From contig BPIQ01000001.1 of the NCBI GenBank assembly GCA_026004195.1, forward strand, positions 525,871-589,870: a DNA stretch of 64,000 bases, given 5' to 3'. Source of the DNA: Candidatus Binatia bacterium. Its GTDB lineage: Bacteria; Desulfobacterota; Binatia; HRBIN30; BPIQ01. Shown one piece after another: positions 1 through 64,000 of this stretch (positions within the stretch are counted from its first letter, which is position 1; each line of letters begins with the position of its first letter). Under the pieces are notes generated by a model that did not search any database, was not told the DNA's origin, and was given only the letters and a program-made list of their open reading frames with translations. The translations under genes and the position numbers were made by a program.

Positions 1-1235
1 ATTTCCCCGTCGCCGTACCCTGTGTTCCGGCCGTAGAGCGAGCGAAGCTCGTCGCGCCGCGAGGGGTCGGGAGACGGATCCCGCACCCTGGCGACCCCTT
101 TCCCCGAGTAGGGGATCTCGAAGTAGGGATCGTGAGGGTCCATGTAGTGGAGGAAAAGAAAAAACGGCTGCCGAGGGTTTTCCTCGAGCCACCGAATGGC
201 CCGATCGCTCACGACCCGCCCATCCTGGTAGAAATTCCGGGGGTAGATCACGTCGGCCCAGAATCGTTCCCGCAGCATCCGCAGGAGCTTGTACAGCGTG
301 AGGCGGGCCGCCGTGTCCGTGGCGCCGAAATAGAACTCCGGGGCGAGGTAGGTGTATTCCACGAAGCCCTGATGGAAGTTGAAAACCGGGGCCACGTTGA
401 TGTTGCTCACGAAGGCGCGAGTCCAGTAGCCCGCGTCGCGGAAGGCTTCCGCGACGGTCAGCACGCTGCCCCGCAGCAGCGCGGTCTTGTGTGTCGCGCC
501 GTGCCGACTCGGATGGAGAGAGGTGAGAATCGTGGCAATGGAGGGGCGCGTCCACGAAGCCTGTGCGTAAGCTCGCTCGAAACGGACACCGTCGGCGGCC
601 AGGGAGTCGATCGCCGGGGTCGGATTCGCGGTGTCGGCGTTGGCGGACACCGCGTCCCAACGCAACGTATCCACGACGATCAGGACGACGTTGGGACCAC
701 CGGCGGGCGCGGCGACCGAGGGGCCGGCCCCGCGGACCGTGTCGTCCGCCACGCGCATGCCTCCCACCAGGATACTCGCGGTCGCGACGACGGCGAGAAA
801 GGCCGGGATCCCCCATCCCGGTCGCCGGGCCCGGCGGGCGCCGATCCAAGCCAGTCCCGCAAAAAGGGCCCCCGCGACCAGGAGCAGCACGGCATGAGCC
901 ACGAGCCCCTCGAAGGTGCCGAACGAAAGCTCTTCGCGGAAAAGGCGCTGGTCGACGTGGTAGCGCCCGACGACGAAAGCGATCGAGCCCAGCACGGCCC
1001 CGCCCGGTAGGCCGACGAGGTTCCCGGCTCCGAACGTTGCGAGGACGGCGCCCAGGCCGGCGCCTCCCAGAGCCCCGAAAAGCCCGTAGCCCAGGACGGC
1101 GTACGGGACGAAGCCGAAGTCCGGAAGCGAACTCGAGGTGAGCGCGAGCAGCAGTGCCTCGCCGAGACCTGCGAGAACTCCTCCGCAGGCTCCGCCGACG
1201 AAGCCTGCCCACGCACCGTAGAAAAGCCGTTTCAT
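1..1235 (-). CDS. Membrane-anchored sulfatase-fold hydrolase (partial, 3' end outside window)
   Basis: At least 411 residues are present and the C-terminus lies beyond the left edge. The first ~160 residues form about five Gly/Ala-rich membrane segments. An extracytoplasmic alkaline-phosphatase/sulfatase-superfamily domain follows: strand NVVLIVVDTLR with the first metal-ligand Asp, the nucleophile region ASWTRPSIATILTSLHPSRHG split over ~20 residues, and the late motif FLFLHYMDPHDPY. The nucleophile position is Ser/Thr, not the Cys of formylglycine arylsulfatases, so a phosphodiesterase or phospho-group transferase on an envelope polymer is as likely as a sulfatase. It starts 78 nt after the ExeA/SPOR-like gene on the same strand, so it is probably the last gene of that regulatory and envelope operon. 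The superfamily is clear; the substrate is unknown. Confidence 0.85.
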   Translation of the reverse strand, partial: MKRLFYGAWAGFVGGACGGVLAGLGEALLLALTSSSLPDFGFVPYAVLGYGLFGALGGAGLGAVLATFGAGNLVGLPGGAVLGSIAFVVGRYHVDQRLFREELSFGTFEGLVAHAVLLLVAGALFAGLAWIGARRARRPGWGIPAFLAVVATASILVGGMRVADDTVRGAGPSVAAPAGGPNVVLIVVDTLRWDAVSANADTANPTPAIDSLAADGVRFERAYAQASWTRPSIATILTSLHPSRHGATHKTALLRGSVLTVAEAFRDAGYWTRAFVSNINVAPVFNFHQGFVEYTYLAPEFYFGATDTAARLTLYKLLRMLRERFWADVIYPRNFYQDGRVVSDRAIRWLEENPRQPFFLFLHYMDPHDPYFEIPYSGKGVARVRDPSPDPSRRDELRSLYGRNTGYGDGE

Positions 1236-1313
1236 GTCCACCCGCGGCGGCGAGAAAAGCAGGCAGCTCCGGTTTCTTCCGAAGCGAGGGCGGGGGAGAA
1301 CGCCGCCATACCG

Positions 1314-3284
1314 TCAACCCTCGCCCAGCCTCGCAAGCTGCTCGTCCTGCCGGACCACCCTCCGGATGCGCTCCGAAATCTCGGAAGCGTTCGCCGCGTC
1401 TCCGACACCACCGACGAGAACCCGATAGATCGGCTTGCCTCGACCGAGACTGCCCGGCGTTCGCTCGGCCTCGAAACCGTACGCGCGAAGCACGTCCACG
1501 ACGGAAGAAGCCTGCTGCGCCGAAGGCGTCGAAAAGACCAGAAGACGGAGCCGGCCCGAAGAATCCTCGACGAGGGGGAAACGACCGCTGAGTTCCGGAA
1601 GCGCGAGGACCTGCCCTTCCGCGATGCGATCCACGTCCTCGACCTCGGGGTTCGCGAGCTTCACGAGGTCGAGAATCGTGTAACTCGCGCGCCCGTACTT
1701 CCGTGCCGCGATTTTCCCGAGCGAGTTTCCGGCCCGAGCCACGACCTCTTCGAAGCGCCGTTCGGCGAGCCTGAGCCCGGCGCTCTCGCTCGCCCGACGT
1801 GCGGGAACTTCTCTCTCGGGCTCCGGTGGCTTCGCTCGCGGCTCCGGGATCGGTGCGGCGGGCAGGGAGGGGATCTCGGCGGAGGCACCCTCCGGCTGCT
1901 CGGCCGAGGCCGAACGCGCACCTTCCGCCTCGGGGAGCCCCCGTACCGTACCTCCACCGCTCCCGCCGTTCGAGCTCTCGCTTCCGCCCAGGCTTCCTCG
2001 AGCCACCGGGACTCGCGTCTCCGAACGCTCGCCCTCCACCGGAGGAACCGGCTCGCGAGCCGCGGGAGCCGGCGCCGCATCGGAAGCCGCCTTCTCGGCG
2101 CCGGTCCTTTCGGGGGATACCGCCAAGCTTTCCGGAGCAACCTCCTCGGGAACTTCACGGCGGAGTACGAGGGCGCTTTTTTCCTCGGGCATCGGAACGT
2201 GGCCCGGTTCCTCGCTGGGAACCCCCGTGGCGGACACGGGGCCGCCCGACGCGAGCAGTTCCTGGCCCGGACGGATGACGGCGTCCCCCAGGGGACGAGG
2301 GGGCGACGCATCCTCCGACGTCACGGGCTTCCGAGTCCGGCCCATGGAAAAGAACCCCACGACCAACGCCAGGGCCACCACGGCGAAGACCACCCACGTC
2401 GCGCGGCGGCCTCCTCGGACACTTTCGGCGGCTCCCGTTTCTTCTTTTTTGTCGTCGCGCTCGCTTTCCGCCCCCTCCCGAGCCTCGAGAAGGTCGGCCG
2501 CCGCCTCCCGCGCGATGGCGGCGTCGATCCGCTTTTTCCCGAGTGCGTAACCGATCACGAGGGCGTTGTCGCAGATCACGTTGACGAGGCGGGGAATCCC
2601 TCGGGAAAAGCGCCAGATTTCCTCCTCCGCCTCCGGCGTGAAGATGCCTCGGTCCGCGCAACCCGCCGCGGCCAACCGGCACTGGATGTACTCCGCGACC
2701 TCCGATCGGGAGAGCGGGTAGAGCCGGCAGTGCACCGCGATGCGCTGCCGGAGCTGCCGCAAGGCCGGGTCGCCGAGCTTCTCGGCCAGCTCCGGTTGAC
2801 CGGCGAGAACGATCTGGAGGATCTTTTCTTTCGCCGTTTCCAGGTTCGAGAGAAGACGCAAGTCCTCGAGCACGGAGACGTCGAGGTCCTGAGCTTCGTC
2901 GATCAGAAGCGCCACGTTTCTTCCCGCCCGGAGTTCGTCCAGGAGAAAGGCGTTCAACCGCTGGAGCATGTAGAGACGCTTTCCGCTGTGCACGGGCAGG
3001 TCGAACTCGGCGAAAATGTACTCCAGGATGTCGTCGAACGTGACGTTCGTGTTGAAGAGGAAGACCGTCCGGGTGTCGGCATCGAGTTGATCGAGCAGTT
3101 TGTTGAGAAGCGTGGTCTTGCCCGTGCCGGCCTCGCCGATCAGGGTCACGAAGCCTTTCCGCTCCGCGATCCCGTAATGCAGGGTAGCCAGGGCCTCCCG
3201 GTAACGGTCGTTCAGGTAGAGGAACTTCGGGTCCGGCGTGACGTTGAAGGGCTTTTCGTCGAGCTGGTAAAAGTCGCAGTACAT
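1314..3284 (-). CDS. ExeA/GspA-like AAA ATPase with LysM and SPOR domains
   Basis: 656 aa. The N-terminus MYCDFYQLDEKPF with TPDPKFLYL is the hallmark of ExeA-type secretion ATPases. Walker A is GEAGTGKTT (about residues 50-58) and Walker B is ALLIDEAQDL (about 125-135). One membrane helix (about 294-314) is followed by a Pro/Glu-rich periplasmic linker, a LysM-like module (about 505-565, RAGNSLGKIAARKYG) and a C-terminal SPOR-like domain (about 570-650). LysM and SPOR both bind peptidoglycan, so the protein probably couples cytoplasmic ATP hydrolysis to a wall-spanning assembly such as a secretion or polysaccharide export machine. It starts 8 nt after the sigma-54 regulator. ExeA-like ATPases also accompany exosortase loci, but no exosortase or PEP-CTERM protein was found here. 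The domain calls are firm; the partner machine is unknown. Confidence 0.87.
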   Translation of the reverse strand: MYCDFYQLDEKPFNVTPDPKFLYLNDRYREALATLHYGIAERKGFVTLIGEAGTGKTTLLNKLLDQLDADTRTVFLFNTNVTFDDILEYIFAEFDLPVHSGKRLYMLQRLNAFLLDELRAGRNVALLIDEAQDLDVSVLEDLRLLSNLETAKEKILQIVLAGQPELAEKLGDPALRQLRQRIAVHCRLYPLSRSEVAEYIQCRLAAAGCADRGIFTPEAEEEIWRFSRGIPRLVNVICDNALVIGYALGKKRIDAAIAREAAADLLEAREGAESERDDKKEETGAAESVRGGRRATWVVFAVVALALVVGFFSMGRTRKPVTSEDASPPRPLGDAVIRPGQELLASGGPVSATGVPSEEPGHVPMPEEKSALVLRREVPEEVAPESLAVSPERTGAEKAASDAAPAPAAREPVPPVEGERSETRVPVARGSLGGSESSNGGSGGGTVRGLPEAEGARSASAEQPEGASAEIPSLPAAPIPEPRAKPPEPEREVPARRASESAGLRLAERRFEEVVARAGNSLGKIAARKYGRASYTILDLVKLANPEVEDVDRIAEGQVLALPELSGRFPLVEDSSGRLRLLVFSTPSAQQASSVVDVLRAYGFEAERTPGSLGRGKPIYRVLVGGVGDAANASEISERIRRVVRQDEQLARLGEG

Positions 3285-3292
3285 CGGGGGGC

Positions 3293-4693
3293 TCAGGCGG
3301 ACGCCTTGCTTTTGTTCTTGCCCCGGTACTCGCTCGGACGCAAGCCGTGGGCCTTGAGCTTGCGGTGCAACGTCGCCTGATCCACGGCCGCGTGGCGTGC
3401 ACCCCGACTGACGGCGCCGCCGAACTTCTCGAGCAGATGCTCGAGATACCGGCGTTCCGCGTCCCGGAGGTACGCCCGGAGCGGCAAGGCGAAATTCCCG
3501 TCGTTCGCCAGCGCTGCCGGCGGGCCGTCGTCGCGGTCCTCGGGCAGGTCCACGTCCTCGATCGCGTTGCCCCGCGCGCGCAGAAGAGCCCGTTCGAGCA
3601 CGTTGAAGAGCTCGCGCACGTTGCCCGGCCAGGAATAGCGGAGCATCTTCGCGAGCGCCCGGTCCGAGACGTGGCGGATCCCCTTTTCTTTCGCGAAGGG
3701 ATGGTGGTTCAGGAAATTCGCGGCCAGCAGCGGAATGTCCTCGGGACGCTCGCGGAGCGGGGGAATCCGGACGGGGACCACGTTGATGCGGTAGTAGAAG
3801 TCCTCTCGCATTTGTCCGGCTCGTACCGCGCTCTCGAGGTCTCGGTTGCTCGCGGCGACGACGCGCATGTCCACGGGAATTCGTCGGTTGCCACCGAGCC
3901 GCTCGACGGCCCTCTCTTCGAGGACCCGCAGCAGCTTGGCTTGCATGCTGAGGGGCATGCTTTCCACCTCGTCGAGGAAGAGCGTCCCCCCGCTCGCCCA
4001 CTCGATCTTCCCCACCCTCTCCCCGGTCGCCCCCGTGAAGGCTCCCCGCTCGTAGCCGAAAAGCTCGCTTTCCATCAACTGCTCCGGCAGAGCGGCGCAG
4101 TTGACGGCCACGAAGCGACCGCCCCGGCGTTTCCCCTGGTAGTGGAGTGCGCGGGCGACGAGCTCTTTGCCGGTGCCGGATTCGCCCGTGACGAGGACCG
4201 TGAGATCGCTGTCGGCCAGCAGCCGCACCGTCGCGAAGATCTCGAGCATCGCGCGGTTCCGCGACACCATGTTCGCGAAGGAGTGCTCTTCGAGCTGACG
4301 GCGGAGAAACTGGACCTCGTCCTCGAGCCGGCGCCGCTCGAGGACCCTCTCGGCGGCGAGCAGGATCTCTTCCTTCTCGAACGGCTTGGTCACGTAGTCG
4401 CTCGCCCCCTGCCGGATCGCCTCCACGGCGCCGCGGATGCTGCCGTGGCCGGTGATCATGACGATGTCCATCCACGGCGCCCGGGATCGGAGTTCCCGCA
4501 TGAGAGCCACGCCGTCCATGCCCGGAAGTTTCAGGTCCACGACGGCCAGGTCGAACCTCTCCCGCGACACGAGCTCCTTCGCCGGCTCCGGAGCATAGGC
4601 CGCGGCGGCCTCGTAACCCGCCTCCGTACAGAAGGACACGACCTGTTCGCAGATGAGGGGATCGTCGTCCACGACCAGGATGCGGGCCTTCAC
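3293..4693 (-). CDS. Sigma-54-dependent response regulator (NtrC family)
   Basis: 466 aa from a GTG start that overlaps the upstream kinase-like stop as GTGA, which implies translational coupling. The receiver domain has the Asp pair near residues 9-11, phospho-acceptor Asp53 in VVDLKLPGMDG, and Lys in YVTKPF. The AAA+ domain carries GESGTGKE, an intact sigma-54-contacting GAFTGA loop (YERGAFTGATGE), Walker B LFLDEVESM and RIPPLRERPEDI. The C-terminus is a Fis-like helix-turn-helix ending ATLHRKLKAHGL. It should activate -24/-12 promoters when phosphorylated. The layout (kinase, this regulator, then ExeA-like ATPase) resembles PrsK/PrsR-type envelope loci, but that parallel is inference. Confidence 0.93.
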   Translation of the reverse strand: MKARILVVDDDPLICEQVVSFCTEAGYEAAAAYAPEPAKELVSRERFDLAVVDLKLPGMDGVALMRELRSRAPWMDIVMITGHGSIRGAVEAIRQGASDYVTKPFEKEEILLAAERVLERRRLEDEVQFLRRQLEEHSFANMVSRNRAMLEIFATVRLLADSDLTVLVTGESGTGKELVARALHYQGKRRGGRFVAVNCAALPEQLMESELFGYERGAFTGATGERVGKIEWASGGTLFLDEVESMPLSMQAKLLRVLEERAVERLGGNRRIPVDMRVVAASNRDLESAVRAGQMREDFYYRINVVPVRIPPLRERPEDIPLLAANFLNHHPFAKEKGIRHVSDRALAKMLRYSWPGNVRELFNVLERALLRARGNAIEDVDLPEDRDDGPPAALANDGNFALPLRAYLRDAERRYLEHLLEKFGGAVSRGARHAAVDQATLHRKLKAHGLRPSEYRGKNKSKASA

Positions 4694-5343
4694 GGACCTG
4701 CCTCCGAAAGCGGGAGTCTGAGCGTCCACGCCTCGCCTTCTCCTTCGGCGGAGCGCACCAGGTTGCCCCCGTGGGACTCCACGATTTTCTCCGCGACGGC
4801 CCAGGCGAGTCGCATCGGAGCCACCACGCTGCCGAGGGAAACACGGAGACACAACCACGAGCCGCCGTCCGGCCCGGACGACGACGTGGCTTTCGCCTCG
4901 AGCGTCCCGGCCTCACCGGGCCGCACGAAGCGCCCGAGCAGCGCGAAGGCGTGACTCAAGCGTCCCGAGTCCACCTGCAACGTCTTGTTCTCGACCGAGC
5001 CGTCGCACTCGAGCCGCAAGGAAGGGAGAGCAGCCGACGCGCTCCGTACCACCGCCAGCGCCGGAACGCAGCGCAGGTCGAGCGGGAGCGGAGACACGTA
5101 GTCGAAAAGCAGCCGGAACGTCTCCTCGAGCGAAGCGACCGTCTCCCCGACGGGAGGCAGCCCTTCGCCTTCCGCCTTGCGGCAAAAAAAGTGGAGCCGG
5201 TGGAAAAGATTCCCGAGAGCGTGCTCCGCTTCGGCGAGCACGGCCGGAGAAAGCACCACGAGCACGGTGGCCTCGTCCGACGGATCCTTGGTCGGCTCTT
5301 CCAATCCGAGATCTCCGGAAGGTTCCCGTGGGTCGGCGGACAC
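4690..5343 (-). CDS. Short, sensor-less histidine-kinase-like protein
   Basis: 217 aa, GTG start. I chose this start because a promoter-like TTGAAA-17-GATAAG lies 28-56 nt upstream and the frame further upstream is only antisense to the divergent gene. It lacks a sensor domain, PAS domain or membrane helix. A helical region around EHALGNLFHRLHFF could be a dimerisation/phosphoacceptor helix, but the usual H-E-x-x-N/T-P context is missing. The C-terminus looks like the last part of a HATPase fold (LAWAVAEKIVESHGGNL) without clear N and G1 boxes. It is coupled to the sigma-54 regulator by GTGA, so it is probably its partner: a divergent kinase, phosphatase or phosphotransfer protein. Confidence 0.65.
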   Translation of the reverse strand: MSADPREPSGDLGLEEPTKDPSDEATVLVVLSPAVLAEAEHALGNLFHRLHFFCRKAEGEGLPPVGETVASLEETFRLLFDYVSPLPLDLRCVPALAVVRSASAALPSLRLECDGSVENKTLQVDSGRLSHAFALLGRFVRPGEAGTLEAKATSSSGPDGGSWLCLRVSLGSVVAPMRLAWAVAEKIVESHGGNLVRSAEGEGEAWTLRLPLSEAGP

Positions 5344-5370
5344 GTGGCCGGTACTCCGTCCCACGCAAGC

Positions 5371-5399
5371 CTTATCCCGTAGCCCCCGCGGTTTTTCAA
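5371..5399 (-). promoter_or_regulatory. Sigma-70-type promoter for the kinase-like/regulator/ExeA operon
   Basis: Read on the minus strand: TTGAAA (5394-5399), 17-nt spacer, GATAAG (5371-5376). The predicted transcript would start near 5364, about 20 nt before the GTG at 5343. It lies back to back with the promoter at 5413-5442. Confidence 0.5.
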
Positions 5400-5412
5400 G
5401 CGCACGACTTCG

Positions 5413-5442
5413 TTGACAGCATCGCAACGAACGAAGTAATAA
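5413..5442 (+). promoter_or_regulatory. Sigma-70-type promoter for the AAA+/kinase chimera gene
   Basis: Consensus TTGACA (5413-5418), 18-nt spacer, TAATAA (5437-5442). The predicted start near 5449 gives a leader of about 28 nt before the GTG at 5477. Confidence 0.6.
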
Positions 5443-5476
5443 GAGGGCACGCGCCGGGGGTCGACCGGGGGACGTT

Positions 5477-7162
5477 GTGGAGTTGCGCAAGGCGTTGCTG
5501 ATCGCGGATTCGCCCGAGCTCGAAGAAACGCTTCGAATCGTGCTCGGCGACCTGATACCGCTACGGCGCGTCCCCCCCGATCGATTCGACGTCTCCGAGC
5601 TCGATTCCGAGACGCTCGTGCTCGTCGACGAGCGGTGCGGAGCGCGGCCCGCCCGCACGGGAGCCTGCACGATCCGGCTCGGGGTCCCCGAAGGTGCCAC
5701 GCCGAGCGAAGCGGGGGTTGCCCTGCCCTTCCCGTTCGAGCCCGACGCTCTACGACGAGCCGTGGAGAAACTTCTCCGCGCTCCCGCACCGGGCCCCGCG
5801 CAAGGCTCGCGGTTTCTCTCCTACCCCTTTTTGCCCGAAGCCGCCGCGCAGGTGGCCCGCAAGGCCGTTTCCACCGGCTTGCCGCTCTACGTCTCGGGAG
5901 AGGCGGGAACCGGGAAAAGCCGGCTGGCCCGGGCTATCCACGAAAGCCGCGGGGGCGGCTACCTCCACGTGCTCGACCCGGAGGAGAAAGAGCCGCTCGC
6001 CGGACTGCCCTTATCGTCCGTCCCCGACGGAAGCAAAATCACGCTCGTCGTGGAAGGCGTGGGCCGTCTCTCCCGGGAAGCCCGGAACTTTCTTTCCACC
6101 GTGCTCGAGACGGGCCGACTCCGACGCGATTCGCACTCCTGGGAAACACAGCTCGTCTGCATCGACGGCGCCCCGCCCGAGGCGCACGCCCGGAGCCTGC
6201 CGAAAGAGCTCTTCTACCGAATCCAGACCCTCAAGCTCCACCTCCCGCCCCTGCGCGAGCGTCCGGAGGACATCCCGGATCTGGCCCGTGCGGTGGCCGC
6301 CGACATCGCCGACCGGTTGGGGCTTCCGCCCGTCGAGTTCACGGACTCGGCACTCGAGCGTCTCCGGAACTATCTCTGGTTCGGGAACCTGGCCGAGCTC
6401 GAGAGCGTGCTCGCCCGCACGATCGCCCTCGGACCGAGCCGGCGGATCGACCGGGACGACCTCGCCTTCGGCTACGCGCCCCTTCTGCCGAGGATCGTTC
6501 GCGACGACCGGCCGGCCGTCCCCGACGAAGCCACCAGGCCGCCGGCGGCGCTTTCGAACGGACTCGACGGAATCATCCAGGAGCTGGCGCACGAGTTCCG
6601 GAATCCGATGGTCACGATCAAGACCTTCGCGCAGCACCTCGAGCACCTCGAGGACGGAAACCCGGGCGAGGAACAGCTCGTGCGACTGACCGAAGAAGCC
6701 GTGGCCCGAATGGATCGCGTCCTGGAGAACCTCGTGCAGTTCACTCGCTTTTCCGACCCGGTACCGCAACCCACCGCCCTCGCCTCTCTCGTGCAAACCG
6801 CGCTCGAGCGTCTGGCTCCGGAGTTCTCCGAGCGGCAGGTACGGGTCGAGTTCGCGCCGGATGCGCAGGAGGTTCGGGTCGATCCCGCGCAGGCCGTCTA
6901 CGCTTTCGAGAACGTCCTTCGGGTAGCGTTGCGCGACGCCGCGGACCGCGACGTCCGCTTGCGTGTCTCGGGCCCGTCGGTCGAGGTCGAGTACACCGAC
7001 GGTCGTCGGGCCCTCGATCGTCTTCTGTCGGGTTCGGGCCCGTCGACGCCGCTCGGTCTCGTCTTCGCCGAAAAGCTCGTGCGCCGCAACGGCGGGACCG
7101 TGGGGGTCGAGCGCTCCGACGGAGGTAAGGACCGGGTCAAGATCACGGTTCGGCTTCCCTGA
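5477..7162 (+). CDS. Chimeric regulator: pseudo-receiver, degenerate sigma-54-type AAA+, histidine kinase
   Basis: 561 aa, GTG start. Residues 1-100 resemble a receiver but lack the acidic pocket and a clear phospho-Asp. Residues ~115-335 form an enhancer-binding-protein-like AAA+ domain: Walker A GEAGTGKS (141-148), KLHLPPLRERPEDIPDLA and the lid WFGNLAELESVLARTI. The GAFTGA loop is absent and Walker B is VVEGVG instead of the usual LDE. Residues ~362-425 are a HisKA domain with His372 in ELAHEFRNPMVTIKTF. A weak HATPase-like region follows (ENVLRVALRDA; PLGLVFAEKLVRRNGG). The HisKA call is firm; ATPase and kinase activity are uncertain. The next gene, 38 nt away, is a sigma-54 response regulator and the likely partner. 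I know of no named family with this order. Confidence 0.8.
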   Translation: MELRKALLIADSPELEETLRIVLGDLIPLRRVPPDRFDVSELDSETLVLVDERCGARPARTGACTIRLGVPEGATPSEAGVALPFPFEPDALRRAVEKLLRAPAPGPAQGSRFLSYPFLPEAAAQVARKAVSTGLPLYVSGEAGTGKSRLARAIHESRGGGYLHVLDPEEKEPLAGLPLSSVPDGSKITLVVEGVGRLSREARNFLSTVLETGRLRRDSHSWETQLVCIDGAPPEAHARSLPKELFYRIQTLKLHLPPLRERPEDIPDLARAVAADIADRLGLPPVEFTDSALERLRNYLWFGNLAELESVLARTIALGPSRRIDRDDLAFGYAPLLPRIVRDDRPAVPDEATRPPAALSNGLDGIIQELAHEFRNPMVTIKTFAQHLEHLEDGNPGEEQLVRLTEEAVARMDRVLENLVQFTRFSDPVPQPTALASLVQTALERLAPEFSERQVRVEFAPDAQEVRVDPAQAVYAFENVLRVALRDAADRDVRLRVSGPSVEVEYTDGRRALDRLLSGSGPSTPLGLVFAEKLVRRNGGTVGVERSDGGKDRVKITVRLP

Positions 7163-7200
7163 CCCGGAAGGACGGGGACCGTCACGGGGAGGAGGAGGGG

Positions 7201-8637
7201 ATGCACAAGGCAAAAGTCCTGATCGTGGACGACGAGCTGAGCGTCCGCGAGTCGCTCCGCATGGTGCTCAAGCAGAAATTCGAACCCGTTCCGGCGGCGA
7301 GCGGCGAGGAAGCCCTGGCCGTCCTCTCGCGAGAGGACATACCGGTCGTTCTGCTCGACATCCTCATGCCGGGAATGGACGGGATCGAGGTGCTCGAAAA
7401 GATCCGCTCGCTCAGGCCCGCCACCCAGGTCGTCATGGTGACGGCGACCAAGACGGTCAAGACGGCCGTCCAGGCCATGAAGCTCGGCGCCGCCGACTAC
7501 GTCACGAAACCGTTCGACGTGGACGAGCTCGAGCTGATCGTCGAGCGCGCGCTGCGGCAGTGGCAGCTCCTGCAGGAAGTCGAGGAACTGCGGGACCAGG
7601 TGGGGCGACGTTATCGCTTCGAGAACATCGTCGCGCACTCGGGCAAGATGCAGGCGATCCTCAAGACGGTCTCCATGGTGGCCCCGCTCAAGACCACCGT
7701 CCTGCTCACCGGGGAGAGCGGGACGGGCAAGGAGGTCATCGCCCGAGCCCTCCATTACAACAGCCCCCGCGCCAAACGGAACTTCGTGGTCATCAACTGC
7801 GCCGCGATCCCCGAACAGCTTCTGGAAAGCGAGCTTTTCGGGCACGAGCGCGGGGCGTTCACGGACGCCCACGCCAAAAAGCTCGGCCAGTTCGAGCACG
7901 CGCACCAGGGCACGATCTTTCTCGACGAGATCGGAGAAATGAGCCCGGCACTCCAGGCCAAATTGCTGCGCGTGCTCGAACAGGGCACGTTCACGCGCGT
8001 GGGTGGGGACCACCCCGTGCAGGTCGACGTCCGGGTCGTGGCAGCCACCAACCGGGACCTCGCGCGCGCCATCGAGGAAGGCACGTTCCGCGCGGACCTC
8101 TACTACCGCCTCAACGTGGTTTCCATCCACCTCCCCCCGCTGCGCGAGCGGCGCGAGGACATCGCCCCGCTCATCCGCCACTTCCTCGACCAGAAATCCC
8201 GCGAACTCGGCGTCGAGCCGAAAACCTTCGCTCCCGAAAGCCTCGACCTCCTGCTCCAGTACTCCTGGCCCGGGAACGTGCGCGAGCTGGAAAACTTGAT
8301 CGAACGCGTTCTCGTCCTTTCCCCCGGCCCCGTGATCGGGCCTTCCGACCTGCCCGAGTACGTCGTCCGGGGCCCCCAGCGCATCCATCCGGCGCAACAG
8401 TGCGTCCTGCGCGGCGAGATGAGCCTGGCCGAAGCGGTGGAAAAGTTCGAAGGAGAACTGATCCGCGCCGCGCTGGCCCAGACGAACTACAACCAGACGC
8501 GCGCCGCGGAGCTCCTCGGTACCACGCGTCGCATCCTGAAGTACAAGATGGACAAGCTCGGACTGACCCAGCAGCCCGAAGCGCGCGACGAGGACCGGGA
8601 GGAGGCGGTGGAAGCCCCGCAGGACCAGAGCTCCTAG
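7201..8637 (+). CDS. Sigma-54-dependent response regulator with GAFTDA loop
   Basis: 478 aa; the ATG follows a strong GGAGGAGGAGG ribosome-binding site. The receiver has phospho-acceptor Asp53 (LLDILMPGMDG) and Lys in YVTKPFD. The AAA+ domain has GESGTGKE, Walker [10 protein letters not shown] and [12 protein letters not shown]. The sigma-54-contacting loop reads GAFTDA instead of GAFTGA. The Fis-type helix-turn-helix is near the C-terminus (NQTRAAELLGTTRRILKYK), followed by an acidic tail. It sits directly behind the AAA+/kinase chimera, its likely partner, and ends 101 nt before a -24/-12 promoter, which makes that promoter a plausible target. The family call is firm; how well the variant loop engages sigma-54 is unknown. 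Confidence 0.92.
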   Translation: MHKAKVLIVDDELSVRESLRMVLKQKFEPVPAASGEEALAVLSREDIPVVLLDILMPGMDGIEVLEKIRSLRPATQVVMVTATKTVKTAVQAMKLGAADYVTKPFDVDELELIVERALRQWQLLQEVEELRDQVGRRYRFENIVAHSGKMQAILKTVSMVAPLKTTVLLTGESGTGKEVIARALHYNSPRAKRNFVVINCAAIPEQLLESELFGHERGAFTDAHAKKLGQFEHAHQGTIFLDEIGEMSPALQAKLLRVLEQGTFTRVGGDHPVQVDVRVVAATNRDLARAIEEGTFRADLYYRLNVVSIHLPPLRERREDIAPLIRHFLDQKSRELGVEPKTFAPESLDLLLQYSWPGNVRELENLIERVLVLSPGPVIGPSDLPEYVVRGPQRIHPAQQCVLRGEMSLAEAVEKFEGELIRAALAQTNYNQTRAAELLGTTRRILKYKMDKLGLTQQPEARDEDREEAVEAPQDQSS

Positions 8638-8738
8638 AGTCCCGCACCGTCCGAGGATCGGTCAACTCCGTACGCCGCCCGTACCGGTTTTTTCCGCTCG
8701 AGAGCCCGAATTCCCGGAAAGCGGACGCTTCCCGAAAG

Positions 8739-8754
8739 TGGCACGCTCCGTGCT
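8739..8754 (+). promoter_or_regulatory. Sigma-54 (-24/-12) promoter
   Basis: TGGCACGctccGTGCT has perfect -24 TGGCACG and the GG and GC dinucleotides exactly 12 nt apart; only one base of the usual TTGCT -12 block differs. The predicted start near 8765 leaves a leader of about 43 nt with AGGGGG just before the ATG at 8808. Confidence 0.75.
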
Positions 8755-8807
8755 TCCAGGGCGTGCACTTCGTGAGTTCTCCGAGCCTAACTTTCCAGGG
8801 GGTCGAC

Positions 8808-9908
8808 ATGCCGGAGCCCGGAACCTTGCTGATCGTGGACGACGAGCGCGGGCCGATGGAGTCCCTGCGGATGATCTTCAAGCCCTACTACAAGATTTTC
8901 ACCGCGGACAGCGGAGCCCGGGCGCTCGAAATCGTGCAGCGAGAGCCCATCGACGTGGTGACGCTGGATCTCCGCATGCCGGGAATGTCCGGCATCGAAG
9001 TGATGCAGGAAATCAAGAGTCGGGACCCCGACATCGAAGTCATCATCGTGACGGGCTACAGCTCCCTCGAAACCGCGATCCGGGGGCTCCGGTATCGCGC
9101 GTTCGACTACATCTCGAAGCCTTTCGACGTCCACGACATCATGGACCTGGTCGAGCGCGCACTCGCGCAGCGACGAAGTCGCTTGCGGCTTCGCAAGGCG
9201 AAAGAAGACTTCCTCGCCAACCTCTCGCACGAACTTCGCACGCCGCTCAGCGCCATCATCGGTTACAGCGATATCCTGAGCGAAGAACTGCAGCGCCAAC
9301 TGAGCCCCGACCTGCGACAGGCTCTCGAGAGAATCCAGGCGAACTCCCAGGAACTGCTGCAACTCATCGAAAACGTCCTGTTCCTGAACTCGCTCGAGGG
9401 CGGCGACGTCGGAGCGCGCATCGAGATGGTCGACGTCCGAGCCCTGGCCGAACGCGTGGTCCTGCGTTTCCAGCCGGCAGCCGCGAAAAAGGGCATCGAA
9501 CTCGCCGTCCAGGGAGCGGCTTCGGGGCTTCCCTTCCCCACCGACCCGGGACACTTCGAACGACTCCTCGGCGCGCTGCTCGACAACGCCGTCAAGTTCA
9601 GCGACCGGGGCCCTGTCGTCGTCCGGCTCGAACGGCAGTCGAACGGCGACCTCTGGCTGCAGGTCGTGGACTCGGGCATCGGGATGACCCGGGAAGAACT
9701 CGAACAGGTCGTCCAGGGCCTCTCCCAGGCGGATCCTTCGAACACCCGCCGCTACCGGGGACTCGGGCTCGGACTTCGCACGGCCAACCGACTGGCGGAG
9801 CTTCTCGGAGGAGCGCTCCACATCCAGAGCGAAAAGGGCCGCGGCACCGTCGCGAGCGTCCACCTTCCCCTCCGCGTCGCCCAGGATGTCCGCGCGACCT
9901 CCCATTGA
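8808..9908 (+). CDS. Receiver-histidine kinase hybrid
   Basis: 366 aa; ATG with AGGGGG five bases upstream. The N-terminal receiver has phospho-acceptor Asp54 (TLDLRMPGMSG) and Lys in YISKPFD. A short linker leads to HisKA with His141 (FLANLSHELRTPLSAIIGY) and a HATPase domain with N box LLDNAVKF, G1 VVDSGIGM and G2 GLGLGLRTANRLAE. There is no membrane segment, so it is a cytosolic receiver-first kinase that can be driven by another kinase and pass phosphate on. Its gene carries its own sigma-54 promoter just after a sigma-54 activator gene, suggesting a cascade. Its output partner is not identified in the window. Confidence 0.9.
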   Translation: MPEPGTLLIVDDERGPMESLRMIFKPYYKIFTADSGARALEIVQREPIDVVTLDLRMPGMSGIEVMQEIKSRDPDIEVIIVTGYSSLETAIRGLRYRAFDYISKPFDVHDIMDLVERALAQRRSRLRLRKAKEDFLANLSHELRTPLSAIIGYSDILSEELQRQLSPDLRQALERIQANSQELLQLIENVLFLNSLEGGDVGARIEMVDVRALAERVVLRFQPAAAKKGIELAVQGAASGLPFPTDPGHFERLLGALLDNAVKFSDRGPVVVRLERQSNGDLWLQVVDSGIGMTREELEQVVQGLSQADPSNTRRYRGLGLGLRTANRLAELLGGALHIQSEKGRGTVASVHLPLRVAQDVRATSH

Positions 9909-10560
9909 GCCGAGCCGGACGAGCGAACCGCGGATTCTCGTCTGTCTCGACTGCCTCTCGGCGGAGGTCGCCGGGGGAGCTCCCGACGAAGCGGTGGAGG
10001 ATTTTCGGGCACTCCACGCCGGCCACGTGCTCGAGCCCGGCATTCCCCGGGGTCCGGTCCTGACTTCGGGGCCCCTGTGGGACCCGGCGAGCCCGACCTT
10101 CCAGGAAATCGAAGCCGCCGGCCGAACCTGGGTGTTGCGGTCCGAGCGCGCCTCGATCGAGGAACCCAGGCGGTTTTCATTGACAGCGGCGCGCATCGAG
10201 CGGGACCCGCCGCTCGTGGAAGTCGAAGCGGCCCACCTCCTCGCGGTCTTGGACCGTGCCTTTTACCCGCAGACGTTCCCCGAGCGGAAGGCACGCAAGG
10301 TCCTGCGTGTCCTCGAAGAAACCCTCGCCCGGACACCGCCGGACGAGCTGCTACCGAGTCACGACTGCCCCGAGGATGCCGAAACGAGCTACGCCTCCCT
10401 TCCGGAGCATCTCTGGCGGCGCGTTCGGTCCGGGCTTCTCGGCGAGCTCGACCCGTCCGAGATCGAGCGCGTGAGAGAAATCCTCTTCGGAAGGGCGAAC
10501 GGCCTTCCGTTTTTCGTCGAACTCCGGACTCGCTTCCGCGTCGAGCCCTCGGTTGACTGA
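9886..10560 (+). CDS. Uncharacterised protein (224 aa)
   Basis: I do not recognise this protein. The ATG lies within the last 23 nt of the kinase gene, and its stop overlaps the TTG start of cofG, so it bridges the signalling block and the F420 operon in one transcript. It has no signal peptide or membrane helix. The sequence is acidic and helical, begins with a short strand ILVCLDCLS and has a central ARIERDPPLVEVEAAHLLAVLD segment. Tight overlaps on both sides and no competing reading frame support it being real; function is unknown. Confidence 0.6.
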   Translation: MSARPPIEPSRTSEPRILVCLDCLSAEVAGGAPDEAVEDFRALHAGHVLEPGIPRGPVLTSGPLWDPASPTFQEIEAAGRTWVLRSERASIEEPRRFSLTAARIERDPPLVEVEAAHLLAVLDRAFYPQTFPERKARKVLRVLEETLARTPPDELLPSHDCPEDAETSYASLPEHLWRRVRSGLLGELDPSEIERVREILFGRANGLPFFVELRTRFRVEPSVD

Positions 10561-11806
10561 CCCGCCCGGCTTCTCTATAAGCCGCGACGGGTGCCTCGTG
10601 TCTTTCTTCCCCTCCGACGCGGCCGAGTTGCAACGAAGCTTGGGTTCGGTCCGGGCCGAAATCGCCTCGGTACTCGAACGAGCTCTCCGAGAGATCCCGC
10701 CGACGCAAGAAGAAGCCCTTCTTCTCCTCCGACACGCGGCGCGACATCCCGCCCCCCTTTTGACGACGGCCCGGCTGCTCCGCGACCGGCACAAGGGTAG
10801 GACGATCACCTACTCGCCCAAGGTTTTCCTGCCCCTCACGAACCTCTGCCGGGACTACTGCTCTTACTGCACGTTCCGGAAAGACCCCCGGGATCCGGGC
10901 GCGTGGACCATGCTGCCGGAAGAAGTTCGCGACTGGAGTCGCAAGGGGAAGCAGGCGGGCTGCATCGAAGCGCTCTTCTGTCTCGGGGATCGCCCCGAGC
11001 GTGCCTTCCGCGAGTACCGGGAAACCCTCGCCGTACTCGGTCACCGGTCGACGCCCGAATACCTGGTCGCCGCCTGCCGGATCGCACTCGACGAAGGGCT
11101 TCTGCCCCACACGAACGCCGGGATCCTCCGGAAAGACGAGATGCGGGAGCTCAAGTCCTGCAACGTGAGCCTGGGACTCATGCTCGAGAACGCGAGCCCG
11201 AGGTTGCGCCTGCCCGGGCAAGCTCACCACCACGCGCCGGACAAGGACCCCGCGCTGCGGGTACGGATGATCGAAGAAGCAGGAGAGCTCCGGATCCCGT
11301 TCACGACGGGGATCCTCCTCGGCATCGGCGAGACCCTGCCCGAACGCGTCGAAAGCCTCTACCTCCTCCGAGACCTGCAGCGGTCCTACGGGCACATCCA
11401 GGAAATCATCGTACAGAACTTCCGGGCGAAGCCGGCCACCCGCATGGCCCGGGCTCCCGAACCCGAGACGTGGGAAGTGGCGGCAACGGCCGCCCTTTGC
11501 CGTCTCCTCCTGCCGGACGCGAACATCCAGGTGCCCCCCAACCTGAACCCCCACGACCACCGGCTGCTTCTCGCCGCGGGCATCAACGACTGGGGCGGGA
11601 TTTCCCCCGTCACGCTCGACTACGTGAACCCGGAAGCGCCCTGGCCGCTCGTGGCGTCGCTGGCTCGGACGTGCGCGGAACTCGGCTACGCCCTCCGCCC
11701 GCGCCTTCCCGTTTACCCCGAGTACCTTCGCTTTCCCGGTTTCGTCGACGAACCTCTCCGCCGGCGGGCCCTCGAACTGGCCCGCGAAAAGGGGGTGGCT
11801 CTATGA
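10553..11806 (+). CDS. cofG: CofG, FO synthase radical-SAM subunit 1
   Basis: 417 aa from TTG; a GTG at 10598 is an alternative start. The radical-SAM [4Fe-4S] motif is C99-x3-C103-x2-C106 in NLCRDYCSYCTF, preceded by TYSPKVFLPLT, diagnostic for CofG. CofG works with CofH to make the 5-deazaflavin FO from 5-amino-6-ribitylaminouracil and tyrosine, the chromophore step of coenzyme F420. The stop overlaps cofH as ATGA. It is stand-alone, not fused to CofH as in actinobacterial FbiC. Confidence 0.93.
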   Translation: MTDPPGFSISRDGCLVSFFPSDAAELQRSLGSVRAEIASVLERALREIPPTQEEALLLLRHAARHPAPLLTTARLLRDRHKGRTITYSPKVFLPLTNLCRDYCSYCTFRKDPRDPGAWTMLPEEVRDWSRKGKQAGCIEALFCLGDRPERAFREYRETLAVLGHRSTPEYLVAACRIALDEGLLPHTNAGILRKDEMRELKSCNVSLGLMLENASPRLRLPGQAHHHAPDKDPALRVRMIEEAGELRIPFTTGILLGIGETLPERVESLYLLRDLQRSYGHIQEIIVQNFRAKPATRMARAPEPETWEVAATAALCRLLLPDANIQVPPNLNPHDHRLLLAAGINDWGGISPVTLDYVNPEAPWPLVASLARTCAELGYALRPRLPVYPEYLRFPGFVDEPLRRRALELAREKGVAL

Positions 11807-13038
11807 ACGTCGCAGCACTGCGTTCTTTCGTCCTCGACGCACCCGACGTGGAAACCGCACTCGGCCGCGCTTCGCGTCGGGTCCGTTCGGTCCTCGAGCG
11901 GGCGCTCGCGGGCCGGAGGCCGAGCGTGGAGGAAATCGAGGTCCTGCTCGGGACCGAGGGCGAGGATCTCAGGGCCCTTCTACGGGTCGCCGACGAGATC
12001 CGCGCCACCGACGTCGGTCCCGAAGTCACCTACGTCGTCAACCGCAACATCAACTTCACGAACGTGTGCTTCGTCGGCTGCCAGTTCTGCGCCTTCGCCC
12101 GGCATCGGCGCGACCCCGACGCGCGCACCGACTCCCTCGAACGCGTTCTCGAGAAAGTCGCCGAAGCGGTGGACCGCGGAGCCACCGAGATTTGCATGCA
12201 AGGCGGGATCAACCCCGACCTGGACCCTTACCACTACCGCGACCTGCTCGTGGCCATCAAACGGCGCTTCCCGCGGATCCACATCCACGCTTTCTCCCCG
12301 ATGGAGATTCTCTACGGCGCGCGCCGCACCGGACTTTCTTTCCGCGACTACCTCGCCATGCTGCGCGAGGCCGGGCTCGACACGATCCCGGGGACCGCGG
12401 CGGAAATTCTCGACGACGAAGTTCGCGAGATCCTGAGCCACAAGAAGGTCGACGTCCGGACCTGGGTGGAGATCGTCACGACCGCGCACGAGCTCGGTAT
12501 CCCGTCGACCTCGACGATCATGTACGGGCACATCGAAACTCCGGCCCACGTCGCCCGCCACCTCGACCTGTTGCGGCGCATCCAGGAAAGAACCGGCGGG
12601 TTCACCGAACTCGTGCCCCTGCGCTTCATCCACACGTACACGGCCCTCTACCAGAAGGGCCTCGTCGATCCGCCGCCCAAGGGCCTCGTCGACCTCCGCA
12701 TGTACGGTGTGTGCCGCGTGGCCATGCGGGGGCTCGTCCAGAACCTCCAGACCTCGTGGGTCAAACTCGGAATCCCCCTCGCCCAGCTCTCCCTCGCGGC
12801 GGGTTGCAACGACTTCGGCGGCACCCTCATGGAAGAACAGATCTCCAAGTCGGCGGGTGCCGACGCGGGCGAATACCTGCCCGAGGAAGAAATCCGGAAA
12901 CTCGTCGCCGAGATGGGGAGAATTCCCGTACAACGGACCACCACCTATGGCCGTATCGAAAGACCGTCCGAGGATCGCAGTGCTGGCCGGGGGGGTCGGA
13001 GCAGCGCGGTTCTTGAGGGGGCTCTTTTCGCTCGTTGA
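11803..13038 (+). CDS. cofH: CofH, FO synthase radical-SAM subunit 2
   Basis: 411 aa; the ATG is within ATGA shared with the cofG stop. The radical-SAM motif is C89-x3-C93-x2-C96 (NVCFVGCQFCAF); TEICMQGGINPDL and IHAFSPMEI are typical of CofH and the related MqnC/MqnE group. CofH joins the tyrosine-derived fragment to the pyrimidine before CofG closes the deazaflavin. The reading frame runs 92 nt into cofD, giving a C-terminal tail (about 30 residues) beyond the usual family end; the tail may be non-essential. F420-operon context excludes a menaquinone role. Confidence 0.93.
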   Translation: MNVAALRSFVLDAPDVETALGRASRRVRSVLERALAGRRPSVEEIEVLLGTEGEDLRALLRVADEIRATDVGPEVTYVVNRNINFTNVCFVGCQFCAFARHRRDPDARTDSLERVLEKVAEAVDRGATEICMQGGINPDLDPYHYRDLLVAIKRRFPRIHIHAFSPMEILYGARRTGLSFRDYLAMLREAGLDTIPGTAAEILDDEVREILSHKKVDVRTWVEIVTTAHELGIPSTSTIMYGHIETPAHVARHLDLLRRIQERTGGFTELVPLRFIHTYTALYQKGLVDPPPKGLVDLRMYGVCRVAMRGLVQNLQTSWVKLGIPLAQLSLAAGCNDFGGTLMEEQISKSAGADAGEYLPEEEIRKLVAEMGRIPVQRTTTYGRIERPSEDRSAGRGGRSSAVLEGALFAR

Positions 13039-13900
13039 CCCACGCGACGCGACGATCATCGTCAACACCGCGGACGACGACACCTTCTTCGGCCTCCACG
13101 TCTCCCCGGACCTCGACACCGTCACCTACACCCTGGCCGGTCGAGCTCCCCTCCGGCGGGGGTGGGGAATTCGCGGGGACACGTTCTTCTGCCTCCGAGC
13201 CCTCGCCCGGTTCTACGGAAGCCCCTGGTTCCGGCTCGGGGACCGGGACCTGGCGACGAATCTTTTTCGCACCGAACGACTCCGGGCCGGGCTCACGCTC
13301 GCCGAAGTCACGCACCGCATCGCGCGAGCCTTCGGGGTGCGGGCGACCGTCCTCCCGATGACGAACGACCGCGTCCGCACCTTCGTCACGACGGAAGGAC
13401 GGGGCCCGCTTCCTTTCCAGGAATACCTCGTTCGCCACCGAGCCCGAGGCAAGGTCCGCAAGATCGAGTTCCGGGGCTCGCGCAGCGCGCGGCCCCTGCC
13501 CGAGGTGCTGCGCGCGATCGGCGAGGCCGACGCGGTTCTCCTTCCGCCGAGCAACCCGCTGGTCAGCATCGGGCCCATTCTCTCGCTCCGCGGCGTTCGT
13601 CGCGCCTTGCGGGAGTGCCGGGCACGCGTGCTCGGCATCAGTCCCCTCGTCCGCGGCCGTGCGCTGAAGGGTCCCGCCCACCGCATGCTCGCGGGACTCG
13701 GCCACGAGGTTTCGCCCGTCGGGGTCGCGCGACTCTACGCGGATTTTCTCGACGTCTTCTTCCTGGACGAAGAGGACGAAGCCGAGGCTCCCCGGGTCGC
13801 CGAGCTCGGAATCCGCCCCGTCGTGGCCCCGATCCGCATCGCGAGCCCGCGTCGCGCCCGCGAGCTGGCGCGACGGGTCCTCGAGGAGCTCTCGCGGTGA
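12947..13900 (+). CDS. cofD: CofD, 2-phospho-L-lactate transferase (F420-0 or dehydro-F420-0 synthase)
   Basis: 317 aa. The N-terminus has the family motif VLAGGVGAARFLRG, then VNTADDDTFFGLHVSPDLDTV. The middle has the conserved LPPSNPLVSIGPIL segment. It transfers a phospholactate-type group from the GDP-activated donor onto FO. The donor-making enzyme CofC is not in the window. The start is 92 nt inside cofH; the next in-frame starts would truncate the nucleotide-binding motif, so the long overlap looks genuine. It is coupled to cofE through GTGA. Confidence 0.94.
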   Translation: MAVSKDRPRIAVLAGGVGAARFLRGLFSLVDPRDATIIVNTADDDTFFGLHVSPDLDTVTYTLAGRAPLRRGWGIRGDTFFCLRALARFYGSPWFRLGDRDLATNLFRTERLRAGLTLAEVTHRIARAFGVRATVLPMTNDRVRTFVTTEGRGPLPFQEYLVRHRARGKVRKIEFRGSRSARPLPEVLRAIGEADAVLLPPSNPLVSIGPILSLRGVRRALRECRARVLGISPLVRGRALKGPAHRMLAGLGHEVSPVGVARLYADFLDVFFLDEEDEAEAPRVAELGIRPVVAPIRIASPRRARELARRVLEELSR

Positions 13901-14649
13901 AAGAGCTGCGACTCTTTCCGCTCTCGGGTCTTCCTCCCGTCGTGCCCGGAACCGACCTCGGAGGACTTTTGCTCGACGCCCTCGATCGCTCGGGAATCGA
14001 GCCCGAGGACGGCGATATCGTGGTCGTCTGCCAGAAAGTCGTCTCGAAGGCCGAAGGGCGCGTCGTGCGGCTCGCGGAGGTCGAGCCTTCGGAGTTCGCC
14101 CGCATCCTCGCGCGCGAGATCGGCAAGGACGCCCGCATTCTCGAAGTCGTACTCCGGGAGACCCGCCGCGTCGTGCGGATGGACCGGGGCCACCTGATCG
14201 TGGAAACCCACCACGGCTGGGTCTGCGCCAACGCGGGAGTGGACGAATCCAACGCGCCCGAGTCCGGCTCCGTGGTCCTCCTTCCGGAGGACGCCGACGA
14301 GTCCGCCCGCCGGATTCGGGATCGGGTGCGGGAGGCGTCGGGCAAGAAGGTGGCCGTCGTCGTCACGGACACCTTCGGGCGCCCCTGGCGCGAGGGTCTC
14401 GTCGAGTTCGCCATCGGCGTCGCTGGCATCGCCCCCCTTCTGGACCTCCGACGGCGGCGAGATTTCACGGGCCGCCCGCTCGAGCACACCGTGGTGGCGC
14501 AGGTGGACGCCATCGCCGCAGCGGCGGGCCTCCTCATGCGCAAAGACGCCGGTATCCCCGCGGTCCTCCTCCGGGGGTACGAGTTCCGTCCGGCCGAAGA
14601 AAGCGCTCGGCGGCTCGTGCGCAGGGCCGAGGAAGACCTTTTCCGCTGA
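13897..14649 (+). CDS. cofE: CofE, coenzyme F420-0:L-glutamate ligase
   Basis: 250 aa, GTG start sharing GTGA with the cofD stop. Family features are [19 protein letters not shown], the glutamate-rich [18 protein letters not shown], and [14 protein letters not shown]. It adds gamma-linked glutamates to F420-0 using GTP. Only the ligase domain is present; the nitroreductase-like extension of actinobacterial FbiB is absent. It is the last gene of the F420 block. F420-dependent enzymes themselves are not encoded in this window. Confidence 0.95.
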
Positions 14650-14654
14650 GCCGT

Positions 14655-14682
14655 TTGCCGGTCCGGTCGGCTGTGTTAGCAT
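14655..14682 (+). promoter_or_regulatory. Promoter abutting ntrB (possibly leaderless)
   Basis: TTGCCG (14655-14660), 16-nt spacer, TAGCAT (14677-14682). The predicted start falls at about 14689, next to the ATG at 14691, and no ribosome-binding site precedes that ATG. Confidence 0.4.
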
Positions 14683-14690
14683 CGGTCCGC

Positions 14691-15824
14691 ATGGGATCGC
14701 CCCGCACGCGAACCCTTGCCCGCGGAAATTTCCGGCGCAAAGCCTCTCCCTGGACGTGGGAAGAGGTTCTCCGCAACCTGACGGACGCCGTCCTGCTCGT
14801 GGGCGGGGACGGGATCGTGCTTTCCTGCAACCCTGCCGCGGAAGACCTCCTCGACCTGCCCCAGGCCCACATCTGCGGGCGTCCTCTCCGAGAAGTGCTC
14901 TCGTCGACCCCGAAGGTCGTACGACTCGTCGAGCGGAGTCTCGGCTCCGGCCAGAGCCAGACCGACGCCCGAGCCTCGCTCGCCCGCCGTGGCGGCGAGA
15001 TCCCCGTCCGGGTCGCCGTCTCCCCGCTTCTCGACGAGAAGGACCGGGTCGACGGCGTCGCGCTCGTCCTCCACGACCTTCGGTACGAGAGGACGCTCGA
15101 GGAAGGCAACCGGAGGAACGAACACCTCGAGAAGCTCGCGACGGTGGTTGCAGGGCTCGCCCACGAGCTGCGCAATCCCCTCGGCGGGATCCGGGGCGCC
15201 GCCCAGCTTCTCGAGCGACTGGTCCTGCCGAGCGTGCCCGAGGCAAGGCGCTACACGGACCTCATCGCCCGCGAGACGAACCGCCTTTCCGAGCTCGTCG
15301 ACGAGCTCCTCACGTTCGGTACCCTCGCACCGCCCCGGGACGGGGCCGTCAACATCCACAGGGTCCTTCGAGAAGTACTCGAACTCGTGTCGCCTGCCCG
15401 CGAACGGGGGGTCGCCGTGCTCTGCGAATTCGACCCGAGCCTCCCCCCCGTGCGCGGCGACGAACGCCAACTCAAACAGCTCTTCTTGAACCTCGTCCGG
15501 AACGCGATCGAAGCCATGGAAGCGCGGGGCACGCTCACGCTCGTCACCAAGATGGAGACCGACTTTCACATCGTGCGTCCTGCGACCGGAAACTCGCGCT
15601 TCATCCGCGTCGAGGTCCGGGACACGGGTCCGGGGATCCCGACCGAGAACCTCCACCGGATCTTCGACCCCTTCTTCACGACCAAGCCCGGAGGGAGCGG
15701 GCTCGGGCTGGCGATCTGCGAGAAGATCGCCACGGCCCACGGCGGCGGCCTGAGCGCGAGGAACGCCCGAAACGCGGGAGCCGTTTTCGTCGTCAACCTG
15801 CCCGTGGCGAGGGACGTTCCATGA
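14691..15824 (+). CDS. ntrB: NtrB-type PAS histidine kinase
   Basis: 377 aa, no membrane helix, as in soluble NtrB/GlnL. A PAS domain (about 25-125; [19 protein letters not shown]) is followed by HisKA with His in [19 protein letters not shown], then HATPase with N box [14 protein letters not shown]1 RDTGPGIP, F box IFDPFFTTK and G2 GSGLGLAI. It should phosphorylate the NtrC encoded next, whose start overlaps by ATGA. The family role is sensing nitrogen status through PII, though no glnA or glnB is nearby to confirm the physiological signal. Confidence 0.9.
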
Positions 15825-17287
15825 CCCCCGGACGCATTCTCGTGGCCGACGACGAGGAGTCGATTCGCTTCGTCCTCGAAGAGGCGTTCCGGCAGGAGGG
15901 CTTCCGGGTCTCGACCGCGGCCGACGGCGAGGCGGCTCTGGCCGCCCTCCTGGCCGGAGAAGCGGACGCGGCCTTCGTGGACATCCGGATGCCCGGGCTC
16001 GACGGGCTCGAACTCCTGCGCCGCCTCCGGGAAGCCGGACGCAGCCTGCCCGTCGTCGTCATCACGGCGCAGGACACGATGGAGAACGCCGTCGAGGCGA
16101 TGAAGCAGGGGGCCTACGACTACCTGACGAAGCCCTTCGACCTGGAAAAGGTCTGCGCCCTCGCCCGCAGGGCCCTCGAAGTGCGCCATCTCGCGCGAGA
16201 CCTCGAACGCCTGGAACGCGAGATGCGGACCCGATTTTCCCTCGGGGTGGGCATCGTGGGACGTTCGTCCGCCATGCAGGAAATCTACAAGGCCATCGGC
16301 CGGCTCGCCTCGACCGACGTCACCGTGCTTTTGCAGGGAGAAAGCGGTACCGGCAAGGAGCTCGTCGCCAAGGCCATCCACTACCACTCGCGACGCTGGA
16401 GCGGGCCTTTCGTACCCGTCAACTGCGCGGCCGTACCCCGCGAGCTCCTCGAGAGCGAGCTTTTCGGCCACGAAAAAGGCGCCTTCACGGGAGCCCTGGA
16501 AACGCGCGTCGGGAAGTTCGAGCAGGCACAGGGTGGGACCCTTTTTCTCGACGAGATCGGGGAAATGCCCCTCGAGCTACAGACGAAGCTCCTCCGCGTG
16601 CTCGAGGACCGGGAGGTCTGGAGGGTGGGAGGACGGGCACCGGTTTCCGTCGACTGCCGGATCGTGGCCGCGACGAACCTCGACCTCGAGAAAGCCGTCG
16701 CTGCGGGGAGGTTCCGGGCCGACCTCTACTACCGGTTGAACGTCGTACCGCTCAAGCTTCCGCCGCTCCGCGAACGGAGGGAGGACATCCCCGAGCTCGT
16801 CCGCTACTTCGTCGAAAAGGTCAACCGGGAGCTGGGGCTCGGCGTGCGCGGCGTGTCCGAGAGCGCGATCCGCCGACTCCGCGCTCGGCCTTGGCCGGGC
16901 AACGTCCGGGAGCTCGAGAACACGATCGTCCGGGCCGCCGTGCTCGCGCCGGGCCGAACGCTGACCGACGAGGACTTCGGCTTCGCCGAAGCTCCCAGGC
17001 CCGACTACCGCGACGTTCCGCTGGACGAGGTTCTGCGCGCGCGTTTCGACGCGTTGCTCGAGAAGGCCGAACGGGGCGAGCTCGAAGACACCTACCGCCA
17101 CGTCCTCCACGGGATCGAAAAACCCCTGCTCGCCCGCGCGCTGGAACGCACCGGCGGGAACCAGCTCCGGGCGGCCGCGCTGCTCGGTCTGAACCGCAAC
17201 ACGCTGCGGAAAAAAATGGTGGAACTGGGCCTCGCGACGCAGGAAAAGACGGAAGGCCGGTCGCCCGTGGCCTCCTCCCGGAAATGA
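15821..17287 (+). CDS. ntrC: NtrC-type sigma-54 response regulator
   Basis: 488 aa, coupled to ntrB by ATGA. The receiver has phospho-acceptor Asp54 ([11 protein letters not shown]) and Lys in YLTKPFD. The AAA+ domain has GESGTGKE, an intact GAFTGA loop ([12 protein letters not shown]), Walker [10 protein letters not shown] and [12 protein letters not shown]. The C-terminal helix-turn-helix [20 protein letters not shown] is characteristic of true NtrC. Length and order match the family. The stop overlaps the thiE start as ATGA, an unusual coupling of nitrogen regulation with thiamine synthesis that may be only operon compaction. Confidence 0.93.
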
Positions 17288-17952
17288 CGGCGCGCCCGTT
17301 CCGTTTTCCCCAGCCCCTCTATCCCATTCTCGACCCTTCCTGGACGAAAGGAGACTTTCTCGACTTCGCCGAGCGTGTCCTGCGGGCAGGGACGGCCCTC
17401 GTCCAGCTCCGCGTCAAAGGAGCGTCCACGCGCGAGTTCCTGGAACTGGCCCGCGAGTTGCGCCGGCGCACGCGGGAGCGCGGCGTGCTCCTCGTGGTGA
17501 ACGACAGGGTCGACGTCGCGCTCGCCGCCGGAGCGGACGGCGTGCACCTCGGACAGCGCGACCTTCCGCCGGAAGAGGCGCGAAGACTTCTCGGTCCCTC
17601 GGCCGTCGTAGGATGGTCCACCCACTGCGTCGAGGAGATCGAGCGAGCGAACCACCGCTCCCACCTGCTCGACTACGTGAGCTTCGGACCCGTCTTCCCG
17701 ACGAGCACGAAGAGCGACGCGGAAGCGCCGAAAGGCCTCGAGGCGCTCCGAGAAGCTTGCCGGAAAAGTCGCCTTCCCGTGGTGGCCGTGGGGGGCATTT
17801 CGCTCGACCGCATCCCGTGCGTCCTCGAAGCCGGAGCCCGTGCCGCGGCCGTCATCTCGGCTCTTTCGCTTCACCCGGCTCCCGAGGAAGCCCTCTCCCG
17901 TGTCCTCGGGGGGCCGGTCCTGGCCACCCGACCGTCGACACGGGAAGGCTAG
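17284..17952 (+). CDS. thiE: Thiamine-phosphate synthase ThiE
   Basis: 222 aa TIM-barrel protein. Motifs include [48 protein letters not shown] and VVAVGGIS. It joins hydroxymethylpyrimidine diphosphate and thiazole phosphate to form thiamine phosphate in the cytosol. It starts within the ntrC stop (ATGA). Its last 101 nt overlap the convergent thiO gene, whose product feeds the thiazole branch of the same pathway. Confidence 0.93.
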
Positions 17953-19006
17953 AGCTCCCGAACCCGAGGAGACTCGCGACAACCTCCGCGGAGGCCGGCG
18001 CCGTCCCGAAGCCGTCCCGGTGGTGTCCGCAAGCTACCACCACGGAGGGAATGCCCGGCAGAGTCGCCACGATCGGCCGCCGGATCGCCGAGCAAGGGCG
18101 AATCCCCGACCAGTGGCGACGCAACGGCACCTCGGCCAGGGCAGGAAAGAGAGCGCTCGCCCGGCCGCGAAGCTCCGTCGCGATGGCGGGCGAGGGCTCG
18201 ATCACGTCGTCGTAGAAGACGACGCTTCCCGCCCAGAGCTCCTCCCCTTGCGGGAAAATGCGGGTCTCCCCGCGGGCCGCCACGGCCGAAAGCTCCGTCA
18301 CCCGCGGAAAAGCCACGAGCTCCCCGCGCGCCGGCCGGACCGGCAGCCGGAAACCCAGCGGGCGGAGAAGATCCGGAGTTCGAAACCCGGCGGCCAGGAC
18401 GGCGCGGCCCACCTCGAGGGGACCCGCGTCCGTGCGGAGCGTCACGTGGGAGCGCGAGGGTTCGACGGCGCGGACGAAATCCGTCGCGAACTCCGCGCCC
18501 ATCCGGAGCACCGCATGACGCAAAGCGAGGAGAAAGACACGCGGATCGACGCGTTGCCCTTCCGGAAACCAGAGAGCCCACCGGAAGCGGGAAGCTACTC
18601 CGGGAGCCAGCCCCTCGAGGTCTTTTCTCTCGAGGACCTCGGCTCGCACCCCCTCCCCGCGGAGCTTCCCGCACCTGCTCTCCGCCTCCTCGAGTTCTCG
18701 TTCCTCGAGAAGCTCGAGTTTTCCCGCCCGCGACCATCCCACCGAACGACCGAGATCGTGCTCGAGCTCCTGCGCGATCTCCTCGAGCTTTCGCTCCCCC
18801 CGCCGCAGCAGCTCGAAACGAACTCCCCGCCGGGCCCGCATCGCGGCGGAGGAGACGAAGCCCGCCGCCGCGACCGAAGCCTCGCCACCGAGTCTGCCGT
18901 GATCGAGGACCAGGAGCCCCCGGGCTCCCCGCCGCAAGAGCTCGTAGGCGGCCGTGAGCCCGACGATCCCCCCTCCCACGACGGCGATCTCCACGCTGCG
19001 GACCAT
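17852..19006 (-). CDS. thiO: ThiO-like glycine oxidase (FAD-dependent, DadA/ThiO family)
   Basis: 384 aa. The N-terminal FAD motif is IAVVGGGIVGLTAAYELL, with VLDHGRLGGEAS. The C-terminal signature region holds RHWSGIRPCSAIRRPIV and GHHRDGFGTAPASAE. ThiO oxidises glycine to the dehydroglycine used for thiazole formation. The neighbouring thiE supports this role over other D-amino-acid oxidases. ATG 19006 puts the FAD motif right at the N-terminus. The last ~34 codons overlap thiE on the opposite strand. It follows the zinc-ribbon microprotein by 13 nt. Confidence 0.87.
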   Translation of the reverse strand: MVRSVEIAVVGGGIVGLTAAYELLRRGARGLLVLDHGRLGGEASVAAAGFVSSAAMRARRGVRFELLRRGERKLEEIAQELEHDLGRSVGWSRAGKLELLEERELEEAESRCGKLRGEGVRAEVLERKDLEGLAPGVASRFRWALWFPEGQRVDPRVFLLALRHAVLRMGAEFATDFVRAVEPSRSHVTLRTDAGPLEVGRAVLAAGFRTPDLLRPLGFRLPVRPARGELVAFPRVTELSAVAARGETRIFPQGEELWAGSVVFYDDVIEPSPAIATELRGRASALFPALAEVPLRRHWSGIRPCSAIRRPIVATLPGIPSVVVACGHHRDGFGTAPASAEVVASLLGFGSSSLPVSTVGWPGPAPRGHGRGLPREPGEAKEPR

Positions 19007-19019
19007 CGCCGCGTCAGGC

Positions 19020-19178
19020 CTAGTGCGTGGCTTTGGGGGGTGTCGTCGTCCCTTCCCCTTCTCCGCTCTCGTCCCGTGCGTCCACTTCGGTATGGAGGTT
19101 TCTCCCGCAGCGGGTGCATCTGCCGTCCGCAGGCAGAGCGGAGTGCACGGCACCACAGTGTCGGCAAACGTACTGCAT
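19020..19178 (-). CDS. Zinc-ribbon microprotein (52 aa)
   Basis: Two C-x2-C knuckles, CRHCG and CTRCG, spaced by 10 residues near the N-terminus (MQYVCRHCGAVHS), then an acidic tail. This resembles rubredoxin/zinc-ribbon domains of the kind often fused to enzymes. It sits just upstream of thiO on the same strand and probably shares its transcript. It could deliver metal or act as a small partner, but no function can be assigned. Confidence 0.65.
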   Translation of the reverse strand: MQYVCRHCGAVHSALPADGRCTRCGRNLHTEVDARDESGEGEGTTTPPKATH

Positions 19179-19264
19179 CTTCCCGATAGTTGCCCGATCG
19201 CTCCTTCCTTGTCCAATTTCCCGGGGCGGCCGCCCGAGAGGCCGGCGCTCGGGTCCTCGAGCGC

Positions 19265-21565
19265 TCAGCTCTGCGAGCGGAGGATGAGGCGGGCTTCGGG
19301 ACCCGTCTGGCCCGCGACGTTCCGCAGGCGTACGACGAGCAGCGTGTCGCCCCGCGGAAATTGAAGCGGCTTCGCGATCGTCGCACAGAACTGCACACGG
19401 CTGAGCGGGTTCACGAAGCGGAATTCCCCGTCGGGGTGCAGCACGCACGCCTCCGAGGCCGGCCGTCCCACGGGCTCGCCCCGCCCGTTCACGAAACGAC
19501 AGGCGAAGTCGTTGATGGCATCCGTGATGGTTTGCGTCGGGGCGAACGACGGCGGCGAGACGGCAGGGACGCCGCCGAAGTTGTCGGGCGGATCGTTGTC
19601 GCAGACGGCCGGACTCCCGTTCCCGAGCGGACGGTCGGCCACGATCTGCAGGTCGGGACGGGTGAGAGGATCTCCCGGAACGTGTCGAAACGTGCTGTTC
19701 CCCACGGGAACTCCGTCCGGTCCGGGCCGCCCCTCGACCACGACGATGAAACCGAAGCCCAGGATCCGCTCGTAGATCGGCGTCCCGTCCGCAGCGAATC
19801 CGACGGGTTCTACCTTCACGCCCTGTGCGTCCAGGATCCCGAAAAAGCTCACCCGGGGGCCCGGCGGCTCGGTCGGCGTGGCGGTGGGCGTGATCGTAGG
19901 CGTGCGGGTGATCGTGGGCGTGCGGCTCGGCGTCCGGGTCCAGGTGGGCGTGGCCGTCCGGCTCGGGGTTCTCGTCGCCGTGGGCGTCCGCGTCACGCTC
20001 GGAGTCGAGGTGACGGTGGCGGTCCGCGAGGGCGTGCGGGTGGCGGTCGGCGTCCGTGTCGGGGTGGGTGTGGGTGTGCGGGAAGGCGTACGCGTGGTGG
20101 TGGGCGTGCGCGTGAAGGAAGGAGTGGCGGAAGGCGTGCGCGTCGGGCTCGGCGTCGGAGTGCGCGTACGGGAAGGCGTCGGCGTGGGAGTGCGTGTCGG
20201 GAGAGGCGAGCCGGTGAAGGTGCGGGTCGGCGTAGAGGACGGAGTCGCGGTGCGTGTGGGGGATGACGTCGGGGTCCGCGTCGGAGGGAGCGTGCCCGTA
20301 GGCGTGAAGCTCGGTGGCGGGGAAGGAGTGAAGGTCGGGATTCGGGTGGGCGTGGAGGTCGGCCCGAACGGCGTCCGCGTGGGGGTCGAGGAGGGTCCCG
20401 GGCTTCCGGTTACCGAGGGTGTTCGGGTCGGCGTCCTCGAGCTCGTCGGTGTCCGGGTAGCGTCCGGGCCCGTGCCGGTGGGGGACGGAGTTACTGTAAC
20501 CCTGGCCGTACTCGTGCGGGTCGCCGTGCGGGTCCGTGTCGGAGTGGCGGTCCGGACCACCGTGGTCCCCTCCGAGGGGGACGGGGTGAACGTGGGAGAG
20601 CGCGTGGGGAATCGGGGCGAAGTCCCGGTAGGAGTGGGGCTCGCCAGCGGGCTCGGCGTGAACGTGGGTACCCGGGAGGGAGTCGGGGTGGCGGGCTTCG
20701 TCGGCGTTCGCGTGGGGGTCGACGAGGGAACCGGAGTCTCGGTCGGCGTCGGCGTTTCCGTTGCCGTCGGAAGCAGCGGCAAACCGGCGCGGACGAGGAT
20801 TTGCCGGACTTCACCCTCCTCCCCGTCCTCGTCCACGAGCCGCACCGTGAGGAGGACCTCCGCCCTGGGGAAGGCAAAGAGCGAGTCCACGAGTGCGCAG
20901 AACTGCACCCGTGCATCCGGCACGACGAAGCCGTTTCGACCGAACGGATCGAGCGTGCAGGCTACCGCCGGGTTGGTCGCCACCCGAAACCGACAGCCGA
21001 AGTCGTTCAGCGCCCGGTCGATCTCGGGACCGCCCCCGAAGCGCGGGGGATCGACGGCCGGTATGCCCCCCACGCAAGGCTGCGGGTCACCGTCACCCAG
21101 AGGATGGCTGCTCACGATACGGAGGTCGGGACGGCCTCCGGAGACGAACACATCCTGGCCGACGGGCCGCCCTCCCGGGCCCGGTACGGCTTCCACGACC
21201 AGCTTGAAGCCGATTCCGCTCGGCCGCTGGTAGACCGGAATCCCGGCGGCCGTCGTGGCGAACGGCGCGAGAACCGTCCCGTCCGCCGCGGCCAGGCCGA
21301 AAAAAACGATGCGCGGCCCGGGCTCGGGCGGAGGAAACAGCGCCCCGAGAAGCGCCACGAGATCCGCGGCGCCGACGCGACCGTCCCGGTTCGCGTCGGC
21401 CGAATCGCACTCGGCGCCCCGGAAAACCGCCGAAATCAGGGAAGGTAAGTCGTCCGGGGCGAGCCTGGAGTCGCAGATGGCTTCGTCGTGCGCCGCCTCT
21501 GCCGGCCCGGTTGCCAGGAGGAAGAGGAGGCCGACCCCCAGCGCCACGTCTCGCCAAGCTCGCAT
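19265..21565 (-). CDS. Secreted dockerin-like protein with duplicated domain and Thr/Pro linker
   Basis: 766 aa. A signal peptide ([20 protein letters not shown], cleavage near AEA) precedes a dockerin-like calcium-binding module (about 30-78, [17 protein letters not shown]). A first beta-rich domain (about 85-275) and a second (about 600-766) are clear homologues: GPRIVFFGL versus [21 protein letters not shown] versus [21 protein letters not shown] versus AINDFACRF, and DARVQFCA versus LSRVQFCA. They are separated by ~300 residues of TPT/RTP repeats. The long linker suggests a stalked surface or extracellular protein, probably glycosylated. No cohesin was found. The domain itself is unrecognised. 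Confidence 0.82.
19865..20770 (-). repeat. Low-complexity Thr/Pro-rich coding repeat
   Basis: About 300 codons of imperfect TPT, RTP and TPS units inside the secreted protein gene. The opposite strand reads as a valine/glycine-rich open frame, which is an artefact of this composition. Such arrays can change length by recombination or slippage. Confidence 0.85.
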
Positions 21566-21604
21566 TCCCCTGGTCCTTCCGCCGGCCCCCGAAACGAGCG
21601 CGGG

Positions 21605-21633
21605 ATTTTGCCGATTGCGCGCCGGCCCGTCAA
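21605..21633 (-). promoter_or_regulatory. Promoter of the Thr/Pro-linker protein gene
   Basis: Minus strand: TTGACG (21628-21633), 17-nt spacer, CAAAAT (21605-21610). The predicted start near 21598 precedes the ATG at 21565, with AAGGA in the leader. Confidence 0.5.
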
Positions 21634-21697
21634 CGAGCCGGACGGCCGGTTTCCCTTGTCCTGGCTTTCAATGGGAAAAACTTCGGCGCCGTCCACC

Positions 21698-21726
21698 TTG
21701 CGCCCGGCCCATCTCTGACATACAAA
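21698..21726 (+). promoter_or_regulatory. Promoter of the phasin-like gene
   Basis: TTGCGC (21698-21703), 17-nt spacer, TACAAA (21721-21726), about 50 nt before the ATG at 21776. Confidence 0.35.
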
Positions 21727-21775
21727 CCATGTCGTCGTGGCGCGGAACGACGCCACTCGAGGAGGGACGAAAACC

Positions 21776-22174
21776 ATGGCGGTGAAAAAGAAAAAGGCGA
21801 CCCCGAAACGCTCGGCGGGAGCCGCTTCGGCTCCGAGCGCGGTCCTCAGGAGGTTCGAGCGTCTCCGCAAAGAAGCCGAAAGAGTCCTGAAGAAGGGCCA
21901 ACAGCAAGCGACGCGCGTTCGAGACGACCTCGAAAAGCGCGCCCAGCGGGTCACCAAAGAGCTCGAAACGCGAGCGGAGCGTTACCTTTCCACGCTCGAG
22001 AAGACCGTCGAGAAAACGGTGCTCCGGAGACTGGACATTCCGTCCCGCAAAGAGATCCAGTCACTGGCTCGACGGATTGCCGAGCTGGAAAAGAAAGTCG
22101 CTTCCCTCGGCACGAAAGCGACCACGTCCCCCTCGCCCGCCCCTGGCGAGCCCGCCAGTACCTCCACAGCCTGA
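21776..22174 (+). CDS. Phasin/PhaF-like granule-associated coiled-coil protein
   Basis: 132 aa. The ATG is chosen over an upstream GTG at 21737 because GGAGGG lies nine bases before it. The N-terminus is Lys-rich (MAVKKKKATPKRSA), followed by a long heptad-like helix with many Arg/Lys/Glu residues and a C-terminal Ser/Pro/Thr tail. PIPSRKEIQ-type wording (DIPSRKEIQSLARRIAELEKKV) matches poly(hydroxyalkanoate) granule-associated proteins of the PhaF/PhaI group. Such proteins coat storage granules and can bind DNA through the basic end. No pha synthase is in the window. Confidence 0.7.
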   Translation: MAVKKKKATPKRSAGAASAPSAVLRRFERLRKEAERVLKKGQQQATRVRDDLEKRAQRVTKELETRAERYLSTLEKTVEKTVLRRLDIPSRKEIQSLARRIAELEKKVASLGTKATTSPSPAPGEPASTSTA

Positions 22175-22185
22175 AGGCGGGCGGG

Positions 22186-22653
22186 CTATTGGGTCAACGC
22201 CGCCACCGCCGGAGCGAGCCAGGCCGGGCGGCGTCGGCTCGTGGGAACGGGGGAGAGGTCCGGAACGGAGGGGAGCAACTCGACGACCACCCGCCCTACT
22301 CCGGGCTCGAGGATGCCCAGGCGGCGAGCGGCTTCACGGGAGAGGTCGATTCCCCTTCCTTCGACGAAGGGGCCCCGGTCGTCGATCTTCAGGATCAGGC
22401 TTCGCCCGTTCCGTAGGTTCGTGACCCGCACATCGCTTCCCAGGGGATAGGTCCGATGCGCCGCGGTGAGCCTTGCCGGATCGAAAGGCCGGCCACTCGC
22501 GGTCGTTTTCCCTTCGAAGCGCGGGCCGTACCACGAAGCGAGCGTCACGGTTGCCGCCACGTTTTCCACCCAGCGGGCCTCGGCTGCCGACACGACCGCT
22601 CCGCAGAGCAGCGCTGTCGCGACGGAAGCGAACCTTCTTCGTGCTTCGGCCAT
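22186..22653 (-). CDS. rlpA: RlpA-like septal ring lytic transglycosylase domain protein
   Basis: 155 aa. A signal peptide with an Arg-rich N-terminus (MAEARRRFASVATALLCGAV) and cleavage near AEA leads to a double-psi beta-barrel: LASWYGPRFEGKTTASG, YPLGSDVRVTNLRNGRS and KIDDRGPFVEGRGIDLS. RlpA cleaves denuded peptidoglycan strands at the septum. The usual C-terminal SPOR domain is missing; another protein in the window (1314-3284) carries LysM and SPOR modules. AAGGA lies six bases before the ATG. A sigma-54-like element precedes the gene. Confidence 0.9.
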   Translation of the reverse strand: MAEARRRFASVATALLCGAVVSAAEARWVENVAATVTLASWYGPRFEGKTTASGRPFDPARLTAAHRTYPLGSDVRVTNLRNGRSLILKIDDRGPFVEGRGIDLSREAARRLGILEPGVGRVVVELLPSVPDLSPVPTSRRRPAWLAPAVAALTQ

Positions 22654-22686
22654 TCGATTCCTTCGAAGCGCGCCGGTGGAGCTCCC

Positions 22687-22702
22687 AACACGTCCCGTGC
22701 CA
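22687..22702 (-). promoter_or_regulatory. Sigma-54-like element upstream of rlpA
   Basis: Minus strand TGGCACGggacGTGTT: a perfect -24 block, but the -12 dinucleotide is GT instead of GC. The implied start near 22676 gives a 23-nt leader that includes the rlpA ribosome-binding site. Confidence 0.4.
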
Positions 22703-22891
22703 AGCCATCCGCCACAGAAAACCCTGCGGCACGGGGAGCACGCTCGGCGATGAACTTCTTTTCTTGCCCACCCCGCGTACAGACCGCGCACGCTCGACGC
22801 AAGAGGTCCGTCACGGCACCTGCGGCAAAAATGTAACAGATACCTCCGTCCTTTCGGGTCTCCCTGGGGAAGTCCGTCGAGCTACGGCGGT

Positions 22892-22907
22892 TGGCACATG
22901 CCGTGCT
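22892..22907 (+). promoter_or_regulatory. Sigma-54 (-24/-12) promoter of the XRE gene
   Basis: TGGCACAtgccGTGCT preceded by T, with GG and GC exactly 12 nt apart. The implied start near 22918 lies upstream of GGGAGG (22932-22937) and the ATG at 22946. It overlaps a spurious upstream in-frame ATG at 22898, which argues for the shorter protein. Confidence 0.65.
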
Positions 22908-22945
22908 TTGCTCGAGTCGCAAACTTCCTCTGGGAGGAACGAGTG

Positions 22946-23182
22946 ATGGAAGAAGGAAACCACCGCGCGAAAGGCCGAGCCATCACGGAGCTCCGGCGAA
23001 AGCTCAACATGACGCAGGAGGAGTTCGCCCACGCTATCGGGGTGACCGTGTCGACCGTGAATCGGTGGGAAAACGGACACATCGCGCCCAGTCGGCTCGC
23101 GCGGAAAGCCATGGAGAATCTCGCGGCCAGGGCCAATCTCTCGCTCGATCTCGACGGGGCGGCACGCGAAAAAGCGGCCTGA
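22946..23182 (+). CDS. Small XRE-family helix-turn-helix regulator
   Basis: 78 aa. The start is fixed by GGGAGG eight bases upstream and by the promoter position. Residues ~12-60 are a Cro/C1-type helix-turn-helix (LNMTQEEFAHAIGVTVSTVNRWENG) of the plasmid-antitoxin/MqsA-like class, followed by a short charged tail. No toxin gene is adjacent, so this is more likely a stand-alone regulator. Control from a sigma-54 promoter is unusual for such a small regulator. Targets are unknown; rlpA, divergently transcribed with its own sigma-54-like site, is a candidate. Confidence 0.82.
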   Translation: MEEGNHRAKGRAITELRRKLNMTQEEFAHAIGVTVSTVNRWENGHIAPSRLARKAMENLAARANLSLDLDGAAREKAA

Positions 23183-23197
23183 CGGGCTTTCCCTCGA

Positions 23198-23226
23198 TTG
23201 ACTTGCCCCCGTGCCCGACGTAACGT
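23198..23226 (+). promoter_or_regulatory. Promoter of tpx
   Basis: TTGACT (23198-23203), 17-nt spacer, TAACGT (23221-23226); followed by GAAGGAGGAG before the ATG at 23257. Confidence 0.55.
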
Positions 23227-23256
23227 TCGCCGGTCCCGAACGAAGGAGGAGTTCTC

Positions 23257-23775
23257 ATGACCGAGCGACCTGGGGCAGTCACGATGCGGGGCAACCCGGT
23301 CACCCTGGTGGGTCCGGAGCTCAAACCCGGAGACCCGGCCCCGAGGTTCCGAGCCGTGGGCCGCGATCTTTCTCCTTTCGACAGCGAAACTCTCCGGGGG
23401 AAGGTCCGGATCGTGAGCTCCGTCCCCTCCGTCGACACTCCCGTCTGCGACGCGCAAACCAAGCGCTTCAACGAAGAGGCAGCCAAGCTCGAAGGCGCGG
23501 AAATTCTCACGATCAGCATGGACCTTCCGTTCGCGCTGAATCGCTGGTGCGCCGCGGCAGGGGTCGACAGGCTCCGGATGTTGTCCGATCACAGGGAGGC
23601 GTCTTTCGGGCAGGCCTGGGGCACGCTGATCAAGGACCTCCGGCTCCTCGCGCGCGCCGTCTTCGTGGTCGACAAGAACGACAGGATCGTCCACGCCGAA
23701 TACGTGAAGGAAATCGCCAACCACCCCGACTACGAGGCGGCTCTCGAAGCCGCGCGTCGAGCCCTCTCTTCGTGA
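23257..23775 (+). CDS. tpx: Thiol peroxidase Tpx (atypical 2-Cys peroxiredoxin)
   Basis: 172 aa. Peroxidatic Cys64 lies in SVDTPVCDAQTKRFN and resolving Cys98 in ALNRWCAAAGV, the Tpx pattern. The N-terminal VTMRGNPVTLVG and LKPGDPAPRF match the family. It reduces alkyl hydroperoxides with thioredoxin. It has a strong ribosome-binding site and its own promoter; the next gene starts 31 nt downstream, so co-transcription is possible. Confidence 0.96.
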   Translation: MTERPGAVTMRGNPVTLVGPELKPGDPAPRFRAVGRDLSPFDSETLRGKVRIVSSVPSVDTPVCDAQTKRFNEEAAKLEGAEILTISMDLPFALNRWCAAAGVDRLRMLSDHREASFGQAWGTLIKDLRLLARAVFVVDKNDRIVHAEYVKEIANHPDYEAALEAARRALSS

Positions 23776-23806
23776 GTTTCCCGGGCGCGGCGCCGCGCCG
23801 GCGAAG

Positions 23807-24304
23807 ATGGAGAGGCGAGAGTCCTTCAAGGTGGTCGTCGCGAAGGACTACCTGAAGTTCTCCGCGGCGCACTTCATCGCGTACCCCGGCTTTCGGGAAC
23901 CCCTGCACGGCCACAACTACCGGGTCTCCGTCGAAGTCGCCGGCGAGCTCGGGCCGCAGGGCTACGTGGTAGACTTCGGGATCGTGAAAAAGCTGGCCCG
24001 AGCGGTATGCGCCGAGCTCGACGAAAAAGTCCTCGTCCCCGCCCGCAGCGATTGTCTGGCAGTGCGCGAGGAGGGAGATTGCATTTCCCTCCGGTCCGAA
24101 AGCGGCGAGTTCCGTTTTCCGCGGCGGGACTGCGTTCTTCTCCCGATCGTCCACAGCTCGGCCGAAGAGCTCGCCCGCTACCTCGCGGGAGAGCTTCTCG
24201 CGGCGCTCGGCCGCGAGGGCGTCACGAAGGTGGCCTCCATCGAAGTGGGAGTGGAAGAAACGCCGGGGCAAACCGCCTACTTCCGGCTGGACAGCTCTTC
24301 TTGA
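23807..24304 (+). CDS. 6-pyruvoyl-tetrahydropterin synthase paralogue (PTPS-III type)
   Basis: 165 aa T-fold protein. Zinc ligands are His22 (FSAAHF) and His34/His36 in LHGHNY, with family segments VVDFGIVKKL and EVGVEETPGQ. The catalytic Cys of QueD and canonical PTPS is absent; Glu31 lies in E-P-L-H-G-H, the ExxHGH motif described for PTPS-III. PTPS-III replaces FolB, converting dihydroneopterin to 6-hydroxymethyl-dihydropterin in folate synthesis. A folate role is therefore more likely than queuosine synthesis. It is followed after one base by the CX3CH lipoprotein. Confidence 0.82.
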   Translation: MERRESFKVVVAKDYLKFSAAHFIAYPGFREPLHGHNYRVSVEVAGELGPQGYVVDFGIVKKLARAVCAELDEKVLVPARSDCLAVREEGDCISLRSESGEFRFPRRDCVLLPIVHSSAEELARYLAGELLAALGREGVTKVASIEVGVEETPGQTAYFRLDSSS

Positions 24305-24305
24305 C

Positions 24306-24578
24306 GTGCAAGTTCGGGGTCTTCTTCCGGCGGCGTGCGCGGCACTCCTCGCGGCCTGTACGCGGATTCCCGAGCCCGACTCGCCGGGGGGCCAGGTTTA
24401 CGCGCGCCGCTGCGGGACCACCTGCCACGGGCCCTACCGTCCGGAGAGCCTCAAGTTCGAGATGTGGAAGTTCCTGGTCGAGCGAATGGAAGCGGAGATG
24501 GCACGCCGCGGTTTGCCTCCCCTCGAGGAAGAAGAACGTCGCCTCCTGATGGACTACCTCCGCAAGCACTCCGGGTAA
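24306..24578 (+). CDS. Small lipoprotein with CX3CH haem-like motif
   Basis: 90 aa, GTG start one base after the preceding stop. The short signal sequence ends in a lipobox (LLAAC18). The mature part has QVYARRCGTTCHGPY: Cys36 and Cys40 with His41. This is one residue longer than the CXXCH of ordinary c-type haem sites, in the right sequence context for a cytochrome c (YxxRCxxCHG). Met53, Met61 and Met65 follow as possible axial ligands. It could be a small membrane-tethered c-type cytochrome with unusual attachment or a metal-binding lipoprotein. Confidence 0.7.
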   Translation: MQVRGLLPAACAALLAACTRIPEPDSPGGQVYARRCGTTCHGPYRPESLKFEMWKFLVERMEAEMARRGLPPLEEEERRLLMDYLRKHSG

Positions 24579-24582
24579 GGGC

Positions 24583-26046
24583 GTGAAGGTCCGGCTTTCG
24601 AACGAACCCGCCGAACGCGTCGTCGCGGATCTGCTCCTCCTCGTCGTCCGGAGCCGGGAAGAGGAGGCGGTGCGACGCCTCGACCGGTTGGCCGAAGGTC
24701 GGGTCGGGCGCCTCCTCGATGTGGCCGGCGCCTCCGAAACGACCAGGCCTTTGCTTTCTCCGACCGACGGAAGGAAGCTGCGCTGCCGAATGCTCGGGGT
24801 CCTTTTGCTGCCCCCGGACACTCCTGCCGACTGGCGCCTGGTCGCCGACTCGGCACTTTCCGTCGCACGCGACCTGCGGGCCCGGCGGCTGGCGGTCCAC
24901 CTGCCCGCCGCCGATGCCGTGCCGCCCGTCGCCGAGACGCTGCTCCTTGGAAGCTATGCGTTCGACGTCTTCCGGAGCGAGCCGCCGAGCTACCGGGCGC
25001 CGGAGCAGGTTCTGCTTCTCGGCAAAGACCTGGCCGGAGAACGCAAGAACCTCGAGCGCGCCGAACTTTTCGCGCGCGCCACCTGCTTCGCACGCGATCT
25101 CGTCAACCTACCGGCGGCGGTGGCCACGCCCGCCTACCTCGCGCGAGTAGCCCGCAAGCTCGCACGAGAAGGAGGACTCCGCTGCCGGGTTTACGACCGT
25201 TCCCGCCTCCGGCGGCTCGGCATGGGGGGCATCCTCGGCGTGGGACAGGGGAGCGCCCACTCCCCCTGCCTCGTCGAACTCGTCTACCTCCCACGCCGTC
25301 CGCGGCTCCGGGTAGCGCTGGTGGGCAAAGGGATCACGTTCGACAGCGGCGGGCTCGTCCTGAAAAACGCCCAGTCCATCCAGACGCAAAAGCGCGACAT
25401 GGCCGGCGGGGCTTCGGTGCTCGGAGTGTTCTCGGCGCTACCGAAGCTCGGCCTTCCCGTCGAGGTCCGGGGTTACGTGCCTCTCGCCGAGAACATGCCG
25501 GATGCGCGGGCGATCAAACCGGGCGACGTCGTCCGCATCCACGGAGGCACGACCGTCGAGGTCCTCAACACGGACGCCGAAGGTCGGCTCGTGCTGGCCG
25601 ACGCGCTCTCCTTCGCGCAGCGAACGCGGCCCCACGTCGTCGTCGACTGCGCCACGCTCACGGCCGCCGTGCGCGTGGCCCTCGGAAATCGCTACGCGGC
25701 AGTCCTGGGCAACGATCGGGGCCTCGTCGAGCTCTTGCGGGAAGCGGGCGAGTCCGTCGGCGAGAAACTCTGGGAGCTCCCGCTCGTCGACGAATACCGC
25801 AAGGACCTCGAAAGCTCCGTGGCCGACTTGAAGAACGTGGGCGAAAACCGCGCGGGCACGATCGTGGCGGGGCTTTTCCTCGAGCGGTTCGTCCGAAAGG
25901 GGCTTCCCTGGGCCCACATCGACTTTTCGAGTACGGCCTTCACGGAGAGCCCCTTTCCCGGTCACCCGGCGGGTGCCTCGGGCTTCGGGGTGCGCACGCT
26001 TTTGCGCTTTCTCGAGCTCGCGCCCGAAAAGCTCGGACGCGGCTGA
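24583..26046 (+). CDS. pepA: Leucyl aminopeptidase (M17 family)
   Basis: 487 aa, GTG start four bases after the lipoprotein stop. The catalytic domain has the metal/active-site segments VGKGITFDSGGLVLK, KRDMAGGASVLG and the diagnostic NTDAEGRLVLADAL. The N-terminal domain is divergent. M17 enzymes are hexameric cytosolic two-metal aminopeptidases that release N-terminal residues. Its TGA abuts the convergent gene's stop (TGATCA palindrome), leaving no terminator space. Confidence 0.95.
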   Translation: MKVRLSNEPAERVVADLLLLVVRSREEEAVRRLDRLAEGRVGRLLDVAGASETTRPLLSPTDGRKLRCRMLGVLLLPPDTPADWRLVADSALSVARDLRARRLAVHLPAADAVPPVAETLLLGSYAFDVFRSEPPSYRAPEQVLLLGKDLAGERKNLERAELFARATCFARDLVNLPAAVATPAYLARVARKLAREGGLRCRVYDRSRLRRLGMGGILGVGQGSAHSPCLVELVYLPRRPRLRVALVGKGITFDSGGLVLKNAQSIQTQKRDMAGGASVLGVFSALPKLGLPVEVRGYVPLAENMPDARAIKPGDVVRIHGGTTVEVLNTDAEGRLVLADALSFAQRTRPHVVVDCATLTAAVRVALGNRYAAVLGNDRGLVELLREAGESVGEKLWELPLVDEYRKDLESSVADLKNVGENRAGTIVAGLFLERFVRKGLPWAHIDFSSTAFTESPFPGHPAGASGFGVRTLLRFLELAPEKLGRG

Positions 26047-26577
26047 TCACCGGCGCTTTTCCCGGTCGAGGACGAGGCGCCGCGCTTTCGCCGAGACCGC
26101 GTCGGACACGTTCTTGCTTTTGGCCAGAAGCCGCACGTCGCGGTCCCAGAGCGAGTCGAGGAGCTTGAGAGCGAGCGGCACCGGAGTCCTCGGGTTCTGG
26201 ACCAGGGCGAGCCGGACCTGGTAGTTCCTCGTCCAGTCCCGATTGTCCGCCACCGAGACGAGGAGCTCGGAGTCCGCCGTCCGGTTGCGGCAAAGGGCCA
26301 GGACCTCGTCCACGGTGAGCCGCGGGTTCTGGAGCACGAGACGGCGAACGAGCCGGTTCGAGTCCCGCAGCAGGAGCCCCCTCGCCTCGCGGTTCCCGCG
26401 AAGCGCAAGTTTGATCCTTTCTCCGACCGACATGGAACGGACGCGGGCCCAGAGCGACTCGGGCAGCGGACGAGGAGTCTCGGGCTCCACGAGCCATTCC
26501 TCGGGAACGTCGATCGAGTCCTCGCCTCGCTCGACGCTCCGGGCGATCTCCTCGAGGGTTCGCTCGTCCGGCTCCAC
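26047..26577 (-). CDS. HEAT-like repeat protein of unknown function
   Basis: 176 aa, GTG start two bases after the EF-G-like stop. After an acidic N-terminus comes MSVGERIKLALRGNREARG, then ~30-residue helical repeats with recurring VLQNPRLTVDEVLAL, LVSVADNRDWTRNYQV and LALVQNPRTPVPLALKLL patterns. Similar small repeat proteins occur in many delta-proteobacteria but I know of no assigned function. The repeats suggest protein binding. Coupling to the EF-G paralogue hints at a ribosome-linked role, which is only inference. Confidence 0.72.
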   Translation of the reverse strand: MEPDERTLEEIARSVERGEDSIDVPEEWLVEPETPRPLPESLWARVRSMSVGERIKLALRGNREARGLLLRDSNRLVRRLVLQNPRLTVDEVLALCRNRTADSELLVSVADNRDWTRNYQVRLALVQNPRTPVPLALKLLDSLWDRDVRLLAKSKNVSDAVSAKARRLVLDREKRR

Positions 26578-26578
26578 T

Positions 26579-28660
26579 TCAGGCCTTTTCCTGCCTGGCC
26601 GCCTGCGCTTCCTTGATGACCTTCTCGGCGATGTGCGGCGGAGCTTCCTCGTAACCCGCGAGCTCCATCGTGAAGCTCCCCCGCCCCCCCGTGATCGAAC
26701 GAAGGTCCGGGGCGTAGCGGAGAACCTCCGACATCGGCACGATCGCTCGGATCACCTGCCCCCCGGGCTTCGGATCCACGCCCAGAACCCGTCCGCGGCG
26801 GCTGTTCAGGTCTCCGATCACATCCCCGAGACATTCGTCGGGCACGGTGACCTCGAGCCGCATCATCGGCTCGAGCAACACCGGCTTCGCCTGCGCGCAG
26901 GCGTTCTTGAACCCCATCGACGCCGCGATCTTGAACGCCATGTCCGAAGAATCCACCTCGTGGTACGAGCCGTCGAAAAGCGTCGCCTTGATGTCCACCA
27001 TGGGATAGCCGGCGAGAAAGCCCTCGTTCATGGCCTCGCGGATGCCCTTCTCCACGGCCGGAATGTAGTTCTTGGGAACGGCGCCCCCCACGATCGTGCT
27101 GACGAACTCGAACCCCTTTCCGCGGGGCAGGGGCTCGATCTCGATCCAGGTGTCGGCGAACTGCCCCCGCCCCCCCGTCTGCTTCTTGAGGCGTCCCTGC
27201 GCTTTCGCCTTCGCCTTGATCGTTTCGAGGTAGGGAACCTTCGGGGCCTTGAGCTCGACCTCGACGCCGTATTTGCGTTTGAGCTTCTCGACGACGACCT
27301 CGACGTGAAGCTGGCCCACGCCGGAGAGAATGAGCTCGTGGGTGCGCGGATCGCGGTGCACCTTGAGACCGATGTCCTCTTCCATCATCCGCTGCAGCGC
27401 CTGCGAAGCCTTTTCTTCGTCGGCCTTCGACTTCGGCTCGAGCGCGAACGAAATCGCGATGGCAGGCTCGACGAGGCCCGGGTAGCGGATGGGAGCCTTT
27501 TCGCTCGCGAGCGTGTCGCCCGAAGCCGTCTCCTTGAGCTTCGCCACCGCCACGATCTCGCCCGCCACGGCCTTGGGGACGGGCTGCTGTTTTTTCCCCT
27601 CGAGCCGGAAGAGCTGCCCCAGGTGCTCTTTCGAGTCCTTGTTCACGTTGAGCACCGTGGAGTCCGAAGACACCGTGCCCGAGAGGACGTGGAAGACGCT
27701 GAGCCTCCCCGCGAAGGGATCCACGATCGTTTTGAGAACGAGGGCCGAAAACGGCGCCTCGGGGTCGGGCTGTCGCTCCACTTCCTCCCCGAGCACCGGG
27801 TCGAGCCCCCGAGCGGGTGGCCGCTCGGCGGGGGAAGGGAGGAGTTCCACGACCGCGTCGAGCAGGGGCTGGATTCCCACCGCTCTCGTGCCCGACGCGA
27901 AAAAGACCGGGACGAACTTCCGCGCTCGGGTGCCGACACGGAGCGCCTCCACGATCTCTTCCTCCGAAAGCGTGCCCTCTTCGAGGTATTTCTCGGTGAG
28001 CTCGTCCGTGGCTTCGGCCACGGTCTCCACGAGCTTTTCGCGCGCCTCCTCGGCTTTCGTACGCAAGGACGCCGGAATCTCCTCCTCGGCCACGCCGCCC
28101 TCGCGTGTGACGATCGCCTTCCGGCGAACCAGGTCGACCACCCCACGGAACTCCTCGCCGGTCCCGAGCGGTAGTTCGACCGGGACGGGTCGGGCCCCCA
28201 GCACCTCGGCGAACTCCAGCAGGGCCTTCTCGTAGTCCACGGGGTCCCGGTCGAGCCGCGTCACGACCCCCAGGACCGGAAGCTCGAGCTCCCGAGCCCG
28301 CGCCCAGACCTTTTCCGCTTCGACCTTGATGTCTCCCGGGCTCGGCGAAAGGACGAACAGCGCCCCGGTGCAGGCACGCAGGCAGTTCATCGTGTCGGCG
28401 AGGAAGTTCGCGTAACCCGGCAGGTCGACGATCGTGATCCGGTGCTTTTTCCAGTCGACCGGGTAGAAAGCCGCGGACAGACTCAACTGCCGCCGAATCT
28501 CCTCGGGCTCGAAGTCGAAGTTCGAGGTTCCCTCGGTGACCGAGCCGAGCCGGTTCGTCGCCCCGGCCACGTAGAGCAACGCCTCGCCGAGCGAGGTCTT
28601 CCCCACACCCCCCTGGCCGACGATCCCCAGGTTCCGCATGCGTCTTACGTCCTCTGCCAT
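26579..28660 (-). CDS. fusA: EF-G paralogue (FusA2-like GTPase)
   Basis: 693 aa with GGAGGT before the ATG. All five EF-G domains are present, but the GTPase motifs are non-canonical: G1 GQGGVGKTS, G3 DLPGYANF with Tyr in place of the catalytic His of DTPGH, and G4 TRLD instead of NKMD. Domain IV holds GGRGQFADTWIEIEP and domain V GDVIGDLNSRRGRVLG. This matches the EF-G-2/FusA2 paralogue group, not the main translocase, and fits its position away from rpsL/rpsG. Such paralogues are thought to act in ribosome recycling, stress or poorly defined steps. Confidence 0.88.
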   Translation of the reverse strand: MAEDVRRMRNLGIVGQGGVGKTSLGEALLYVAGATNRLGSVTEGTSNFDFEPEEIRRQLSLSAAFYPVDWKKHRITIVDLPGYANFLADTMNCLRACTGALFVLSPSPGDIKVEAEKVWARARELELPVLGVVTRLDRDPVDYEKALLEFAEVLGARPVPVELPLGTGEEFRGVVDLVRRKAIVTREGGVAEEEIPASLRTKAEEAREKLVETVAEATDELTEKYLEEGTLSEEEIVEALRVGTRARKFVPVFFASGTRAVGIQPLLDAVVELLPSPAERPPARGLDPVLGEEVERQPDPEAPFSALVLKTIVDPFAGRLSVFHVLSGTVSSDSTVLNVNKDSKEHLGQLFRLEGKKQQPVPKAVAGEIVAVAKLKETASGDTLASEKAPIRYPGLVEPAIAISFALEPKSKADEEKASQALQRMMEEDIGLKVHRDPRTHELILSGVGQLHVEVVVEKLKRKYGVEVELKAPKVPYLETIKAKAKAQGRLKKQTGGRGQFADTWIEIEPLPRGKGFEFVSTIVGGAVPKNYIPAVEKGIREAMNEGFLAGYPMVDIKATLFDGSYHEVDSSDMAFKIAASMGFKNACAQAKPVLLEPMMRLEVTVPDECLGDVIGDLNSRRGRVLGVDPKPGGQVIRAIVPMSEVLRYAPDLRSITGGRGSFTMELAGYEEAPPHIAEKVIKEAQAARQEKA

Positions 28661-28696
28661 GGCACCTCCGATTCCGAAGTTCGATCCGAAAGGAAA

Positions 28697-29494
28697 CTAC
28701 AAGCGATTGCGTTCGTAAAGAATCCTGAGCCCCTCGAGAGTGAGAAATTCGTCGACCTCGTCGATGGTCTCGGACTCGGGTGCGATCCAGCGGGCGTACC
28801 CTCCGGTCGCGAGCACACGAGGGCGGGTCCCCTGCTCCTCCGCGATCCGGCGTACGATCCCGTCGACGAGTCCCACGTAGCCGTAGAGGAGGCCCGACTG
28901 GAGAGCTTCCCTCGTGCTGCGGCCGACGACGTGTCTCGGCTTGGCGAACTCCACGCGGTAGAGCTTCGCGGCCCGCTCGAAGAGTGCGTCGGCCGCCACG
29001 CCGAGCCCCGGAGCGAGAACACCGCCCATGTACTCGCCGCGGGCCGAGACGTAGTCGAAGGTGGTCGCGGTCCCGAAGTCGACGACGACCGTGACGTCGC
29101 GGGTTTTCTCGTAGGCGGCCACGGCGTTCACGATCCGGTCCGCCCCGATTTCCCAGGGGCTCTCGTAGTGGATCGCCACGCCGGTCTTCACGCCGGGGGC
29201 GACGACGAAGGGTGCGACGCCCAGGTGCCGCTCGCACATCTCGACGACCACCGTGGTCATGTCGGGAACGACGCTCGCGACCGCCACGCCTTCGACCGAC
29301 CCGAAACCCTCCTGTCCGAGGAGGTTGCGGACCAGAAGACCGTACTCGTCGGCCGTTCGCCGAGGGTCGGTGTGGAGTCTCCAATCGCGGAGAAGCTTCC
29401 GGCCCGCGAAAAGACCGAGGACGGTGTGCGTGTTTCCCACGTCGATCGCGAGAAGCTCGCCCCGAGGCTTACGCGCCGTCACGCATCCCTCCAC
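28697..29494 (-). CDS. coaX: Type III pantothenate kinase
   Basis: 265 aa from GTG 29494, or 261 from GTG 29482, which has GGAGGG just upstream. ASKHA-fold motifs are LLAIDVGNTHTVLGLF, IGADRIVNAVAAYE and VVVDFGTATTFDYV. It performs the first step of coenzyme A synthesis from pantothenate and is usually cytosolic and dimeric. It overlaps the birA 3' end, as in many bacteria where birA and coaX are paired. Confidence 0.95.
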   Translation of the reverse strand: MEGCVTARKPRGELLAIDVGNTHTVLGLFAGRKLLRDWRLHTDPRRTADEYGLLVRNLLGQEGFGSVEGVAVASVVPDMTTVVVEMCERHLGVAPFVVAPGVKTGVAIHYESPWEIGADRIVNAVAAYEKTRDVTVVVDFGTATTFDYVSARGEYMGGVLAPGLGVAADALFERAAKLYRVEFAKPRHVVGRSTREALQSGLLYGYVGLVDGIVRRIAEEQGTRPRVLATGGYARWIAPESETIDEVDEFLTLEGLRILYERNRL

Positions 29495-30278
29495 CGAGGA
29501 CGGTGGCTTCCCCTCCGTCGACGTGCACCGAGCCTCCGGCCGTCCGGATCTCGAGTCTCCCCCGCACGTCCACGGGGCCCGCGACCCCTTCGACGGCCTC
29601 GCCTCCCCGAACGACGCGAATCCTTTTGCCCGAGAGTCCGTGCCACCGGTTCCACTCGTCCTGCAAGGAACGAAAACCTCCGGCCAGAAAGGACTCGTAG
29701 CGCTTTTCGAGGCGCTCGAGCAACCGGGCGCAAAAGACGGCCCGATCGACGACCCGGCCCGTCGCGAGCCGCACCGACGTGGCCCGATCCCGCAGCTCCT
29801 CGGGGAACTCCGTCGCGTTGAGGTTCACGCCTACGCCCGCGATCACGAACTCGACCCGCCCGGCTTCCCCCTCGAGTTCGCAGAGCACCCCCGCCACCTT
29901 TTTCCCCGCGATCTCCACGTCGTTCGGCCACTTGATCCGAGTCCTCTCGCCCGCCCACTCGGCCACGGTTTCCGCCACCCCGAGACCGACCACGAGCGGC
30001 AAACCGAGCACTTCCTCGGGAGCTCTTCCCGGCCGCAAGACCAGCGAGGCGTAGAGGTTCACCCCCGGCGGCGAGACCCAGGAGCGCCCGAACCGCCCCC
30101 GGCCCTTCGTCTGCGCGTCCGCCAGAACCAGGGTCCCCTCCGGGCTCCCGGAACGCGCGAGGTCTCGCGCCCGCGTGTTCGTCGAGTCGACGACCCGATG
30201 GAATTCGACGATCCGGCCGAGGCTCCGCGCCTCCGAAAGCGACCGCACCCGCTCGGGCGAGAGGTCCGAAGGGAACAA
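29469..30278 (-). CDS. birA: Biotin-protein ligase (BirA catalytic type, no HTH)
   Basis: 269 aa. Catalytic motifs are STNTRARDLA, TKGRGRFGRSW, IKWPNDVEI and GVGVNLN, followed by the C-terminal SH3-like domain. It attaches biotin to carboxylase carrier domains. The N-terminal DNA-binding domain of bifunctional BirA is absent, so it should not repress transcription. It lies 15 nt after nadC and overlaps coaX. Confidence 0.94.
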   Translation of the reverse strand: MFPSDLSPERVRSLSEARSLGRIVEFHRVVDSTNTRARDLARSGSPEGTLVLADAQTKGRGRFGRSWVSPPGVNLYASLVLRPGRAPEEVLGLPLVVGLGVAETVAEWAGERTRIKWPNDVEIAGKKVAGVLCELEGEAGRVEFVIAGVGVNLNATEFPEELRDRATSVRLATGRVVDRAVFCARLLERLEKRYESFLAGGFRSLQDEWNRWHGLSGKRIRVVRGGEAVEGVAGPVDVRGRLEIRTAGGSVHVDGGEATVLGGGMRDGA

Positions 30279-30293
30279 AGGACCCGCTCCCCC

Positions 30294-31148
30294 TCAGGCG
30301 TCCGCGACACCGAGGAGCATGCTGAAGTCGAGCGCCGGGGCGGAGTGGGTCAGCGCCCCGACCGAGACGAAGTCGACGCCCGCCGCGGCCACCTCGCGCA
30401 CGTTCTCGAGCGAGATGCCACCGGATGCCTCGACGAGGGCCCGGCCCGCGACGAGCTCGACCGCTCGACGCACGTCCGCGACTCCCATGTTGTCGAGGAG
30501 GATCGCGTCCGCGCCGGCACCGAGAGCCTCCTCCACCTCGGCGAGCGTTCGACACTCCACCTCGACCCGAAGGAGATGCGGGCGACGGGCCCGCGCCATC
30601 TCCACGGCCCGCCGCACTCCGCCGACGACCGCCACGTGGTTTTCTTTGACCAGGATGCCGTCGTCGAGACCGAACCGGTGGTTCTTCCCGCCTCCCACCC
30701 GTACCGCGTACTTCTCGAGTGCCCGGAGTCCCGGCAGGGTTTTCCTCGTGTCGACGACCACGGCCTTCGTCCCCGCTACCCTCTCGGCGAACTTCGAGGT
30801 CAGCGTCGCAATTCCGCTCAGGTGACCGAGGAGATTCAACGCCACCCTCTCGCCCGCGAGAAGCGTCCTCGCCCTTCCCTCCACACGTGCCACGACCGAG
30901 CCCGGGCGCAACCGCACCCCGTCCCCGAGCACCGAAACGACACGTACCCCGCCTCCTGCCTCCTCGAAGACGAGCGGCAAGAGGAACGAGCCCGCCAGCA
31001 CCCCTTCCGCCTTGGCCACGATCCGGCCCTCGATCGCCGCCTCGGGCGGAACGAGAAGCTCCGACGTCACGTCCCCGCGTCCGAGGTCTTCTTCCAGCGC
31101 AGCCCGTACGAGAGCGCGGGTCCCCGGCGAGAAGAGAGGCACGCTCAC
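30294..31148 (-). CDS. nadC: Nicotinate-nucleotide pyrophosphorylase NadC
   Basis: 284 aa. Motifs are EEDLGRGDVTS, LNLLGHLSGIAT, VDTRKTLPGLRALEKYAV, GGGKNHRFGL and LVEASGGISLENV. It converts quinolinate and PRPP to nicotinate mononucleotide in NAD synthesis. The start overlaps the valS stop by 4 nt. No nadA or nadB is in the window. Confidence 0.96.
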   Translation of the reverse strand: MSVPLFSPGTRALVRAALEEDLGRGDVTSELLVPPEAAIEGRIVAKAEGVLAGSFLLPLVFEEAGGGVRVVSVLGDGVRLRPGSVVARVEGRARTLLAGERVALNLLGHLSGIATLTSKFAERVAGTKAVVVDTRKTLPGLRALEKYAVRVGGGKNHRFGLDDGILVKENHVAVVGGVRRAVEMARARRPHLLRVEVECRTLAEVEEALGAGADAILLDNMGVADVRRAVELVAGRALVEASGGISLENVREVAAAGVDFVSVGALTHSAPALDFSMLLGVADA

Positions 31149-33796
31149 GACACCGCCTGCTCGAGCGTTTCGAGGTGTCTTTCGAGGGTCCGCTTACGCT
31201 CGGCCAGCTCGCCCGCTTTCGCGCGCTCCTTGGCCACCACTTCGGCGGGAGCCCGCTCGACGAAGTCTTTGCGGGCGAGCTTTTTCTCCACCCTCTCGAG
31301 CTCCGCGCGCACCTTCTCGAGGTCGCGCGCGATCCGCCCCCGGAGCTCGGCCGGATCGACGAGCCCCCGGAGAGGCACGTACACCTCGCCGATCCCCTCG
31401 ACGGGCACGAAAGGCTCGCCCACCGGCTTTCCCGACTCCGCGAGCCGCTCGATCCGCTCCACCCGCGCGAGGGCCTTCACGTAGGGCTCGAGGACGTCGA
31501 GGAGACCGGCCGAGTCCGACGGGACCACCCTCAACACGAGCCTCGCCGAGGGCCGGATGCCGAGCTCCGCACGGACGTTCCGGACCCCGCGCACGAACTC
31601 GACGAGGCTCCCGATTTCGCGCTCCGCCCGCTCGTCCCGCAGCGCCTCGTCGGGCGCGGGGTACGGAGCCACCACGATGCTCTCGGCTTCCCTCGGAGAC
31701 GGCAGCGCCTGCCAGATCTCTTCGGTCAGAAACGGCATGAACGGGTGGAGGAGTCGCAGGTAGCGCTCGAGGACGTGGACCAGCGTAGCCCGTGCGGCCG
31801 AGCCCGGACCCGGGGCCTCCCCTCCGAGGACGAGCTTCGCGAGCTCGATGTACCAGTCGCAGAACTCGCCCCAGAAAAACCGGTAGAGGCCCATGGCCGC
31901 CTCGTGGAAGCGAAGGCCGTCGAGAGCATCCCGAGTTTCCCGCGTGACGGCCTCGAGCCGCGAGAGAATCCATCGGTCCGGCAAGGCGAGCTCCGAACGC
32001 GGGGGCAGAGGGACGAACCCCTCGGTCGAGCGAAGAACGAAACGCGCGGCGTTCCACACCTTGTTGGCGAAGTTCCGGCCGAACTCGGTCTTCTCGGGCG
32101 CGAAGCGGAGATCTTCGGTAGCGGGGGCGGAAGCGACCACGGTGAACCGGAGGGCGTCCGCACCGTAGGTTTCGATGACCTCGAGAGGATCGGGAGAATT
32201 GCCGAGCGACTTCGACATCTTCCGCCCCTGGAGGTCCCGGACGATGCTGTGGAAGAGGACCGTCCGGAACGGGCAGTCGCCCGTGAACTCGTAGCCCGCC
32301 ATGACCATCCGGGCGACCCAGAAGAAGATGATGTCGGCACCCGTGACGAGGACGTCCGTCGGATAGAAGCGCTCGAGGAGCCGGGTGCGTTCCGGCCAGC
32401 CCATCGTCGAGAAAGGCCAGAGCCAGGAGCTGAACCAGGTGTCCAGCACGTCCGGGTCCTGCACGATTTCCCCCGACCCGCAGGAGGCACACCGGTCGGG
32501 ATCCTCGCGCGCCACCGTCTCGGCTCCGCAAGCCGAGCAGTACCAGACCGGGATCCTGTGGCCCCACCAGAGCTGGCGGCTGATGCACCAGTCGCGGATG
32601 TTCTCGAGCCAGTGCAGGTAGACGCCTACCCAGCGCTCGGGAACGAGTTCGAGGCGCCCCGTCCGGACGGCTTCGATCGCCGGCCCGGCGAGAGGTTTCA
32701 TCCGGACGAACCACTGCTCGGACAAGTACGGTTCCACGACCGTCTCGCAACGCTGGCAGCGGCGGACCGGCACGCGGTAGGGCTCCGTGCGCACCAGAAG
32801 CCCGAGTTTTTCGAGGTCGGAGACGATACGGCGCCGTGCCTCCATCCGGTCGAGCCCCGCGTAGGGGCCACCTTCCGCGTTGATGCGCCCCTGCGTGTCC
32901 ATCACGCAGAGCGGCGGGAGACCGTGCCTTTGCCCGATCTCGAAGTCGTTCGCGTCGTGGGCGGGAGTGACCTTGACGGCACCCGTACCGAAGGAGGGGT
33001 CGACCGCGTCGTCCGCGACGACCGGAACGGGGCGCCCGAGAAGAGGGAGCACCACCCGCTTGCCGACGAGCTCCCGGTACCGTTCGTCCTCGGGATGCAC
33101 GGCGACCCCGGTGTCGCCGAGCATGGTCTCGGGGCGCGTCGTCGCCACGACGACACCCTCGCCGCCGTCTTCGGCCGGATAGCGAATGTACCAGAGATGG
33201 CCCGCCTCTCCTCCTTCCGTCGTGACCGCCTCTTCGTCCGAAAGCGCCGTCTGGCACCTCGGACACCAGTGGATGATGCGGCGTCCCCGGTAGACGAGCC
33301 CTTTTTCGTAGAGTCGCACGAAGACCTCCCGCACGGCCCGCGAGAGTCCCTCGTCCATCGTGAAGCGCTCCCTTTCCCAGTCGCAGGAGCATCCGAGACG
33401 CTGGAGCTGCTCGAGGATGGTCCGCCCGTATTTTTCCTTCCACGCCCACACCCGCTCGAGGAACCTCTCGCGCCCGAGCCGATGACGGTCGAGGCCCTCC
33501 CGGGCCAGGGCACGCTCGACGACGTTCTGCGTCGCGATGCCGGCATGGTCCGTCCCGGGCATCCAGAGGGTGACCTTCCCGCACATCCTCTGGTAACGAA
33601 CCAGGATGTCCTGGAGCGTGTTGTTGAGAACGTGCCCCATGGTGAGGCTCCCCGTCACGTTCGGCGGCGGGATCACGACCGAGAAGCGCGGGCCCGGGCG
33701 GTTTTCGTCGGCGTGAAAGTAGCCCTTTTCGAGCCACGCGGCATACCAGCGTCGTTCGACGGTACGGGGGTCGTAAGTCTTCGGAAGCTCGCGCAT
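31145..33796 (-). CDS. valS: Valyl-tRNA synthetase
   Basis: 883 aa, normal length. The class I HIGH-type motif is PNVTGSLTMGHVLN, the KMSKS loop is GRKMSKSLGNSPDP, and FWVARMVMAGYEFTG is typical of ValRS. Two Cys pairs (CSACG and CASCG) form a zinc-ribbon insertion. The C-terminus is the expected coiled-coil arm (ERVEKKLARKDF). It is the first gene of the run nadC-birA-coaX-EF-G-like. The ATG has no clear ribosome-binding site and a promoter abuts it. Confidence 0.97.
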   Translation of the reverse strand: MRELPKTYDPRTVERRWYAAWLEKGYFHADENRPGPRFSVVIPPPNVTGSLTMGHVLNNTLQDILVRYQRMCGKVTLWMPGTDHAGIATQNVVERALAREGLDRHRLGRERFLERVWAWKEKYGRTILEQLQRLGCSCDWERERFTMDEGLSRAVREVFVRLYEKGLVYRGRRIIHWCPRCQTALSDEEAVTTEGGEAGHLWYIRYPAEDGGEGVVVATTRPETMLGDTGVAVHPEDERYRELVGKRVVLPLLGRPVPVVADDAVDPSFGTGAVKVTPAHDANDFEIGQRHGLPPLCVMDTQGRINAEGGPYAGLDRMEARRRIVSDLEKLGLLVRTEPYRVPVRRCQRCETVVEPYLSEQWFVRMKPLAGPAIEAVRTGRLELVPERWVGVYLHWLENIRDWCISRQLWWGHRIPVWYCSACGAETVAREDPDRCASCGSGEIVQDPDVLDTWFSSWLWPFSTMGWPERTRLLERFYPTDVLVTGADIIFFWVARMVMAGYEFTGDCPFRTVLFHSIVRDLQGRKMSKSLGNSPDPLEVIETYGADALRFTVVASAPATEDLRFAPEKTEFGRNFANKVWNAARFVLRSTEGFVPLPPRSELALPDRWILSRLEAVTRETRDALDGLRFHEAAMGLYRFFWGEFCDWYIELAKLVLGGEAPGPGSAARATLVHVLERYLRLLHPFMPFLTEEIWQALPSPREAESIVVAPYPAPDEALRDERAEREIGSLVEFVRGVRNVRAELGIRPSARLVLRVVPSDSAGLLDVLEPYVKALARVERIERLAESGKPVGEPFVPVEGIGEVYVPLRGLVDPAELRGRIARDLEKVRAELERVEKKLARKDFVERAPAEVVAKERAKAGELAERKRTLERHLETLEQAVS

Positions 33797-33808
33797 CGTC
33801 CGGAGTCA

Positions 33809-33837
33809 TCGCTAGCGAAAAGGGTTCGGGCACGCAA
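33809..33837 (-). promoter_or_regulatory. Promoter abutting valS (possibly leaderless)
   Basis: Minus strand: TTGCGT (33832-33837), 17-nt spacer, TAGCGA (33809-33814). The predicted start is about 6 nt before the ATG at 33796, which lacks a ribosome-binding site. Confidence 0.45.
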
Positions 33838-33856
33838 CCGAGGCGCCCGGCCGACC

Positions 33857-33885
33857 TTGACCGTCCGGATATCCGCCGCTACTTA
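33857..33885 (+). promoter_or_regulatory. Promoter of tRNA-Leu
   Basis: TTGACC (33857-33862), 17-nt spacer, TACTTA (33880-33885), ending ten bases before the tRNA 5' end. Confidence 0.45.
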
Positions 33886-33895
33886 ACGATTTCGG

Positions 33896-33979
33896 GCGAA
33901 AGTGGCGGAACTGGCAGACGCGCAGGATTCAGGATCCTGTGGGGTCACACCCGTGGGGGTTCAAGTCCCCCCTTTCGCA
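33896..33979 (+). tRNA. tRNA-Leu (anticodon CAG)
   Basis: 84 nt. The acceptor stem pairs GCGAAAG (33896-33902) with CTTTCGC (33972-33978), with discriminator A at 33979. The anticodon loop TTCAGGA gives CAG and decodes CUG. A long variable arm (stem GGGT/ACCC) and T-arm GGGGG-TTCAAGT-CCCCC mark a class II leucine tRNA. No 3' CCA is encoded. Confidence 0.95.
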
Positions 33980-34266
33980 CTTTTCGGGAAGCGGCCGGGA
34001 GCGCGGAGCTTTCGGCCGCACCGCCGGTTCCCCCACGCGAGTCTCCGTGCTCGGGCACACCGAAGAGCCCTTCCTCGCCGGCGGTCGCGTCCGCCCGTAC
34101 ACCCGAACCATGCCCTACCGGCGAGCGGCACCGCCCGCCGCCTCCGCGCAGGAGAAGACTTCCCGCCCGGGCACCGTCGACTCCGGCCGAGCGTCCGGTT
34201 CCCTCGAGGATCGAGTCCTCCGCATCCTCGCGAGAAGTCCGAGGTGCAGAGTCCGCGGAAGCGGCC

Positions 34267-35697
34267 CTAAGAGGCCTCTCGCAAGAAGCGGTCGATCACC
34301 CGGGCGACCTGGTTGCCGGAACGCACGGCGTAGTTCGTCCCCCGGTCCTCGGGGTAGATCTGCGCCATGGACGCGCTGAAGAGCCCGGGCAAGGGTGTGA
34401 CGTAGGGTAGCAGCTTCTCGAAAAACCGGACTCCGACGATAGGCTGCGTGTAGCGGTCGCGGGCGAAGACGACCTTCTCGATCCAGCTCGGGTCGAAGGC
34501 AGGCTGGATGCGGGCGAGATGGGGAAGGTAGCGGCGGAGGATCTCGTCGGAGGGAAGCCGATAGTACTCCTCGTCCGTGTAGGTGTAGTGGGAAAGGTAG
34601 ACGATGTGCCTCCCGCCGTACTCGGCCGCCGGGATGTAGTTCGTGTGTTCGATGACTCCACCGAAGGGTACGGACGGGTCGGCGACGTTCATCCAGTAGA
34701 TGGGAGAAAGCGACCTTTTGAGGACGAGCGTCGTGCAGAGGACGCCCGTGTACTCGATGCTCCTGGCCTTCGATTTCCAGTCGGGGGGAAGCTCCTCGGC
34801 CCATTCGGCGAGAAGCGCCGGAGCCACCGTGCTGAGCACGGCGTCGCAGACGAACTCGCCGCGGTTCGTCCGGACGCGCAGCTCCCGCGGCCGGACGCGC
34901 AGCCATCGATCCGGAGGGCTCGCGTGGTTCTCGGAGGGTCGGAGGTTGGAGAGAAAACCGGGGAGCCCCGCGCCCCGAAGCTCGGGAGAAGGAGGCCCGG
35001 TCACGATCCGCGAGACGACGTGGCCCGTGCGGATCTCGCCACCGAGCTTCCGGATTTCGCTTTCGAGCTTGTCGGTGAGGGCACCGAAACTCCCCTCGAC
35101 GTAGCCCAGGCTTTCCTTGGTTCCCGCTTGCTTTCGGGACGTGCCCCGAAGCCTCATCTTCCCCCACATCCACACCATCGAGACGTTTTCGGCGTTGCGC
35201 CCGAACTTGACGCGCAGGAGCGGGCCCACCGTGGCTTCGAAAGCCTTCGGACCGATCCAGCGTCGGTACCACTCCGCCGCCGTGACGTTCTCGAACCTGC
35301 GCGCGTCCGGGTAGTGCTGGAGGAAAAGTGCCACGGCGCCGAAGCGCACCCGATCGGGCAAGCTCAGGGGCCGGAACCTGAGAAGGTCGATCGGCGTCGT
35401 GAAAGGATAGACGCGCCCGCCGTGGAACATGCCCATGGGCGGGGAAGGCCAGCGGACCGCGACGCCGAGCTCGCGGGCGAGCGCCAGGATGTCGCGGTCG
35501 CTCGTGAAGAGATGGTGGTAGTACTTCTCGATGCGCGAACCGAGAAGGTCGTACGTCATCGCGAGGCCGCCGAGCCGGTGGGAACGCTCGAGCACGGTCA
35601 CGCGGTGCCCGGCCCGGAGCAGGCGGTAAGCCGCCGTGAGCCCCGTGTACCCCGCCCCTACCACGACCACGTGTTTCGGTCGGCCCTCGTGCGACAT
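34267..35697 (-). CDS. FAD-dependent oxidoreductase (protoporphyrinogen-oxidase/UDP-galactopyranose-mutase-like fold)
   Basis: 476 aa. The N-terminal dinucleotide motif is [18 protein letters not shown], then [12 protein letters not shown]. Characteristic segments are [28 protein letters not shown] and the C-terminal [22 protein letters not shown]. No signal peptide, so cytosolic. Relatives (NAD(P)/FAD-dependent amine oxidases, UGM-like) often sit in polysaccharide clusters. It is divergent from the DUF2298 gene and shares its promoter element, so a sugar- or lipid-carrier-linked redox step is plausible. The substrate is unknown. Confidence 0.8.
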
Positions 35698-35715
35698 TGC
35701 AATCCCGGAACGATC

Positions 35716-35744
35716 GTTATAGCGTCCGCGGGCCGAAAGCCCAA
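35716..35744 (-). promoter_or_regulatory. Promoter of the FAD oxidoreductase, sharing its -10 with the divergent gene
   Basis: Minus strand: TTGGGC (35739-35744), 17-nt spacer, TATAAC (35716-35721). On the plus strand the same bases read TTATAGC (35717-35723) and could serve the DUF2298 gene together with TTGCAA at 35697-35702, 15 nt upstream. Confidence 0.45.
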
Positions 35745-35753
35745 CTTCGTCCG

Positions 35754-37853
35754 ATGCGGCATCTGGCTCTCTGGTGGGGGCTGCTCGAAGCCCTGGGTCT
35801 TCTCGCCCTGCCCCTGGGCTTCCGCTACCTCTCCCCGAGCCTCGCCCACGGATACCCCTTCGCCAAAACGGCCGCGATCCTTTTCGTGACGGCCGTGTCC
35901 TGGGTGCTCGGGATGGCGGGCCTGCCCTTGCGGCTCGGGATCGCGACGGGCCTGGTTCTCCTCTTCGGCACGGGTGCGGCGGTGGCGTGGCAGCAGCGGA
36001 AGGAGCTCGTCGCCTGGCTCCGTCGAGGCGGCGTGCGCACGCTCCTCTGGCACGACGCGGTCTGGACCGGCGCCTTTCTGTTTTTCGCCTGGCAGCGTTC
36101 TCTCGCGCCGGACATTTTCGGGGCGGAAAAGTACATGGACTTCGCCTTCCTCAACGCCCTCGCCCGCGCCGACACGCTGCCTCCCCCGGATCCGTGGATG
36201 GCGACGAAGCCCTTCCACTACTACTACCTGGGCTACCTCTCCTTCGCCCACCTGGTGCGGCTTTCGGGGATCCCGCCGGCCGTCGCTTACAATCTCTGCA
36301 TCGCCACCGTGGCGGGTCTTTCCTTCGCGGCGTTCGTCGCGCTCGGGGAGCGCCTCGCCTCGACCCGCTCCGCCGGACTTCTCGCGGGCGCGATCGGCCT
36401 TCTTCTCGGAAACCTCGACGGTTTCCTCCAGTTCGCCGAACGAGGCCACCTGGTACCCATCGACTACTGGCGGTCCTCCCGGGTCGTGGGCCGCGGGGAC
36501 ACGATCAACGAATTTCCCTTCTTCAGCACGATCCACGGCGACCTCCACCCCCACTTCCAGGTGATGCCGGTCACGCTCTTTTTTCTCGCCCTTCTCCTCG
36601 ATCGGCGGCTCTTCGCCGAAAAGGAGCCCTACCGCTCCCGGCCGGGACTTTTCGCGCTCTGGTTCACGTTCACCTGCATGCTGGCATTCAGCCCCTGGGA
36701 GCTACCGGTGGGCGCCCTCACGATGGTGCTGCTTCTCCAGAGGTCCCTGCCCCTCTTCCCGCTCTTCTCCCGGGAAAGGCTTCTCTGCGTCGGCGCCGCT
36801 CTCGGGGTCGCCGCCGCGGCCTACCTCCCCCTCCGGCTCGGCTTCGAAACGCCGCCGCTCGGCGGCGTGGGCGTGAAGCTCGCCCGGACGAAGCTCTCGG
36901 AGTTTCTCACCGTTTTCGGCCATCTTCTGCTCCCGCTCGCCTGGGTACTCGCGCTCGAGATCTACCGGCGGGCGGAAGCGCTCCGTGCGGGACGGGATTT
37001 CCTGCTCGCCTCGGCGGCCCTGCTCGTGGCCGTGGGCGTTCTCGGGGGGAACGCCGTCCTCCCGCTTCTCGTCGTCCTTCTCCTCGCCGGACTGTTCGTC
37101 TGGCACGCGCGTCCCGAAGAATCGTGGCGGGCTCCCCTCGGGCTCGGGCTCGCGGCGCTCGCCGCGCTGCTCGCCTGCGAGGTGGTCTACCTCCGGGACT
37201 CCTACGGACTCCGCCTCTACCGGATGAACACGGTCTTCAAGCTCTACTTTCAGTCCTGGCTTCTCCTCTCGCCGGCCGCCGCGTGGGCCGTCCTCTCGCT
37301 CGCGCGGATCGATGCCCCACGGCTCCGGCAGGGGGCGCTCGCCGCGACCGCCGTGCTCTTTCTCGGCGCGTGCTTCTACCCGGTAGGCCTCACGCGCACG
37401 AGGCTCGGAAGTCCCTGGCCGCGCACGCTCGACGGCAACGCCTATCTCGCCCGCGAACACCCCGACGACTTCGCCGCGATCGAATGGCTCCGCGAAAACG
37501 TGCGGGGGCTTCCCGTCGTCCTCGAAGCCACGGGCGACCCCTACTCCTACTACGCCCGGATTTCGAGCAACACGGGGCTTCCGACCGTGATGGGATGGGC
37601 CAACCACGAGGGTCTCTGGCGCGGGCACGACCCGGACGTGGAGAAGGCCAGGAAGGACGTGCTACGCATCTACCAGGCCCCCACCCTCGGCGAGGTGGCT
37701 CCGCTCCTCGACGCCTACGGCGTTCGCTACGTCGTGGTCGGCGAACTCGAGCGCAAGGACTACGGGGAGGCGGGTCTCGCGAAGTTCCGCGAGCTTCCCG
37801 TCGCGTTCTCGCACGGGGGCACGACCGTCTACGAGTGGAGCCCGGGGTCCTGA
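35754..37853 (+). CDS. DUF2298 (Chlor_Arch_YYY) polytopic membrane protein
   Basis: 699 aa, many membrane helices. Family features are [17 protein letters not shown], the tyrosine run [40 protein letters not shown] and an exported C-terminal region with [10 protein letters not shown]. The family is GT-C-like, best known from Chloroflexi and Archaea, with no established reaction. The ATG is chosen over TTG 35697. It precedes a GT4 transferase by 4 nt. The same module recurs fused inside the protein at 39869-44644, so it is probably part of the same machinery. Confidence 0.88.
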
Positions 37854-37857
37854 GCCG

Positions 37858-39012
37858 GTGCGGATTCTCGTCGCCCTCACCTACTACCGCCCGCACGTGA
37901 GCGGGCTCACGATCTACGCGGAGCGGCTCGCGCGGGGACTCGCGCGCCGGGGACACGAAGTCACGGTCCTCACCTCGCGTTTTCACCCTCGCCTTCTCGC
38001 CTCCGAGAGGCTCGACGGCGTGAGGGTCGTTCGCGTCCCCGTGGTCGCCAAGGTGAGCAAGGGAGTCGTGATGCCGCTTTTCCCCCTGTACGCCCGGACG
38101 GAGATCCGGCGGCACGACCTCGTGAACGTCCACATGCCGCAGCTCGAAGCCGCGCTCCTCGCCGCGCTCGGCCGGCTCCACCGCAAGACCGTCGTCCTGA
38201 CCTACCAGTGCGACCTCCGTCTCCCCCCGGGTCTCTTGAACCGTATCGTCCAGGGCGCACTCGTACCCCTGAACCACCTGGCGGCGCGTCTGGCCCATCG
38301 GGTCACGGCCATGACCCGTGACTACGCGGACCACTCTCCTTTCCTGCGCCGCTACCAGGAGAAATTCCGCGTGACGCCCCCGCTCGTCGAGCTGCCGCCG
38401 CCACGGCCCGCGGTGACGGCGCGGTTCGTCGATCGGTACGGTCTCGCAGGGAGGCGGCGGATCGCCTTCGCCGCACGCTTCGCCGCGGAGAAGGGCGTCG
38501 AGATGCTTTTGCGGGCTCTTCCGAGGGTGGCGAGCGAAATCCCGGACGTTTGCGTCGTCTTCACCGGGGCCGCGCACGAGACCGTGGGCGAGCAAAAGTA
38601 CCACGAGAAACTTCGACCTTTGCTCGAAGAACAACGGGAGCGCCTTTTCTTCTTCGACCTCCTCTCGGCCGAAGAAATGGCGAGCTTTTTCGCCCTGGCC
38701 GACGTCCTCGCCGTCACGAGCCTCAACTCCACCGAGTCCTTCGGGCTCGTGCAGGCCGAAGCCATGCTCTCGGGGACTCCGGTCGTGGCGACGGACCTCC
38801 CGGGCGTGCGGGAGGCCGTGCGGCGGACCGGCATGGGGGAAATCGTACCGCCGGGGGATCCGGAGGCGCTGGCTCGGGCACTCCTGCGTGTTCTTCGGCA
38901 TCCCGAGCGGTACGTCCGCCCCCGCGAGGAGATTCTCCGCACCTTCTCCGTCGACGAAGCGCTCGACCGCGTCGAGGAAGTGTTCCGGGACGCTTCCCAC
39001 GAGACACCGTGA
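37858..39012 (+). CDS. GT4 family glycosyltransferase
   Basis: 384 aa, GTG start. GT-B fold: N-terminal LVALTYYRPHVSGLTIYAERLARGL split by Gly-rich loop, C-terminal donor site with FAARFAAEKGVEMLLRAL and the E-x7-E motif ESFGLVQAEAM, then GTPVVATDLPGVREAV. It should add a sugar from an NDP-sugar to a lipid-linked or soluble acceptor on the cytosolic face. It is coupled to the following methyltransferase by GTGA. Confidence 0.92.
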   Translation: MRILVALTYYRPHVSGLTIYAERLARGLARRGHEVTVLTSRFHPRLLASERLDGVRVVRVPVVAKVSKGVVMPLFPLYARTEIRRHDLVNVHMPQLEAALLAALGRLHRKTVVLTYQCDLRLPPGLLNRIVQGALVPLNHLAARLAHRVTAMTRDYADHSPFLRRYQEKFRVTPPLVELPPPRPAVTARFVDRYGLAGRRRIAFAARFAAEKGVEMLLRALPRVASEIPDVCVVFTGAAHETVGEQKYHEKLRPLLEEQRERLFFFDLLSAEEMASFFALADVLAVTSLNSTESFGLVQAEAMLSGTPVVATDLPGVREAVRRTGMGEIVPPGDPEALARALLRVLRHPERYVRPREEILRTFSVDEALDRVEEVFRDASHETP

Positions 39013-39740
39013 CGGGCGACGTTTTCGACGAACGTTACTTTCGCGAACGCGGAGACCGGATCGCGCTCTGGTACTACGCCCGTGTCGTCCGCCACCTCGC
39101 TCCGCGGGGAGGGAAGCTTCTCGACTTCGGCTGCGGCACGGGGCATTTCCTCCGCCGGCTCGAGCCCCACTTCGAAACCTACGCTTTCGATCCCTCCCCC
39201 GCGGCTCGCGCGGAGACGCGAAAAAACGCGTCCGAGACCACGCTGCTCGACGACTGGCGGGAGCTTCCGCCCGCCTTCCTCGACGTCGTGACCGCACTCC
39301 ACTCGCTCGAGCACCTCTCCGAGCCGGGAGAGGTCCTCGGGGGTCTCGCGGCCAGACTCCGTCCCGGCGGCCTCTTTTTCGCGGTGGTACCCAACCCCGA
39401 AGGACTCGGAGCCCGGCTCAAGGGAGACCGCTGGTTCGGCTTCCGGGATCCCACCCACCTCCAGCTTCTCCCCCGGGCGCAGTGGGAAGAGCTTTTCCGG
39501 CTGGCCGGGCTCGCGGTGCGGCGAGTTCGGGGCGACGGAATGTGGGACGCGCCCTACGTCCGGGGGCTTCCCGTCTTCTTCCAGAAGCTCGTTTTCGGCC
39601 TGCCGGCGGGCCTGCAGGTTTTTTCCCCCTTCCCCCGGCTCTTCCTCCCGCCCCTCCTCGGGGAATGCCTGGTGATCGAAGCCAGGAGAGAAGCCGATCC
39701 GTCGGCGGAGTCCTCCCGTGCTCCCGAACCGCATGCGTGA
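39009..39740 (+). CDS. Class I SAM-dependent methyltransferase
   Basis: 243 aa, GTG in GTGA overlap. Motif I is LLDFGCGTGHFLRRL; the acidic loop is YAFDPSPAAR; DVVTALHSLEHLSEPGEVL and LRPGGLFFAVVPNP match Methyltransf_11/23-type enzymes. Position after a GT4 enzyme suggests methylation of a glycan or lipid intermediate, but the substrate cannot be read from sequence. Confidence 0.88.
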   Translation: MTGDVFDERYFRERGDRIALWYYARVVRHLAPRGGKLLDFGCGTGHFLRRLEPHFETYAFDPSPAARAETRKNASETTLLDDWRELPPAFLDVVTALHSLEHLSEPGEVLGGLAARLRPGGLFFAVVPNPEGLGARLKGDRWFGFRDPTHLQLLPRAQWEELFRLAGLAVRRVRGDGMWDAPYVRGLPVFFQKLVFGLPAGLQVFSPFPRLFLPPLLGECLVIEARREADPSAESSRAPEPHA

Positions 39741-39820
39741 CCTCGCTCCCGCGCCGTCCGGAACTTCTTTTCCCGGAACGTCCTCGTCCGGCCGAACTTC
39801 TCGCGTCCCCGTCCCTCGCG

Positions 39821-39849
39821 TTGCAATCGGAGCCCCTTCTGGTTAGCGT
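39821..39849 (+). promoter_or_regulatory. Promoter of the GT-C/DUF2298/NHL fusion gene
   Basis: TTGCAA (39821-39826), 17-nt spacer, TAGCGT (39844-39849); predicted start about 13 nt before the ATG at 39869, which has no ribosome-binding site. Confidence 0.45.
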
Positions 39850-39868
39850 TCCTCTCCCCGACCGGTCC

Positions 39869-42800
39869 ATGCGCTACGATTCGAGGCGTTTTCGCTGGGT
39901 CCTCCTCCTGCTTTTCTCCGCGGCCCTTGCCGTCCGACTCTTCCGCCTCGACTGGGACCAGTACCACTTCTTCCACCCGGACGAGCGCGCCGTCGCCTAC
40001 GCGATCCAGCGGCTTTCCTTCCGCCCGCTCCAGTTGAACCCCCAGTTTTTCGCCTACGGGTCTTTTCCCTTTTACGTGACGAAGGCCGCGACGAGCCTCC
40101 TCGGCCTCCTCGACCCCTGGTACCGCGGCTACGACGGGACGATCATGACCGGCCGGGCGATCTCCGCTCTCTGGGGAGCTGCCACGTGCGTGCTTCTGGC
40201 CCTGTTCGGCCGCCGGCTCTACGAGCCGCGGGTCGGACTCCTCGCGGGCTTCTACCTCGCCTTTTCCGTCTTTCACCTCCAGAACTCGCACTTCGCGACG
40301 AACGACATCCCGCTCACCTTTCTCGTTCTCCTGGCCCTCTACGCCCTTTCGGCCGCGGCCGAATCGGGAAGCCCCCGGAGCTTTCTTCTGGCCGGAGCCT
40401 CCGTGGGACTCGCCGTCGCGACGAAATTCAGCGCCATGCCCGTGCTCCTTCCCCTCGGCGTGGCGGTCCTCGTCCGGATGTTTCGTGAGGGGACGCTCGC
40501 ACGACCTCTCGGTCTCGGCGCGGCGTCGTTCGGCGTCGCCCTCGCCACGTTCGCGCTCGGGCAGCCTTACGCGATTCTCGACTACCGATCCTACGTCCAC
40601 GACATCCTCGAGCAGAGTCGGATGGTGCGGAACGCGGGGCTCTTCCCCTACACGAACCAGTACATCGGGACGCCGAAATACCTCTACGAGCTGCGGGAGC
40701 TCGTGCTCTGGGGAATGGGCCCCTGCCTCGGTCTCGCCGCCGTGGCCGGCACCCTCGTCCGACTCGGCCGCAGAATCGGGACGGGGGAGTTGCTTCTTCT
40801 CTCGTGGGTCCTGCCCTACTTCGTGATCAGCGGGTCCTTCGACGTGAAGTTCCCGCGCTATCTCCTCCCGATCTACCCCTTTCTCTGCCTCTGGGCCGCG
40901 AAGCTCGTCGTGGACCTCTCGCGGGCGAGACCGCTCCTGGGACGTCTCGTATCCCTTGCGGTGTCGGTCGGCACGCTCCTTTACGCCGCGGCCTTTCTCT
41001 CGATCTACACCCGGCCCCACACGGTCGTACGCGCCTCGGAGTGGTTCTACGCGAACGTTCCCCGCGGCTCGAAGGTCCTGACGCAGCACTGGGACGAAGG
41101 TTTCCCGATGCCCCTTCCCGGCAGAAGCCCGAGCCACTACACGATCGTCCCGCTTCCTTACTACGAGCCGGACTCGCCCTCGAAAATCGCTTCGATCGCC
41201 CGGGAGCTCGCCACGGCCGACTACCTCGTCTTCCAGACCAAACGGCTCTACGGTGCCGTCACGCGGGCGCCGGAGAAATTTCCGCTGACGAACAACCTCT
41301 TCTACGAGCTTTTTGCGGGCGACCTGGGCTACGTGCTCGTCCGCGAGTTCGCCTCCCGTCCGGGTCTTTTCGGCATCGAGCTTCCTTCCGAGCTCGCGGA
41401 CGAGTCGTTTTCCGTTTACGACCACCCGAAGGTGCTCGTCTTCAAGAACGAAGGGCGGCTTTCGGCCGAGGAGATCCAGCGGAAGGTGCTCCACGGGGTA
41501 CCGTCCCGGCCGCTCGCACGGCGGGACCTGCTTCTCGCGAGCCCGAAAGGCGAGAGCCCTCTTTCCGGGCGAGAGACCGAGTGGGTCCGCTCCTCGTGGG
41601 TCGCGCTCCTTCTCTGGGTCTCGTTCCTCGAGGTGCTGGGGCTCGCGGCCTACGCGCTTCTCCGCGGACCGCTCGCCGGGAGGCCGGGCCTCTACGCCCT
41701 CGGGAAGCCCGTCGGGTTTCTCGTCTTTTCCTACCTGCCGTGGCTTTTCGCCGGGATCGGCTGGCTTCCCTTCACCCGAGGCTCCGCCCTCGGGGCGTTC
41801 ATCGTCCTCGCGCTCGCAGGGCTCCGGGCTTTTCTCCGGACTCGCGACTTCCCTTTTCCGCGGCGCGAAGCGTGGGCCACCGAAATTCTCTTCTGGTCGG
41901 TCTTCGCTTTCTTTCTCACCGTGCGCGCCTTCAACCCGGAGATCTACTGGGGCGAGAAGCCCATGGACTTCTCGTTCCTGAACGCGATGTACCGCACGGT
42001 TTCCCTCCCACCGCCGGAACCGTGGTTCGCGGGCTCGGCGCTGCACTACACGTACTTCGGCTACTTCGCCGTCGCCGCTCTCGGCAAGGCGACCACCGTG
42101 CACCCTGCCCTCGCGTTCAACCTGGCGATCGGTAGCACGGCAGCGCTCACGGCTTCGGGTGTCCTCGGAGCCGGCACGCTCCTCGCCCGCGCGTGGCCCG
42201 CCGGTGTTCTCGCGGCCGTGCTCGCCGTGATCGCGGGGAACCTCGCGGGACTCCGCGAGTACCTGGCTCGCGGCGTCGTGAACTTCGACTACTACTGGGC
42301 CACCTCGCGTGTCATCCGCGACACGATCAACGAGTTCCCTCTCTGGACGTTCCTTTTCGCGGATCTCCACGCGCACATGATGGTCATGCCGTTCACGATG
42401 GCCTTCACGGGGCTTCTCTTCGCCTGGACCCGCAGGGCCGAGCGCCCCTCCGACCACGTGCCGCTCCTTTCCGCACCCGTCCTGCTCGTTCTCCTCTCGC
42501 TTTCGCTCGGGGCCGTCATGATGACGAACGGCTGGAGCACGCCCACGTACGTGACCCTCCTTCCCTGGGTTCTTTTCGTCCACTGGGTGGGCCATGTCCG
42601 CGCCGAGGGAGTGTTCCGTCGCCTCGCGAGCTTCGCGGGCCGCGTCGTCCTGCCCACGGCGACCGTCCTCGCCGGCGCTCTCGTTTTCCTGCGTCCCTTC
42701 TACTGGCACTACACGCCCCCGGAAATCCACTGGGGATGGGAACACGTACAGTTCGCGAGACCGTACGATTTCTTCACCATTTTCGGCCTCTTTCTCGTCC

Positions 42801-44644
42801 TCGTCCTACCGTCGTTTTTCGTCCTCTGGTCGAGACTCCTGCGCGGGGAGGCGCCTCGGCTCTCCCGCACGCGTGCGCTCGCGATCGGTCTCGTCGCCTC
42901 GGGTCTTCTTCTGTCTCTTTTCGACCTCGAGGCCCTCGCCTCTCTCCGAATCGTGGAGGCGCGCTCGATTCGGATTTTTGCCGCGCTTTCCGCACTGCTC
43001 GGTGTTTTCGTGGCCCTCCACCCGAGGACCGAGCGCGCATGGCGGTTGCCGACGGCCCTCGGAGCTTTCGCCCTCGCGGTCACGGCGGGCTGCGACGTCG
43101 TGTACGTCTGGGACCGGATGAACACGGTCTTCAAGTTCTACCTGGAATCCTGGTTTCTCTTCGCCCTGGCTTCGGGCGCCGTGCTCCGGGCTCTCGTCCG
43201 TGGCGAACTCGGGCGAGGGGCGCCCCGGGCGCTGTGGCTCGCCGTGCTCGGCGTCGCGTCGGTGCTCTCGCTCTTCACGACGGTGACGGACGTGGTGGGC
43301 ATCCTGCGCACGCGGCGGGTCGAGACGCCGCGCCCCACGCTCGACGGCACGGCGTACCTGCGGCTCAAGAGCCCCGAGGAGTACGCGGCTTTCGAGTGGC
43401 TCAACCGCAACGTCCGCGGCATCCCCGTCATCGTGGAAGCGTACGGCCCGTCCTACCAGGAGTACACGCGCGTGAGCATGAACACCGGACTGCCGACGGT
43501 CCTGGGCTGGGACTACCACGTCTACCAGCGGGCCCATCCCTGGCACGAGATCAACCGCCGGAAGGCGGACATCGAAGCCGTCTACACTTCCGACCTCGAG
43601 GCCAAGGTCGCGAGCATCCTCGACCGCTACAAGGTCTCGCTCGTCTACGTAGGGCCGCTCGAGCGCCGCACGTACGCGGGGGCGAACCTCCGGAACTTCC
43701 GAGCCTGGAAGAACACGCTGACCCCGGTCTACGAAAACCCGGGCGTGACGATCTTCGCCGTGAACGGCCGGTTCGCCGGCGGCGTGCCCGTGACCCACAT
43801 CGAGGAGATCGCCGCCGTGGGAGAAGAAGCGGAGCCAGAGCCCCCCGGTTTTCTCCAGCAACCTCGGGGCGTCGCCGTCGACGCCCAGGGCTTCGCCTAC
43901 GTCTGCGACTTCGGAAACAACCGGATCCAGAAGTTCGATCCTACCCTCGAATCCGCCCGGGCCTGGGGAGGTCGCGGCGAGTTGCCGGGAGAGTTCAAGG
44001 ATCCGTGCGGCGTGGACCTGGGTCCCGACGGCAACGTGTACGTCGCCGACACGTGGAACCAGCGTATCCAGGTCTTCGACCCCGAAGGGAACTACCTGCG
44101 CGAATTCGGTGAGGGCTTCTACGGTCCCCGCGGCGTCGCCGTCGACCCCGGCACCGGACAGGTGTTCGTCGCGGACACCGGAAACCACCGCGTCGTCCGG
44201 TACACGCCCGACGGGCGTAAAGCGGGCGAGTGGGGAGGCCGCGGCGAGGCTCCCGGGAAGTTCTTCGAGCCCGTGGGGATCGACGTCTCGGCCTCGGGAG
44301 AAGTCTACGTCTGCGACAACGGGAACGCCCGCGTCCAGGTTTTCAGCCGCGAGGGGCAGTTCCTGCGGAGCTTTCCCGTGCCGGGTTGGCGGAGCGAGGT
44401 CTTCTCCGAACCGAACGTGGCCGTGGACGAAAGCCGGGGGCGTGTATGGGTCACCGTTCCGCTCGAAGGCGAAATCCGCGCGTACACGCCGGAGGGAAAG
44501 CTCGTCGCTACGATTCGTGGGGACGACGTCCCCGGCGCCCGTTTCGAGAAGCCCATGGGGATTGCCGTGGCTCCGGACGGAAGCCTCGTGGTGACGGACC
44601 TCGAGCACCGCGTCCTTCGCGTGCCTCATGCAACGGGTGGCTGA
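39869..44644 (+). CDS. Giant fusion: PMT-like GT-C, DUF2298 and NHL beta-propeller
   Basis: 1591 aa. Residues ~1-570 are a PMT-like GT-C unit: first-loop acidic motif FFHPDERAVAYAI, then many helices and an exported region ending ~570 (ASEWFYANVPRGSKVL). Residues ~690-1290 repeat the DUF2298 module (YWGEKPMDFSFLNAMYR, LHYTYFGYFAV, DTINEFPLWTFLFADLHAH, NTVFKFYLESW). Residues ~1324-1591 form about six NHL repeats (PRGVAVDAQGFAYVCDFGNN, VYVADTWNQRIQVF, VFVADTGNHRVVRY). GT-C enzymes transfer sugars from polyprenyl-phosphate donors on the outer membrane face. Two catalytic-type modules plus a propeller in one chain suggest a self-contained glycosylation unit. Each module is clear; activity is unproven. 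Confidence 0.9.
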   Translation: MRYDSRRFRWVLLLLFSAALAVRLFRLDWDQYHFFHPDERAVAYAIQRLSFRPLQLNPQFFAYGSFPFYVTKAATSLLGLLDPWYRGYDGTIMTGRAISALWGAATCVLLALFGRRLYEPRVGLLAGFYLAFSVFHLQNSHFATNDIPLTFLVLLALYALSAAAESGSPRSFLLAGASVGLAVATKFSAMPVLLPLGVAVLVRMFREGTLARPLGLGAASFGVALATFALGQPYAILDYRSYVHDILEQSRMVRNAGLFPYTNQYIGTPKYLYELRELVLWGMGPCLGLAAVAGTLVRLGRRIGTGELLLLSWVLPYFVISGSFDVKFPRYLLPIYPFLCLWAAKLVVDLSRARPLLGRLVSLAVSVGTLLYAAAFLSIYTRPHTVVRASEWFYANVPRGSKVLTQHWDEGFPMPLPGRSPSHYTIVPLPYYEPDSPSKIASIARELATADYLVFQTKRLYGAVTRAPEKFPLTNNLFYELFAGDLGYVLVREFASRPGLFGIELPSELADESFSVYDHPKVLVFKNEGRLSAEEIQRKVLHGVPSRPLARRDLLLASPKGESPLSGRETEWVRSSWVALLLWVSFLEVLGLAAYALLRGPLAGRPGLYALGKPVGFLVFSYLPWLFAGIGWLPFTRGSALGAFIVLALAGLRAFLRTRDFPFPRREAWATEILFWSVFAFFLTVRAFNPEIYWGEKPMDFSFLNAMYRTVSLPPPEPWFAGSALHYTYFGYFAVAALGKATTVHPALAFNLAIGSTAALTASGVLGAGTLLARAWPAGVLAAVLAVIAGNLAGLREYLARGVVNFDYYWATSRVIRDTINEFPLWTFLFADLHAHMMVMPFTMAFTGLLFAWTRRAERPSDHVPLLSAPVLLVLLSLSLGAVMMTNGWSTPTYVTLLPWVLFVHWVGHVRAEGVFRRLASFAGRVVLPTATVLAGALVFLRPFYWHYTPPEIHWGWEHVQFARPYDFFTIFGLFLVLVLPSFFVLWSRLLRGEAPRLSRTRALAIGLVASGLLLSLFDLEALASLRIVEARSIRIFAALSALLGVFVALHPRTERAWRLPTALGAFALAVTAGCDVVYVWDRMNTVFKFYLESWFLFALASGAVLRALVRGELGRGAPRALWLAVLGVASVLSLFTTVTDVVGILRTRRVETPRPTLDGTAYLRLKSPEEYAAFEWLNRNVRGIPVIVEAYGPSYQEYTRVSMNTGLPTVLGWDYHVYQRAHPWHEINRRKADIEAVYTSDLEAKVASILDRYKVSLVYVGPLERRTYAGANLRNFRAWKNTLTPVYENPGVTIFAVNGRFAGGVPVTHIEEIAAVGEEAEPEPPGFLQQPRGVAVDAQGFAYVCDFGNNRIQKFDPTLESARAWGGRGELPGEFKDPCGVDLGPDGNVYVADTWNQRIQVFDPEGNYLREFGEGFYGPRGVAVDPGTGQVFVADTGNHRVVRYTPDGRKAGEWGGRGEAPGKFFEPVGIDVSASGEVYVCDNGNARVQVFSREGQFLRSFPVPGWRSEVFSEPNVAVDESRGRVWVTVPLEGEIRAYTPEGKLVATIRGDDVPGARFEKPMGIAVAPDGSLVVTDLEHRVLRVPHATGG

Positions 44645-47186
44645 TCCGCGTTTTCGTCTCGTGCTCCTCCTTCTGGCCGCCCTCGGTGCGGCCCTCGGCC
44701 TCCGGGCCGAGCCCTGGAGCCGCGACTTTCTCGCCTGCTGGGCCCTCGCGTTCGCGACCTTCGGCGCTCTTCTTGCGACGGACCCGGGACCGGAACTCCC
44801 GGGAAAGGAAAACCCGCCTCTCCCCGGCGAGTGGCTCCTCGCCGCTCTCGTCCTGGCCTCGGGCGTTTTCTTTCGCGTCTTCCGCCTCGACCTGATCCCT
44901 TCGGGCCTCAACCACGACGCCGCCTGGAACGGCCTCTACGCGCTTCGCATTCTGCGCGGGGAGCCTTACACGCCCTACGTCGCGGAAGCGTGGGGGCGGG
45001 AGACGCTGATGCATTACATCCAGGCAGCGTTTCTCTACTTCACCGGGCCGAGTCTCTGGGGAGTCGTCTTCGCGGCCGTTTTCGTCGGCGTCGTCCTCCT
45101 GCCCTTCGAGTACCTCTGGCTCCGGGAGATGTTCGGCACGAGGGCCGCGCTCGTCGGAACGTTCCTTCTCGGCACCTCGGGCTGGCACATCGTGCTGAGT
45201 CGGGTCGGATGGCGGGCGATCACGCTTCCGACGGTGGCGGCCATGGCGTGCTTCTTTTTCTGGCACGCGCTCGAGCGGCGGAAACTCGCGAGCTACGCGC
45301 TCGCCGGCGCCGCCGTCGCAGGGACGGTGTACACCTACAACGCGGGACGCATTTTTCCGCCGTTTTTCGCCCTTTTCTGCCTTTTCCTCCTCGCGCGGAA
45401 AAAGACCCGCAGGACCCACGGACGGGGCCTTGCGGTCCTCGGCGTGGCGTTCGCCCTTTTCGTCTTCCCCATGGCGCACTACGCAGCCACGCACTGGATC
45501 CAGTGGCAGGGACGGGCCGTGGCGGCTTTCCACGAGCGAAAAGGTCTTTTCGAGAACCTGCGAGCTGCCCTCCTTCTCTACGGCTATTCGGGCAACGGAG
45601 ACGACTTTTTCGTCGAGGAGCCGCTCCTCGAGGCGCCGGCGGCCGCCGCTCTCGCCTTCGGCCTCCTCTGGTCGCTCCGGCGGCTCCGCGACCCTCGGGC
45701 GTCGTTCCTTCTCCTGGGCCTTTTCCTCTGCCACGTGCCGGGTGTGCTGAGTCGGCCGAACGGGAATCGGGCGATCGGCACGCTTCCTTTCGTCTACGCC
45801 TTCTGCGCCCTCGGCGTCGCGTACTTCGAGAAGGAAATCCGGCGAGCGTTCCCGCGGCTCCGGCCGCTCGCCCCGGCGCTCGTGCTCTCCTTTCTCGCGC
45901 TCTCCGCCGCAGCCACGTACGAGCAGTACTTCGGGCCGCGCCGGCGTGACATCTTCGGCTTCTACCCCGAAACGACCTCGCTGGGCCTTTACATGAAATC
46001 CATCTTGCCGCGCTACACGGTCTGGGTCGGCGGGGCGAACTTCCCCCGGGATACGCTCACCTTCCTCACGTACTCCGGGGAGGGCCACCCCGAGGAACGC
46101 CGCTACCGCTGGGTCGACGACGTGACGGCCCTTCCGCGGATGGAACTCCTGCCGGAACCCGGAAAGGGTGTCGCCGTGATCCTGCCGACCACGGGCCCCG
46201 GCGCTCTCGCCTTCGAGGAGCTCCGGGAACGATTTCCCGAACACGAGGTCGAAGAGCTCCGCTGCGCGGCGCTGGGGGACCGGGTTTTCGCGAAAGCGCT
46301 GCTGGTCCCCCGCGAAGCCGTCGAGAAACAGATCCTCCCGCCGGCCGCGCTCGAGAAGCGAGGAGATCGGCCACCCGTTCTCCTTGCCGCGGCGACGCGC
46401 GGCAGCGGGTGGGGCCAGTTCCTCGACCCGAAAAACGTGGCCGTGGGGCCGAACGGCGAGCTTTACGTGGCCGACACGGGAAACCACCGCGTGCAGAAAT
46501 TCTCCCCGGATCTTCTTCTCGAAAGGGTCTGGGGCAAGCAGGGGGCCGCGGACGGGCGCTTCCACGAGCCCAACGCACTCGCCGTGGACTCCCGCGGCCT
46601 CGTCCACGTCGTCGACACCTGGAACCAGCGCGTCCAGGTCTTCGACTCCGAAGGAAGGTTCCTGCGCGCCTACAAGAGACCGCGTGGATTTTTCGGACCC
46701 CGCGGCATCGCCATCGCGCAGGGCCGCGTCTACGTGACCGACGGCGGCAACAGCCTCGTCGTCGTCTTCGACGAGGAGGGGAAGTTCGTCTTCGAGTTCG
46801 GCGGCAAGGGGAGCGAGCCGGGAAAGCTCCTCCAGCCCGTCGGGATCGCCGTGACACCGTCGGAGAAGATCTGGGTCGTCGACAGCAGCAACAACCGCGT
46901 CCAGATCTTCGACCGGCACGGCAAGCCTCTCGCCGCGATTCCCGTGCCGGGCTGGCAGGGGGACGCCCTCAAGGAAGCGTATCTCGCCGCGGCGGGAGAC
47001 GACGCGGTGTTCCTCACGGACCCGGTGGGACGCAGGCTCCTGCGCATCGAGGAAAACGGCAGCGTCGAGGTCGTGCGTTCGGACCTCGAGGGACCGGCGG
47101 GGGTCGCCGTCCGGGGCGACGAGTGCTTCGTGACGCAACGAGGCCCGGCCCGCGTGGTTCGCTTCCGCTGCCGGGAAAAAGCGTGA
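44628..47186 (+). CDS. PMT-like GT-C protein with C-terminal NHL propeller
   Basis: 852 aa; overlaps the fusion gene by 17 nt. Residues ~1-460 are membrane-spanning with the first-loop Asp in SGLNHDAAWNGLYALR and HIVLSRVGWRAITLPT typical of PMT_2 proteins. Residues ~470-580 are a soluble domain, and ~590-852 are six NHL repeats (DPKNVAVGPNGELYVADTGN, VHVVDTWNQRVQVF). Blade 5 has the insert IPVPGWQGDALKEAY, matching the related proteins. The propeller should lie outside the cytoplasm and may bind the acceptor polymer or partner proteins. Confidence 0.88.
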   Translation: MQRVADPRFRLVLLLLAALGAALGLRAEPWSRDFLACWALAFATFGALLATDPGPELPGKENPPLPGEWLLAALVLASGVFFRVFRLDLIPSGLNHDAAWNGLYALRILRGEPYTPYVAEAWGRETLMHYIQAAFLYFTGPSLWGVVFAAVFVGVVLLPFEYLWLREMFGTRAALVGTFLLGTSGWHIVLSRVGWRAITLPTVAAMACFFFWHALERRKLASYALAGAAVAGTVYTYNAGRIFPPFFALFCLFLLARKKTRRTHGRGLAVLGVAFALFVFPMAHYAATHWIQWQGRAVAAFHERKGLFENLRAALLLYGYSGNGDDFFVEEPLLEAPAAAALAFGLLWSLRRLRDPRASFLLLGLFLCHVPGVLSRPNGNRAIGTLPFVYAFCALGVAYFEKEIRRAFPRLRPLAPALVLSFLALSAAATYEQYFGPRRRDIFGFYPETTSLGLYMKSILPRYTVWVGGANFPRDTLTFLTYSGEGHPEERRYRWVDDVTALPRMELLPEPGKGVAVILPTTGPGALAFEELRERFPEHEVEELRCAALGDRVFAKALLVPREAVEKQILPPAALEKRGDRPPVLLAAATRGSGWGQFLDPKNVAVGPNGELYVADTGNHRVQKFSPDLLLERVWGKQGAADGRFHEPNALAVDSRGLVHVVDTWNQRVQVFDSEGRFLRAYKRPRGFFGPRGIAIAQGRVYVTDGGNSLVVVFDEEGKFVFEFGGKGSEPGKLLQPVGIAVTPSEKIWVVDSSNNRVQIFDRHGKPLAAIPVPGWQGDALKEAYLAAAGDDAVFLTDPVGRRLLRIEENGSVEVVRSDLEGPAGVAVRGDECFVTQRGPARVVRFRCREKA

Positions 47187-47196
47187 GGTGGGCAAG

Positions 47197-49653
47197 GTGA
47201 AGGCTTTCCGCATCCTCCGACGCCTTCTCGGGTTTCTCGCCCTCGGAGGTGCCGCTTACGCGCAGTACGGAATCCGGGTTTCTCCGGCCGACTCCGGGGC
47301 GACGGCGCTGTTTCTCTTGTGCGCGGCTCTCGCGGCTCTCGCCTTCGGTTTCGAGGGCGAGACCCGGGAAAAGCTGCCTTCTTTTCCCGACCGGTCTCGC
47401 ACCCGTGCGGCGCTGGCCGGTATTCTCGTGGCGCTCGGTTTTCTCGCGCTCGGCACGGGTGCCGCGCTGCTCTCGCTCGACTGGCGCAGGTGGTTTTTCG
47501 CGGGCTGGGCTCTCTACCTCGCCGCCGCGCTCGTCTCGTCCTCGGGCCTCGGGCTCCTCGACCCGCCGAAGACCGGGGAGCGCCGCTGGACGAGAAGCGA
47601 GGCTTTTCTTCTCCTCGGTATTTTCGCGCTCGGCACCTGGCTTCGCTTCCACCGGTACGCGGAGTTCCCCCCGCCCTACTCCGCGCACGCGGTCGAGGAA
47701 CCGCAGACGGGAATGGGCGGCTACAACATCCTGGTCTTCGGGACGCGCCCCTGGGAGTTCTTCCTGGACCACTGGGCCGCAGCGGCCGCCCTAGCTTTCG
47801 CCGAAAAGCCGAACTTCACGGTCCTGCGCGTCCCCTTCACGATCGCGAGCGCACTCACGATCCTGCCGCTGCACGTCCTGCTGCGACAGGTCGTCGGCAC
47901 CCCGGCGGCACTGGCCGGCACGTTCTTTTTCGCCGTCTCGAGCTGGAACGTCATCTACAGCCGCTGCGCCCACAACATTTTTCTCCCGAACCTTCTCGTC
48001 GTCACGGCCTTCGCCCTCGCGCTCTACTTCCGGCGGACCTACCGGCTTCGGGCCGTTCCCTGGCTCGCGCTCCTTTCCGGGTACACGCTCTACGCCTACG
48101 CCGGCTACCGGGGGACGAGTCTTTTCGTTTTTCTCTTTCTCGCGGGAGGCGCGCTTTCCGACCTGCGAAAGCTCGGCCTCCGGGCGGGGCGGAGCATTCT
48201 GCGACGTGATTTGGCGGCACTTACCGTCTTTCTCGTCTTCGTCCTCGGCGTCGCGGCCCCTCTCGTCCCGATCAACCGCTCGAACCCCGCACAGCCGCTC
48301 TACTACTTCGAAGCCGCCCGCCGCTCGCTCGCGAACCGCGAGTACTACACGAGCGACCCCCGGGCGTTCGTGGCCCAGAGGGTGCGGCGCATCCGTGAGA
48401 CGGCTGCCATTTTCCTCCACCGGGGCGACGACTCGCCTACCTTCAACGCTCCGAACGAACCCATGGTGGACCCCGTGACGGGGGTCTTTTTCGTGCCCGG
48501 GCTTTTCGTCGCGCTTTTTTTCGTGCGCCGGCGCTTTCACGCCTTCCTCCTCTTTCTTTTCGTGGCGCTGCTTCTCGGCGGAGCCGTCTTCGTCCAGAAC
48601 CTCGACGTCCGCCGCCTCCAGGGGGTCACGCCCTTCGTCGCGGCTCTGGCCGCCCTTTTTCTCGACCGGGTGGACGGGGCGTTGCGCAGCCTTCCGCGAA
48701 GCGCCCGGAGCGCGGCCTATCTTCTTTTTCTCCCCGTCGCTGCCTTCTCCCTCTTCTGGAACTACGACGTCCACTTCCGGAAGATGGCCCGCGACCCCCG
48801 CGTGCGGGCGGCGTTCCAGAACCGCTACACGGTGCTCGTCCGCTACGGCCACACGGAGGGAGCGGGCCGGGAAATCCTGCTTCTCTCCGAAGTGCGGAAC
48901 TTTTTCACGCCTTCGGACTACTGGTGGCTCGTACGCGACCACATTCCCGGACGGAACCTCGCGGACGTGACGGAACTTCTCGCGCCCGGAGCGTTGCGTT
49001 CCCGGAGCGGAAAACCGGTCTCCGTCGTCGTCCAGGACCCCTTCGAGCGCAAGGCCGTGGCCGAGCTTCTGCGGGCTGCTTATCCCGGCACCGTTTGCCG
49101 GGAGATCACCGACCCGGACAACGCCCACCTCGTTCTCACGGCGTGCGACCTGCCCTCCGATCTGGTCGCGCCGCGCGTCGAGCCTCGGCTCCGGGCCCGC
49201 TACTGGGTCGACGGCCGCGGAGAGGGCCCGCCCGCTCTCGAGAGGCTCGAGCCCATGATCGCCTTCGCGGGCACGCCGCCTCTCTGCTACTCGGGGCCGA
49301 GGCCGGGGGAAAGCGAGAACTGTCTCGCGGAGTGGGAAGGAGAGATCGAAGTTCCCGAACCCTCGCAGTTCGCCCTGGCGCTGCGGGCCGGACGGCTCCT
49401 CGAGGCTTGGGCCGACGGCGAGCGGCTCTGGGTTCGCGGAAGGATCTTTTCTCTTCCGGCCGGCCGGCACCGCGTCGTTCTGCGGGCGGAATTCCCCCGG
49501 GGCGGAGAAAACGGTGCGCAACTTCTCCGGCTACGCATGCCGGAGAACGAGGTCGTCGAGTTCTACGGGGTGGCGGGCCCTGCTTTTCCGGGTGGGCTCG
49601 AGGGAGAAACCGAAGGCGCCTACCATGCGGCCCGCGCGCACCGCCCGGGTTGA
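47197..49653 (+). CDS. GT-C-like membrane protein with C-terminal beta-sandwich-like domain
   Basis: 818 aa from GTG 47197, chosen because GAGG lies eight bases before it; GTG 47188 is alternative. Many helices to ~520, with SRCAHNIFLPNLLVVT and YTLYAYAGYRGTS typical of PMT_2-like proteins; the first loop has EEPQTGMGGYNIL. The exported C-terminus (~660-790) contains RARYWVDG, EWEGEIEVPEPSQFALALRA and LPAGRHRVVLRAEF, a PA14/carbohydrate-binding-like pattern. It lacks NHL repeats, unlike the two genes before it. Confidence 0.83.
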   Translation: MKAFRILRRLLGFLALGGAAYAQYGIRVSPADSGATALFLLCAALAALAFGFEGETREKLPSFPDRSRTRAALAGILVALGFLALGTGAALLSLDWRRWFFAGWALYLAAALVSSSGLGLLDPPKTGERRWTRSEAFLLLGIFALGTWLRFHRYAEFPPPYSAHAVEEPQTGMGGYNILVFGTRPWEFFLDHWAAAAALAFAEKPNFTVLRVPFTIASALTILPLHVLLRQVVGTPAALAGTFFFAVSSWNVIYSRCAHNIFLPNLLVVTAFALALYFRRTYRLRAVPWLALLSGYTLYAYAGYRGTSLFVFLFLAGGALSDLRKLGLRAGRSILRRDLAALTVFLVFVLGVAAPLVPINRSNPAQPLYYFEAARRSLANREYYTSDPRAFVAQRVRRIRETAAIFLHRGDDSPTFNAPNEPMVDPVTGVFFVPGLFVALFFVRRRFHAFLLFLFVALLLGGAVFVQNLDVRRLQGVTPFVAALAALFLDRVDGALRSLPRSARSAAYLLFLPVAAFSLFWNYDVHFRKMARDPRVRAAFQNRYTVLVRYGHTEGAGREILLLSEVRNFFTPSDYWWLVRDHIPGRNLADVTELLAPGALRSRSGKPVSVVVQDPFERKAVAELLRAAYPGTVCREITDPDNAHLVLTACDLPSDLVAPRVEPRLRARYWVDGRGEGPPALERLEPMIAFAGTPPLCYSGPRPGESENCLAEWEGEIEVPEPSQFALALRAGRLLEAWADGERLWVRGRIFSLPAGRHRVVLRAEFPRGGENGAQLLRLRMPENEVVEFYGVAGPAFPGGLEGETEGAYHAARAHRPG

Positions 49654-49716
49654 CGCCACGGGGGCACCGTGTTTCGTTCGCACCTTTGGACCGACTCTTA
49701 CCGGGAGGTGTCTTGC

Positions 49717-50781
49717 GTGCAGACTAACGTTTTCGTGTCGCTGGCAATTACCCTGTTTTTGGCGCTTCCCGCTCCGTCGTCGGCCCGGCTACGCCTCTTC
49801 GTGCCCAACTCCGGGGACGACACAGTGTCCGTCATCGACGGAGACGAGGACCGCGAAGTCGCGGTTCTCGAAGTGGGCGCCATGCCGCAGGCCGTGGCCC
49901 TCCGCCCCGACCCGCCACTTCTCGCCGTCGCGAACTCGAGAGGAAATTCCGTGACCCTCGTCGATCCGGTCGAGTTGCGAGTACTCGGCGACCCGATTCC
50001 CGCTGGACGCTTCCCGGTCCATCTCACCTTCTCGGCAGACGGCCGTTTTCTTTTCTCTTCGGCCTACGACGACGACGCCGTCCACGTCATCGACGTGGTA
50101 GCGCGCACTCTCTCCGGCGATCCGATTCGCCTGCCCGCCCGCGCGAGACGCCTTCTGCTGACCCCTCGGAACGAGCTGCTCGCCCTCGTCTATGCCGAAA
50201 ACGGGGTTCTCGCTCTTCTCGACCTCGAAAAACGCGTCGTGGCGAAAACCGTCGGGGTCGGCAAGGCCCCCACGGACCTCGTTCTCGCACCGGACGGAAA
50301 GCACATCTGGGTCGCCGCTTTCCAGAGCGACACTCTGAGCCTGGTCGACCTAGAGACGTTCCGGGTCCGAAAGACCTTCGACGCGAGCGTCGGCAACGGC
50401 CTCGTGCTCGACCCGTTCCGTCACCTGCTCTACTCCATCGATACGTTCGAAAATCGTGTGTGGGTCTTCGACTACGAAAAGGGAGAGCATGCGGGGGACA
50501 TTCCGGTGGGCGAGGACCCCGTGTACAGCGCGATGACCCCCGACGGGAGATACCTTTACGTCGTCAACAGCACGGACGGAAACCTGACCAAGGTCGACCT
50601 CGAGAGCCGAAAATTCCTCCGCAGGATCGCCGTCGGTACGGAGCCCATCGGGATTGTCGTCTTCGAACTTCCGCGAGCGCCGTACAGGGGAATTCTGACG
50701 GCCTTGGCCGCCGCGGTGGTAATACTCTTTCTTTTCGGCGTCGGCCTCCGAGGTGTCCGAAAGCGGAAGAAGAGGCACTGA
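49717..50781 (+). CDS. YVTN-type beta-propeller, membrane-anchored
   Basis: 354 aa. GTG 49717 is chosen because GGGAGGTG ends six bases before it. Signal peptide (VSLAITLFLALPAPSSA) then about seven propeller blades with recurrent VSVIDGDEDREVAVLEVG, VTLVDP, YVVNSTDGNLTKVDLES and IPVGEDPVYS patterns, a C-terminal membrane helix (about 318-340) and a basic tail RKRKKRH. The propeller faces the periplasm or exterior. It closes the plus-strand glycosylation run and may interact with the NHL proteins. Confidence 0.85.
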   Translation: MQTNVFVSLAITLFLALPAPSSARLRLFVPNSGDDTVSVIDGDEDREVAVLEVGAMPQAVALRPDPPLLAVANSRGNSVTLVDPVELRVLGDPIPAGRFPVHLTFSADGRFLFSSAYDDDAVHVIDVVARTLSGDPIRLPARARRLLLTPRNELLALVYAENGVLALLDLEKRVVAKTVGVGKAPTDLVLAPDGKHIWVAAFQSDTLSLVDLETFRVRKTFDASVGNGLVLDPFRHLLYSIDTFENRVWVFDYEKGEHAGDIPVGEDPVYSAMTPDGRYLYVVNSTDGNLTKVDLESRKFLRRIAVGTEPIGIVVFELPRAPYRGILTALAAAVVILFLFGVGLRGVRKRKKRH

Positions 50782-50815
50782 GCCCGGCGAGAAGCGGAAC
50801 CGAGCGATTTTCGGG

Positions 50816-50850
50816 AAAAAAAAGAAGGGCAGGGAAAAACCCCTGCCCTT
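50816..50850 (-). terminator. Rho-independent terminator for the Cys-rich secreted protein gene
   Basis: Stem AAGGGCAGGG (50825-50834) pairs with CCCTGCCCTT (50841-50850); on the minus strand it is followed by eight U (50816-50823). It may also stop plus-strand transcripts weakly. Confidence 0.8.
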
Positions 50851-50878
50851 CTCTTGACGGCCGCGAAAAACGTCGGTC

Positions 50879-51787
50879 TCAGAGACCTTGTGTGACCGTA
50901 CCCATTTCGGCCAGTAGATCCTGATCGACCGTAGTGCAGTCGGGGTTGTCCGGCGTAAAGCCGCCCGCCACGACGGAACCCTCGAAACAGCAAGCCTTGA
51001 GGGTGTTACCGAAAATGGTTTTCGAGCTGATGGTCGGGCCGTCGGCCACACGGACGTGTCGGACCTCCGTCACCTTGTCCACGTCCGGACAGGGATCACC
51101 CGAGCCCGTCGTGATCCCGAGCACGCCCTTGCAGTTCCCCTTCTTGCAGTCGATCCGTTCGACCTGACTCACGGAGTAGTTGGTTTTGCCATGGATGGCG
51201 ACACTACCCGCGAAGCAGGTCTTGGGGGTGCTGTTGCCGTCCTTGTCGATGTCCTCGTCCATGATCGTGCTCAGAACCTCGATCTGTGCACAAAGCTGGC
51301 TGGGGACCGCGGCGTCGTCGTTGAAACCGTCGTCGTCCGAATCGTTCGTCCTTTCGGGAAGAAGAGCACCGTCGACGGTACACGTATCCTTCGGGTCCAC
51401 AGGACAGCTATCGTCCGCAGGATCCGGCGGGGTCTCCTGACCGTCCGCGTCGGTGCAAGGAACTCCCGTTTTGCTGCAGAGACTCTGTCCGATCCCGCAA
51501 CGGACCTTGCCCATCTTGATCTGCGGGTCCTTCCCGACGATCGTTTTGAACTTCCCCTTCTCGAAAATGCAGTTGTTCCCGAAGCTGTCGTTAGCATCCG
51601 AGGTCTTTTTCTCCGCGTCGGCAAGTAGCGTGGTCACCTCGGGGTCCGAGTGCTCGTAGGCCGGGACGAGGTCGCCGAGCACTTTTTTCGACTTGAGCTT
51701 GAAGGGGATTCCTTCGGCCCCGGACAGCCCCGAGCCGAGGCTCCAGGCCAGTGCCGTTCCAAGCAGCAGCCATGTCGTTTTTCGCAT
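50879..51787 (-). CDS. Secreted Cys-rich acidic protein
   Basis: 302 aa; the ATG has GGAGGT eight bases upstream. Signal peptide (MRKTTWLLLGTALAWSLGSG) precedes a mature part with about 16 Cys and Asp-rich calcium-type loops (NDSDDDGFNDD, DEDIDKDGNS). Small segments like GQSLCSKTGVPCTDADGQ and DSCPVDPKDTC suggest thrombospondin-type-3-like calcium loops. It is not related to a family I can name. It has its own promoter and terminator inside the glycosylation cluster. Confidence 0.75.
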   Translation of the reverse strand: MRKTTWLLLGTALAWSLGSGLSGAEGIPFKLKSKKVLGDLVPAYEHSDPEVTTLLADAEKKTSDANDSFGNNCIFEKGKFKTIVGKDPQIKMGKVRCGIGQSLCSKTGVPCTDADGQETPPDPADDSCPVDPKDTCTVDGALLPERTNDSDDDGFNDDAAVPSQLCAQIEVLSTIMDEDIDKDGNSTPKTCFAGSVAIHGKTNYSVSQVERIDCKKGNCKGVLGITTGSGDPCPDVDKVTEVRHVRVADGPTISSKTIFGNTLKACCFEGSVVAGGFTPDNPDCTTVDQDLLAEMGTVTQGL

Positions 51788-51845
51788 AACCCTTACCTCC
51801 TTCGAAAGAGATTTCTTCTGGGCTTTTCCCCCTTGCCTTCGTATC

Positions 51846-51875
51846 CCCATAACTCGGTCGATTGATTCATGTCAA
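51846..51875 (-). promoter_or_regulatory. Promoter of the Cys-rich secreted protein gene
   Basis: Minus strand: consensus TTGACA (51870-51875), 18-nt spacer, TATGGG (51846-51851); start predicted near 51839, ~52 nt before the ATG. Confidence 0.55.
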
Positions 51876-51917
51876 GCGAGAATTTCACGCCGCCCGTAAC
51901 CCCTCCCGCCCCCTACT

Positions 51918-52929
51918 TCAGTCGTCCAGGACCCCCACGCTCGCCACGTCGCCACCGCCAAGGTCCTGCGGCACCTGATCTTCACCTAGAACTGGAAGGA
52001 CCAGCACTCCGGCGGAATCCGAGTCGGTCCAGGTGTCGCACGAAAACGGCACGCCCGTCCTCTGCACCTGCAACACCCCGCCGGTGATCCCCGTCGACGA
52101 AGGATGGGGCTCTTCGATGCGTGCCGTGGCGGTTGCCGTGGTGAACGGCGTCAGCACGGCCGGCACGGAGGAAAAATCCACGGTGTCACACTGCGCCACG
52201 GCATTCGCGGGGTTGAAGTCGGGAGGCACGGGCGGCACGTTCACGACCGCCACCATCGCCGTAAAGGAAGCCGACCCGGGCCCCACGGGAGCACCCAGTC
52301 CCGTCTCGGCCACCGGCGTCTCACCAGGACCACTCCCGTTGCTATCGAGCGTGAGGCGAACCCCGTGGGGCGTCCCTCCGTCGCAGTCGATCGTCCCCGA
52401 ACTACCGGCTGCAAAAATACGGATACACACAGCGCTGTTGTCGAGGACAGCCCAGCCGATCGTGGTGTCCTCGGCCACGGAGATCGGTGCCACACCGTCC
52501 GGCCCAGGATCGCCGGCCACCAGCCGGATTTCTCCTACGAAAGGATTCTGGCTCACGTCGATCGGCACCACGGAAGTAAAAAAACCGCTCTGGGACGGCT
52601 TCGGAGCAATCGTGAAGACCCTGACACCGAGACCCCCCCCCGGCGTCGGGGTGGGCGGAGCCACGACCTGGGGGCACGTGGCGGCATCGGACAGAAAAGA
52701 ATCCACCGTGGCTCCGAGGTCGATCGAGTCCACGGTGCCGCTTCCGTCCTGATCGCAGTTCGGACACGTCGAGAGCGGCGCCGTCCCTGCGGCGATGTTG
52801 ATGCAGGTCTGGACCTCGGTGATCCGTACGACGTCGTCCTCGTTGCAGTCCCCGACGCACACGGCAAGCGCCGGTTTCCGCAAAAAGAAACGAGGCTGCG
52901 AGAGCCAGGACGGCCAGCGCTTTCGTCAC
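51918..52929 (-). CDS. Exported dockerin-like protein with apparent N-terminal frameshift
   Basis: The GTG at 52929 has GGGAG upstream and opens a good signal peptide (TKALAVLALAASFLFAETGA), but that frame then leaves the protein. The rest continues in the +1 frame from about 52866 as AVCVGDCNEDDVVRITEVQ. The 1012-nt span is one base over a multiple of three; dropping one T in GCTTGCC (near 52860) rejoins signal and mature parts. A short TTG start at 52883 (321 aa) would lose the signal. The mature part has two dockerin-like EF loops (DCNEDDVVRITE, DQDGSGTVDSID), then a ~220-aa domain shared with the protein at 53331-54468 (VAEDTTIGWAVLDN, TIDCDGG). Sequencing error or a real lesion cannot be told apart. 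Confidence 0.7.
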
Positions 52930-52965
52930 GACGTCTCCCTTTTACGAGCCTTCGGGTCTCTGGGT

Positions 52966-52995
52966 TTGATACACCCGCGAGAAAGTCGCTGTCAA
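52966..52995 (-). promoter_or_regulatory. Promoter of the dockerin-like gene
   Basis: Minus strand: TTGACA (52990-52995), 18-nt spacer, TATCAA (52966-52971); start near 52959, ~30 nt before the GTG at 52929. Confidence 0.6.
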
Positions 52996-53270
52996 TGAAG
53001 AATTGGGGCCGTCCGGAGTCCCGGTTCAAGGGAAGTACGACCTGGAAGGCCCTCTTGTGGTCACAGCGGCCGTCTGGCGCGAGCAGCGCGAGGAGCTCGG
53101 ACTGCTACCCGAGCGGGCGTGGTGTGACCGCAAGAGCGCGAGCGCCGACCGGCGCCTGCCCCCGTAGCTCGCCTCCCCTGCCCGGCCAGTCCCACGGAAA
53201 CACTCACGAGGCGCCTTCGACCGCCCCGCTAGACGGGCCTCGGCTCGCAGAATCCAGCTCGCCGGAGTCG
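52996..53270 (+). other. Non-coding stretch with no recognisable feature
   Basis: Between the dockerin-like promoter and the terminator at 53271-53303. No credible reading frame, RNA gene or repeat was seen. GC is somewhat lower than in the coding neighbourhood. Confidence 0.5.
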
Positions 53271-53303
53271 AAAAAAAAGGGTGGGGGTTCGAGACCCCCA
53301 CCC
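53271..53303 (-). terminator. Rho-independent terminator of the lipoprotein/GT-C operon
   Basis: Stem GGGTGGGGGT (53279-53288) pairs with ACCCCCACCC (53294-53303), five-base loop; eight U follow on the minus strand (53271-53278). Confidence 0.85.
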
Positions 53304-53330
53304 CAGAACAAGAACGCCGCCGGGCGAGCC

Positions 53331-54468
53331 CTAGTTCGCTCCCATCCCGAGGAGCTGGATCACGTCGATGTTCACGATGGGCGCATCTTCGGCAATCACG
53401 GCGGAAACAAGAGCGCCCGGTCCGTCCGCCTGCGTCCAGTTCGAGCAGTCGAAAGCCTCGCCTTCTCGCGAGGCGCTCGTCACTGACGTCCCCGCTCTCG
53501 GGTTTTCGATGGTGGCGTCGATCCGGCTCGTCGAGAAGACGAACTGCTCGGCTGGCGGATAGGTCTGCGCCATGCACTCCTCCACCGTCGGAGCGGAGTT
53601 CCCGTCGAGCTGCACCGTGCTGACCATCACGTCGAGCACGGCATTTCCGGGCCCACTCGGCTCTCCCGTCACCTCGAAGACGGTGGGACCTCCGGGATCG
53701 GCCCCGTTGCTGTTCCTGCTGGCCCGTACGTCGGTTACGCTTCCACCGTCACAGTCGACGAACCCCGTGCTGCCCGCGGCTTCGAACTTCATGCAAAGCC
53801 CCAGGCCGCCGAGCGGGATGCCGATGGCCAGATAACCGTCCTCGGCAAGCGCAAGCTGCGCCACTCCGTTCTCGTCCGGCGTGCCAGCCGTAAGGCGCAG
53901 GATTCCCGTCATGTTGCTTCCCACATCGAGGAAGCCGGCGGCCGAAGTGAGAAAGACCGTCTTCATGTTGGCCGGGTTTTTCACGATCGGGAACTCCCTC
54001 TCGCCGAGCGCTGCCGGCGCCCCCTCGCAGAGACACTCGGCGCTGCAGGTCTCGCCCTCGGCGCAGTCGGCGTCGGTCTCGCATTCCTCGCCCCCCTCGA
54101 CCACACCGTTGCCGCAAACCGCCGCGGCCTCGCAGAGGCACTCGGCCGTGCAGGTCTCGCCTTCGGCGCAGTCGGCGTCGGTCTCGCACTCCTCGCCCTC
54201 CTCGACGACAGCGTTGCCGCAAACCGGGCCGACGACTTCCGTAGGCGTCGCCGTCACGGTCGCCGTGGGAGGCGCCGGTGTCTCCGTGTGCGTCGCCGTC
54301 GGGGGCGGTGGCGGAGAGGTGGGCGTGGCTGTCGGAGCCGCACGGCTGCGTCGGCGTCGAAGTCGCCACGGGCGGCTGTTCTTCTTCGTCGTCGTCGCCG
54401 TTGCAAGCCGCCAGAAAGACCAGGCTACCGGAGACGAGCAAAAGCCCCGCTACGCGCCAGAATCGCAT
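53331..54468 (-). CDS. Lipoprotein with Myxococcus-type Cys-rich repeats and apparent frameshift
   Basis: ATG 54468 has GGAGGG upstream and opens a lipoprotein signal (MRFWRVAGLLLVSGS, lipobox FLAAC). After the Asp/Glu run and STPTQP the frame is lost; the next frame from about 54340 continues as AAPTATPTSPPPPP, a Thr/Pro linker. Omitting one base near 54339-54344 (CCGTGCGG) restores a continuous protein, and the 1138-nt span is one over a multiple of three. Two 35-aa Cys repeats follow (VCGNGVVEGGEEC, six Cys each), then a C-terminal domain shared with the protein at 51918-52929 (LALAEDGYLAIGIP, FVDCDGG). It follows the GT-C gene by 3 nt and ends at a terminator, so it is probably the operon's last gene. 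Confidence 0.72.
54016..54225 (-). repeat. Two tandem 105-nt Cys-rich repeat units
   Basis: Units 54121-54225 and 54016-54120, nearly identical, each encoding 35 residues with six Cys. They match the myxobacterial disulfide-repeat type. Confidence 0.85.
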
Positions 54469-54471
54469 GGT

Positions 54472-56157
54472 TCACCCTCCTTCCTCTGCTTCTCGTTTCG
54501 TTCCCCGTATTCGAGCAATCGCTCGGTCAAGAGCGCCTAGCCAAGTTTTTTCGCCCTTGTCAAGAGGAGAACCGGGAAATTCCGGCCCGAGGCCGCACCG
54601 CAACTCCACGGAGTTGAGAAGCCGGACCTCGCGGTAGCCGAGCTCCTCGAGGGCGAGTTCGTCGATCTGAGGCGAGTAGCAGAGAACCTCGCGGCAACTT
54701 CCGGGATCGAGATCCTTCGTCCTGCGCACTCGCGGCGAGAGACCGTAGAGGCGGTTCACGGGGTGCGAGGGGTCGAGGACCCCGGCGAACCGATCGTCCG
54801 TAAGGTAAAGGCAAACTTCCGCGGGGGCGAACCGCTGGTGCGCTTCGATGATCCCGTCGAGCATCGTGTAGCCGGTGCGACCGGGCTGCATGCGAAAGAC
54901 GACATCCGAGATGCCGAAAGACGCCCACACCGCGAGCACGGGCAGGACGACCTTCGTCGAGGAAAGCCAGCGGTGGAAGGGGAGAAAGGCGAAGTACGTG
55001 GCCATCGGGATGAGATGGAGAGCCCGCTTGACCGAGACGTTGGCGTAGGGCCCCTGCGAGAAGACGAGCGCCACGACCTGCACGGCGTAGAGCGCGAGGA
55101 TTCGGTACCCGCCCGGAAGATACTTCCCGAAGACCAGTGCGGCCGCCACTCCGGGAACGAAAAGCCAGCGGAAGCCCGGAGGCAGTTGCGGGCCGAAAGC
55201 CCCGGCACTCTGGATCTCGGACTGGAAGGGCAACGACAGCGCTTCGCGGAAAAAGCGCAGGATCTTCGCCCAGCTCCAGTTCGGGTTTTCGACGAGGCTG
55301 AAAAGACGGTCCCCGCGGCCCGTGGCCCACTGCACGAAGACGGGAGTGGCCACGAGAAGACCCGTCGACGCCGCGAGCACGAAGTCCCGGGGCTCGTACC
55401 GGCCCCGCAACACGCCCCAGCCGAGCCAGGCCCAGACGCACGCCGCGAGGTACCAGCCGTTCGGCGTGAGAAACAGCATGAAGCCCGAAAGCGCCCCGAG
55501 AAGAAGCCAGGCCCGGCGCGAGCGGGGCTCCCGCTCGATCCAGAGCCCCAGGGCGATGGCCGCGTACCCGCTCGCGATCCCGTCCATGAAGGGAACGCTC
55601 GCGTAGGTGTAAACGATCCAGATCGAGGTCGTGGCCGACGCCCCCGCCACGAGAAGCCCGAAGGGACGCGAGACGAGACGGGCGAAAACCGCATACACGC
55701 TCGCGAGAGCGAGAACTCCCACGAACACCTTCCCCACGCGATGCCAGAAGAGCGTGGGCTCGACGAGGTGCATGAACGCGTTGTGGAGAACCATCTGGAG
55801 GTAGCCGAAATTGTCCGCCCCGTAGAGGCTCAGAAAGCTCTTGAAGGGCCCCCGCTCGGCGAGGTGAAGGCCGCCGAGAGGCCAGCCGAGGTTGTCCCCC
55901 GTCATGGACCAGCGCCAGTTCGTGCCGAAGGGCACGAGCGCCGCGACGTAGAGCGCGTAGAACCACCAAGGGTGCGAGAGGCGACCGTGAGGGCTTTTCT
56001 CCCCCGGGGGCCACCAGGCGACGAGCCAGAGAAGAGAGCCCAGAAGCCATGCGGCATCGACCGAAGGCTGCCAGCGCGCTTCGTCGAAAAAGGCAAGGAA
56101 GTAGGCGAAGACGAGGAGCGAGGCGCCGGAAAGCACGAACGAACGAGAAAACCGCAC
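54472..56157 (-). CDS. Polytopic GT-C-like membrane protein
   Basis: 561 aa, GTG start in GAGGAAAC context. About ten membrane helices, an outer-loop acidic motif SMTGDNLGWPLGGLH, FWHRVGKVFVGVLAL and an exported C-terminal part with LTDDRFAGVLDP. It resembles dolichyl-phosphate-mannose-type GT-C proteins but is shorter than its neighbours and lacks a propeller or sandwich tail. It overlaps neither neighbour but is 17 nt from the GT2 gene and 3 nt from the lipoprotein gene, so it belongs to one operon. Confidence 0.8.
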   Translation of the reverse strand: MRFSRSFVLSGASLLVFAYFLAFFDEARWQPSVDAAWLLGSLLWLVAWWPPGEKSPHGRLSHPWWFYALYVAALVPFGTNWRWSMTGDNLGWPLGGLHLAERGPFKSFLSLYGADNFGYLQMVLHNAFMHLVEPTLFWHRVGKVFVGVLALASVYAVFARLVSRPFGLLVAGASATTSIWIVYTYASVPFMDGIASGYAAIALGLWIEREPRSRRAWLLLGALSGFMLFLTPNGWYLAACVWAWLGWGVLRGRYEPRDFVLAASTGLLVATPVFVQWATGRGDRLFSLVENPNWSWAKILRFFREALSLPFQSEIQSAGAFGPQLPPGFRWLFVPGVAAALVFGKYLPGGYRILALYAVQVVALVFSQGPYANVSVKRALHLIPMATYFAFLPFHRWLSSTKVVLPVLAVWASFGISDVVFRMQPGRTGYTMLDGIIEAHQRFAPAEVCLYLTDDRFAGVLDPSHPVNRLYGLSPRVRRTKDLDPGSCREVLCYSPQIDELALEELGYREVRLLNSVELRCGLGPEFPGSPLDKGEKTWLGALDRAIARIRGTKREAEEGG

Positions 56158-56174
56158 GTTTCCTCCCCGCACCC

Positions 56175-57104
56175 TCAGGAGCTTTCGCGAATCTCGAGGA
56201 TGATCGCCTGAAGGACGAGCTCGAATCCGAGAAGGAAAGGCAGCACGCTCAGCATGACCGTGCCCGTGGTCGCCGGGTGTCCCGTCACCAGCGAGCGCGC
56301 CCACGTCCAGAGACCGAAGCCCGTCCCCCACACGAGGAGCGGGGCGCCCAGGAACCAGAAGACCCCGATCGGAGAGAAGTCCCGCAGGATGTACTTCTCG
56401 TAGACGCGGTACCAGAAGCCGCGGAAGAGCTTGTAGGGAAACGTGAGGAGAACCTGCCGGATTCGAAGCGACGACTCCTCGTCCCCGTAACGAGCCTCGA
56501 GCGGCACGTCGCACACGCGCACGCCGTGCACGTTGAGGTGGATCAGCATGTCGTTCTCGAAAAAGAAGTCCTCGGAGATCTTCCCGAGGTCGAGAAGCCG
56601 GAGGACCTCGGCGCGCGCGGCCACGTAGCCGTTCTGCGGGTCGAAGATCCGCCAGTAACCCGAGGCGAGCTTCGTGAGAAACGTGAGGAGAAAGTTGCCC
56701 ACGAGTCTCGGGCGCGGCATCCGCCGGAGCGCGTCGGCGTGGAGAAAGCGGTTTCCCTTCGCGTAGCCGCAGCCGTCGCAGAGCGGGTCGAGCAGCCGGG
56801 GCAGGAAAGCCGGGTCCATCTGGCCGTCCCCGTCCACCTTGGCGAGGAGATCCGCGCCTTCCTCGAGCGCGCGGCGGAACCCGGCGAGCGTGGCCCCGCC
56901 GACGCCTCGGGGCTGCTCGTGCCGAAGCACCTCGATGCGAGGGTCCGAAACCGCACGGGCCGCTTCCGAGGTACCGTCCGTGCTGCCGTCGTCGACGACG
57001 AACACGCGGTCGACGAACTCGGGGATCGCGCGGAGCACACCGGGCAGGTGGCGCGCTTCGTTGTGGGCGGGAACGACGACGGCCACGCGGCGGCCCCGGT
57101 ACAT
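56175..57104 (-). CDS. GT2 glycosyltransferase, polyprenyl-phosphate sugar synthase type, with membrane tail
   Basis: 309 aa. GT-A fold: VAVVVPAHNEARHLPGVL, VVDDGSTDGTSEAAR, acidic donor motif KVDGDGQMDP, and IFDPQNGYVAARAEVL. The C-terminus has two or more membrane helices (FLGAPLLVWGTGFGLW). Such enzymes make polyprenyl-phosphate-mannose or -glucose, the donor used by GT-C proteins. It starts two bases after the GT-C/beta-sandwich gene stop, supporting a donor-supply role. Confidence 0.9.
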   Translation of the reverse strand: MYRGRRVAVVVPAHNEARHLPGVLRAIPEFVDRVFVVDDGSTDGTSEAARAVSDPRIEVLRHEQPRGVGGATLAGFRRALEEGADLLAKVDGDGQMDPAFLPRLLDPLCDGCGYAKGNRFLHADALRRMPRPRLVGNFLLTFLTKLASGYWRIFDPQNGYVAARAEVLRLLDLGKISEDFFFENDMLIHLNVHGVRVCDVPLEARYGDEESSLRIRQVLLTFPYKLFRGFWYRVYEKYILRDFSPIGVFWFLGAPLLVWGTGFGLWTWARSLVTGHPATTGTVMLSVLPFLLGFELVLQAIILEIRESS

Positions 57105-57106
57105 GC

Positions 57107-59773
57107 TCAGCGCTCCACCCAGCCCGGAGCCTCGAGCGCCGCCACGATCTCGGGCGTCATCTGCTCGAAGGCGGCCGTGTCCCGGTAGTCCTTCACCATG
57201 AACCAGGCGTTCGGATGCCCGCCCGTCGGCACGACGCGCAACTCGACGGGCCTCCCCGGCTCGACTTCCGAAGCCGGCAGGACGAGGACGAAAACGCCGG
57301 ATTTCCCGGCGACGAGCTGCTTTCCGCGGAAAAAGAGGCGGTAGCCCCCGCGCTCCCATTTCCGCGCGTCGAAATCGATTCCCAGGTCGAATTCCAGCGC
57401 GTACTTGCCGTCGACCCAGAGCTCCGCGCGCCCGGATTCCTCCCCCATCGAGGCCGTGAAGACGAACGCCGTCGTTTTCTTGGCCGGTACCGGCGCCGTG
57501 CGCCACACCACCTCGGCCTGCGCATCCCGCTCGTACGTCCACCACGAACGCGTGCCTCCGCGGTAATCCGGATAGGATTCCTGGGTGTGAACGAAGCGGA
57601 CGATCTCCGCGAAGCCCTCCACGACCTCGAGCTCCTCGGCCCGCGTCCGCTCCGCGGGAGGCGGAGGCGGTACGCTCGCGGGAATCTCGGCCACGTAGCG
57701 CAAGTCCTCGAAGTCCCTTCCGTCGAGATCCGTAAGCCGCGCGACGAAATACCATCCTCCCACGATCTCGCAACTTTTCACGAGAAGCACGTTCCGTCCC
57801 TCGCGGAGCGCGACCTCCCTCGTCTTCGGGCGCTCCCCGAAACGCTCGGGCACCGGAGTCAAGAGCTCCCCGTTGAGCCAGACCTTTCCCGGGTCTTCCG
57901 AGCCCCACATCTCGAGGAGCGCAGGCCGTGCCGTGGGCGCCTCCACCGTCGTGAGCGCGTAGGCGCACGCGTACTCGGGGTTCCCCGGGTGGTCGCGGTC
58001 CTGCCACGCGAAAAATACGTTGAGGTCGACGCGGATGAACTGCGGCGAGATGCGGCGCCAGAAAACCGGGCCGTACTTCCCGGGGTACTGCTTTTTTTCG
58101 ATGGCAGCGACGTCCAGGAACTCCCGGTGGAGACCCTGCCCCCCGCGGTTGTCGAAGGGCCCGAGAACCATCCAGTCCGTGATGTAGTTCTTCCTCTTCC
58201 GCACCTCCGCGATCACGAACTCCACCTGTCCCCCGGGCGCCACGACCTCCTTCAGGACGTCGTAGTCCGAAAAATACTGGAGGTCCGAAGGCCGGAGCGA
58301 GTAGAGGATCCGCCGGTCCATCGAATAGCGACGGTATTCGCTCGGGTCGAGGACAAGGTAGCCAGGGTCGTGGGTTCTCGCGAACTCCCGGGGGTCCTTG
58401 CGCGTGTAGAAAAGCGCGAAGATGTAAGGCTGGTTCACTTCCGTGGCCGTCAGCATCAGGAGGTCGTAGTCCTTGCGGCGCGGCTCCATGAACTCGATCA
58501 CTTCCCGGTAGCCGTACTGGAAGCCTCCGTACGTCGGAGCCGAGTACTTCACGTACTCGCGGAAGTAGAGGTGCAGGTAGCGGGCGATCTCGGGGTAGGC
58601 CGCGGAAGCGAGCCCGACGAGACCGAGCGCCTGGAGCGAAAGGGCAAGGGAGCGGCGCCGGCCGATCCATCCGATCGCACGGAAAAAAGCCCCGATTCCG
58701 GCGGCCGTGACGAGGCAGAACGCCGGCGCCCCGATGAAGCCCCGCGAGGCGCTCGGAATCTCCGTCATGAGCGCCGCCCCTGCCGGGTAGAGGGCGAGCC
58801 ACCAGAGGACGAGCTTCGTTGCCCGGTCGCGCCGGAAGAGCAGCACGAGCAGACCCAGGAGAAGGAACGGAAGAAAAAAGGGATAGAGCTCGCCGTGCCC
58901 GCGAACCGCGTGGCGGACGATCGGGTCTCCCGCCTCGAAGAGAAACCGGGGGGAGAAAAACTCCGCGTAGTTCCGGGCGTAGATCCGCAAGAACTCTTCC
59001 CACCCGAGACCGGGCCGCAGGATCGTCGTGTTGTAGAAGTAGTTCATCCCGCGCCTGTGCGTGAGATCGAACCAGACCACGGGCGCGGCCGTAAGAAGAA
59101 GCACCGGCACGGCCACGAGCCACTCCTTCGGGCGCCGCCAGAGCGTGGGCAGGTAGAGAAGACCGAAGCCCAGGAGGAAGAGCGGCACGAAAAGCTTCGA
59201 GATCGCGTACGCGTAGGGGCAGGCGGCGAGAAAGAAGAACGCGAGCGGCAGCGTCTTTCTGCCTTGCGCGAAGCGGACGAGAAACACGAAGCCGAGGACG
59301 AAAAGAAAAGGAAAGGAGACGAGTTCGAAGGCGATCCGGCTGAAGTGGAGGTGCCAGGGCACGATCGCGAGCAGCGCGGCGAACCAGAGCCCCACCCACG
59401 TCCCCAGGAGCGCGCGCCCGAGAAAAAAGGCGGCCGCTACCGTGCCCGTCCCGAAGAGCGCCGAAGGAAGACGGGTCGTGAACTCGTCGAGGCCCAGGAG
59501 CCGGATGGGAATCGCGGCGGCGTAGATGAAGACGGGGTTTTTGTATCCTCCGAACGACCAGACGAAAAGCGGCCACCGCACGCCGTTCTCGTCGATTCCG
59601 TAGTGCGCGATGGCCCAGGCGTTGTAGCCGAGCGCCGCCTCGTCGCAGAAGAGGCCCGCCGGGAGGTCGCGGAGGTCGTGGACGCGCAACGCGAGCGCCA
59701 GGGTCACGATGGCGGCGAAAAGAACCCAGTGGGGTCGCCGCGTCTCCTCGCTCGGCCGAGCCTTCGCCCCCAT
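57107..59773 (-). CDS. PMT-like GT-C protein with exported beta-sandwich-like C-terminus
   Basis: 888 aa. Residues ~1-400 are membrane-spanning with first-loop FCDEAALGYNAWAIAHYG, then FSFIAFELV-type helix region and RGMNYFYNTTIL. The exported C-terminus holds two unrecognised all-beta parts: one with WMVLGPFDNRGGQG and WLNGELLTPVP (~530-680), and one with FVFTASMGEESGRAELWVDG (~740-860), resembling PA14- or carbohydrate-binding sandwiches. It is 13 nt after a GT2 gene. Confidence 0.85.
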   Translation of the reverse strand: MGAKARPSEETRRPHWVLFAAIVTLALALRVHDLRDLPAGLFCDEAALGYNAWAIAHYGIDENGVRWPLFVWSFGGYKNPVFIYAAAIPIRLLGLDEFTTRLPSALFGTGTVAAAFFLGRALLGTWVGLWFAALLAIVPWHLHFSRIAFELVSFPFLFVLGFVFLVRFAQGRKTLPLAFFFLAACPYAYAISKLFVPLFLLGFGLLYLPTLWRRPKEWLVAVPVLLLTAAPVVWFDLTHRRGMNYFYNTTILRPGLGWEEFLRIYARNYAEFFSPRFLFEAGDPIVRHAVRGHGELYPFFLPFLLLGLLVLLFRRDRATKLVLWWLALYPAGAALMTEIPSASRGFIGAPAFCLVTAAGIGAFFRAIGWIGRRRSLALSLQALGLVGLASAAYPEIARYLHLYFREYVKYSAPTYGGFQYGYREVIEFMEPRRKDYDLLMLTATEVNQPYIFALFYTRKDPREFARTHDPGYLVLDPSEYRRYSMDRRILYSLRPSDLQYFSDYDVLKEVVAPGGQVEFVIAEVRKRKNYITDWMVLGPFDNRGGQGLHREFLDVAAIEKKQYPGKYGPVFWRRISPQFIRVDLNVFFAWQDRDHPGNPEYACAYALTTVEAPTARPALLEMWGSEDPGKVWLNGELLTPVPERFGERPKTREVALREGRNVLLVKSCEIVGGWYFVARLTDLDGRDFEDLRYVAEIPASVPPPPPAERTRAEELEVVEGFAEIVRFVHTQESYPDYRGGTRSWWTYERDAQAEVVWRTAPVPAKKTTAFVFTASMGEESGRAELWVDGKYALEFDLGIDFDARKWERGGYRLFFRGKQLVAGKSGVFVLVLPASEVEPGRPVELRVVPTGGHPNAWFMVKDYRDTAAFEQMTPEIVAALEAPGWVER

Positions 59774-59786
59774 GGTCCGCTTCCCC

Positions 59787-60548
59787 TCACGCCCGGCGCT
59801 CGGCCCTCCCGCCGAGACTCCGCAAAGCCAGGAGTCCGTACCCGCAAATCGTCCGCACGGGCCTCATCTTGCTCGTGCCCGCCTTCCAGTCGTAGCGCAG
59901 GACGAAGGGAATCTCGCAACACCGGGCACCGACCAGGTGGAGCTTCCAGAGAAGCTCGGCCGTGCAGATGAAGCCCCAGCCGCGGAGGGAAAGAAGTTCG
60001 TTTTCGAACCGGAAGACCGCGCGTCGCAGAACCTCGACGCGCACGGCCCGGTAGCCGCAGGCGTAATCCCGGACGCCCGGAATCCGAAGGAAAAGCCGCA
60101 GGAGAGCGTTCGCCCCCCGACTGAAAAGCTCGCGGTGCGCGGGCACGCCCACCACCTCGGCACCCGGTCGAAAGCGGGAAGCCACGACGACGTCGCAGCC
60201 GGCTTCGATCCGCTCGAGCATCGCGGGGACGTAAGCCGGGTCGTGCGTATCGTCGGCGTCCATCGTGACGAGGACGTCCTCGTCCGACGCGCGATCCGCC
60301 ACCCACTCGAGACCGTCGCGCAAGGTTTCCGCGAGCCCCCGGTTGAAGCGGTGCCGGAGGATCTCGAGCGGCATTCGGGCCGCTTCCTCGCGCAGGATGT
60401 CCTGGCTTCCGTCGCGACTTCCGTCGTCGACGGCGAGGACGCGGTACGGAATCCCGGCCCCCTCGCAGGTCTCCCGGATTCGCCGCAGCAGCGACGGGAG
60501 TCCGGATGCTTCGTTGTAGACCGGGAGGAGAAACAAGACGCGGCGCAT
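59787..60548 (-). CDS. GT2 glycosyltransferase
   Basis: 253 aa. VLFLLPVYNEASGLPSLL, LAVDDGSRDGSQDIL, acidic motif VTMDADDTHDP and VASRFRPGAEVVGVP match dolichyl-phosphate-sugar synthase-like GT2 enzymes. No C-terminal membrane tail, unlike the enzyme at 56175-57104. First gene of the five-gene minus-strand operon ending at 53271; likely makes the lipid-linked donor for the GT-C protein next to it. Confidence 0.9.
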   Translation of the reverse strand: MRRVLFLLPVYNEASGLPSLLRRIRETCEGAGIPYRVLAVDDGSRDGSQDILREEAARMPLEILRHRFNRGLAETLRDGLEWVADRASDEDVLVTMDADDTHDPAYVPAMLERIEAGCDVVVASRFRPGAEVVGVPAHRELFSRGANALLRLFLRIPGVRDYACGYRAVRVEVLRRAVFRFENELLSLRGWGFICTAELLWKLHLVGARCCEIPFVLRYDWKAGTSKMRPVRTICGYGLLALRSLGGRAERRA

Positions 60549-60592
60549 CTCCGGAGGTCAGCGGCGTTCGGTTCCCCGAGCGCGAGAGTCGG

Positions 60593-60621
60593 TTGACACG
60601 TCCGTCCTGCCCATATAGGTA
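60593..60621 (+). promoter_or_regulatory. Promoter of the Agl23-like/NHL gene
   Basis: Consensus TTGACA (60593-60598) with TATAGG 15 nt downstream or TAGGTA 17 nt downstream (60614-60621). The ATG at 60663 has no ribosome-binding site. Confidence 0.5.
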
Positions 60622-60662
60622 GCTCGAACTCCTCGGTGCGGGCTCCGAACCGTCCAGACCGT

Positions 60663-63353
60663 ATGGCAGAGAGCGCCCTCGACCGCAAACTCGGCCGCTA
60701 CACGCTCGAGCAAGTCGCGCACGCCGTCCTCCTTGCGATCGCGCTCTTCTTGCGCCTTTTCCTCCTCGAGCAGAAGCCCCAGCACCACGACGAATCCATC
60801 CACGCGTTCTTTTCCTGGAAGATCACCGAAGACGGGATCGCCCACTACCAGTACGACCCCGTCTACCACGGCCCCGTGCTCTACTACAGCACGGCCGCGA
60901 TCCTCGCGCTTCTGGGCGACAACGACTTCACGGTGCGGCTCAGCGCCGTGCTCTTCGGGATGGGCGTCCTTCTCTTCGCCTGGCCGCTCCGCCGCTACCT
61001 CGGGCGTGCCGGCGCCCTCGCCTTCCTCGCGCTCCTCACCTTCTCGCCCGCCTTCACCTACTTCACGAGGTTTTTGCGCCACGACATCTACCTCGCGCTC
61101 TGCAACCTCGGCGCCGTCTACTTCGCCTTCCGCTACGGCGAGACGCGAGTCCCCAAGTTTCTCTACGCGAGCGCCGTCTCTCTCTCGCTCGCCTTCTGCA
61201 CGAAAGAGGACATGTACCTCCTCACGCCCCTCTTTCTCGTCTCGTTCGCGGGCATGCTCCTCTGGGAAGTCCTCGGGGCCGAAAGGCGGCGCGAAGCCTG
61301 GCGTGCCGCGTGGCAGGAGACGCGCGAGTTTTTCCGGGCGAGCTGGCTTCCCATCCTGACGAGCGGCGTCCTTTTCTCGCTCGTCTGGCTCGTCTTCTAC
61401 ACGTCTTTTTTCACGCACCCCGAGAACTGGAACGGCGTCCGCCGCGCCCTCGTGTACTGGTGGGGCCAGCACAAGATCCAGCGGATCGGGGGCCCCTGGT
61501 GGTACTACGTGCCGCAGCTTTCGCTCTACGAGCCGCTCCTCGCCTTTCCGTTCGTCGCCGTGCTCGTGCCGCCGCTCCTCGGCAGCGGGATCCCGTCCCG
61601 CCTCGGGAAGTGGCTCCGCGGGCTCGCCGGGGCGGCGCTCCTCGCCTTCGTGGTCCTTCTCGTCGGCGGCTGGCCCTTCGCCCCGCAAGCTCTCCTTCTC
61701 GCCCTCCTCCTGGGCACGGCCGCGCTCGCGACCGTCCGCGTACCCGACCGCTTCTTCCGCTTCGCCTTTCTCTGGTCGCTCGGCGCGCTCGCGATCTACG
61801 CCTGGGCACAGGAAAAGGTCCCGTGGCTTCTCGTCCCGATGCTGCTGCCGCTTTCGCTCGTCGCGGGTCGCTGGTTCGGGGACGCCTGGGAGCGGGGTGC
61901 TCTCCGGAGGCTCGGGACCCTCGCCATCCTTCTTCCCGTGGGTGCCGGAACGCTCTGGTCGCTCGTCGCCGTCAACTACCTCTACGACGCGCCCGACCCG
62001 AAGGAGCCCAAAGACCGGCGGCACTCGGAGATGCTCGTCTACGTCCAGTCGACCTACGACATCCTCCGCACGATGGAGAAGATCGAGGAAATCGGCGAGA
62101 AACTCGGCACGGGCACGCAGACACGGCTCCAGGTCTCGGGCAACGCCACGTGGCCCTTCAGCTGGTATCTGCGGCACTACCCCGTCAACTGGGCCGCGAA
62201 CCCCCGCGTCGTCGACACGCCCGTCGTGATCGTGGACCGCGAAGTGAAAGCCCTCGACGAACCGCTCCGCGAAGAATACGACCGCCGCATCATCGAAATT
62301 CGCGGCTGGTGGGAGCCCGACTGGAAGAACCTCACCCTGCCGAAGCTCCTGCGCTGGTACTTCACGCGCGTGGCCTGGAACATGACGGGCTCGAGCGACG
62401 CGCTGGTCTTCACCCACAAGAACCCGCGGCCCGGAATGACCTTCCGCAGGATCGAGGTGAACCCCCCGCCGGCACCGCGGGATTATCCCACGGTGCCGGC
62501 CGTCCGGCGGAGCGAGTTCACCTTCGGCGAGCCGGGATCGGGGCCGGGCCAGTTCCAGGAACCGCGCGACATCGCCGTGGCCCGCGACGGCACGCTCTAC
62601 GTCGTGGACACGAAAAACCACCGCATCCAGCACCTCCGAGCCGACGGAACTTTCCTCCACGCCTGGGGACGGCAAGGGAACGGGCCGGGCGAGTTCCAGG
62701 ACCCGCACGGCATCGCGCTGGGCCCCGACGGGAGCGTCTACGTCGCCGACACCTGGAACCACCGGATCCAGAAGTTCGACGCCACGGGCCGCTTCCTCCT
62801 CGAGTTCGCTCCCCAGTCGGGCTTCTGGGGGCCCCGCGACCTGGTCGTCGCGGAGGACGGGACCGTCTACGTGAGCGACACGGGCAACAAGCGCATCGTC
62901 GTCTTCACGAGCGAGGGCCAGGAGCTACGGACCTGGGGCAAGGAAGGCTCGGGGCCGGGCGAGTTCATCGAACCCGTGGGCATCGCCATCGACACGAAGG
63001 GGCGCATCGTCGTGGCCGACACCGGAAACCGCCGGCTCCAGTTCTTCGACCCGCAGGGACGGTTCCTCGAGCAGTGGCAGGTGTTCGGGTGGGAGGAGTT
63101 CTACACCGAACCCTACATCGCCATCGACGGAGACCAGATCTACGTCACGGACTCCTTCAACCACCGCTTCGCCCGCTATTCCGGGAGCGGGAAACTCACG
63201 GGCACGTGGGGAAAGCCCGGAACGGAGCGGGGAGCCTTCAACCGCCCGATCGGAATCGCCGTCGGGCCCAACGGCGAGGTCTACGTCTCGGACACGATGA
63301 ACCACCGCATCCAGCGGTTCTTCCTTCCCCGGCCCGAAGGGGGAGCTAGCTAG
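60663..63353 (+). CDS. Agl23-like (TIGR03663-type) membrane protein with NHL propeller
   Basis: 896 aa; ATG chosen over GTG 60636. Residues ~1-430 are membrane-spanning with EQKPQHHDESIHAFFSWKI, YDPVYHGPVLYYS and FLRHDIYLAL, typical of the 'flippase activity-associated protein Agl23' family from Archaea and Chloroflexi. Residues ~617-896 are six NHL repeats (PRDIAVARDGTLYVVDTKN, VYVADTWNHRIQKF, VYVSDTGNKRIVVF); blade 5 has WQVFGWEEFYTEPYI, like the neighbours' inserts. Linked to N-glycan synthesis in Archaea by name only; its role in this bacterium is unknown. Stop shares CTAG with the convergent GT2 gene. Confidence 0.88.
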   Translation: MAESALDRKLGRYTLEQVAHAVLLAIALFLRLFLLEQKPQHHDESIHAFFSWKITEDGIAHYQYDPVYHGPVLYYSTAAILALLGDNDFTVRLSAVLFGMGVLLFAWPLRRYLGRAGALAFLALLTFSPAFTYFTRFLRHDIYLALCNLGAVYFAFRYGETRVPKFLYASAVSLSLAFCTKEDMYLLTPLFLVSFAGMLLWEVLGAERRREAWRAAWQETREFFRASWLPILTSGVLFSLVWLVFYTSFFTHPENWNGVRRALVYWWGQHKIQRIGGPWWYYVPQLSLYEPLLAFPFVAVLVPPLLGSGIPSRLGKWLRGLAGAALLAFVVLLVGGWPFAPQALLLALLLGTAALATVRVPDRFFRFAFLWSLGALAIYAWAQEKVPWLLVPMLLPLSLVAGRWFGDAWERGALRRLGTLAILLPVGAGTLWSLVAVNYLYDAPDPKEPKDRRHSEMLVYVQSTYDILRTMEKIEEIGEKLGTGTQTRLQVSGNATWPFSWYLRHYPVNWAANPRVVDTPVVIVDREVKALDEPLREEYDRRIIEIRGWWEPDWKNLTLPKLLRWYFTRVAWNMTGSSDALVFTHKNPRPGMTFRRIEVNPPPAPRDYPTVPAVRRSEFTFGEPGSGPGQFQEPRDIAVARDGTLYVVDTKNHRIQHLRADGTFLHAWGRQGNGPGEFQDPHGIALGPDGSVYVADTWNHRIQKFDATGRFLLEFAPQSGFWGPRDLVVAEDGTVYVSDTGNKRIVVFTSEGQELRTWGKEGSGPGEFIEPVGIAIDTKGRIVVADTGNRRLQFFDPQGRFLEQWQVFGWEEFYTEPYIAIDGDQIYVTDSFNHRFARYSGSGKLTGTWGKPGTERGAFNRPIGIAVGPNGEVYVSDTMNHRIQRFFLPRPEGGAS

Positions 63354-64000
63354 CGCCCCTCGGTCACGATCCGGCGCCAGAGGCGAAAGAGGTCGTAGAA
63401 GGCCCGGAGGATGACCCGCAGGTGGGCTCCGGTCTGCTCGCCCGCCTCGCGCGGGTAGTGGTGGACGCCCACTTCCTCGATGCCGAAGCCTTTCCGGATG
63501 GCCCGACCGTAGAGTTCGGCGTTGATGAGGGCTCCGGTCGACTCGAGCCGCACCGACTCGAGGACTTTGCGCGGAATGAGCTTGAAAGCACAGTTCAGGT
63601 CGCGGACCCGAACCCCCAGAAGGAGTCGCACGAGCACGCGGCCGAAGAGAAAAGCGTTGAGCTTGCGGACGAAAGGGTCGCGCCGTTCGAGGCGGTAACC
63701 GGTCACGATGCGATCCTCGTCCCCGGCCAGCGGCAGGAGCCGGTCGAGATCCCCGATGTCGAACTGGCCGTCTCCGTCCATGTAGAAGACGAACTTCATC
63801 CGCGCGGCTTCGAACCCCGTGCGCAACGCCGCCCCGTAGCCCCGGTTCGAGGGATGGTGGAGGGGGCGTAGTTCGGGGATTTCGCGTGCGAGCTCCTCGA
63901 GGATCCGCCCGGTCGCGTCCGTGCTCCCGTCGTCGACGACCAGGATCTCGTGCCGCAGATCACGCGCGCGCAGGTATTCCGAAACGCGCCGCACCACGCG
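63350..64000 (-). CDS. GT2 glycosyltransferase (partial, 5' end outside window)
   Basis: 217 codons visible; the N-terminal strand (expected VVIPAYNE) lies beyond the right edge. VVDDGSTDATGRIL, FYMDGDGQFDIGDLDRLL, TGYRLERRDPFVRKL and VRDLNCAFKLIPRKV are typical of dolichyl-phosphate-mannose synthase-like GT2 enzymes. The internal GTG near 63997 is not the likely start. Third such transferase in the cluster. Confidence 0.9.
   Translation of the reverse strand, partial: RVVRRVSEYLRARDLRHEILVVDDGSTDATGRILEELAREIPELRPLHHPSNRGYGAALRTGFEAARMKFVFYMDGDGQFDIGDLDRLLPLAGDEDRIVTGYRLERRDPFVRKLNAFLFGRVLVRLLLGVRVRDLNCAFKLIPRKVLESVRLESTGALINAELYGRAIRKGFGIEEVGVHHYPREAGEQTGAHLRVILRAFYDLFRLWRRIVTEGR

Follow-up and report, generated by a model that had tools for sequence, protein, structure and literature searches.

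Two-component proteins that have lost part of their catalytic equipment are already known, both as degenerate kinases with an intact DHp domain (Spo0B, ChpT, and PhyT) and as pseudo-kinases (DivL and RetS), and pseudo-receivers have been described as well (PMC12632262). PhyT of Sphingomonas melonis (formerly PhyP), Spo0B of Bacillus subtilis, and ChpT of Caulobacter each combine a kinase-derived DHp domain that carries a phosphorylatable His with a degenerate ATPase and act on response regulators (PMC5898713). PhyP illustrates how readily phosphate removal and phosphate transfer are mistaken for one another: initially taken for a phosphatase, it later proved to be a phosphotransferase, and no removal of phosphate from PhyR was found in vitro (PMC5898713). 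DivL and RetS have the kinase fold without ordinary kinase function. Bacterial enhancer-binding proteins (bEBPs) of the NtrC kind, including NtrC1, FlrC, FleQ, and VpsR, have a receiver-like part followed by a domain of the AAA+ fold.

The stretch of DNA analyzed here (the window; 64,000 nucleotides from a Candidatus Binatia bacterium) holds an open reading frame at 5477-7162, CHIM, in which these designs meet. CHIM has the receiver-like and AAA+ order and the AAA+ fold of the bEBPs, and the Spo0B/ChpT/PhyT type of anatomy, a DHp domain with its His followed by a degenerate CA domain, and it shares with DivL and RetS a kinase fold that is probably without ordinary kinase function. The open reading frame is a real gene. 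Reading from its sequence and from its relatives, we give a probability of about one half to the proposal that CHIM is a catalytically dead accessory protein dedicated to the adjacent regulator (also named NtrC1 below), where it would dock on the receiver and control its phosphate, probably as a brake. The features of the locus are as follows:

3293..4693, minus strand: NtrC2, an ordinary regulator of the sigma-54-activator type with GAFTGA, after HKd
4690..5304, minus strand: HKd, about 204 aa, divergent from CHIM, start uncertain, with weak C-terminal similarity to kinase models
5477..7162, plus strand: CHIM, GTG start, 561 aa (ORF translation, Pfam, family alignments, and AlphaFold models with fold matches)
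5477..5779, plus strand: receiver-like N-terminus of CHIM, about residues 1-101 (alignment by eye; residues 2-331 align with the VpsR structure)
5813..6472, plus strand: pseudo-AAA+ part and lid of CHIM, about residues 113-332 (Pfam, alignments, and a fold match to the FlrC, FleQ, and NtrC1 AAA+ domains)
6563..6766, plus strand: DHp/HisKA domain of CHIM, residues 363-430 (Pfam HisKA, E 1.5e-7; H-box AHEFRNP)
6767..7159, plus strand: degenerate HATPase_c (CA) domain of CHIM, residues 431-561 (alignments; CA fold in the model)
7201..8637, plus strand: NtrC1, receiver, AAA+, and Fis HTH domains (Pfam), with GAFTDA replacing GAFTGA and with the phospho-acceptor Asp53
8808..9908, plus strand: receiver-kinase hybrid, with Response_reg, HisKA, and HATPase_c above the Pfam cut-off and the H, N, G1, and G2 motifs intact

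Domain make-up of CHIM

Three domains of the CHIM protein lie above the Pfam cut-off (Sigma54_activ_2, residues 129-259; AAA_lid_14, residues 260-330; HisKA, residues 367-425), and HATPase_c (residues 474-560) is a weak match below it (E 0.015). An HTH_8 match is absent from CHIM in the same Pfam search that detects HTH_8 in the 7201-8637 protein, and the place that the DNA-binding HTH takes in sigma-54 activators is occupied in CHIM by the HisKA-HATPase module. An earlier note on this DNA had described an AAA+ domain set before a HisKA domain, and this order is borne out by Pfam and by the layout of 55 family members; the alignments show, besides, the receiver-like N-terminus and the degenerate HATPase_c, which the note had not mentioned. 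The order had also been called the reverse of normal signalling. In LvrB, a hybrid response regulator of Leptospira, a receiver stands ahead of the kinase module, and the order therefore has a precedent; to our knowledge, LvrB has no AAA+ part.

The AAA+ part belongs to the Sigma54_activat kind by both Pfam and fold match (Z 17-18), and its Walker A motif reads GEAGTGKS. The loss of the GAFTGA loop and the degenerate Walker B, both claimed previously, are confirmed by translation and alignment: the loop is absent from the protein and from the family alignment, and the Walker B site reads VVEG, not a hydrophobic run plus DE, with the residues at its positions scattered across the 55 members. 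Similarly, the sensor II Arg position is Ala306 in the CHIM of the window, and the Arg is retained in 8/55 members. The AAA+ part is thus predicted to be dead as an activator, without the parts for ATP hydrolysis and for sigma-54 contact. In the receiver-like part, the phospho-acceptor Asp is mostly gone across the family when the alignment is inspected by eye, and the whole part is missing in about one-third of the members, L037 and L042 included; an Asp in the stretch TLVLVDERCG of CHIM may occupy the receiver phospho-site, the register of the alignment columns being uncertain there.

The phospho-acceptor of the DHp domain is His372 (codon 6590-6592, from the ORF translation and the family alignment). 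As the earlier note had said, it is intact, and together with Asn376 and Pro377 it is invariant in 55/55 members, a conservation that is somewhat over-stated because the members were gathered by similarity search, which favours a conserved H-box. An acidic residue after the H-box His is required for kinase action, and the Asn at H+4 is a position with a recognized role in the H-box; in CHIM the residue after the His varies (E in 40 members, R in 7, D in 4, Q in 3, and K in 1; n = 55). In the CA domain, the G1 Asp (DxGxG) is found in 0/53 CHIM members and the second G2 glycine (GxGxGL) in 1/53, and the second Asn of the N-box in 6/53 (0/37 within the class of the window and 6/16 outside it), whereas 30/30 control kinases have each of the three; the controls are 28 kinases that neighbour CHIM and two from the window, and L061, which meets a contig end, and L068, which contains a run of N, are left out of the CHIM counts. 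Because the ATP-site motifs of HATPase_c are lost, CHIM is most likely a pseudo-kinase that has kept its DHp domain intact, rather than a kinase, and the word "kinase" in the earlier note is not supported.

The same note had taken CHIM for an ATP-sensing or inhibitory kinase, in which the AAA+ part would bind ATP and gate an active kinase. The Walker A Lys is present in the CHIM of the window and in 11/13 members of its order, and ATP sensing may at best be specific to that clade; across the family the Lys is kept in only 24/55 members, so the members do not have ATP binding in common as their function, and with the ATP-site motifs of the kinase domain lost this reading is very improbable. An inhibitory role of CHIM is possible.

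The structure prediction that had been suggested recovered both the activator AAA+ fold and the DHp-CA fold. With a mean pLDDT of 61, the AlphaFold model of the whole protein is weak and was used for domain folds only; over about 215 residues its AAA+ part resembles the AAA+ domains of the described activators FlrC, FleQ, and NtrC1 (Z 17-18, with an rmsd of about 3), and over 205 residues the model also matches the kinase core of ZraS (Z 16.3, rmsd 6.8). The C-terminal part folded alone reaches a pLDDT of 77 and matches whole DHp-CA cores, including those of HK853, DivL (Z 17.1, 197 residues, rmsd 4.1), and RetS (Z 15.6), with the LvrB structure also among its fold matches, and active kinases fit it as well as DivL and RetS do. 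Spo0B and ChpT are absent among the fold matches listed for CHIM, which excludes nothing.

Upstream of the gene, a sigma-70 scan of 5250-5520 reported no promoter. A TTGACA-18-TAATAA arrangement at 5413-5442 (plus strand), 5' of CHIM, was spotted by eye, and the scan is silent on it.

Spread of the family and its gene neighbourhood

A search with the single CHIM protein matched 34/58 genomes at E<=1e-20 (the window genome counted), and a 24-row CHIM profile matched 31/297 genomes of the phylum at E<=1e-60, 27 of which were taken as real CHIM (6 in the class of the window, including the window genome, and 21 outside it). At the low end of the profile matches, L097-L099 are ordinary activators and not CHIM, and the match in G077, which covers the same short range and has no locus sequence behind it, was not counted; L033, a supposed homologue outside the class, is an ordinary kinase-regulator pair. 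Five further CHIM loci came from metagenome assemblies labelled "Deltaproteobacteria" or "Proteobacteria". Gene context was compared in 54 loci, with genes called by our own codon-usage script: the 5 metagenome loci, 33 regions from the single-protein search minus one duplicate (L069, left out as a duplicate of L031), and 17 regions from the profile search, 16 of which lie outside the class of the window, out of 21 such genomes. These loci together with the window give the 55 CHIM members.

All 55 members have the AAA-HisKA-HATPase order in common. Judged by these alignments, the arrangement is far beyond chance, with the same order in many genomes, and the family as sampled reaches across several classes of one phylum with a strict gene order. 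A frameshift or mis-join of the AAA+ and HisKA parts is excluded by the layout shared among the 55 members and by the matches in 34/58 genomes; since the order is conserved in so many members, CHIM is not a mis-join. A CHIM-NtrC1 fusion at L068 is an artefact of the run of N. The mean column identity over the 55 members is 0.76 for residues 368-387, against 0.34 for the CA domain, 0.39 for the AAA part, and 0.28 for the receiver part. In the closest pairs, dN lies far under dS for the AAA, DHp, and CA parts; for example, the pair L040/L044 has dS/dN of 0.31/0.043 (AAA), 0.22/0.015 (DHp), and 0.18/0.021 (CA). The values were computed for five pairs, and the receiver value of L037/L042 is meaningless, as both are without that part. 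With dN well below dS, the dead domains appear to be still under purifying selection. The loss of several catalytic motifs in two domains would be expected of a decaying relic or an annotation artefact (frameshift or mis-join), but the common layout of 55 members with invariant H, N, and P, the low dN of all three parts in the closest pairs, and the strict gene order leave next to no room for such an explanation.

The link to the 7201-8637 regulator drawn in the earlier note is well supported, as an NtrC1 orthologue lies directly downstream of CHIM in 50/54 loci. The remaining four are L061 (contig end), L047 (NtrC1 in two frames), L068 (run of N), and L106, where a close NtrC1 is missing. Among the 19 genomes of the class without a CHIM match, 15 are also without an NtrC1 orthologue at E<=1e-130, and the other four have a diverged CHIM-like ORF beside NtrC1; one of these ORFs has His-His at the H-box, and those of L181 and L183 are cut by the locus edge. 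The phospho-acceptor Asp, the acidic pair, the Lys, and the Walker B Asp-Glu are all kept in 49/49 NtrC1 orthologues, and NtrC1 is by prediction an intact regulator. Its GAFTGA loop is altered at position 5, the second Gly, in 46/49 orthologues (D in 31, N in 14, H in 1, and G in 3). The three with Gly belong to one family (f9), as do two more Gly-type NtrC1 from class genomes without a CHIM match. In the window genome, which has one sigma-54 gene, the change at position 5 is found in NtrC1 only among 11 full activators. NorR variants with Asp or Asn at the corresponding residue are constitutive, escaping repression by their regulatory domain yet still activating transcription (PMC2941729), and GAFTDA is already known in an activator of Desulfovibrio vulgaris (PMC4641369). 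By analogy with NorR, the GAFT(D/N)A loop of NtrC1 may have escaped the usual self-repression.

Other genes near CHIM are more variable. The receiver-kinase hybrid at 8808-9908 is a possible candidate for the phosphoryl donor; in L115, the one out-of-class locus that was run through Pfam, a receiver-HD-GYP protein follows NtrC1 instead of the hybrid. On the other side, HKd gives no match at E<=1 in a Pfam search, and its H and the Asn at +4 are kept in 9/9 sequences; from these residues HKd looks like a second pseudo-kinase, and it precedes NtrC2. ChpT and Spo0B are of about the same size as HKd. Behind the receiver-kinase gene, a 224-aa protein with no Pfam match (9886-10560, plus strand) is weakly conserved in many relatives, and the genes at 10553-14649 (plus strand), which we take to be those of coenzyme F420 biosynthesis (cofG, cofH, a cofD-like frame, and cofE), remain near CHIM-NtrC1 in many class members. 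The window also contains low-complexity ORFs at 19265-19996 and 53331-54257 (minus strand), which are threonine-proline-rich or of cysteine-repeat type.

A canonical kinase is located directly upstream of CHIM in at least 28/54 loci by the script, with two more upstream kinases in L042 and L062 and another in L114 that is cut by the contig end. The order of the window is without a kinase adjacent to CHIM, and in its place most loci there have a divergent unit that encodes NtrC2, an ExeA-like ATPase, and, in many cases, HKd. At H+7, H+11, and H+12, which are presumably docking positions of the DHp domain, CHIM has the same residue as the adjacent kinase in 25/28, 27/28, and 22/28 pairs, respectively. 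The V/T/F pattern at these positions is found at 1/20 other readable H-box places in the window genome, that of an orphan kinase (presumably a GAF-type sensor kinase, from the make-up of the neighbours), which stands far from CHIM with no regulator gene alongside. This orphan kinase is the best match in the window genome to the adjacent kinase of L028 (233 bits, the next match having 140 bits) and falls, with 95/93 support, into one group with all 28 kinases that adjoin CHIM, and kinases similar to it with the same box occur in 6/14 genomes of the order. In the stretch read for it (L163), homology to relatives of 722-749 aa is split over two frames at about 9015-9030, and the reading frame looks broken near the start of that stretch, by error or in nature; because the gene looks frameshifted, the source of phosphate is uncertain in the window genome.

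The common DHp pattern of CHIM and the kinase may stem from shared ancestry and not from the same partner. It also bears on the proposal that CHIM is an allosteric partner of a sensor kinase, which would pair with it through the DHp domain or read the phosphate on NtrC1 and report back, in the manner of DivL and RetS. The DHp helices of CHIM and of the adjacent kinase are alike, DivL and RetS are among the fold matches, and DivL reverses the flow by sensing DivK-phosphate (PMC4211667). However, the model fits active kinases just as well, the His that is invariant in CHIM is a Tyr in DivL, and in the order of the window the kinase is not beside CHIM, and we regard this proposal as distinctly improbable.

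Possible action of CHIM on NtrC1

In the preferred reading of CHIM as a brake, its DHp domain would dock on the NtrC1 receiver, like that of the true kinase, and would remove phosphate from Asp53, either as a phosphatase or as a sink by back-transfer. The AAA-like part would probably add affinity by packing on the AAA+ domains of NtrC1, and the phosphate would come from the canonical kinase, which adjoins CHIM in most other lineages and is distant in the window genome. A brake is favoured because the phosphatase action of a DHp domain needs no CA domain, as reported for EnvZ (cited in PMC5231405), and because the kinase with the docking pattern of CHIM could phosphorylate NtrC1 itself. The locus L106, with no NtrC1 next to CHIM, counts against a fixed pairing of the two.

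The least certain step is the net removal of phosphate as opposed to its relay by CHIM. The conserved residues would equally suit a phosphorelay, and the H-box residues alone cannot decide between the two. As a relay intermediate like Spo0B, ChpT, or PhyT, CHIM would take phosphate on His372 from a receiver or the canonical kinase and pass it to Asp53 of NtrC1, which would be activated. Its anatomy is that of the known degenerate-kinase phosphotransferases, with an intact DHp His and a dead CA domain, the receiver-kinase hybrid or receiver-HD-GYP protein that often follows NtrC1 could supply an intermediate receiver, and PhyT offers a precedent (PMC5898713). Nevertheless, the receiver-like part of CHIM is mostly without the phospho-Asp where it is not missing altogether, and the adjacent kinase, with the same docking pattern, could phosphorylate NtrC1 directly, and we consider a relay, although it is the main competitor of the brake, rather unlikely.

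A more elaborate form of control, tentative and in our estimate unlikely, is that CHIM acts in trans with two hands. It would join or cap the AAA+ ring of NtrC1 with a part that has neither hydrolysis nor the sigma-54 loop, place its DHp domain on the receivers of the ring, and so hold NtrC1 in check in place of the regulator's own domain.

Comparison with known systems

No described fusion of an activator-type AAA+ part to a kinase-dead DHp module was found in the open-access literature searched, nor was a description of a fixed triad of kinase, CHIM, and NtrC1 found there. CHIM and the NtrC1 altered at position 5 raise the question of whether the control of a sigma-54 activator can move from its own domain to a separate pseudo-enzyme. 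Compared with bEBPs of the NtrC kind, CHIM is without GAFTGA, Walker B, and HTH and carries a kinase-type module in the place of the HTH. Compared with CHIM, PhyT, Spo0B, and ChpT have no activator-type AAA+ part in front, as they are described in PMC5898713, and PhyT further differs in being membrane-anchored and in its HRxxN motif, where CHIM has HEFRN in HisKA (PMC5898713). Similarly, DivL has Tyr at the site of the His (PMC4211667), which CHIM retains in all 55 members. Set beside these proteins, CHIM would enlarge the small set of two-component pseudo-kinases.

Follow-up and report, generated by a model that had tools for sequence, protein, structure and literature searches.

A gene on the forward strand of the window (39869–44644; the window being the whole 64,000-nucleotide stretch of Candidatus Binatia genome analysed) encodes a single 1591-residue chain with three modules: a PMT-type GT-C unit (aa 1–541), a Chlor_Arch_YYY/DUF2298 unit (aa 577–1298) and an NHL propeller (aa 1323–1589). 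The sequence-only reading had described such a single chain of PMT, DUF2298 and NHL, and the open frame together with Pfam and NCBIfam matches bears this out. We interpret the protein as a tandem extracytoplasmic glycosyltransferase that would use polyprenyl-phosphate sugars, a reading to which we assign a probability of about 0.55.

The fusion is genuine and not a mis-assembly. Translation of 39869–44644 gives one uninterrupted frame of 1591 codons, and the check for internal stops suggested in the sequence-only reading found none. Third-codon-position GC stays at 0.76–0.93 per 300-base step from 39788 to 44587, both module borders included, and changes before 39869 and beyond 44588, at the start of the next gene, with which the fusion gene overlaps by 17 bases (44628–47186). 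The upstream part of the fusion frame looks non-coding, so 39869 is taken as the correct start; a longer gene beginning at GTG 38888 was rejected because codon-position GC upstream of 39869 fits another frame, which is occupied there by a methyltransferase-like gene. All 15 genomes examined from the source order carry the protein, 14 of them with PMT and YYY in one open frame (in one of the 14 the frame ends within NHL at a contig end); G357, the remaining genome, has the gene divided between contigs. In these genomes identity is 54–58% where a single alignment covers most of the protein. An assembly artefact, or a chance run-on of separate genes, is thus contradicted by recurrence within the order, by the even codon-position GC along the gene and by PMT-YYY fusions in related loci elsewhere; no point in its favour was found, and we regard its probability as negligible. 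Two overlapping AlphaFold models were of high confidence (aa 1–1200, mean pLDDT 90.1, pTM 0.72; aa 392–1591, pLDDT 90.9, pTM 0.81).

The PMT half (39869..41491) is predicted to adopt a GT-C fold, with about 11 transmembrane (TM) helices and an extracytoplasmic soluble domain in the AlphaFold model. PMT_2 (PF13231) matches aa 95–224 with 61.2 bits (Pfam, gathering cut-off 26.1), and the top fold matches are AglB, STT3 and Pmt4: model residues 10–530 match AglB 3waj with Z 30.4 (rmsd 7.0, 436 aligned), Pmt4 9i5l follows with Z 29.5 (rmsd 3.4, 377 aligned) and ArnT 5f15 scores Z 27.2. The half therefore resembles the GT-C(A) enzymes AglB/STT3, PMT and ArnT in fold (Z 27–30) and also in the acidic pair that precedes the first outer helix, but identity is 11–18%, and in the fusion the chain continues with another, unlike unit and a propeller. 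The acidic pair lies in an HPDE motif (aa 36–39, 39974..39985) in the first extracytoplasmic loop, picked out by conservation as the putative GT-C catalytic acids; D38 and E39 are present in 72/72 sequences that cover it. In the model, HPDE sits at the start of helix 37–47, after TM 5–24; GT-C(A) enzymes have their essential aspartate at this position, where the first juxtamembrane helix has its tip (PMC12041299). A near-invariant W408-[D/E]409 pair occurs in the soluble domain past the last TM helix of this half. Assignment of the half to Agl23 was rejected (TIGR03663, 40.4 bits; cut-off 126), and Pfam returned no STT3-family match in the fusion protein, so that its resemblance to STT3/AglB is one of fold alone.

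The middle unit (41597..43762) is a full-length member of its family over both cut-offs: TIGR03662 Chlor_Arch_YYY covers aa 577–1298 at model positions 2–726 of 727 (475 bits, cut-off 300; NCBIfam), and DUF2298 (PF10060) covers aa 619–1098 at positions 1–488 of 488 (299 bits, cut-off 27.8; Pfam). The models show three additional N-terminal TM helices, then the core and then a soluble domain, and the family motifs YxYxG (aromatic), DLHxH and RMNTxFK are all present. Conservation singles out DLHAH at the extracytoplasmic end of a TM helix (aa 832–836, 42362..42376), with D832, H834 and H836 in 76/76 fused proteins, and RMNTVFK at the extracytoplasmic start of another (aa 1083–1089, 43115..43135), with R1083, N1085 and K1089 in 72/72 covering fused sequences and 25/25 stand-alone proteins. 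By conservation and secondary structure, a third motif, GEKPMD (aa 695–700, 41951..41968), is the positional counterpart of HPDE: in the model the local order of TM 665–688, GEKPMD and a short helix at 699–709 mirrors that of TM 5–24, HPDE and helix 37–47. E696 is kept in 74/76 fused and 25/25 stand-alone proteins and position 700 is D or E in 74/76 fused proteins; two fused homologues lack the 696/700 acidic pair in the alignment, possibly through a misaligned loop. Because both halves have retained their acidic motifs, it is unlikely that either is a dead remnant.

A remote relation between the two halves is also detectable by profile comparison, in which the YYY-half profile matched the PMT-half profile with P 5.7e-6 over 245 columns; nine controls (one reversed and eight block-shuffled) all gave P 0.01 or worse. 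Alignment with hhalign of YYY to Agl23, to the neighbouring PMT-NHL protein and to an 821-aa membrane protein of the same gene run gave no signal. In fold searches with the two models, matches to the PMT half and to NHL took up the lists entirely, so the lack of YYY matches there carries no information. Against PDB sequences the YYY family profile gave nothing significant; the weak best match, for the soluble domain, was 3vu0 (E 0.49), an AglB C-terminal domain from an archaeon. Among open-access PubMed Central papers we found no demonstrated activity for any TIGR03662 member and no functional work on DUF2298.

These matches bear on the acceptor. The chain may glycosylate exported proteins, in the manner of an oligosaccharyltransferase or protein O-mannosyltransferase and with NHL recognizing the protein, instead of building a polysaccharide; this is compatible with tandem transfer, and we consider it possible though rather unlikely. 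AglB, STT3 and Pmt4 as best fold matches, the near-invariant W408-[D/E]409 of the PMT soluble domain and the 3vu0 match of the YYY soluble domain all speak for a protein acceptor, but the 3vu0 match is not significant, Pfam gives PMT/PMT_2 and no STT3 family, and ArnT, an enzyme with a lipid acceptor, has almost the same score.

The propeller (43835..44635) is a six-bladed extracytoplasmic beta-propeller by fold match and by Pfam, with Z 39.0 and rmsd 1.6 over 257 residues to the TRIM3 NHL structure 7qrw and 126 bits to the NHL repeats (PF01436). Topology derived from the models groups NHL and both soluble domains on the same side of the membrane as the four motifs HPDE, GEKPMD, DLHxH and RMNTxFK. 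With loops assigned from the model helices, K/R density is 13/69 in inner loops and 16/213 in short outer loops, which supports the motif and NHL side as the outside. Elsewhere, genes of one cassette can have NHL tails that are closest to one another: in L122 the NHL of the fusion forms a sister pair with that of PMT-NHL (99/98 support), and a neighbouring gene supplies the partner of the fusion NHL in L047 (98/93). In the NHL tree, these two loci point to exchange or conversion between neighbouring genes.

The fusion gene is part of a same-strand run (35754–50781) that begins with a full-length stand-alone Chlor_Arch_YYY (DUF2298) gene (35754..37853, forward strand; TIGR03662, 485 bits). Next come a GT4-type cytoplasmic glycosyltransferase (37858..39012, +; Pfam Glycos_transf_1) and a class I SAM-dependent methyltransferase-like gene (38997..39731, +) with a start tentatively placed at about 38997, an open frame and weak NCBIfam methyltransferase matches. 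The fusion is followed by a second GT-C-type protein with PMT_2 and a C-terminal NHL (44628..47186, +), by the 821-aa membrane protein (47188..49653, +), for which there is no Pfam match and which hhalign relates remotely to the PMT half (P 4.5e-13), and finally by a secreted YVTN-type beta-propeller with a C-terminal TM anchor (49669..50781, +; profile match and sequence). The order YYY, GT4, methyltransferase-like gene, fusion and PMT-NHL is maintained in several members of the order. Divergent from the stand-alone YYY gene lies an FAD amine-oxidase-like gene (34267–35697, −; PRK07233 type, 473 bits), homologues of which also lie close to the cassette of L125 and to that of the Chloroflexota locus L037.

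A second cluster contains a PMT-like GT-C protein (57107..59773, −; profile comparison and conservation), a GT2 that is a candidate polyprenyl-phosphate-sugar synthase (59787..60548, −; weak, sub-cut-off matches to models of dolichyl-phosphate hexose transferase and PpgS), an Agl23-family protein with a C-terminal NHL (60636..63353, +; TIGR03663, 318 bits, cut-off 126) and a second GT2 (63350..63997, −) that is weakly AglJ- or dolichyl-phosphate hexose transferase-like, has sub-cut-off matches and runs toward the window end. The Agl23-NHL protein, a putative lipid-linked-sugar flippase, starts at GTG 60636 or possibly at ATG 60663. Both GT2 genes and Agl23 lie 15–19 kb from the fusion gene. 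The stretch separating the two clusters encodes, at 53331–54257 (−) and 50879–52883 (−), Cys-rich proteins of secreted type in which 'CGNGVVEGGEECETDADC' is repeated in tandem, together with related proteins that look exported; there is no Pfam match, and they are possible glycosylation substrates. A further membrane protein, at 54472–56514, likewise lacks a Pfam match and is GT-C-like by the look of its sequence only. No 16S rRNA match was found in the source assembly (98.9% complete, 6 contigs).

Co-occurrence ties the DUF2298 family to Agl23. Any DUF2298 match is present in 20 of 148 genomes of the class and TIGR03663 exceeds its cut-off in 16; a strong full-length DUF2298 occurs in precisely these 16, which are G368 and the 15 members of the order (Fisher P 4e-18, the genomes being related and so not independent events). 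Within the phylum sample, all four Agl23 genomes also have YYY. The genes are adjacent in G290 (stand-alone YYY, PMT-YYY and Agl23) and in G015 (YYY and Agl23), and in distant phyla DUF2298/YYY and the PMT unit are neighbours, with Agl23 adjacent or near. The fusion links DUF2298 to a surface glycosylation chemistry also found in archaea. That the fusion marks a shared process, as the sequence-only reading had argued from the joining of modules, holds more through neighbourhood and co-occurrence than through fusion alone.

The same association leaves room for a different role of the YYY half. Only the PMT half might be a transferase, with YYY moving or presenting the lipid-linked donor or acceptor as a flippase, scramblase or scaffold and so coupling flipping to transfer; we judge this unlikely. 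YYY is only remotely related to GT-C, and its top-conserved motifs, DLHxH and RMNTxFK, are to our knowledge not among the standard GT-C motifs. Its genomic partner Agl23 has a PMT-like membrane part, and the purified Haloarcula hispanica member flips lipid-linked oligosaccharide in liposomes (PMC11182771), so GT-C-like sequence is no proof of transferase activity. The acidic motif at the expected GT-C position, with E696 almost always retained, points the other way, and genomes with YYY also have a separate Agl23, which is the better flippase candidate.

The fused architecture is old and widespread. In a wider-phylum sample the protein is rare, with matches in 2 of 297 genomes at E 1e-100, one being the source genome and the other carrying a 1294-codon frame too short for the NHL tail. 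Among the matches listed from named genomes, at least 79 distinct loci were kept, with at least 76 fused PMT-YYY proteins, mostly from Chloroflexota. A database search for the same three-module order, as proposed in the sequence-only reading, did recover it: at least nine of the fused proteins among the matches listed carry an NHL tail (L007, L009–L014, L046 and L047), and these come from Acidobacteriota, Binatia, Schekmanbacteria and related records. PMT-YYY thus represents the general architecture and the NHL tail the restricted part, and the fusion does not qualify as a rare joining event. A Chloroflexota locus (L057:9695–17020) shows a further fusion step, with PMT-YYY-YYY in one frame of 2441 aa.

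A tree of 85 YYY units separates fused from stand-alone forms with two label changes (shuffled mean 21.8; 0 of 500 shuffles as low as two), and the two YYY units of the window fall in different groups. The stand-alone gene at 35754–37853 is therefore an ancient paralogue of the fused half, and its candidacy as a recent-duplication source was rejected by the tree. The fused PMT half and the neighbouring PMT at 44628–47186 are related only at profile level. Separate modules do lie nearby, as the sequence-only reading had pointed out (35754–37853, 44628–47186 and 60663–63353), but the fused parts do not derive from them, the YYY there being an ancient paralogue and the PMT a remote homologue. In Ktedonobacter and Thermosporothrix (L032, L040 and L055), two neighbouring genes in the same frame encode PMT and YYY separately, and YYY groups with the stand-alone units beside L048, which has both forms. 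That these loci preserve a pre-fusion state is doubtful given this grouping; loss of a fused YYY half fits better, as the tree suggests.

Returning to tandem transfer, we propose that GT2 enzymes would load polyprenyl phosphate with sugar on the inner face and that the Agl23-family protein would flip this donor to the outer face. The PMT half would then take the sugar from the polyprenyl-phosphate donor, with the HPDE acid pair as its probable catalytic centre, and the YYY half, as a further and divergent unit of GT-C-like type that has GEKPMD for an acidic motif, would most likely carry out another transfer to the glycan under construction or pass the acceptor on. The outer NHL propeller may dock the acceptor or the NHL-tailed partners PMT-NHL and Agl23-NHL. 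What the analysis establishes is the architecture and its conservation, the folds predicted for the PMT half and the propeller, the conserved motifs, a topology that fits the outer face, and co-occurrence with Agl23; enzymatic activity of each half, the sugar, the acceptor and the part played by the propeller are inferences. Action of the two GT-C units in tandem on one substrate, already raised in the sequence-only reading, would be consistent with acidic motifs kept on the same membrane side in both halves. Paired GT-C enzymes working side by side are known from Pmt1–Pmt2 and EmbA–EmbB, both of which were among the fold matches, although those are separate chains of one family and the fusion joins two distantly related units in one chain. 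The proposed route follows the established extracytoplasmic scheme of GT2, flippase and GT-C (PMC11127046), with the same logic as three-component systems (GtrABC type; GT136, PMC11127046) that combine a polyprenyl-phosphate-sugar synthase (GT2), a flippase and a GT-C transferase. It differs from these systems in that the flippase candidate of the window is Agl23-like, not GtrA/SMR/MATE, and in that several GT-C proteins are present.

The domain family, its multi-domain forms and its association with Agl23 are already known at the database level: the NCBI description of TIGR03662 includes members with additional N-terminal sequence and with YYY in two copies, from which the chain in the window differs in ending in an NHL propeller. 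Among open-access papers we found none describing PMT-YYY-NHL, and no account of how the form with the NHL tail is conserved across the order in Binatia or of the profile link between YYY and PMT. As a bolder and rather improbable extension, DUF2298/YYY might constitute a new GT-C-type transferase family and PMT-YYY a two-active-site enzyme for consecutive extracytoplasmic transfers; the Agl23-dependent system to which it belongs would be common to archaea, Chloroflexota, Acidobacteriota and Binatia, and its enzymes would be held in one complex by the NHL propellers of the fusion, of PMT-NHL and of Agl23. Lasting fusion to a GT-C transferase and near-perfect co-occurrence with Agl23, a family with a flippase assay, place the widespread, uncharacterized DUF2298 family in a hypothetical pathway that can be tested in both bacteria and archaea, and two different GT-C-type units per chain, if true, would be a useful model for the coupling of lipid-linked sugar transfers.
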